Below are positions 1 to 25,749 of a DNA stretch of 25,749 nt, one piece after another. The DNA comes from a virus. The notes beneath the pieces are model-generated. The model was given only the letters and a program-made list of their open reading frames with translations, did no database searches and was not told the DNA's origin. Every line of letters begins with the position of its first letter. Positions within the stretch are counted from its first letter, which is position 1. The translations under genes and the position numbers were made by a program. The DNA lies in IMG/VR virus record IMGVR_UViG_3300023174_005589, positions 1 to 25,749 of that record; one strand, 5' to 3'.

Positions 1-2460
1 CAACAATGGTCCAGTCCAGAAGAACGCTGTAAGAAAAAGATATCAGAAGCCAGTGATGCGGATGTGGAACGTATGTCTCAGCAGTGGGTCGAGGGCTACG
101 GCAGCGAAGATATCGCATACAACGCTCTCATCAGTATTCGAGAAGAAATCGTTTTTGTATTGCCCAGGTATTGCGAAACTTACCGTGTGGCCTGCGACAT
201 GCGAAAACAAATGCAGGCCATGGGATCGGAAAAGTTTCATGCCTGGATCATCGTCACATTCACTCAGGACCTTGCTGCTGCTGGTTGGCCTCGACCACAC
301 TCAGACACATTCACTGACCTTACCAAGCGATTGGTATTCAAACCACTGCGCGGCGGTGTCAACCCTCTTGACACATTAACAGAACAAATCGAGATTGGCA
401 AGGACACTCCAGCACAACAATGGATCCATAAAATTTACGATGAATTTCACGAACATCCATTCAATCCCCGATACCGAGTAATGACCTGGGGGTCAGGTGA
501 CGATCAGCAACTGGCCATATTTGAACTGGCGCCGGTGTTTGGTAAACCCACCACAGTGGACATCAAATGGTTTCAAGCATATCCACAACGACAGGGCATT
601 GGCACCCGAGCCATGCAACGGTTACAACAACTGGCACAGGAAGATGGCATCACACTCACCATATATCCTTGGAACCGGGGCGAAGTCAGTCAGAGTAAAT
701 TGACCAAAATCTATCGTGGCATGGGATTCCGTCCCACAGTTCGGGGTGCCAAAGACATGTCATGGCAACCACAACAACAAAGTGTGGCGGAAAGCGGCGC
801 CGATTCCAATCTATCATATCAAGGTAATTGCACAGAAGATGATGTTATTGAACATATTTTTGGTGATGTTAATAACTTTGCTAACATGGTCGAAGAACAC
901 GGTGACGAATTTACTGTCGGTGATTTAGTTGTCAAGTATGACCCGGAAACAGATGTTCATAGTTTCTATTATAAGAAGCAAAGTCTGTCAGAAACATTTG
1001 ACCAACCCTATCCTTTGACCTGGGAACACAGTGAATACGGTGATGTGGATGCCCTGACCACTCTGGACGATGGGACCCATCTGACTGTGATGTTCAGTAA
1101 ACAAGACGATGATAGTTGGGGAGTGTCCTTTTACAGAAACGACAGTCAGCGCACCACAGGCCTGGGTGATGCTCACAGAGTGTTTGCCACAGTGTTGGCT
1201 GCCATTGCCGAGTTTATCAAAAAACAACAACCGCGGGCATTAACCTTTTCGGCTGTCAAAGTTGAAGAAGACAACGACAGTATACAAGACCAACTCAGTA
1301 GGATCAAACTCTATGACAGAATGGTTGAACGTTACGCACGATCTGCTGGTTATGGTGTCACCAGAGTGGACAAAACTCACTTGGTGGCTTATAAATTGAC
1401 CCGATTGAAACAAGAACTGTCTGAACAGCAACAACAAAGTGTGGCGGAAGGCGATGTGATACGTCACAAGTTCGCCATAAAACAGGCTCAGAAGAATCGC
1501 ACACCATATTATAAGAATCCTGATATAGAAATACCTCAGTATGACCCAGATCGGCGTGCTGTATATCATCCAACATTGGCCGCCGGGCAACCAGAAGATT
1601 TCGACCATTTTGAAGTAGAAGAACGCAGTCCCACAGTGGCCAGAATTATTGGCATCACACAGCAAGGACAACGCATTGTGGCCAGTACTACCTCATTGGA
1701 ACTAGCCAATGCACTAGTAGATGCTTACAATCGCGGCGGATTTACTGACAAAGATATTCAGCGTGTACCAGTGGGGCCCACCAACGAAGGTAGAAGAGTT
1801 ATGCCGGCAGCAGATGTCCAATCGGGTGCGGTCAAATTATACGGATATATCAAAAGAAATTTAACTGATTTAGCGAGCATGACAAAATTTCATGAGGATT
1901 ATAATGAATCTTTTGTTGACGAAAACTTGGATAATTTGTTTGGTCAGGGCATACGCGTGGTATTTGACTCAGGATCATCCATAGAGTTTGATGATGGATT
2001 TCTATATATTCCTCTTACTAAAATGTGGACCTATCGTGCATTGATTAGTCCTAATCAGTTCGTTGCTGAAGTTGTAAAAGAATTAAGCAAAATGTCAACT
2101 GTCACACAAACATCTGTTGCTGAAAACTTTAAAGATGGACCTCAGATGAAATTTTTACGAGCCGGTGAACTTACCGGCTCTTATACTGATCAACAGTTGC
2201 GAAATCTGGGATTCAAACAAAACAGCAGGGGTGCTTGGTACATACCTCAGGATCAATGGCAAAAATTGATCAGTAAGGGACAAATACGTGAAAACTTTGC
2301 AGATGGCAAGAAGCCAGGACGTAAGGGACTAGCCAAAAGAATGGGTGTTCCAACTACAGCCAGTGTAAGTAGACTACGCCAAATTGCTAAATCAAGCACA
2401 GGTGAACGTGCTCGTATGGCACACTGGATGGCCAATATGAAATCAGGTAAAAACAAATGA
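1..2460 (+). CDS. Probable virion-internal polyprotein with GNAT acetyltransferase domain (5' partial)
   Basis: The frame is open from base 1, so the true start may lie before the window; the first ATG is at 64 (798 residues, numbering used here). Residues about 150-230 resemble a GNAT N-acetyltransferase, with the acetyl-CoA loop QRQGIG at 175-180 and a following Y-x-x-M-G-F segment. The rest has no named fold that I recognise; 400-430 holds an RIKLYDRMVERYA segment. SVAE recurs at 240-243, 459-462 and 684-687, and IRE at 741-743, each followed by Ser, Gly or Asn. These divide the protein into pieces of roughly 220, 220, 56 and 55 residues. The last piece is strongly basic (KKPGRKGLAKR and SSTGERARMAHW) and could bind DNA. 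The SVAE sites resemble T4 gp21 prohead protease sites, so an internal virion polyprotein is inferred. The next gene overlaps by 4 bases (ATGA). Confidence 0.6.
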   Translation, partial: QQWSSPEERCKKKISEASDADVERMSQQWVEGYGSEDIAYNALISIREEIVFVLPRYCETYRVACDMRKQMQAMGSEKFHAWIIVTFTQDLAAAGWPRPHSDTFTDLTKRLVFKPLRGGVNPLDTLTEQIEIGKDTPAQQWIHKIYDEFHEHPFNPRYRVMTWGSGDDQQLAIFELAPVFGKPTTVDIKWFQAYPQRQGIGTRAMQRLQQLAQEDGITLTIYPWNRGEVSQSKLTKIYRGMGFRPTVRGAKDMSWQPQQQSVAESGADSNLSYQGNCTEDDVIEHIFGDVNNFANMVEEHGDEFTVGDLVVKYDPETDVHSFYYKKQSLSETFDQPYPLTWEHSEYGDVDALTTLDDGTHLTVMFSKQDDDSWGVSFYRNDSQRTTGLGDAHRVFATVLAAIAEFIKKQQPRALTFSAVKVEEDNDSIQDQLSRIKLYDRMVERYARSAGYGVTRVDKTHLVAYKLTRLKQELSEQQQQSVAEGDVIRHKFAIKQAQKNRTPYYKNPDIEIPQYDPDRRAVYHPTLAAGQPEDFDHFEVEERSPTVARIIGITQQGQRIVASTTSLELANALVDAYNRGGFTDKDIQRVPVGPTNEGRRVMPAADVQSGAVKLYGYIKRNLTDLASMTKFHEDYNESFVDENLDNLFGQGIRVVFDSGSSIEFDDGFLYIPLTKMWTYRALISPNQFVAEVVKELSKMSTVTQTSVAENFKDGPQMKFLRAGELTGSYTDQQLRNLGFKQNSRGAWYIPQDQWQKLISKGQIRENFADGKKPGRKGLAKRMGVPTTASVSRLRQIAKSSTGERARMAHWMANMKSGKNK
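772..792 (+). repeat. 21-base direct repeat, copy 1 (encodes QQQSVAE)
   Basis: Identical to 1429-1449 and in the same reading frame (offset 657 bases). It encodes a Gln run followed by SVAE, placed between two segments of the long first gene. It probably marks a domain linker or protease site. Confidence 0.85.
1429..1449 (+). repeat. 21-base direct repeat, copy 2 (encodes QQQSVAE)
   Basis: Second exact copy of 772-792. Identity at the DNA level in an otherwise unrelated part of the gene suggests recent duplication or recombination at a linker. Confidence 0.85.
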
Positions 2461-3239
2461 AAATACAAGATATACTAGAGGATCGTCCTCGCAAATCTGC
2501 AAGAACTCAAACAAGGCCTGAAGTTGACCTTGGCCCAGACTTACGACCTCCGCAGTACGAACCCTTAGAACCCTACAGAGAACCTGAACAAGGCCAATCA
2601 AGATCCGATACAACTGCACCCAGTCAAAGAACCGCTAGCCAAAGCCGTACCCGTCAGGCCACTTCAGGACTAGCCAGCAACGACATGGTCCGTATGCTGA
2701 GCCGCATGCGTGACATTGAAGTAGATGCGGATGATACTGGCTATCCAGAAGAACCTGCTATGGATGTCACACAGCGAGTAACCACAGACAATCTTCCCGC
2801 AGTGGCAGGTGCCAATCTGCAGGCCTCGGGTGTGCAAAATCCCGAATGGCACAAGGTTGCTAACCTGCCGGGAAATATGAAGCAGGCTATACGCACCTTA
2901 GGCCGCAGACTATTTGGTGCCATGACTGACACACCCACAGATCAGATACACATGATTGCTGATCTGGGTGGCCAAGGACCAAACACCCATCAAGAAATCA
3001 ATGCTGTGATGAATTGGATGCAGGAACATGGGCAGGATCTGGGTTCCGGGGACATTGATTTTGACACTGTGATACCAGGCTACCAGGCAGATATACATCA
3101 GTATACTGCCGGAGGTATTCGTTGGTTATTGGTCAGAGATCAGTTTGGTCGTTACATCTATAGTTGGCCAGAATCAGACAGTGTTGATGGGCTGGTAAAT
3201 CAGAGTCTAACACATCAGCCTAGGGCACTAACCAGATAA
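2457..3239 (+). CDS. Conserved phage virion-associated protein with disordered N-terminus
   Basis: 260 residues, function unknown. The first half (about 10-105) is rich in Pro, Gln, Arg and Ser and is probably disordered. The second half looks folded, with PEWHKVANLPG near 130, a helical segment ending RTLGRRLFGAMT, and FGRYIYSWPE near 235. This architecture resembles conserved hypothetical proteins of T4-like marine phages; that is from memory and not verified. The N-terminus MKIQDILE-D fits the short capsid-targeting peptide also seen in the next four genes, with Glu8 as the candidate cut. It starts at an ATGA overlap with the upstream stop, so translational coupling is likely, and no Shine-Dalgarno is needed. 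Confidence 0.65.
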   Translation: MKIQDILEDRPRKSARTQTRPEVDLGPDLRPPQYEPLEPYREPEQGQSRSDTTAPSQRTASQSRTRQATSGLASNDMVRMLSRMRDIEVDADDTGYPEEPAMDVTQRVTTDNLPAVAGANLQASGVQNPEWHKVANLPGNMKQAIRTLGRRLFGAMTDTPTDQIHMIADLGGQGPNTHQEINAVMNWMQEHGQDLGSGDIDFDTVIPGYQADIHQYTAGGIRWLLVRDQFGRYIYSWPESDSVDGLVNQSLTHQPRALTR

Positions 3240-3242
3240 ATA
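3235..3242 (+). promoter_or_regulatory. Late-promoter-like GATAAATA element
   Basis: Seven of eight bases match the T4 late promoter TATAAATA. Only 6 bases separate it from the ATG at 3249, and no Shine-Dalgarno is visible between them. If used as in T4, transcription would begin at or next to the start codon. Confidence 0.5.
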
Positions 3243-3248
3243 CACATT

Positions 3249-4166
3249 ATGAACAAGACATCTTACATCATATTTTCCCAACTCTGCGAAAGCATCATAC
3301 AGGAAGCCAGTACTGCCAGCAACATACTGCCGGGCAATGCTGCGGCTAATGTGCTAATCAAAGTGCTGCACGGCCACTACAGCCTAGCACATGACCAAAA
3401 ATATACACAAACAGACAACATATCCTGGAACACTATCAATGATACTAGAACTGGTGCCTGGGCTATTATTAAATTTGCCGACGGGGTAGGTGCTATTAAA
3501 GCATCCAAAAACAAACAAGGGTATGCAGCAGTGGCAGTGCCTGATGAAAATTTACAAGTGTCAGAACAACAGTTCACCAAAGGCGGAGATGTCATAAACT
3601 ACTTCAAACAATTGGGACTGGGTAAAATACAACAACTGTACGTGGGGGTAGATCAAGGTCAATTGGGCCTAAAGAAAGGTGCAAGAGATGTTCGCCGGCA
3701 CCAAGAACAAAAACTTGGTACATCATCTCCGGAAAAGTTGCTGGCTAAATTCCGTCCCCTGTGGTTGCGTGCTATACAAGCAGCACAAGCAGATGTCAAA
3801 GGCATGGCTGTGACCATGGTACAGAACAATGCCTACAGAAAGGCCAACCAAAAACTTGAAAGATTGAACGAATTACAAGAAATTGCAGATGCCATCGAAT
3901 CCGGTGAAATAGATCAGACACCCAATCGTTACTCATCTAACGCCAGACAGGAAACTCTAAAAAAATATGTAACATCTGCTGTGTACCTTGCTGCAAGCCA
4001 TTTTTATCCAGAAGAAACAGGCAATATCACAAGAAGTTATGGCGGACTAAACGCATCTGGTTATCAAGGTCCCATGATGCTGCTAAGTGATATTGGTCAA
4101 GGTGATCAGAAAAAATTAGCCGCAGTTTTGGGATTCTTTAAAAGAATTCTTATATCAGGATACTAA
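3249..4166 (+). CDS. Putative internal virion protein, unknown function
   Basis: 305 residues with no family I recognise. The N-terminus ends in SIIQE-A (Glu19), which matches the L/I-x-E before Ala/Gly/Ser pattern of T4 gp21 prohead protease sites, so the first 19 residues may be a removable capsid-targeting peptide. Residues about 40-125 look like a compact alpha/beta domain (TGAWAIIKFADGVGAIKASK). About 150-235 is helical and charged, with Lys/Arg/Gln-rich stretches. No signal peptide or membrane segment is seen. It is preceded by a GATAAATA element rather than a ribosome binding site, and the next gene begins 3 bases after its stop. A role inside the capsid is inferred only from leader and context. 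Confidence 0.6.
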   Translation: MNKTSYIIFSQLCESIIQEASTASNILPGNAAANVLIKVLHGHYSLAHDQKYTQTDNISWNTINDTRTGAWAIIKFADGVGAIKASKNKQGYAAVAVPDENLQVSEQQFTKGGDVINYFKQLGLGKIQQLYVGVDQGQLGLKKGARDVRRHQEQKLGTSSPEKLLAKFRPLWLRAIQAAQADVKGMAVTMVQNNAYRKANQKLERLNELQEIADAIESGEIDQTPNRYSSNARQETLKKYVTSAVYLAASHFYPEETGNITRSYGGLNASGYQGPMMLLSDIGQGDQKKLAAVLGFFKRILISGY

Positions 4167-4169
4167 GCA

Positions 4170-5156
4170 ATGAACAGTCAAGAATTTTTAGCAGAAGCCA
4201 ACATAGCAGCCAAACTCAAAAGTGATGCCAAAATGGCCAAACGTATTGGCATTGCCATGCGTCATGACCGTACACTGCCCATGACTCTGGTGGCCAGATT
4301 GGGCACTAAACCAGACGACCAACAACTGTTACAGGCTTGGAGCAATCTGTTGGACCAAACACTCAGCAGCACTACCTATGGAGATTTGAGCAGAGAAGGC
4401 AAGTATGATGAGTGGCTGACTCGCCAGTATGTCAACGGCCAAGTTGACTTTGAAGACATCAATGGCGAGGGCGGTGATGCTTTGGGTGCATGGGCTGCAC
4501 TGAGCCTACGTGGCAAATTAGAACCCAAGGATCAGGATTTCAATAGATTCCCCGATATCGGTGCACTACAACGAGCCATGCGTAAACCTGTATATCTACG
4601 CGAACTGGAACGCATCAAAGACCAAGAGACCATTGAAAAACACAAGCGCGAGCAAAAGAACATAGTGGTCTATGAAGATGAAAACTACTGGTCTGCTGTG
4701 CTGTTAAACTACGGTGCCTGTTATACATTCAACAACGCTGCAGGCTATCGTGCTAACTTCTGCACAGGATCCAGTTCGGGATTAAGTTGGTTCCAACGTT
4801 ATGCTCCAGACGGCCTGCTGTTGGCTGTGATTAACAAAAATGACTCAGAAAATGCCGATGGCAAGTGGCAGATACATGCAGCCACCAATCAGTTTGTCAA
4901 TGCGGACCAGGAAGATCGGTGGAATCCCGAGAGAAATGCTAGGAAATTTGGCAAATTGTTTCCAGGTGTTATGAAGGCTGTGGTTCAGGGTCTTTCAGCC
5001 AGGGCTGAAGAAATCAATCAAGCCAGTGCTGAGATTGCCCGCGGAGGTTACGATGTCGCCAAAGAAATTTCAGAATTGCAGAGCAAGTTCCCAGGTGCCT
5101 TCACCAGTGCTAAATCAGACCCTGAATTAGAACCAAACCCCGAAACGCAACAATGA
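4170..5156 (+). CDS. Putative internal virion protein with Cys-Thr motif domain
   Basis: 328 residues, function not established. The leader MNSQEFLAE-A closely resembles the capsid-targeting peptides of T4 internal proteins, with candidate cleavage after Glu9. The middle (about 165-245) has YWSAVLLNYGACYTF, then NFCTGSSSGLSWFQRYAPDG and a hydrophobic strand LLLAVINKN. This layout (Trp/Cys-Thr, then F-x-x-Y-x-x-x-G-x-L) recalls a domain common in phage hypothetical proteins that carries a G-T-x-W-C-T motif; the match is loose. The C-terminus is acidic and Gln/Glu-rich. The next gene overlaps by 4 bases (ATGA). There is a weak AGGA about 12 bases before the start. Confidence 0.6.
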   Translation: MNSQEFLAEANIAAKLKSDAKMAKRIGIAMRHDRTLPMTLVARLGTKPDDQQLLQAWSNLLDQTLSSTTYGDLSREGKYDEWLTRQYVNGQVDFEDINGEGGDALGAWAALSLRGKLEPKDQDFNRFPDIGALQRAMRKPVYLRELERIKDQETIEKHKREQKNIVVYEDENYWSAVLLNYGACYTFNNAAGYRANFCTGSSSGLSWFQRYAPDGLLLAVINKNDSENADGKWQIHAATNQFVNADQEDRWNPERNARKFGKLFPGVMKAVVQGLSARAEEINQASAEIARGGYDVAKEISELQSKFPGAFTSAKSDPELEPNPETQQ

Positions 5157-5983
5157 GAGCCAGAGAATTTGTCAGAGAAAGTGGTCGACGTCTGGCCAGT
5201 CAGGGCAAGGAAGTTTCCCGAGTCTACCCAGAAGATTTTAAAAAGGCCAAAGCCAGTCTGGACCCCCTGCTAAAGCAAGCAGGCATCACCGCCGGATGGA
5301 CTGCTGGTGGAGCTGGTAGTTTCGATCCCGAACACCCCTACGGTGGCGGTGGTCGTGCCAGCAGTGGTGATATTGATATCATGATTGATCCTGATGATCT
5401 CAGAGCAGCCTTTCCTGTGGATCTGGAGCAGTATAATCAGGCAACCCAGGCCCTGGGCACCCGAGCATTTGCCAATGTCATGGCCAGTCCTGAAAGACAG
5501 GAAAAATTGGCACTGACCGCCAGCAAATGGGCCCTGGCACAATACATGACAAAAAATGGTTATCCCACCGACCCCGGCACGCTGACAGTGGAATATGGTG
5601 CTGATGGTAAGATCTTTAGTGTGGATTTGATATTACGTCCCAGGGAAGCCTGGGAATTACACGCTCATGACTTCAGTCAGGATCCCGAAATGCGCGGTGG
5701 TCAATTGTTCACTGACGTCTACCCCACACTGGTGCGACTGGCCAGCAAAACCACTCAGATTGATCCCAGAACTGGTGAAGAGAAGGGCAGTCTGCAATAC
5801 AGTCCTGATCGAGGGCTGGTGGACCGAGCCACTGGTCAAGTGGTGGCCATCAATAAAAATGACATCGCAAAAATTCTACTGGGCCCTGCGGCCACTGCCC
5901 GAGACATGAGCAGCATTTCTGGCATTCGTCGAGCACTCAGACAGGATCCCGAAAAGTTAGCCCAGGTTTTCCCCGCAGCATAA
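5153..5983 (+). CDS. Pol-beta-type nucleotidyltransferase, probable internal virion protein
   Basis: 276 residues. A nucleotidyltransferase core is visible: Gly55-Ser56 followed by a Gly-rich loop, then SGDIDIMID with Asp73 and Asp75, and a third acidic residue in FSVDLIL (Asp158). This is the G-S...D-x-D...D metal-binding set of the DNA polymerase beta superfamily, so transfer of a nucleotide to an unknown acceptor is likely. The leader MRAREFVRE-S (Glu9) fits the same capsid-targeting pattern as its neighbours, implying that the enzyme may be packaged and delivered with the DNA. It starts in an ATGA overlap with the upstream gene. The substrate cannot be told from sequence; an antitoxin-like or tRNA-directed activity is equally possible. 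Confidence 0.65.
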   Translation: MRAREFVRESGRRLASQGKEVSRVYPEDFKKAKASLDPLLKQAGITAGWTAGGAGSFDPEHPYGGGGRASSGDIDIMIDPDDLRAAFPVDLEQYNQATQALGTRAFANVMASPERQEKLALTASKWALAQYMTKNGYPTDPGTLTVEYGADGKIFSVDLILRPREAWELHAHDFSQDPEMRGGQLFTDVYPTLVRLASKTTQIDPRTGEEKGSLQYSPDRGLVDRATGQVVAINKNDIAKILLGPAATARDMSSISGIRRALRQDPEKLAQVFPAA

Positions 5984-5986
5984 TTT

Positions 5987-5994
5987 ACTAAATA
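5987..5994 (+). promoter_or_regulatory. Late-promoter-like ACTAAATA element
   Basis: Matches TATAAATA at six of eight positions, including the TAAATA core. It lies in the 17-base gap before the ATG at 6001, with 6 bases between motif and ATG and no Shine-Dalgarno. Confidence 0.5.
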
Positions 5995-6000
5995 CTAGTT

Positions 6001-7842
6001 ATGCTACTACAAGAACTATTTGCACCAAGAAAATCCATACTAAAAGAAGGCATTGATCACCCCGAAGATTTGATCATCGCCCAAGGCTCTGCCGGTGCCG
6101 AGCGCGTTGTTGACGCCATTGCTGGGCTATCAAAAGACACCAGCACAGTTTCCATCAAATGGGATGGTTTCCCTGCCGTGGTATTTGGCCGAGATGCACA
6201 AGGTCAGTTGGTGTTTGTAGACAAACACATGTACGACAAAGTTGCCAAAGGCCGCATGGAATTTATGACCATACAGGAATACGATCAGTCACGCGGTGCT
6301 GATCGTTCTGATCTATGGGAAAAAGAAAGTGTGTTGCGACCCCAGTTGGATAAAATTGTACCCAGAGCCCGGGATCAGTTTTGGATGGGCGACTTAATGT
6401 GGAGCGGCACACCTGCTACTCGAGATGGCGCATTTGTATTCAAACCCAACACTGTGGAATATCGAGTCAGCATCATTGGCGAATTGGGAGAAAATATTGC
6501 ACGCAGCGTGGGCGGCATTGCTGTGCATACGTTCATTCCTGGATTAGGGCAATCAGATCAGCCATTGACAGGACTCCGTGGCCTAGATGCCGACGGCGGT
6601 ATAACTTTCCTCACTGGCGAGATGCGTGACAAACCAAAAATACTAGTCAATCGCAATTTCTTAAAACAAACTCAACAGATCGTTCGACAACAAAAACCTG
6701 CGGTCGATAAATTCATTGCTGATCTAATAGAACAACGAGGCAAGAGCATACTCACAGCCATGGGCCCTTTTATCACCACCATGCTAGAAGACAATGATAT
6801 TGCCAACAACATTGTGCCAAGATTTTTAGAATTTTTAAAGTCAAGATTAAATCCTGCTGCTCAAACCAAGTTTTTGGGCAAGAACAATGATGGTTGGCTG
6901 TATCAAGCAGACGGCGGTGCACCGGGCTTGTTGGGCATCTGGATGATGTGGGCTGCAGTGACTGACCTGAAATTACATGTCAAAGAACAAATAGACAGTC
7001 AACAACGCGGCAGTGAGATTGTGGCCATTATTGATGGCGAAGAAGCACACGAAGGCTACGTGTTTGGCGGCGGCAAAGACAAACTCAAGTTAGTGGATCG
7101 TTTAGGATTCAGTCGTGCCAACTTTGCCAAGCACAGAGTGCCAGATGAAGAGATTGCTCAAAAGAAGGACATGCCTATGGCAGTGTTCTGTTTTGGTCGC
7201 ATGAATCCGCCCACCTTAGGTCACAGATTGGTCATGGCCAAAACAGTGGATCTGGGCAGAGACAATGCCTATATCTTTTTGAGCAACACACAAAACACTG
7301 ACACTGATCCTTTGGCACCTGCTGTCAAAGCGGCATTTATTAGAAAAATATATCCTGATCTGGGTCAACACATTGTCGACGAGCCGGTGGCTACACCCAT
7401 ACAAGCAGCCAACTGGCTCTACAGCAAAGGCTACAGAAACATGACATTCGTAGCCGGCAGTGACCGATTGGGACGCGGCACTGGCAGCATAGAACGACTA
7501 TTGAATAGCTGGAACAGTGGAACAGTTCGCACCGCAGATCATGCATTTGGTCCGGACGGCAGAGAGCACGTGGTACTGAATTTCGTCAGTAGCGGGTCAC
7601 GCGATCCCGATGCCACAGACATTAGTGGTATTAGCGGAACCTTGGCTCGCAAATTCGCTGTGGCGGGTGACGAACAGGCTTTTGAACGTGCAACTGGAGT
7701 TAAAAGTAATATCCGGGTCCAGGGCCAAACCTTATACCAAACCACTCGTCAAGGCATGGGGATCGCAGAACCAGTCGAAGAGCCACAATTACAAGAGACA
7801 CTGAATCGGTTCCGCAAAATGGGCCGGCAGTCACTCAAATAA
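6001..7842 (+). CDS. Fusion of ligase-like covalent nucleotidyltransferase and HIGH-type nucleotidylyltransferase
   Basis: 613 residues with two catalytic modules. The N-terminal module has the polynucleotide ligase/capping enzyme motifs in order: motif I KWDG with Lys53 as the expected AMP-accepting lysine, a motif III-like GDLMWSG (Asp131), motif IV-like HEGYVF (Glu351) and motif V-like KLKLVDR (Lys361, Lys363). The C-terminal module (about 390-560) has GRMNPPTLGH (399-408), a T/HxGH adenylylation signature, and a late ISGTLARKF motif like the IS-x-T-x-x-R of NMN/pantetheine-type adenylyltransferases. The leader MLLQELFAPRKSILKE-G resembles the T4 Alt capsid-targeting peptide, so it may be injected. 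Joining a ligase-like fold to a dinucleotide-forming fold could mean NAD or RNA-end chemistry; the substrate is unknown. No Shine-Dalgarno; an ACTAAATA element precedes the ATG. Confidence 0.7.
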   Translation: MLLQELFAPRKSILKEGIDHPEDLIIAQGSAGAERVVDAIAGLSKDTSTVSIKWDGFPAVVFGRDAQGQLVFVDKHMYDKVAKGRMEFMTIQEYDQSRGADRSDLWEKESVLRPQLDKIVPRARDQFWMGDLMWSGTPATRDGAFVFKPNTVEYRVSIIGELGENIARSVGGIAVHTFIPGLGQSDQPLTGLRGLDADGGITFLTGEMRDKPKILVNRNFLKQTQQIVRQQKPAVDKFIADLIEQRGKSILTAMGPFITTMLEDNDIANNIVPRFLEFLKSRLNPAAQTKFLGKNNDGWLYQADGGAPGLLGIWMMWAAVTDLKLHVKEQIDSQQRGSEIVAIIDGEEAHEGYVFGGGKDKLKLVDRLGFSRANFAKHRVPDEEIAQKKDMPMAVFCFGRMNPPTLGHRLVMAKTVDLGRDNAYIFLSNTQNTDTDPLAPAVKAAFIRKIYPDLGQHIVDEPVATPIQAANWLYSKGYRNMTFVAGSDRLGRGTGSIERLLNSWNSGTVRTADHAFGPDGREHVVLNFVSSGSRDPDATDISGISGTLARKFAVAGDEQAFERATGVKSNIRVQGQTLYQTTRQGMGIAEPVEEPQLQETLNRFRKMGRQSLK

Positions 7843-7850
7843 CGTAAATA
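7843..7850 (+). promoter_or_regulatory. Late-promoter-like CGTAAATA element
   Basis: TAAATA core in the 12-base gap before the ATG at 7855, with only 4 bases between motif and ATG. Begins right after the upstream stop codon. No Shine-Dalgarno is present. Confidence 0.45.
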
Positions 7851-7854
7851 ATTA

Positions 7855-8970
7855 ATGAATAATATTCCCAATTGCAGTGCCATAGACACTGGTTTATTTT
7901 TGACCACTGATGGCGGATTAAAAACATGCTGTAGCGGTGCCTACGATTTAGGCAACCTAAGAGTCGAATCGTTATCAGATGTTTATGGTGGCGAACAATA
8001 TATTAAAATTCGAAATGCTCTGATTAACGACCAAAAACACAAGTACTGTTTAAGATGCGACCAACACGAAGAAACGAGCGGTAATAGCCAACGAGTAGTA
8101 TTCAACAAAGAGTTTCCCAGCACAGGTGCCCGCAGAATCAAACAAATTGATCTAAGATGGAGCAATCTTTGCAATTTAACCTGCAGATATTGCAATTCCA
8201 CTGACAGCAGCGAATGGGCTAAATTAGAGAGTATACCTATAGAATCTGTCAGCAGAGACTATGCCTCCGAGATTCTAGAAACTGTGGAAAAAAATAAAGA
8301 ATCCATAGAGTGCGTGTATTTGCTAGGCGGAGAACCCTTGCTACAAAAATACAATATCAATTTATTAGATATTATCAAACCATCAACCAAAATTGATATC
8401 CTCACAAACCTTAGCGTGGATCTTACCAATAATCGTGTTTATCAAAAACTCAAAAATTTTCCAAATGTCATTTGGAACCTCAGTTTTGATAATATTGAAG
8501 AAAGGTTTGAATATGTTAGACATGGAGCAAGTTGGGAATTATTGTTAAAAAATATCAACACCATCATCAACGACTTTGGTGTCTATCGTATAAATTTTCA
8601 TCCTGTTTACAGTATTTGGAGCGCATTCGCTCTCAAAGAATATCAAGACTTCGCTAAATCTTTGGGAATTCGAGTCAATTGGCAGCTGGCCAACGAGGTG
8701 CCAAATTTATTGCTGAAACATCGTGCGGGATACACTGTGTTCGATCACAAAATTGCCATACGACATGCAGCAATCGAACACATAAATCAAATTGATCAAA
8801 ATGATTTTTTTATCAACATCACATCTTCATTAAAAAATTCTTTAGAAATTTCCGGGCTCGATACAAGGTTTCTAAGATGGACTCACGAACTAGAAAAAAC
8901 AATCCCGCCAAAAAAGACCTTTCAGCAACTCTGGCCCGAAGTATGGGATCTGTTGCACCAAAAAAACTAA
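7855..8970 (+). CDS. Radical SAM protein, twitch/SPASM-like (paralogue 1)
   Basis: 371 residues. The radical SAM cluster motif is CNLTCRYC (Cys106, Cys110, Cys113), followed by a Gly-Gly-Glu SAM-binding segment LLGGEPLL. Before it lies a cysteine-rich region (Cys7, Cys25-Cys26, Cys65-x-x-Cys68) resembling an auxiliary-cluster domain placed N-terminally; phage proteins of this sort are often named twitch-domain radical SAM proteins. The C-terminus ends in a PPKKTFQQLWPEVWDLL segment shared with the gene at 9577, so the two are paralogues. It is too long and too rich in extra cysteines for QueE. The substrate is unknown; a peptide or a modified base/sugar are options. Base composition is more A/T-rich than the preceding block. 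Confidence 0.8.
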   Translation: MNNIPNCSAIDTGLFLTTDGGLKTCCSGAYDLGNLRVESLSDVYGGEQYIKIRNALINDQKHKYCLRCDQHEETSGNSQRVVFNKEFPSTGARRIKQIDLRWSNLCNLTCRYCNSTDSSEWAKLESIPIESVSRDYASEILETVEKNKESIECVYLLGGEPLLQKYNINLLDIIKPSTKIDILTNLSVDLTNNRVYQKLKNFPNVIWNLSFDNIEERFEYVRHGASWELLLKNINTIINDFGVYRINFHPVYSIWSAFALKEYQDFAKSLGIRVNWQLANEVPNLLLKHRAGYTVFDHKIAIRHAAIEHINQIDQNDFFINITSSLKNSLEISGLDTRFLRWTHELEKTIPPKKTFQQLWPEVWDLLHQKN

Positions 8971-8986
8971 ATTATTTAATATAAAG

Positions 8987-9016
8987 TTGACTTAATACGA
9001 TAACTATCTGTATAAT
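8987..9016 (+). promoter_or_regulatory. Sigma70-type promoter before the DsbA-like gene
   Basis: TTGACT at 8987-8992 and a perfect TATAAT at 9011-9016, spacer 18 bases. It lies in the 68-base gap upstream of the gene at 9039, which has a strong AAGGAG (9026-9031). It would be readable by unmodified host polymerase. Confidence 0.75.
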
Positions 9017-9038
9017 ACAATTTTCAAGGAGTATTTCT

Positions 9039-9296
9039 ATGTCACAGATGTTTTCGGCCGAACAAAAGGCCAAACTCACTCAACTAGTCAATGAAGGTAT
9101 TGCAGTCTTGACCGAAATCGAAGATCTCACCGGCGGTCTTAACGACACTATCAAAGCCGTGGCAGAAGAATTAGAAGTCAAACCCGCCATCCTTAAAAAA
9201 GCCATCAAGATTGCACAAAAATCCAAGTTTACTGAAACCAACCAGGATCACGAAACACTACAGGATATTTTGGAAACTGTGGGCAGAACCGTGTGA
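9039..9296 (+). CDS. dsbA: DsbA-like double-stranded DNA-binding protein
   Basis: 85 residues, mostly helical. The C-terminal two thirds (IKAVAEELEVKPAILKKAIK, then a downstream acidic ETNQDHETLQDILETV) parallels the T4 DsbA layout: a helix, the ELGV-like turn, a basic helix, then an acidic E..E..L tail. T4 DsbA (89 residues) binds dsDNA and influences late transcription. The match rests on pattern and length only, so another small DNA-binding protein remains possible. It has its own sigma70 promoter and an AAGGAG ribosome binding site. The following membrane protein gene starts in a GTGTGA overlap with its stop codon. Confidence 0.55.
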   Translation: MSQMFSAEQKAKLTQLVNEGIAVLTEIEDLTGGLNDTIKAVAEELEVKPAILKKAIKIAQKSKFTETNQDHETLQDILETVGRTV

Positions 9297-9580
9297 TCGA
9301 CTGGAACAAAACTTTAAAATTTCTGCGGGATGATTGGAAAAGTGATCCGTTAAGGCTGACATTAGAAACCGTTAACTGGGCACTTAATCTTGCAATTGCT
9401 CTGATTTTTGCCATAACAATACCCAATGTACCATTGATTGTGGTATACCCAATATTCTTTGCTGCACTAAGTATTAGTATCTATTCCGCCGTTAGTCGAG
9501 GAAGTTTTGGTTTATTGATCACCAGTATCACTCTTTTTATAATCGATGCTGTTGGGTTTATTCGATTGCTTATGTCATGA
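9293..9580 (+). CDS. Small integral membrane protein, unknown function
   Basis: 95 residues with a GTG start overlapping the upstream stop by 4 bases. An amphipathic basic/acidic N-terminus (about 1-24) precedes two or three hydrophobic segments: roughly 25-45, 46-62 and 70-94 (ALNLAIALIFAITIPNVPLI, VVYPIFFAALSISIY, LLITSITLFIIDAVGFIRLL). It therefore should sit in the inner membrane. No family is recognised. Co-transcription and probable translational coupling with the DsbA-like gene and the following radical SAM gene (ATGA overlap) suggest a shared operon rather than a shared function. Confidence 0.7.
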   Translation: MIDWNKTLKFLRDDWKSDPLRLTLETVNWALNLAIALIFAITIPNVPLIVVYPIFFAALSISIYSAVSRGSFGLLITSITLFIIDAVGFIRLLMS

Positions 9581-10722
9581 TAAAAAAAAATTTTTGCAAA
9601 AGCCCATGGGCTTCAATTTTTGTCGAAACTGATGGCCGTGTAAAATCTTGCTGCCCTGGGGATTTTTATTGGGGCGACCTCAACCATAATAGTCTTGAAG
9701 AAATTTTGAATAGTGCTACAGTGTTAGAGATAAAACAGGGTATTATAAATGACGAGCCAGTGGAGTACTGCAAAAATTGTCGTCAAGATGAAAAATTCAC
9801 TGGAACAAGCCAAAGATTTTATTATGATTACATGGAACTGCCCGATGACATATTAAACTCAACAACTGCACTGGAACTTAAAAATATTGATATACGGTGG
9901 AATCCTTTGTGTAATATGGCATGTGTTTACTGTCGACCCGATAATAGTACACTGTGGCAACAATATATGAAGATTCCAATATCATCCCTAGATCGAACAT
10001 ATTATAAAGATTTGTTACAATTAGTATCGACGCACACTGAAACAATTGATTCTGTATTTTTATTGGGAGGAGAACCACTAATACAAAATCAAAACATTGA
10101 ATTATTAAAAACTTTGAATGATAATTGCGAAATTCAAGTTGTAACTAATTTGAAAGCGAATCTGGAAAAAAATTTAGTATTCAATGAATTAAAAAGAAAA
10201 CAAAATGTCGAATGGAATCTCAGTTTTGAGAATGTCGGCGAACGATTTGAATATGTTCGAAAGGGCGGCAACTGGCAGCAACAAATTAAAAACATCGAAA
10301 TACTCAAATCAATCCCTGCCCATAAAGTAACACTATTAGGAGTATATTGCGTACACAGTGCACTAAATCTTAGGGAACTTTATGAGTTTGCGCACAGCGC
10401 AGATATAGATATTCATTTACAACAATTATATAATCCCACTTGTCTTAATATACTAAACTTTAGTAAGGAAATTCGGCAAAAAGCCATTGATGAAATTGAT
10501 GCTGTACTGAATTTACCATATTTCAATAATTTTATGGAAAAAAATCAGATATTTCTTAACACAATGCGCCAAATGTTAATTGACAAATCAGACGAACAGC
10601 CAACAGTACATAAAGAATTTTGTAATTGGATTGATCAATTTGAATCAATGGCAAAGCCGCACAAAACTTTTGATGAGCTTTGGCCGGAATTAAATCAATT
10701 AATTCGGCAAAGTCTAATTTGA
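9577..10722 (+). CDS. Radical SAM protein, twitch/SPASM-like (paralogue 2)
   Basis: 381 residues. Cluster motif CNMACVYC (Cys112, Cys116, Cys119), and LLGGEPLI downstream. The N-terminus repeats the paralogue 1 layout: an early Cys, SCCPGDFYWGDL, then YCKNCRQDE. The C-terminal KPHKTFDELWPELNQLI segment also matches the gene at 7855. The coding sequence is noticeably A/T-richer than the polymerase next door, including a nine-A run just after the start (9581-9589) that could cause slippage. It starts in an ATGA overlap with the membrane protein gene. The two paralogues are different enough that they probably act on related but distinct sites, or as partners. Substrate unknown. Confidence 0.8.
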   Translation: MIKKNFCKSPWASIFVETDGRVKSCCPGDFYWGDLNHNSLEEILNSATVLEIKQGIINDEPVEYCKNCRQDEKFTGTSQRFYYDYMELPDDILNSTTALELKNIDIRWNPLCNMACVYCRPDNSTLWQQYMKIPISSLDRTYYKDLLQLVSTHTETIDSVFLLGGEPLIQNQNIELLKTLNDNCEIQVVTNLKANLEKNLVFNELKRKQNVEWNLSFENVGERFEYVRKGGNWQQQIKNIEILKSIPAHKVTLLGVYCVHSALNLRELYEFAHSADIDIHLQQLYNPTCLNILNFSKEIRQKAIDEIDAVLNLPYFNNFMEKNQIFLNTMRQMLIDKSDEQPTVHKEFCNWIDQFESMAKPHKTFDELWPELNQLIRQSLI

Positions 10723-10771
10723 ATATATACTGTACTAAGTGTCGCTCACTATACGAGCATGTAGAAAGGTT

Positions 10772-10789
10772 GACCAGCCACGAGTGGTC
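10772..10789 (+). promoter_or_regulatory. Hairpin before the polymerase gene, T4 gene 43 operator-like
   Basis: GACCA (10772-10776) pairs with TGGTC (10785-10789), leaving an 8-base loop GCCACGAG. The Shine-Dalgarno AAAGGA (10792-10797) begins 3 bases later. T4 gp43 represses its own translation by binding a hairpin with a 5-bp stem and 8-base loop at the same place. Loop sequence differs from T4 (AAUAACUC), so binding is inferred from geometry. Confidence 0.5.
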
Positions 10790-10801
10790 TGAAAGGAAAT
10801 A

Positions 10802-13462
10802 ATGAGTTATGTCGATGCCTTATTTGATCGCGCTAAAGATCGAATACATGTGGTTGAAAGAATTGATGGTGTTAGGGTCTATCAGGAGTACCCCGCCAAT
10901 TACGTATTTTATTACGATGATCCACGCGGTAAGCACCGGACCATTTATGATACCCCAGTCAGTAGATTCAGCACCCGGATAGGCAAAGAATTCCACAAGG
11001 AATTAAAGATTAACAGCGGCAAACGCATCTGGGAAAGTGACATTAATCCCGTATTCCGATGTCTCGAAGAGCACTACCTAGGACAAACTGCCCCAAAACT
11101 ACAAACAGCATTCTTCGATATTGAAGTTGACTTCGATCCTGTACGCGGGTTTTCCAAACCCGAAGACCCGTTTAATCCAGTAACAGCCATTACCATTTAT
11201 TTTGATTGGTTAGACAAGGTTGTGACGTTAGTCATTCCTCCCAAAAGTTTGAGTTGGGAAACTGCAGAAGAAATAGCCAAACGATACGATAATTGTTTCT
11301 TGTTTGATCGAGAAGAAGACCTGTTAGACATGTTTTTGAATTTGATCGATGATGCAGACATATTGAGTGGCTGGAACTCCGAGGGTTTCGATATTCCTTA
11401 CATGATCATGCGCACCAAACGTGTGCTCAGTAAAGACGATTGCAGGCGGTTCTGCTTGTGGGGGCAACAGCCTAAGGAACGCACATTTGAAAGATTTGGC
11501 GCCAGTCAACTGACTTTTGATCTGATTGGGCGTGTGCATTTGGATTATATGCAACTCTATCGCAAATACACCTATGAAGAGCGGCACAGTTATAGTCTAG
11601 ATGCCATCGGCGAATATGAGCTGGATGAACGCAAAACACAATACGAGGGCACACTGGATCAGTTGTACAATAGAGATTTTGATAGGTTTATCGAATACAA
11701 TCGCCAGGATACCATGCTGCTGGCCAAATTGGACAAGAAATTAAAGTTCCTAGACCTGGCCAATGAACTGGCACATGACAACACTGTACTGCTACAGACC
11801 ACCATGGGCGCAGTAGCAGTTACCGAACAGGCCATCATCAACGAAGCGCATCAGTTGGGTGTGGTTGTACCCAATCGAACTGGCAGAGACGAACACGGCG
11901 ACACGCAGGCAGCAGGTGCTTATGTAGCGTATCCCAAACAAGGCATGCACGAATATGTAGGCGCCATAGACATTAACTCACTGTATCCTAGTGCCATTCG
12001 AGCACTTAACATGGGTCCCGAGACCATTGTAGGTCAATTGCGTCCCGTAATGACAGACTATTACATCAGTCAAAAAATTGCCGGCGGCAGTAGTTTTGCT
12101 GATGCTTGGGAAGGATTGTTTGGTAGTCTGGAATATACTGCTGTTATGAATATGGAACCTGGCACTGAAATCACTATCGACTGGGAAAATGGCAGCAGTG
12201 ATATTCTCAGTGCCGCGGATGTCTGGCGGTTGATCTTTGACAGCAATCAACCCTGGATACTTAGTGCTAATGGCACTATCTTCAATAATGAACGCAAAGG
12301 CATTGTTCCTGGACTGCTGGAACGCTGGTACGCAGAACGTAAGGAAATGCAGGCCAAGAAGAAAGAAGCAACTGCACCCGAAGACATTGCATTCTGGGAC
12401 AAACGTCAGTTGGTTAAGAAAATTAATCTAAACTCATTATATGGCGCTATTTTGAATCCCGGATGTCGATTCTTCGACCATCGCATTGGTCAGAGTACTA
12501 CACTGACCGGCAGAGTGATTGCCAGACACATGGATGCATATATTAACGAATGCATCATGGGCAGTTATGATCATAGTGGAGAATCCATAATTTATGGAGA
12601 TACTGATAGTTGCTATTTTAGTGTCTGGCCAGCCATTAAGGATGATGTTGCTGCCGGTCGCATGGAGTGGAGCAAAGATCTAGCGGTGGCACTTTATGAT
12701 AACATTGCTGACCAAGTTAATGATAGTTTCCCTGCATTTTGTGAACGGGCATTTCACACTCCCCGTAAACAAGGAGAACTGATTAAGGGAGGCCGAGAAC
12801 TAGTAGCAATTAAAGGTTTGTTTATTAAAAAGAAACGATATGCTGTGCTAATTTATGACATGGAAGGCAAGAGGTTGGATACCCACGGCAAGCCGGGCAA
12901 AGTCAAAGCCATGGGCCTGGATCTGAAACGTTCAGATACCCCCAAGGTTGTGCAGGACTTCCTGAGTGATGTTCTGCTGGACGTGCTGACTGGCGCCACT
13001 AGAGACAGCATTATTGAAAAGGTCCGTGAATTTAAACTGGCATTCACTGAGAGGCCAGCATGGGAGAAGGGAACACCCAAACGTGTGAATAATCTAACCA
13101 AATACACCAAAGAAGAAGAACGACTGGGCAAGGCCAATATGCCGGGCCACGTTCGTGCAGCAATGAATTGGAATAATTTGCGCAGAATGCATGGTGATAA
13201 CTACAGTATGAGTATCGTGGATGGCATGAAGACCATTGTGTGTAAACTAAAAGACAACCCCTTAGGGTACACCAGTGTGGGATATCCCACAGATGAGACG
13301 CACATACCACAGTGGTTCAAAGATTTACCATTTGATGACGGTGAGATGGAGTCCACTATTGTGGACCAAAAAGTAGAAAACCTGTTGGGTGTGCTGGATT
13401 GGAAGATTTCCGAAAACACACAGATCACAACTACCTTTGACGATTTTTTTAGCTTCGAGTAA
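10802..13462 (+). CDS. 43: Family B DNA polymerase with 3'-5' exonuclease (T4 gp43-like)
   Basis: 886 residues, close to T4 gp43 (898). This is the replicative polymerase. Exonuclease motifs: Exo I FFDIEVDFD (Asp106, Glu108), Exo II GWNSEGFDIPYM, Exo III EYNRQDTMLL. Polymerase motifs: A DINSLYPSAIR (Asp390), B KKINLNSLYGAIL, C IYGDTDSCYF (Asp600, Asp602). The spacing follows T4 closely. The last residues, TTFDDFFSFE, look like the C-terminal clamp-binding peptide of T4/RB69 polymerases, and a clamp gene lies about 2 kb downstream. An 18-base hairpin and an AAAGGA ribosome binding site precede the ATG. No frameshift, intein or homing-endonuclease insertion is visible. Confidence 0.97.
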   Translation: MSYVDALFDRAKDRIHVVERIDGVRVYQEYPANYVFYYDDPRGKHRTIYDTPVSRFSTRIGKEFHKELKINSGKRIWESDINPVFRCLEEHYLGQTAPKLQTAFFDIEVDFDPVRGFSKPEDPFNPVTAITIYFDWLDKVVTLVIPPKSLSWETAEEIAKRYDNCFLFDREEDLLDMFLNLIDDADILSGWNSEGFDIPYMIMRTKRVLSKDDCRRFCLWGQQPKERTFERFGASQLTFDLIGRVHLDYMQLYRKYTYEERHSYSLDAIGEYELDERKTQYEGTLDQLYNRDFDRFIEYNRQDTMLLAKLDKKLKFLDLANELAHDNTVLLQTTMGAVAVTEQAIINEAHQLGVVVPNRTGRDEHGDTQAAGAYVAYPKQGMHEYVGAIDINSLYPSAIRALNMGPETIVGQLRPVMTDYYISQKIAGGSSFADAWEGLFGSLEYTAVMNMEPGTEITIDWENGSSDILSAADVWRLIFDSNQPWILSANGTIFNNERKGIVPGLLERWYAERKEMQAKKKEATAPEDIAFWDKRQLVKKINLNSLYGAILNPGCRFFDHRIGQSTTLTGRVIARHMDAYINECIMGSYDHSGESIIYGDTDSCYFSVWPAIKDDVAAGRMEWSKDLAVALYDNIADQVNDSFPAFCERAFHTPRKQGELIKGGRELVAIKGLFIKKKRYAVLIYDMEGKRLDTHGKPGKVKAMGLDLKRSDTPKVVQDFLSDVLLDVLTGATRDSIIEKVREFKLAFTERPAWEKGTPKRVNNLTKYTKEEERLGKANMPGHVRAAMNWNNLRRMHGDNYSMSIVDGMKTIVCKLKDNPLGYTSVGYPTDETHIPQWFKDLPFDDGEMESTIVDQKVENLLGVLDWKISENTQITTTFDDFFSFE

Positions 13463-13467
13463 CCACT

Positions 13468-15543
13468 ATGTCCGAACAACGAATTAATATAGAAAAATTT
13501 AGATCCATGGTCAGAAAACCATTGGACGAAAATGATATTGACGCCAGTCATCGATGGAGATTCCAACAGCTTGGTGGAACATTTGATAAAGATCTGGGAT
13601 TGCAAGGAAAATATTGCTATCACCCGTTTAATACAGTGACCATTGACAGCAAAGGGGAGTGCTATGTTTGCACTTGTCAAGCATGGCTTCCAATTAGCGT
13701 AGGAAACATTTTAGATTTCAATAGCCTCAGAGAGATTTCACATAGTCCTCGGGCAAGAGAAATACAAGCCAGTATCATCGATGGCACATACAAATATTGT
13801 GACAATAAAACTTGCCATCTAATTGCCAGTCGAGATTTAGCTAGTAATATTGGGCATAGAGTAGACAATATTAACTGGATTGTTTTTGCCATCGATGAAA
13901 GTTGTAATTTAAGCTGCCCGAGTTGCAGAACTGAGCTTGTGTTCCATAACAAAGGCGATGATTTTGAAAATCGAATGAAAATCAGTAATCATCTTGTTAA
14001 ATTAATACAAGAACACAATAATTTTTTAAAATTCACCCTTAGCGGCGACGGGGATCCGTTCGCTAGTCATGTTTACAGAAACCTACTAGAAAATTTACAG
14101 ATAGAAAATTACAGCCAAACCGAAATAGAAATTGCAACAAATGGCATACTTGTTAAATCCAGTTGGGAAAAAATGTCAGGTGTGCATAATAGTGTGATCC
14201 GATTTAAAATTAGTTTTGATGCCGGGTCACCGGAAGTTTATTCCATAACACGTCGAGGAGGAGATTGGAATAAACTTATCGAAAACAGCAAGTACATCAT
14301 TGATTGGAAAAAAAGAACAAACTCACAAATGCAAATAGTTGCAAATTTTGTTGTTCAAACCACAAATTATCGTGACATACCAAATTTTGTTAAAATTACA
14401 AAAGATCTCGGTTTTGATGAAATATCTTTTCAGAAGGTAGTTGACTGGGGAAAATGGGGGTTTGGAGAGACCAATACGTTTACCAACCATGCAGTGTGGA
14501 TGGCCAATCATCCCAATCATGATGAATTGGTGAAGATAATTAATCTCCCAATCATGGCCGATAGAAAAATTCAGCTGAATAACCTTGCGTCTTTAAGACG
14601 CAATCTAGCAAAACTATCAGAATTGGTCACTGTGAAGCACATGGCCGATTCAGAACTACACACCCATCAACTAAAACAAACCGTCGAACAGTACATGGCA
14701 TCAATACATAAAATCACCGAGTATCCCGGCCCGCACCAAATTCATGCAAAAATGATGCTGTCTGACAGTGCTCAATTGATTAGACAATTGGAATCTATAG
14801 AATCTTCAGCGAAACGACTAATCTCTGATGTCGATCATGAGATCGGCACTGTTACTTCTGAGTACCATCAACGCGGATATCGAATTAACGGATCTTTTGC
14901 CACCAATCGCACCAGTGTCGAGGGAGAAAGGACACTGAGAAATATATCAATAAGAAAAGATATCAAAGAAAGAATCATTGCCATAATACAAAAATATTCT
15001 GACTGGCGATATCCTGCGCTAGAAATTGGTCCCGGTGACGGCGTTTGGTCAGAATATCTAGTAGCAAACGAGCCACTATATCTGGTGGACATACATCAGG
15101 AATTTTTAGATTCTACTAAAAATGCCTTTAATTCGATTTTTCAAAATCGCATACGAGATTACAAGACTAAAGAAACTGATTTATCAATGTTACCGCAAAA
15201 TCAATTTGGATTTGTGTTTTCTTGGAATGTATTCAATTATTTGACTAGCGATTTAGTGGACCAATATCTTAAACAAATATACAATGTTCTCAGGCCTGGT
15301 GGCGTGTTGATGTTTAGTTATAACAATGCCGAACGAGTGTTAGCCGCTATTGCTGTAGAAACTGGATTTATGAGCTATCTTCCAAAGACCTTGTTGCTTC
15401 AACTGGCCGAAAAACATCAATTCGAAATACTCGCAACACCCGATCTCAACGACGACAATGTTTCGTGGGTCGAGCTACGTAAACCAGGAATGCTGACTAC
15501 CAGTAAAGCGCACACGGCGCTGGGAAAAATTATTCAAAAATAA
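13468..15543 (+). CDS. Radical SAM - class I methyltransferase fusion protein
   Basis: 691 residues. Residues about 45-115 form a Cys-rich N-terminal part (CYHPF, CYVCTCQAW, CDNKTCH). The radical SAM motif CNLSCPSC (Cys146, Cys150, Cys153) and a SGDGDPF segment follow. The middle (about 375-490) looks helical. From about 495 there is a Rossmann methyltransferase: motif I LEIGPGDGVW (Glu519 to Gly525), an acidic strand end LVDIH, then FSWNVFNYL and LRPGGVLMFSYNN. Two SAM-using domains in one chain suggest sequential modification of one substrate. The N-terminal layout is like the other two radical SAM genes, but it is not a close paralogue. It follows polymerase by 5 bases with no clear Shine-Dalgarno. 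Substrate unknown. Confidence 0.8.
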   Translation: MSEQRINIEKFRSMVRKPLDENDIDASHRWRFQQLGGTFDKDLGLQGKYCYHPFNTVTIDSKGECYVCTCQAWLPISVGNILDFNSLREISHSPRAREIQASIIDGTYKYCDNKTCHLIASRDLASNIGHRVDNINWIVFAIDESCNLSCPSCRTELVFHNKGDDFENRMKISNHLVKLIQEHNNFLKFTLSGDGDPFASHVYRNLLENLQIENYSQTEIEIATNGILVKSSWEKMSGVHNSVIRFKISFDAGSPEVYSITRRGGDWNKLIENSKYIIDWKKRTNSQMQIVANFVVQTTNYRDIPNFVKITKDLGFDEISFQKVVDWGKWGFGETNTFTNHAVWMANHPNHDELVKIINLPIMADRKIQLNNLASLRRNLAKLSELVTVKHMADSELHTHQLKQTVEQYMASIHKITEYPGPHQIHAKMMLSDSAQLIRQLESIESSAKRLISDVDHEIGTVTSEYHQRGYRINGSFATNRTSVEGERTLRNISIRKDIKERIIAIIQKYSDWRYPALEIGPGDGVWSEYLVANEPLYLVDIHQEFLDSTKNAFNSIFQNRIRDYKTKETDLSMLPQNQFGFVFSWNVFNYLTSDLVDQYLKQIYNVLRPGGVLMFSYNNAERVLAAIAVETGFMSYLPKTLLLQLAEKHQFEILATPDLNDDNVSWVELRKPGMLTTSKAHTALGKIIQK

Positions 15544-15547
15544 TTTT
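15526..15547. repeat. A/T-only inverted repeat at the end of the radical SAM-methyltransferase gene
   Basis: AAAATTATT and AATAATTTT (9-base arms) around CAAA. It spans the stop codon and is followed by a 13-base palindrome (15546-15558) that runs into the clamp -35 box. A weak terminator or operator is possible; the arms are all A/T, so a chance origin in A/T-rich DNA is also plausible. Confidence 0.35.
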
Positions 15548-15553
15548 CAACTG

Positions 15554-15583
15554 TTGAATTTTCTAAATATGTTATGTTATACT
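15554..15583 (+). promoter_or_regulatory. Sigma70-type promoter before the sliding clamp
   Basis: TTGAAT at 15554-15559 and TATACT at 15578-15583, spacer 18 bases, as at 8987. The spacer contains TCTAAATA (15562-15569), the late-type element. AAGGAGA at 15593-15599 and the ATG at 15605 follow. Confidence 0.55.
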
Positions 15584-15604
15584 CAATGCATCAAGGAGAA
15601 ATAT

Positions 15605-16339
15605 ATGCGTGATTATCTATTAGACATTGTTAAAAACACCTATGGTTTGGGCATCATTGATTTAGTTAAGATCACCGGCACCGATTCAGAGACTAAGATT
15701 GAATCTATTGCCGAAGACAGATCAGTTATTGTGCAGGCCAAGATCAATAATCCTGTACCAGAATTTATTGGTGTGTTTGGTATGCCAAACTTGGGCAAGC
15801 TCAATACTATTCTTAACATTCCAGAATACAAGGATAATGCTAAGATTACATTAAACACACAAGAACGCAACGAGCAAACTGTTCCGGTAGGACTGCATTT
15901 TGAGAATGCCGCTGGCGACTTTAAAAATGATTATCGTTTCATGAGTCAGGAATTAATCAGTGAAAAAGTCAAAAGCATTGTTAATCGCAAGCCCATTAAA
16001 TGGGATGTAGAATTCCAGCCCACTGCAGCCAACATACAAAGACTAAAGTTCCAAGCCAGCGCCAATTCTGAAGAAACTACATTCGTTGCCAAAACAGAAG
16101 GCACTGACCTTAAGTTTTATTTTGGCGATCACAGTAGTCACGCCGGCAATCTGGTGTTTCAAAACAATGTCAATGGTAAAGTAACCAAAGGTTGGAGTTG
16201 GCCAGTTTCTGCAGTTATTTCAATTTTGAACCTAGCTGGCGATAAAACCTTCCGAATCAGTGATGAAGGTGCTGCACAAATTACTGTGGACACTGGCCTG
16301 GCAACCTATAACTATACATTGCCGGCACAGAGCAAGTAA
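15605..16339 (+). CDS. 45: DNA polymerase sliding clamp (T4 gp45-like)
   Basis: 244 residues against 228 in T4 gp45. The ring-shaped processivity factor for polymerase; in T4 it also activates late transcription. The segment FIGVFGMPNLGKLNTILN matches the FLGILSLVN region of gp45, and the C-terminal half (FEIQPTAANIQRL-like strand, LKFYFGDHSSHAGN, then an acidic last strand) fits the clamp fold. I chose the ATG at 15605 over the upstream one at 15554 because it follows AAGGAGA at 6 bases and because the upstream ATG-to-15605 stretch overlaps the promoter. The stop overlaps the next ATG by one base. No clamp-loader gene (44/62) is in the window. Confidence 0.85.
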   Translation: MRDYLLDIVKNTYGLGIIDLVKITGTDSETKIESIAEDRSVIVQAKINNPVPEFIGVFGMPNLGKLNTILNIPEYKDNAKITLNTQERNEQTVPVGLHFENAAGDFKNDYRFMSQELISEKVKSIVNRKPIKWDVEFQPTAANIQRLKFQASANSEETTFVAKTEGTDLKFYFGDHSSHAGNLVFQNNVNGKVTKGWSWPVSAVISILNLAGDKTFRISDEGAAQITVDTGLATYNYTLPAQSK

Positions 16340-17886
16340 TGGACAGAGACAATTTAACCGCAAAACAAAAGGATTATGCTACTTTTTTGCCAGCACTCAG
16401 CAGTTTTTATGCCACATACGTAGGCAAGCAGCGGCACGATCCTAATTTTGTACCACAAAATCGCATACCAGCTGACTTTGAAAGTGGTATCGAAGGATTA
16501 AATTGGCTCAATCCCGATGCAGCATATTTCCCTTATCAATGGGCACTATACTCTGCAGGACATGCGGAATTAGACATAAACAAACATGCGCCCAAAGAAG
16601 ACATGGTTCGCAACCGTGATCGTGCCAATAGTTTTGTCTTAGGTGATAGTGGCGGTTTCCAAATTGGTAAAGGTGTTTGGGAGGGCAACTGGAAAGATCC
16701 AAATTGCCCAAAGGCACAAAAGAAACGCGAATTGGTTCTGTCGTGGATGGACACGTACATGGATCGAGGTATGATTTTAGACATACCTGCATGGGTTTGC
16801 AGATCCCCTGCAGGTCGCAAGGCCACCGGCATTACCAGTTACACTGAAGCAGTGCAGGGCACTTACATCAATAACGATTACTTTATGAAGAATCGCAATG
16901 GTAACTGTAAGTTTCTCAATGTTTTGCAGGGAGAAAATCATACCGAAGCCGACGACTGGTATGATTGCATGAAAAAGTACTGCGACCCAACACAGTACGC
17001 ACAGCCATTCGAAGGGTGGGCCATGGGCGGCCAAAACATGTGTGACATACATTTGGTGTTGCGCAGATTAGTGGCATTGAGATTTGATGGGCTTCTAGAA
17101 AAAGGACTACACGACTGGATGCACTTTTTGGGCACCAGTAAATTGGCATGGGCCTGCATGTTGACTGATTTGCAACGTGCGGTACGCAAATATCACAATG
17201 AAAACTTTACCATAAGTTTTGACTGTGCCAGTCCATTTCTGGCCACAGCCAATGGGCAAATATATATCGAAACCGAGATTGTCGATCGAAGCAACTGGAC
17301 CTATCGAATGAAAGGATCCGTTGACGATAAAAAATATGCTAAAGATTCGCGTAGATTTCGTGATGCAGTATTGCAAGATCAAATATTCGATAGATTTACC
17401 GAAAGTCCTGTAAGTGCAAGACTCAAAATCAGTGATGTTTGTAATTACGCACCCGGCGACCTAAATAAAATTGGCAAAGAAGGAAAAACCAGTTGGGATA
17501 GTTTTAGTTACTGTTTGCAAATGGGGCATAATGTGTGGGCCCACATCAGTGCAGTTCAAGAAGCCAACAGGCAATATGATCAAAATATAACCCCAAGAAT
17601 GCTAATTCAAGAAAATTTTGATCGAATAGCATTCCGAGATGTGGTTGATTCCATATTTGCTACTAGCGATCGAGGTACTGCGGAAAAAATTATCGAAGAT
17701 TATAATAAATTTTGGTTAGGAATAACTGGCACACGCGGAGCAAGCGGCAAACGATCCATCAATGCCAGCACCTCATTCAATAATTTGTTTGAAATAGTCG
17801 ACGATGTAATCGAGGAAGACAACGAACCGTTTGATACATTAGATGAGTCAAAGTTAGATCAATTGGAAAACAATACAGAGGACTAA
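16339..17886 (+). CDS. dpdA: TGT/DpdA-like 7-deazaguanine transglycosylase
   Basis: 515 residues. It carries the tRNA-guanine transglycosylase active-site signatures: LGDSGGFQIG with Asp103 (general base), LNVLQGE, FEGWAMGG (the substrate-binding Gly-Gly), HFLGTS, and ISFDCASP with Asp295 as nucleophile. Spacing is like bacterial TGT (Asp102 and Asp280 in Zymomonas). The C-terminal CxCxxC zinc site of tRNA-type TGT is not obvious, and the length is greater than TGT (about 380), which fits DpdA, the DNA-directed relative that swaps guanine for a 7-deazaguanine. The dpdA assignment rather than tgt is inferred from this, from phage context and from nearby folE and queD-like genes. C-terminal tail (about 475-515) is acidic. 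It starts one base inside the clamp stop codon. Confidence 0.75.
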   Translation: MDRDNLTAKQKDYATFLPALSSFYATYVGKQRHDPNFVPQNRIPADFESGIEGLNWLNPDAAYFPYQWALYSAGHAELDINKHAPKEDMVRNRDRANSFVLGDSGGFQIGKGVWEGNWKDPNCPKAQKKRELVLSWMDTYMDRGMILDIPAWVCRSPAGRKATGITSYTEAVQGTYINNDYFMKNRNGNCKFLNVLQGENHTEADDWYDCMKKYCDPTQYAQPFEGWAMGGQNMCDIHLVLRRLVALRFDGLLEKGLHDWMHFLGTSKLAWACMLTDLQRAVRKYHNENFTISFDCASPFLATANGQIYIETEIVDRSNWTYRMKGSVDDKKYAKDSRRFRDAVLQDQIFDRFTESPVSARLKISDVCNYAPGDLNKIGKEGKTSWDSFSYCLQMGHNVWAHISAVQEANRQYDQNITPRMLIQENFDRIAFRDVVDSIFATSDRGTAEKIIEDYNKFWLGITGTRGASGKRSINASTSFNNLFEIVDDVIEEDNEPFDTLDESKLDQLENNTED

Positions 17887-18783
17887 ATGAAAAGTTTAAT
17901 TATTGGCATGGGTATTGGTAATCTCTACCAATCAGTATTGGAAAATCTAAACCATCAGATAGTGACGGTGGATAGCAACACAAACTTGTCTGCCGATTAT
18001 ATAAATTTCGTCGACGCCATTCGAGATCACGTAAATTTTGATACGGTGCATATTTGTACACCAAACTTTACACACGAAACCATCGCACGAGCAGTGGCAC
18101 CGCATGCTCGAATTGTTTTTGTAGAAAAACCTGGATTAGAAGATTCGAACGCATGGGGGAAATTAATTACTGATTTTCCAAACACACGTTTTATGATGGT
18201 TAAAAATAACATGTGGCGAGACAATATTAAGAATATGATTCAACAAGTGTCTCACAGCAAAACAGTAAAATTCAAATGGATCAACAAAAATCGTATACCA
18301 AAACCCGGCAGTTGGTTTACCAATAAGGAATTGGCCTACGGGGGGGTAAGCAGAGATCTCATGCCGCATTTGCTTAGTCTTTATGTGGCTGTTAATCAGC
18401 ACTGGCAAGAAACTGTTATTACTGGTTATGAAGCAAGGCGGCAACACGAACTCAAAGACATCATCAGTACCGAATATGGCGAAGTCAATTTAGATGGAGT
18501 ATACAATGTTGATGACGTTTGCAAAATCAAATTTATACGAAACGGTCTGAGTTGGAAACTAGAGTCCAATTGGGCAGATGGCCGAGAGGACAATCGTGCG
18601 ATTGAATTCGAGTTGCATGACGGAACTGTTGAGCGAATTGAGCTTGGCTTGTGCCCAGAATCAGCATATAATAGTATGATCAAAGATGCTATTGCACATG
18701 CAAACAATGATGCTTGGTGGTTGCAACAAAACACCATTGACATTTGGATTCACTCTATGTTGGAAAAATTTAAATGCGAGTAA
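17887..18783 (+). CDS. Gfo/Idh/MocA-family NAD(P)-dependent oxidoreductase
   Basis: 298 residues. The Rossmann start IIGMGIGN (residues 5-12) binds the dinucleotide. VHICTPNFTH and FVEKPG (Glu80-Lys81-Pro82) are family hallmarks, and GGVSRDLMPH gives the catalytic Asp157 and His161 in the usual G-G-x-x-x-D-x-x-x-H spacing. The fold normally oxidises a hydroxyl on a sugar, cyclitol or sugar nucleotide, or reduces a keto group. It is a little shorter than typical (330-380). The ATG directly follows the upstream stop, with AGAGGA about 5 bases before it. The next gene starts 10 bases inside its end. With the dehydrogenase, aminotransferase and glycosyltransferase downstream, a sugar- or cyclitol-building role is inferred. 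Confidence 0.8.
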   Translation: MKSLIIGMGIGNLYQSVLENLNHQIVTVDSNTNLSADYINFVDAIRDHVNFDTVHICTPNFTHETIARAVAPHARIVFVEKPGLEDSNAWGKLITDFPNTRFMMVKNNMWRDNIKNMIQQVSHSKTVKFKWINKNRIPKPGSWFTNKELAYGGVSRDLMPHLLSLYVAVNQHWQETVITGYEARRQHELKDIISTEYGEVNLDGVYNVDDVCKIKFIRNGLSWKLESNWADGREDNRAIEFELHDGTVERIELGLCPESAYNSMIKDAIAHANNDAWWLQQNTIDIWIHSMLEKFKCE

Positions 18784-19661
18784 AATTACTATGCACTGAT
18801 GGTCAGGGAGCGTTCCATGAAGTCCCATGGGACAAACCCAACATTACAGAAAATGAGATTGAAGTTCGAACCATTATGACTGGCGTGTGCCGCAGTGACA
18901 TTGACATGATGCAAGGGCATTTTGGTCCGCTACCTATCAATATGCACGGCCACGAAGGTGTGGGCCAAGTCATGCAAGTGGGCAGCAACATCCAAGATGT
19001 ACAAGCAGGAGACTTTGTGGCCACTCGCGGAGAACCTGCGTATGCTGACTGCTACAATGTTCGTAAAAATGAATATGTAAAAATACCCGCTGCCGAACCC
19101 AAATACATACTAGAGCCGGTGGCCTGCGCAATCAACATTGTCAACCAAAATCGGCAAGCATTGTCAGAGAAAAATGGTGGCCGACTTGCAATTTTAGGCA
19201 GCGGATTTTTAGCACAGATAGTGTATCGTACCTTGGACCTACAAGGATACGAGTACGACATCGATGTCATTGGTCACCACAACAAGGAAACATGGCCCAA
19301 TCTAAAACAATCACTGAGCGGGGTCTATGATGTCATTGTTGATTTGAGCTCTCGTACAGATTACCTCTCGGGCGAACATATCAACAATAATGCATTGATC
19401 ATATTTGCAGTCGAAAAACAAGTAAATCAAAATTTTGGTCCTTTGTTATGGAAGTCCTGTAACATTAATTTTCCCAGCCCCAGAACACCAGATTTTTACC
19501 ATGCCATGGTGCTGGCAAGAGATTACATAGAAAATGGTCTACTAGAAGTTGACAAGTTTTGGACTCGTGCGTATAATAGAACTACAGAATGGCAACAAGC
19601 ATTTGATGATGGCGCAAACAGACCTGTAGGTTACAGCAGAGGGTACATTGTATGGGATTGA
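18774..19661 (+). CDS. Zinc-type alcohol dehydrogenase-like protein (short, no structural zinc site)
   Basis: 295 residues. A GroES-like catalytic domain is recognisable: GVCRSD (Cys39, Asp42) and MHGHEGVG (His60, Glu61), the catalytic zinc and proton-relay positions, followed by VQAGDFVA. The Rossmann segment is LAILGSGFLAQIVY. The four-Cys structural zinc loop of classical ADHs is missing, and the protein is about 45-50 residues shorter than normal medium-chain ADHs (about 340). It overlaps the end of the Gfo/Idh gene by 10 bases, so the two are probably translated together. Likely oxidises or reduces an alcohol or carbonyl on a sugar-like compound; the substrate cannot be told. Confidence 0.75.
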   Translation: MRVKLLCTDGQGAFHEVPWDKPNITENEIEVRTIMTGVCRSDIDMMQGHFGPLPINMHGHEGVGQVMQVGSNIQDVQAGDFVATRGEPAYADCYNVRKNEYVKIPAAEPKYILEPVACAINIVNQNRQALSEKNGGRLAILGSGFLAQIVYRTLDLQGYEYDIDVIGHHNKETWPNLKQSLSGVYDVIVDLSSRTDYLSGEHINNNALIIFAVEKQVNQNFGPLLWKSCNINFPSPRTPDFYHAMVLARDYIENGLLEVDKFWTRAYNRTTEWQQAFDDGANRPVGYSRGYIVWD

Positions 19662-20173
19662 ACACTGAAGAACGACAACAAACGACGTTTTTTACTGGCT
19701 ATGAAGTAGAGCACACCATCGCTTATGGCATGCTTACCTTGTTTGTAGTGGGCACACCCCCACTAGCAGAAATTTTGGAATTGGCTCGAACTCATGAAGT
19801 CAAACAAATTTATTTTGGCACTAGTCAAAGTTTTGATCCCCGGAACATGACTCGAGAAGAATATGCACCATGGGATGAAGTTGTCAGAGGTTGTTTGGAA
19901 GCCGGTTATTGGGTCGCACTAGACTATGATGTACATCACCATGAAGGCATTTTAGAATCTGGCTATTGCGAATACGAACGATTTATTCCCATGATTAGCA
20001 TAAAATTACCCTATATTAATCAGCTGAATTATAATGCCACAATTAAGTTGGATGACAATACATGGGGCGCAACTAATCCTGGAGTGTGGACGCATCACTT
20101 GGCATCGTTGATGCGCAAGGAAAATTACACTTACTGGGATCAGTACACACAAGACAAAGAAATAACAAAATAA
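19652..20173 (+). CDS. Protein of unknown function in the sugar/modification operon
   Basis: 173 residues; I do not recognise the family. It has an alpha/beta look: LTLFVVGTPPLAEILELA (strand then helix), VKQIYFGTSQSFDP (strand ending in Gly-Thr-Ser), a helical WDEVVRGCLEAG, then a strand VALDYDVHHHEGI with an Asp-x-Asp-x-His-His-His cluster that could hold a metal, and a late ISIKLPYI strand. The C-terminal GATNPGVWTHHL segment is also His-rich. It overlaps the preceding dehydrogenase by 10 bases, and co-expression suggests that it acts with those enzymes. No signal peptide or membrane segment. A phosphoesterase- or sugar isomerase-like role is possible but unsupported. Confidence 0.6.
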   Translation: MGLNTEERQQTTFFTGYEVEHTIAYGMLTLFVVGTPPLAEILELARTHEVKQIYFGTSQSFDPRNMTREEYAPWDEVVRGCLEAGYWVALDYDVHHHEGILESGYCEYERFIPMISIKLPYINQLNYNATIKLDDNTWGATNPGVWTHHLASLMRKENYTYWDQYTQDKEITK

Positions 20174-20201
20174 AACTTTTTGCAACAGACCAATTTATAC
20201 T

Positions 20202-20645
20202 ATGACCCTAAACGAACGCGAAACTATTGAACGTCGAAAAGATGCTGCAGAACGTAAAATTTTTGTGCAGTTTCAAAAAGAAGGTGTGCATTGTTATCCT
20301 GCAGCAGCCACTGACCCTCAACTAAAAACCGGAGATGCCTATGATGTATCGTTCCTTGCTAGTCCTCATCGCCACATTTTCCATTTCAGGGTGTCAATCA
20401 GTGTGTGGCACAACGACAGGGACATCGAGTTCATCCAGTTCAAACGCTGGCTCGAATCGTTGTATAGTGGCCAGATTCTAGAACTCAATTACAAAAGTTG
20501 TGAAATGATGGCAGACGATTTGTATCTACAAATTGCCTTAAAGTATCCCGATCGTGATGTTCACATCGAAGTCAGTGAAGATGGCGAGAATGGGTGTTCA
20601 ATTGAGTACAATCGTACTCGTCCTTATCAATCTGTTGTAGTTTAA
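20202..20645 (+). CDS. QueD/PTPS-like T-fold protein, divergent
   Basis: 147 residues. HRHIFHFRVSI (His56, His58) aligns with the HGHSFxVxLxI zinc-binding strand of QueD (6-carboxytetrahydropterin synthase). The following DIEFIQFKRWLESLY matches the DFxxLK helix, and the end, KSCEMMADDLYLQI followed by VHIEVSEDGENGCSIEY (Glu126), matches the PTSExLAxWI...VxVxET...Y tail. His30 could be the third zinc ligand. The L-D-H-H active-site motif is missing, so classical catalysis is doubtful. An alternative is a conserved phage hypothetical with an unrelated fold. The position between the DpdA-like gene and folE supports a 7-deazaguanine role. The ATG has no clear Shine-Dalgarno. Confidence 0.5.
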   Translation: MTLNERETIERRKDAAERKIFVQFQKEGVHCYPAAATDPQLKTGDAYDVSFLASPHRHIFHFRVSISVWHNDRDIEFIQFKRWLESLYSGQILELNYKSCEMMADDLYLQIALKYPDRDVHIEVSEDGENGCSIEYNRTRPYQSVVV

Positions 20646-20658
20646 AGGAGATGTAACT

Positions 20659-20850
20659 GTGTCAAAACTCAGTAAGTTTATCAAGGTTTCAGATAATTTC
20701 ACCGTCAATCGTTATGACAATGGTTTTATGCTGGAAGTCTGTGGTCGTGACAGTAACGAAGATTGGCAGACTGCTAAGATTATCTGCACAACCGAACCAG
20801 AATTGCTGGCACTAATCCAAGAAGTTAATTCAATCACTATTGATGCGTAA
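20659..20850 (+). CDS. Small conserved-looking phage protein, unknown
   Basis: 63 residues from a GTG start, chosen because AAAGGAG (20644-20650) lies 8 bases upstream and the upstream stop is adjacent. The sequence is a likely single small alpha/beta domain: FTVNRYDNGFMLEV (two strands), AKIICTT, and a C-terminal helix PELLALIQEVN. No family is recognised. It is part of the same tightly spaced run as the QueD-like gene. Confidence 0.6.
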   Translation: MSKLSKFIKVSDNFTVNRYDNGFMLEVCGRDSNEDWQTAKIICTTEPELLALIQEVNSITIDA

Positions 20851-20862
20851 GGAGTTCTAAAA

Positions 20863-21096
20863 ATGTCTAATCCTGTATGGCTTAACAAGTACCTGACCAT
20901 GAAGCCCGAAGTCAAGCAGATTTTCAATGATCTAGATGCCTGGCTCAACTATTGCCGGTTTAATCTCATCAAGTATGACCCGGCCGATCTTTACAAGAGC
21001 GTAGAGTATCGCACTTGGCAGGAAAAGCGGCAGCGCAAGCAACAGCAGCAACGCCAAAATCGAGAATATCGCGCACGGAATCAGGCTCAACAATGA
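20863..21096 (+). CDS. Small helical protein with basic, Gln-rich tail, unknown
   Basis: 77 residues. AAGGAG at 20849-20854 gives a good ribosome binding site. The first two thirds are helical (VKQIFNDLDAWLNYCRFNLI); the tail (about 53-77) is mostly Lys, Arg, Gln and Glu, probably a nucleic-acid or protein-binding extension. Small acidic/helical phage proteins of this size occur beside helicase or replication genes in T4-like phages, but I cannot name it. The stop overlaps the start of the glycosyltransferase (ATGA). Confidence 0.6.
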   Translation: MSNPVWLNKYLTMKPEVKQIFNDLDAWLNYCRFNLIKYDPADLYKSVEYRTWQEKRQRKQQQQRQNREYRARNQAQQ

Positions 21097-22166
21097 CGGT
21101 GTTTGTTGTTGATTTAGAATCGGTACCCACTCGCTACACATGCGAGTGGAAAGCACACGTGCCCCAGCTGCTTCGCGCAGCAGGGCACGATGTTTGTGTC
21201 ATTGACGGCCCAAGCGACATTCCTAATGCCACTACTCCCGGTGCCTTTCTTAATTTTGGCGGCACAAACATTTATAAGTCTCAACAAGTTGAAAAAATTT
21301 CAAGGCTGTTTACCCAAGGCAACGTTAATGTTGGTGACCATTTTGTATTCACCGATGCGTGGCATCCAGGCATCATCAACCTAAAGTACATGAGCGAATT
21401 GCTGGGAATTCCTGTTAAAATTCACGCTCTATGGCATGCAGGCAGTTATGATCCGCAAGACTTCTTGGGGCGGTTAATTGGTGATGCTCCATGGGTACGT
21501 CACGCAGAACAGGCTTACTACCATGCCATCGATTACAATTATTTTGCCACAGATTTCCATATCGATCTATTTTCCCACCAACTATTAACACTGCATCCCC
21601 ATTGGAGAGAATGGGCGACGACCGAATCTAAAAAACTGTACCGCACAGGGTGGCCTATGGAATATATGGAAGAGATTCTAAAACCATATAAAAATATTCC
21701 CAAACAAGATCGCATAATCTTTCCACACAGAATTGCTCCAGAAAAACAGGTTGAAATTTTTCGAGATCTTGCAGTCCATATGCCAGAATATGAATGGGTA
21801 GTCTGTCAAGATCAGGAATTGACCAAAGCCGAATATCATAAACTATTGGCCGGTAGCAAAATTGTATTCAGTGCTAATTTGCAAGAAACATTGGGCATCA
21901 GTTGCTACGAGGGCATGCTGGTTGGTGCCATTCCATTGGTTCCTGATAGATTAAGTTATCGAGAAATGTATGACGAAGAGTTTCGATATCCTTCCAAATG
22001 GACTGAAAATTGGGAAAGCTATCAACAGCACAAACTCGAGTTAATGAATTTGATCAAAGACTGCATGACCAATTATAATTATCGCTGGAGTCGAATTTAT
22101 AATAATCAACATAAACTATCCAGTGAATATTTTTCTGCTAACAAAATTCTAAAAAATCTTGAGTAA
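21093..22166 (+). CDS. GT4-type (GT-B fold) glycosyltransferase
   Basis: 357 residues. I chose the ATG at 21093, in an ATGA overlap, rather than the ATG at 21015, which lies inside the preceding gene. The N-terminal half has a strand-helix pattern (VFVVDLES, then LLRAAGHDVCVID). The C-terminal half has IIFPHRIAPEKQVEIF, EWVVCQDQ and the retaining-glycosyltransferase E-x7-E motif ETLGISCYE (Glu265, Glu273), followed by GMLVGAIPLVPDR, which is typical of GT4 acceptor/donor sites. It should move a sugar from a nucleotide-sugar onto an acceptor. Phage GTs often glucosylate modified DNA bases; here the acceptor may be the 7-deazaguanine-bearing DNA or a small sugar product. No transmembrane segment, so cytoplasmic. 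Confidence 0.75.
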   Translation: MTVFVVDLESVPTRYTCEWKAHVPQLLRAAGHDVCVIDGPSDIPNATTPGAFLNFGGTNIYKSQQVEKISRLFTQGNVNVGDHFVFTDAWHPGIINLKYMSELLGIPVKIHALWHAGSYDPQDFLGRLIGDAPWVRHAEQAYYHAIDYNYFATDFHIDLFSHQLLTLHPHWREWATTESKKLYRTGWPMEYMEEILKPYKNIPKQDRIIFPHRIAPEKQVEIFRDLAVHMPEYEWVVCQDQELTKAEYHKLLAGSKIVFSANLQETLGISCYEGMLVGAIPLVPDRLSYREMYDEEFRYPSKWTENWESYQQHKLELMNLIKDCMTNYNYRWSRIYNNQHKLSSEYFSANKILKNLE

Positions 22167-22746
22167 TCCTTTTGATACAATTTTAGAGTTTGAGCAGGCA
22201 CTGGCTGAGTATACCGGTGCGCCTTATGCTATCGCAACTGATTGTTGCACTCATGCACTGGAACTGTGTCTGCGCTATCAAAAGCCCGAGTTTGTGCATT
22301 TTACTGCGTTCACCTATCTTAGTGTGCCCATGACCATGCACAAACTGGGCATTGGTTTCAGTTATCTGGATGAAACCTGGCTGGGGGAATATCAGATCCA
22401 CGGGACCACCGTCTGGGATAGTGCTAGACTACTGGAACCTAGCATGTATCGACCTGGTCAGATGCAATGTCTGAGTTTTGGTTATGACAAACCACTAGAA
22501 ATTGGTCGTGGTGGTGCCGTATTGCTAGATGACCCCTTGGCTTATGAAATCATACGTAGACAACGATACGACGGCAGAATGTTGGAAATCACTCCATGGG
22601 AAAAACAGAGAATATTCCATGTTGGTTATCATTATCGAATGAATCCCGAAGAAGCACAGATGGGTTTGGAAAAACTCCAGTCATTTGAACCCAACACCAG
22701 AATTAAAAAATATCCAGATCTGCGTAAAATTATTATTAGCAGTTGA
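22159..22746 (+). CDS. Short DegT/DnrJ/EryC1-type PLP aminotransferase
   Basis: 195 residues from a TTG start that overlaps the GT gene by 8 bases; no ATG start upstream fits the frame. It has YAIATDCCTHALELCL (substrate/PLP phosphate loop, like SGTxALxLAL), HFTAFTYLSVP, WDSARLL with Asp87 (pyridine N partner) and CLSFGYDKPLEIGRGGAVL with Lys111, the Schiff-base lysine. So the key catalytic residues appear intact although the protein is half the usual 360-400 residues and lacks a C-terminal small domain. It would add an amino group to a keto-sugar or cyclitol. It may be a minimal enzyme, need a partner, or be a degenerate remnant. The -35 box of the folE promoter overlaps its stop codon. Confidence 0.7.
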   Translation: MSNPFDTILEFEQALAEYTGAPYAIATDCCTHALELCLRYQKPEFVHFTAFTYLSVPMTMHKLGIGFSYLDETWLGEYQIHGTTVWDSARLLEPSMYRPGQMQCLSFGYDKPLEIGRGGAVLLDDPLAYEIIRRQRYDGRMLEITPWEKQRIFHVGYHYRMNPEEAQMGLEKLQSFEPNTRIKKYPDLRKIIISS

Positions 22747-22771
22747 CAGCGATCTAAATAAACTTTATATT
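22743..22771 (+). promoter_or_regulatory. Sigma70-type promoter before folE
   Basis: TTGACA at 22743-22748 (overlapping the upstream stop codon) and TATATT at 22766-22771, spacer exactly 17. The spacer holds TCTAAATA (22753-22760), so a late-type promoter may be embedded. AGGG just before the ATG at 22797 serves as a ribosome binding site. Confidence 0.7.
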
Positions 22772-22796
22772 AGTTAATAAATGATTAGGGAAACGT

Positions 22797-23489
22797 ATGA
22801 CAATGGAAATTAGCAAAATTATTCGTGAACGTGTTGAGTCTGCTGGTGATCGTTATTGGGCAGGCGACAACATCAGTCAACACATGAGCGACGATGATCG
22901 TGATCTATTGGTCACCGAACTCACTGAAAAATTCGAAGGAGTACTAGACAGTCTGGTCATTGATCGCGCAAATGATCCCAATAGTTTGGGTACTGCGCGT
23001 AGACTGGCCAAGATGTATGTGTATGAAATCATGGCAGGCCGATATGACCCTGCTCCATGTGCCACAGCCTTTCCTAACGACAGTCAGGAACGCTACGAGG
23101 GCATGTTGGTGGTACGTAGCGAATTGCGCAGCATGTGTAGTCACCACCATCAGCCAGTGAGTGGTGTGGCCTACATTGGTATCATTGCTGCACAAAAACT
23201 AATTGGTCTCAGCAAGTACACACGCATTGCTCAATGGTGTGCTCGTCGTGGCACTCTACAAGAAGAACTCTGCAATGACATTGCCCGAGAGATCATGAAA
23301 GCCACTGGCAGCGAAAATGTTGCTGTTTATATACAAGCCACGCATGGTTGCTGTGAGAATCGTGGCATCATGGCGCACAGCAGTCTAACACAGACCACAG
23401 TACTCAAAGGTGCATTTTACAATGATCAGGGCACCAAGAAAGAGTTTTTTGACAATATTAAACTACAGCAAGAATTTGCTCCTAGATAA
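22797..23489 (+). CDS. folE: GTP cyclohydrolase I (FolE)
   Basis: 230 residues, near E. coli FolE (222). It opens GTP to 7,8-dihydroneopterin triphosphate, the first step of folate and of 7-deazaguanine synthesis. Signatures: SMCSHHHQPVSG with Cys114 and His117 as zinc ligands, the KLIGLSKYTRI segment, RRGTLQEELCNDIA, and ATHGCCENRG with His183 and Cys185 (third zinc ligand). All catalytic residues look intact. In this context it probably feeds a DNA-modification pathway with the DpdA-like and QueD-like proteins rather than host folate. It has its own strong promoter, so it may be expressed separately from the upstream operon. Confidence 0.95.
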   Translation: MTMEISKIIRERVESAGDRYWAGDNISQHMSDDDRDLLVTELTEKFEGVLDSLVIDRANDPNSLGTARRLAKMYVYEIMAGRYDPAPCATAFPNDSQERYEGMLVVRSELRSMCSHHHQPVSGVAYIGIIAAQKLIGLSKYTRIAQWCARRGTLQEELCNDIAREIMKATGSENVAVYIQATHGCCENRGIMAHSSLTQTTVLKGAFYNDQGTKKEFFDNIKLQQEFAPR

Positions 23490-23492
23490 TGC

Positions 23493-23521
23493 TTGACAGA
23501 CAGTGTAAATAGTGTTACTAT
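23493..23521 (+). promoter_or_regulatory. Sigma70-type promoter before the subtilase gene
   Basis: TTGACA at 23493-23498 and TACTAT at 23516-23521, spacer 17. The spacer contains TGTAAATA (23504-23511), and the whole region lies inside an inverted repeat. CTGGAG at 23541-23546 is the ribosome binding site. Confidence 0.55.
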
Positions 23522-23530
23522 TTGACTGTC
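23499..23530. repeat. Imperfect inverted repeat overlapping the subtilase promoter
   Basis: Arms GACAGT-GT-AAATAGT (23499-23513) and ACTATTT-G-ACTGTC (23517-23530) around a 3-base GTT loop; 13 paired bases with one small bulge. It covers the spacer and -10 box. It could be an operator or, as RNA from upstream transcription, a hairpin ending the folE message; no U-run follows. Confidence 0.7.
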
Positions 23531-23551
23531 GTTAACAACTCTGGAGCAAAT

Positions 23552-25579
23552 ATGAAGTTTACCAAAATCGTTTCTGCACTGATGGCAGCTGGTGTTATTG
23601 CCAGTGCCGCGCAGGCTGAAACACTGAATCTAACTCCATATAATACTGCAGAATACACTGCCGACACTATCAGTGTGGGCAAAGCAGACGATGACTTTCT
23701 TCGAGCTATCAATACCAATGCAGCGTGGGCTCGAGGGTACACTGGTCGGGGGGTGCTAGCTCTGGTCATGGACACCGGTATCAATGCCAGCCACAGTGAG
23801 TTCATTGGACGCATTGCCTACAGTCAGGATTTTATCAATAGCAAGAACGGTATTGCGGACGTTGTGGGTCATGGCACCAATATTGCTGGACTGATTGCAG
23901 CCAACTGGGACGGCGTGGGCATGGCAGGTGTTGCGCCCGATGCCAAATTGGCCATTGCCAAGATCAGCGACGGTGTTGGCGTTAACATGACCCAAGCACG
24001 ATATGCCATGCAGTGGGCAGACGGACTTGGTGCTGTGGTGGGCAACCTCAGCGCAAACATGGCCTATGAGACGTCCTTCCTGAAGAATTTCGTTAAGTTG
24101 TCGGACGGTCGGTACTACAACACCGATTCACGTTACCTTGGCCGTTACTACGGCGGCGAAGATCCTGCCCTGTGGGCCAAGTATCTGGGCAAGGACATGA
24201 TCCTTGTAAATTCGGCTGGTAATAGCAACTTGCCATATCCGCAACTGCCCGGCACTTTGGCCAAGGCAGTGGATGCCAAGGGCAATTTGGTCCTGGGCGG
24301 CCGAGTAATTATTGTGGGTGCCTGGGACTTACGAACCAATGCCATGGCTGGTTATAGTAACCGTGCAGGAGATATTTGTTTGACTGTGCAAAACGGAACA
24401 TGTGCCGACAAGTACCGCATCAGTGACTTTTTTATTCTGGCACCGGGCAACGACTTTGGGCCCAGTAAATCCGGCAATGGCTACACACTATTTACTGGTA
24501 CCAGTCAAGCTGCAGGTGTGGTCACTGGTGCAGTGGCAGTGATCAGTCAGATGTGGCCCAATATGAAGGGCGAAAATGTTGTTAAATTGTTGATGGTCAC
24601 AGCCAACAAGAATCTGCCCAATTATAATGTTGATGTCATGGGCCAGGGCCTGTTGGATCTGGAAAAGGCCACGCGCCCGTATGGTGTGGTGGGAATTCCC
24701 ACTACTGGGCGTACCAAATCTGCCGTCAGTGGTGTTGTTACCAGCGCGGGTTTGAGTTCCATCAACAGCAAACTCAGCAGTGTCATGGTCACCGACAGTT
24801 TTGATCGCGATTACTACGTGGATCTCAGCAAGAATTCACATCGCCCCGTGGACACTTTTAATCCAGTGGCACGTGTGGACTTTTACCAAGACTTCAATCC
24901 GTTCAATCGCCTGAATGCATTTACATTTAATCGCGCGGCCTCTGTGGGCGGTGCCAGTGTCAAATTAAGTGCCAACGATCAGTTGGGCACTGCCATGCTG
25001 AGCATGAACAACTCCTGGGTAACCAAAGATGGGTATGCTTGGGGGTTTACTGGTGGCATGCTGAACGAGCGGGGTGCCTGGGCAGGCAACCACATTGGCG
25101 GCGGTTTGGGCAACGTGGACAACAGTTACACAACATTTATTGGCGCCAATGCCAGTTACGGTCTAAATAATACCGACAGCGTGTTTGGTCATGTGTATGT
25201 GGCTGCAACTCAGGCAGCACTCAATCGTGGTCTGGTGAGCGACATCAGCACTACCTACAGTTACAGTTGGAGTTTGGGGTTGAATCATACCCAAGATCAG
25301 CACAGTGTAGGTGCAGTTGTAAGTCAACCAGTAACTGTGGTCAACGGCAGCATGGAACTGGCAATTCCCAAAGGTTATGATACCAACGGCAACATCCGCT
25401 GGGATCGCAGCACAGTCAGTGCAGTTAGTGGCACACAAGAGTATGACATGGGTGTATACTACAAGTTCAAATCCGATGCCGTTCGTGTAACCATGTATGC
25501 AGAACATCAGATCAACTACTTGAATCAGGCCGGTGCCAACCGTAATGTTTTGGGTGCAGGTTTCTCAATGGATTTCTAA
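23552..25579 (+). CDS. Secreted subtilisin-like serine protease (S8) with barrel-like C-terminus
   Basis: 675 residues. ATG 23552 is chosen over the in-frame start 10 codons upstream because CTGGAG sits 5 bases before it and because it begins a signal peptide: MKFTK, a hydrophobic core, and a cut after AQA (residues 1-22). The S8 triad is intact: Asp74 (LVMDTGINASH), His107 (VVGHGTNIAG) and Ser318 (TGTSQAAGV), with the oxyanion Asn224 (NSAGNSN). The part from about 430 to the end is rich in alternating polar/hydrophobic strands with many Gly, Asn, Tyr and Trp, and the last residue is Phe, as in autotransporter outer-membrane barrels. So the protease may be displayed on or released through the Gram-negative outer membrane. 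Uncommon cargo for a phage. Confidence 0.85.
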   Translation: MKFTKIVSALMAAGVIASAAQAETLNLTPYNTAEYTADTISVGKADDDFLRAINTNAAWARGYTGRGVLALVMDTGINASHSEFIGRIAYSQDFINSKNGIADVVGHGTNIAGLIAANWDGVGMAGVAPDAKLAIAKISDGVGVNMTQARYAMQWADGLGAVVGNLSANMAYETSFLKNFVKLSDGRYYNTDSRYLGRYYGGEDPALWAKYLGKDMILVNSAGNSNLPYPQLPGTLAKAVDAKGNLVLGGRVIIVGAWDLRTNAMAGYSNRAGDICLTVQNGTCADKYRISDFFILAPGNDFGPSKSGNGYTLFTGTSQAAGVVTGAVAVISQMWPNMKGENVVKLLMVTANKNLPNYNVDVMGQGLLDLEKATRPYGVVGIPTTGRTKSAVSGVVTSAGLSSINSKLSSVMVTDSFDRDYYVDLSKNSHRPVDTFNPVARVDFYQDFNPFNRLNAFTFNRAASVGGASVKLSANDQLGTAMLSMNNSWVTKDGYAWGFTGGMLNERGAWAGNHIGGGLGNVDNSYTTFIGANASYGLNNTDSVFGHVYVAATQAALNRGLVSDISTTYSYSWSLGLNHTQDQHSVGAVVSQPVTVVNGSMELAIPKGYDTNGNIRWDRSTVSAVSGTQEYDMGVYYKFKSDAVRVTMYAEHQINYLNQAGANRNVLGAGFSMDF

Positions 25580-25602
25580 AGCAACAAAATCAGGAGCAGG
25601 TA

Positions 25603-25749
25603 ATGAATAAAGAATATTATAGTTTTGATGACGTAAAAAAGCTGACCCAGGAAATTCTACGGCAGATGTCACTGGACGACTGGCGGCCAGATTATATCGT
25701 GGGCATTACCCGAGGCGGAGCCGTGCCTGCAGTGTTGCTGAGTCAGTAT
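25603..25749 (+). CDS. Phosphoribosyltransferase, 3' end cut by window
   Basis: The first 49 codons only. YIVGITRGGAVPAVLLSQ is the Type I phosphoribosyltransferase core strand and turn (V-x-G-I-x-R-G-G-x-x-P), as in hypoxanthine/xanthine enzymes. It is preceded by AGGAGCAGG (25592-25600). It would transfer a phosphoribosyl group from PRPP to a nucleobase (salvage) or to another acceptor; the substrate-specific part lies outside the window. Confidence 0.7.
   Translation, partial: MNKEYYSFDDVKKLTQEILRQMSLDDWRPDYIVGITRGGAVPAVLLSQY

Follow-up and report, generated by a model that had tools for sequence, protein, structure and literature searches.

A modular open reading frame of a T4-type phage probably encodes a virion-internal polyprotein built of exchanged cassettes

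The open reading frame at positions 1..2460 (+ strand) of the window, i.e. the whole stretch of 25,749 nucleotides analysed here, most likely encodes a virion-internal polyprotein of a T4-type phage that is cut by the prohead protease and is built of exchanged cassettes. The source record (IMG/VR IMGVR_UViG_3300023174_005589) consists of this 25,749-base fragment only. The window ORF falls into a large class of proteins from T4-type phage contigs that are modular: cassettes recur in new orders and are bounded by sites of the type V, I, L or M-x-E. We infer that this protein is packaged, actually cleaved and injected, and one gene probably delivers several host-acting proteins.

The frame has 819 open codons and is cut by the left edge of the window, so that its true start must lie upstream, off the contig. 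Two near-identical relatives are full length: L097 (771 aa) starts with LRARDLLE and L098 (816 aa) with MRAKDFINE. All residue numbers given here refer to the open frame. An earlier note on this DNA had counted from a GTG at position 64, a start that does not hold for an ORF truncated at its 5' end; its numbers are converted by adding 21. That note had pointed out SVAE followed by S, G or N at three places and QIRE followed by N, and all four were found: SVAE/S at residues 261-264 (781..792), SVAE/G at 480-483 (1438..1449), SVAE/N at 705-708 (2113..2124) and QIRE/N at 761-764 (2281..2292; the slash marks the putative cut, and all ORFs, pieces, sites and linker copies listed below by nucleotide position lie on the + strand unless given with a hyphen). 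Two candidate sites had been missed, namely KISE/A at 13-16 (37..48), which is kept in L097 (KISE/A) and L098 (KVSE/A), and SLSE/T at 328-331 (982..993). The spacing of about 220 residues that had been noted between the SVAE sites is neither a period nor a repeat unit; SLSE/T splits one of these domains into 67 + 152 residues. A further match, FVDE/N at 638-641, lies inside the segment 484-708.

Two or more SVAE were present in 0.01% of composition shuffles of the ORF, and any 4-mer was present three times in 1.1% of them. The general motif [LIVM]xE[ASGN] was seen 6 times versus 2.4 expected (P 0.03) and is weak on its own; because of this only marginal enrichment in the ORF, the case had to rest on relatives. 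The proposed match to the gp21 cleavage pattern was confirmed: hydrophobic-x-Glu is found at the segment borders, with P3 often V where T4 has L or I. Valine at P3 is common in the polyproteins and is also present in leaders of these same phages.

In front of the first SVAE, residues 135-258 (403..774) form a GNAT acetyltransferase-like domain, modelled with a pLDDT of mostly 60-86. Foldseek matched model residues ~135-258 to several GNAT structures with a probability of 0.96-1.00, which identifies the GNAT fold; Acetyltransf_1 of Pfam scored on the ORF only below the cut-off. A cassette of 67 aa follows (265-331; 793..993; SGADSNLSYQGNC...YYKKQSLSE). It has VAE sites at both borders in L105, L106, L107 and L108, among which its neighbours differ, is a stand-alone gene of 62 aa in L109 and is missing from L097. 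The SVAE/S site preceding it is a cassette border in L102 and L105-L108 and marks the point at which the cassette was gained or lost relative to L097.

The next piece is a DUF6934-like domain with a C-terminal linker (332-483; 994..1449; TFDQPYPLTWE...), with matches to phrog_6387 and phrog_16075. DUF6934 (PF22028) itself reached 16.5 bits on the window domain, under the Pfam cut-off of 27, which was passed by the homologues in L012 and L099 (30.0 and 32.7 bits). In Vibrio phage KVP40 this domain is a separate gene, KVP40.0058, whose product begins MIIFEDINPLCE/AFDRPAPYKW (junction INPLCE/AFDRPAPYKW). The same junction reads SLSE/TFDQPYPLTW in the window and SLQE/AFDKPYPIKW in L012, and L/V-x-E stands right before the domain following SLSE/T in 8 of 8 contexts. 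For the segment 484-708 (1450..2124; GDVIRHKF...TQTSVAE) the sole relative found is in L111, where it follows RLPE/G instead of SVAE/G; a Pfam search of this segment gave no match and the structure model is uninformative there. Between SVAE/N and QIRE/N lies a 56-aa piece (709-764; 2125..2292; NFKDGPQ...GQIRE) with a net charge of +4, and the ORF ends with a basic module of 55 aa (2293..2457; NFADGKKPGRKGLAKR...) with a net charge of +12 and helices predicted at pLDDT 76-86.

The basic module was found at 50 IMG/VR loci, across which it is joined to many unrelated proteins. It stands alone after a short leader in L026 (MRAIEFIVE/NFADGK) and L043 (MKIRDILE/NFADGK), and it is N-terminal in the G005 protein, again after a leader (MRASEFITE/NFADGK). 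As a query against cultured phages the basic tail found nothing. The idea that it is a tag on many proteins of one phage was rejected, as there is normally one copy per record. Homologues in which the segments are separate genes, for which the earlier note had advised a search, thus exist (L109, L026, L043 and KVP40.0058). Of the products proposed there, the GNAT enzyme, the 56-aa piece and the 55-aa basic peptide were retained, whereas the 220-residue domains are not units and the GNAT fold covers only ~135-258.

The AlphaFold2 model of the ORF was poor (10-row alignment, mean pLDDT 47, pTM 0.29); two alignments had been left out of the folding, since short tails were misplaced in them. The better-predicted parts are 135-258, about 287-323, 335-470 and 774-819. 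The sites at 261-264, 328-331 and 761-764 sit in low-confidence stretches between these parts, whereas those at 480-483 and 705-708 are at or in the unresolved region. As far as such a model goes, the objection that the sites are buried inside folded domains does not seem to apply to the former three and cannot be judged for the latter two.

When the segments lying between VAE-type sites were clustered, 57 cassette families were found to recur in at least two loci, and 51 of the 57 occur with different neighbours; a family was taken as whole if it recurs over at least 75% of its length. Three unrelated modules have Glu at P1 in 81 of 81 distinct upstream contexts (49/49 for the basic tail, i.e. 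at the position of QIRE/N, 24/24 for WSxKYKxS and 8/8 for FDxPYP), and L, I, V, M or F at P3 in 71 of them (40, 23 and 8, respectively), the background being 6.9% Glu and 22% LIVMF. P2 and P4 vary across the same contexts. A single module might simply carry its Glu along by descent, but a pattern of Glu at P1 and L, I, V or M at P3 that is shared by three unrelated modules is as expected of a protease site. Joints that differ widely in sequence and codon use (QIRE, VNE, KLLE, LSE, TLFE) keep this Glu and the hydrophobic P3. As a boundary test, the ends of BLAST alignments were moderately positive, lying within 4 residues of the sites in 38% versus 21%; the test is only moderately informative because alignments extend into the linker itself. 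The domains found in relatives (GNAT, cytidine deaminase, nucleotidyltransferase, ParB-like nuclease, HicA and amidoligase) suit early host takeover or counter-defence.

The exact in-frame 21-base repeat that had been reported at two of the sites was recovered at 772..792 and 1429..1449. Both copies read CAACAACAAAGTGTGGCGGAA, a variant of the widespread linker CAAGGTGTGGCGGAAGG, and encode QQQSVAE in the same frame. GTGTGGCRGAR has 2 copies in the window versus 0.06 expected. The third SVAE (705-708) is encoded by TCT GTT GCT GAA, unlike the repeat; here the peptide recurs without the repeat DNA. Across relatives the linker is conserved as DNA far beyond codon preference. When 20 records were searched for QGVAEG with full codon degeneracy, all 15 matches had GGT GTG GCR GAA. 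Among 57 [GS]VAE sites, from loci found without using the DNA pattern, the exact core [GA]GTGTGGCGGAA was present at 29, with below 1% expected; codon use at those loci is 9% GCG among the Ala codons and 25% for GTG. Scanning IMG/VR for CARGGTGTGGCRGARGG returned at least 120 stretches, and in 105 of 106 matches examined, among the matches listed, the frame is that of QGVAEG, on the coding strand of ORFs whose median length is 548 codons. The conservation, which extends over 17-21 bp, has sharp edges and drops to background within about three bases on either side. Many joints devoid of linker DNA still keep the peptide pattern. Against cultured phages the other QGVAEG cassettes gave no match; the sole match was one uncultured megaphage.

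On the two sides of the cassette that L097 lacks, it shares 98% and 97% identity with the window. The joint of L097 reads CAACAACAAAGT/CTGTCAGAA, that of the window CAACAACAAAGT/GTGGCGGAA...AAGCAAAGT/CTGTCAGAA, from which it follows that the gain or loss of the cassette ran through CAAAGT in the linker. The near-identity of joint DNA across different phages suggests that cassettes are swapped at the joints. Judged from these sequences, recombination may be the cause of the conservation of the linker DNA; the exchange would proceed by short homology, with a dedicated recombinase as a further possibility.

T4 gp21 cuts at L/I-x-E, and a 10-residue leader (the first ten residues of IPIII) brings internal proteins in (PMC9026906). 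Examples of polyprotein ORF starts are MRAQEFIIE, MRATEFITE and MKLSEIIIE. An [LIVMF]xE ending at residue 7-13 was found in 84 of 136 polyprotein ORFs; the counts were 170 of 834 for other ORFs and 53 of 402 for internal-Met controls. These leaders have the layout of the T4 capsid-targeting sequence. In the window, leader-like starts are also seen on the next five ORFs, of which two fit more loosely, and are absent from the ORFs beyond 7855. The five include the ORF at 2457..3239, which overlaps the stop codon of the polyprotein (MKIQDILE/D), and those at 3249..4166 (possible leader MNKTSYIIFSQLCESIIQE/A), 4170..5156 (MNSQEFLAE/A) and 5153..5983 (MRAREFVRE/S). The fifth, at 6001..7842 (possible leader MLLQELFAPRKSILKE/G), has according to its domain matches a phrog_455 domain fused to a cytidylyltransferase. 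This ORF was considered as a second cut fusion and rejected, as there is no such site at its domain joint; fusions in this part of the window are therefore not all cut.

Peptidase_S77, the family of the gp21-type prohead protease, was found in all four related records of >170 kb; within the 25.7-kb window there is no S77 protease and there are no capsid genes. The major capsid proteins of two of the >170-kb phages carry YLSE/N and YLAE/S, at what we take to be the place where T4 gp23 is cut.

In the cultured cyanophages S-PRM1, S-CAM9, S-SRM01, DSL-LC02 and S-RIM8, related chains of basic modules are situated between gp16 and gp17. Mass spectrometry of S-CREM2 virions detected gp160 (7 peptides), gp137 (4), gp154 (3) and gp156 (6) (PMC10665884 Table 3), and the prohead protease was likewise among the virion proteins (PMC10665884). 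The sequence of gp160 contains DLRKWF-like, KCWKGY and DUF5872 modules and that of gp137 contains DUF6321; gp154 is a cytidylyltransferase with the leader MKNFSSFLTE/A, and gp156 has a nucleotidyltransferase-like domain, the same as in L005, L104 and L107. On these data the module families are virion-associated in a relative, be it as cut or as whole chains. The S-CREM2 authors considered that some regulatory proteins might be carry-over in the CsCl fraction (PMC10665884), and the module proteins, too, could be contaminants of that fraction. Taken together, the borders, the leaders, the protease genes in relatives and the homologous virion proteins support the original proposal of a polyprotein for a T4-type prohead protease.

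Several other explanations were weighed. The ORF could encode a multidomain 'polyvalent' protein that is injected uncleaved as one chain, the VAE linkers being hinges left by recombination. Polyvalent proteins that combine GNAT, peptidase and other domains have been described in phages and proposed to be packaged (PMC5512222), and recombination alone could account for the conservation of the linker DNA. We nevertheless regard an uncleaved chain as unlikely, because the dissimilar joints (QIRE to TLFE) all retain the P1 Glu and the hydrophobic P3, the same sites end leaders of the capsid-targeting type, and each large record has a gp21-type protease. It is very improbable that the repeat is primarily a DNA element, i.e. 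a mobile repeat or the target of a recombinase or nuclease, and resembles a protease site only secondarily: although 17-21 conserved bp with sharp edges and rare codons in many contigs speak for such an element, the copies keep to one reading frame on the coding strand of long ORFs (105/106 among the matches listed), and many joints have the peptide pattern without the linker DNA.

Marginally less credible still is a genuine polyprotein that is cut by another protease, such as a host enzyme or the subtilase whose gene occupies 23522-25579 of the window. The subtilase gene lies on the contig, which holds no S77 protease; however, a signal-peptide-like stretch at its start means that the enzyme would be exported, and the [VIL]-x-E pattern is in line with the prohead protease family as well as with the leaders. 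Chance or a simple internal duplication, with SVAE recurring without function, would be in keeping with the marginal enrichment of [LIVM]xE[ASGN] (P 0.03), but we consider it negligible, as it is contradicted by the relatives, the cassette exchange and the in-frame conservation of the DNA.

In the favoured reading, that of a virion-internal polyprotein cut by the prohead protease, the chain would be made late in infection and carried into the prohead core by its short N-terminal leader. There, a prohead protease of the gp21 type would cut it behind the Glu of V, I, L or M-x-E and release the GNAT enzyme, the 67-aa cassette, the DUF6934-like domain, a 225-aa piece, the 56-aa piece and the 55-aa basic peptide. 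The DNA would be packaged around the freed pieces, which would enter the host with it; the steps after cutting are modelled on T4. The polyproteins of this class would be assembled from a shared cassette pool. The joint would be the protein cut site and, in its QGVAE/QSVAE form, also a stretch of ~21 conserved bases where cassettes appear to be exchanged.

The window ORF may accordingly be compared with T4 IPI, IPII, IPIII and Alt, with which it would share a short N-terminal leader ending in hydrophobic-x-Glu, cutting by a gp21-type protease, and small basic proteins and host-acting enzymes packaged with the DNA. The T4 internal proteins differ in having one gene and one leader each, Alt being trimmed at both ends, whereas in the window class several payloads follow one another in a single ORF that has internal sites and exchanges cassettes. 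The window ORF would work like these proteins, with membership in their group not fully proved. The T4 core proteins gp22, gp67 and gp68 receive multiple gp21 cuts per chain, as the window ORF would, but they are scaffold that is mostly degraded and removed, in contrast to the recurring folded enzyme-like domains of the window class. Polyvalent proteins (Iyer et al. 2017, PMC5512222) share with it several effector-type domains per chain, frequent rearrangement and a predicted delivery from the capsid, and these authors liken them to polyproteins (PMC5512222). Their release is ascribed to embedded peptidase domains, of which a Pfam search found none in the window ORF, whereas the window class has prohead-protease-type sites and joints that are conserved as DNA.

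The substrates of phiKZ gp175 and SPN3US gp245 are similar in that a Glu-specific prohead protease acts on many ejected head proteins; in these giant phages, cutting at S-x-E or A-x-E mostly removes propeptides from single proteins, and no multi-payload chain is involved. A close known system is formed by the proteins of the cyanophage gp16-gp17 interval (S-PRM1, S-CAM9, S-SRM01, S-RIM8 gp114; S-CREM2 gp137 and gp160), in which basic Cys-rich modules (DUF5872, DUF6321, KCWKGY, WSxKYKxS) are joined by L/V/I-x-E. These proteins differ in their more fixed order and few enzyme domains; no QGVAEG DNA linker was seen in them, and they are annotated as hypothetical only.

A literature search, short of many subscription papers, found no description of multi-payload polyproteins cut in the capsid or of a joint serving as DNA and protein, and it is quite likely that the cassette-and-linker organisation has not been described so far. 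Already known from T4 are the packaging into the head by a leader and the release by the prohead protease, with one protein per gene. The wider proposition is that many environmental T4-type phages share the cassette pool and that the ~21-bp linker doubles as a DNA recombination seam and a K/E-Q-G-V-A-E/G prohead-protease site; for this we see the chances as even. If true, this would account for hundreds of ORFs that are annotated as 'hypothetical' in cyanophages and in environmental phages of the T4 type, provide a sequence rule by which injected proteins can be predicted, and suggest a natural way of loading T4-type capsids with several proteins. Injected effectors could be gained, lost or replaced through the exchange of one in-frame cassette, and tailed phages would possess a modular and rapidly reshuffled injected-effector system.

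Related polyproteins of T4-type phage contigs have predicted prohead-protease sites next to their domains. In the IMG/VR record IMGVR_UViG_3300037336_000025 (G005), a polyprotein encoded at 9557-12112 carries domains duplicated in tandem, which begin SFGSGYGRVFTLYVNTG... and SFGSGFNGPFTAVVNTG..., and each is preceded by the linker form of the site, QGVAE/G (the slash marks the inferred cut after Glu). A polyprotein of the same class in a further related locus (L030, 4858-6189) contains a HicA toxin domain (PF07927) with Glu sites on both sides of it. Other cassettes carry the modules DUF5872 and DUF6321. DUF5872 is a basic Cys-containing module in polyprotein-type chains, and an algal giant virus has a DUF5872 annotation as well (PMC12085832).

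Within the window, a phrog_455 domain and a cytidylyltransferase are fused in a single ORF (6001-7842). The joint between the two domains was inspected for an LxE site and none was found there. The two domains are encoded by adjoining single genes in the phages S-CAM9 and P-HM2, and by one gene in S-PM2.

The window also encodes three radical-SAM-type proteins. Two are SPASM/radical SAM proteins according to Pfam (7855-8970 and 9577-10722); the third, of 691 aa (13468-15543), has a methyltransferase match, and its N-terminal half is Cys-rich and looks radical SAM-like. At the contig end a subtilase (PF00082, 23522-25579) starts with a signal-peptide-like N-terminal stretch, has an autotransporter barrel-like C-terminal region and looks like a cellular gene. 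Among cultured phages, the window's DNA polymerase (10802-13462) comes nearest to those of two jumbo phages, Phosso of Sinorhizobium (51%) and Atu_ph07 of Agrobacterium (46%).
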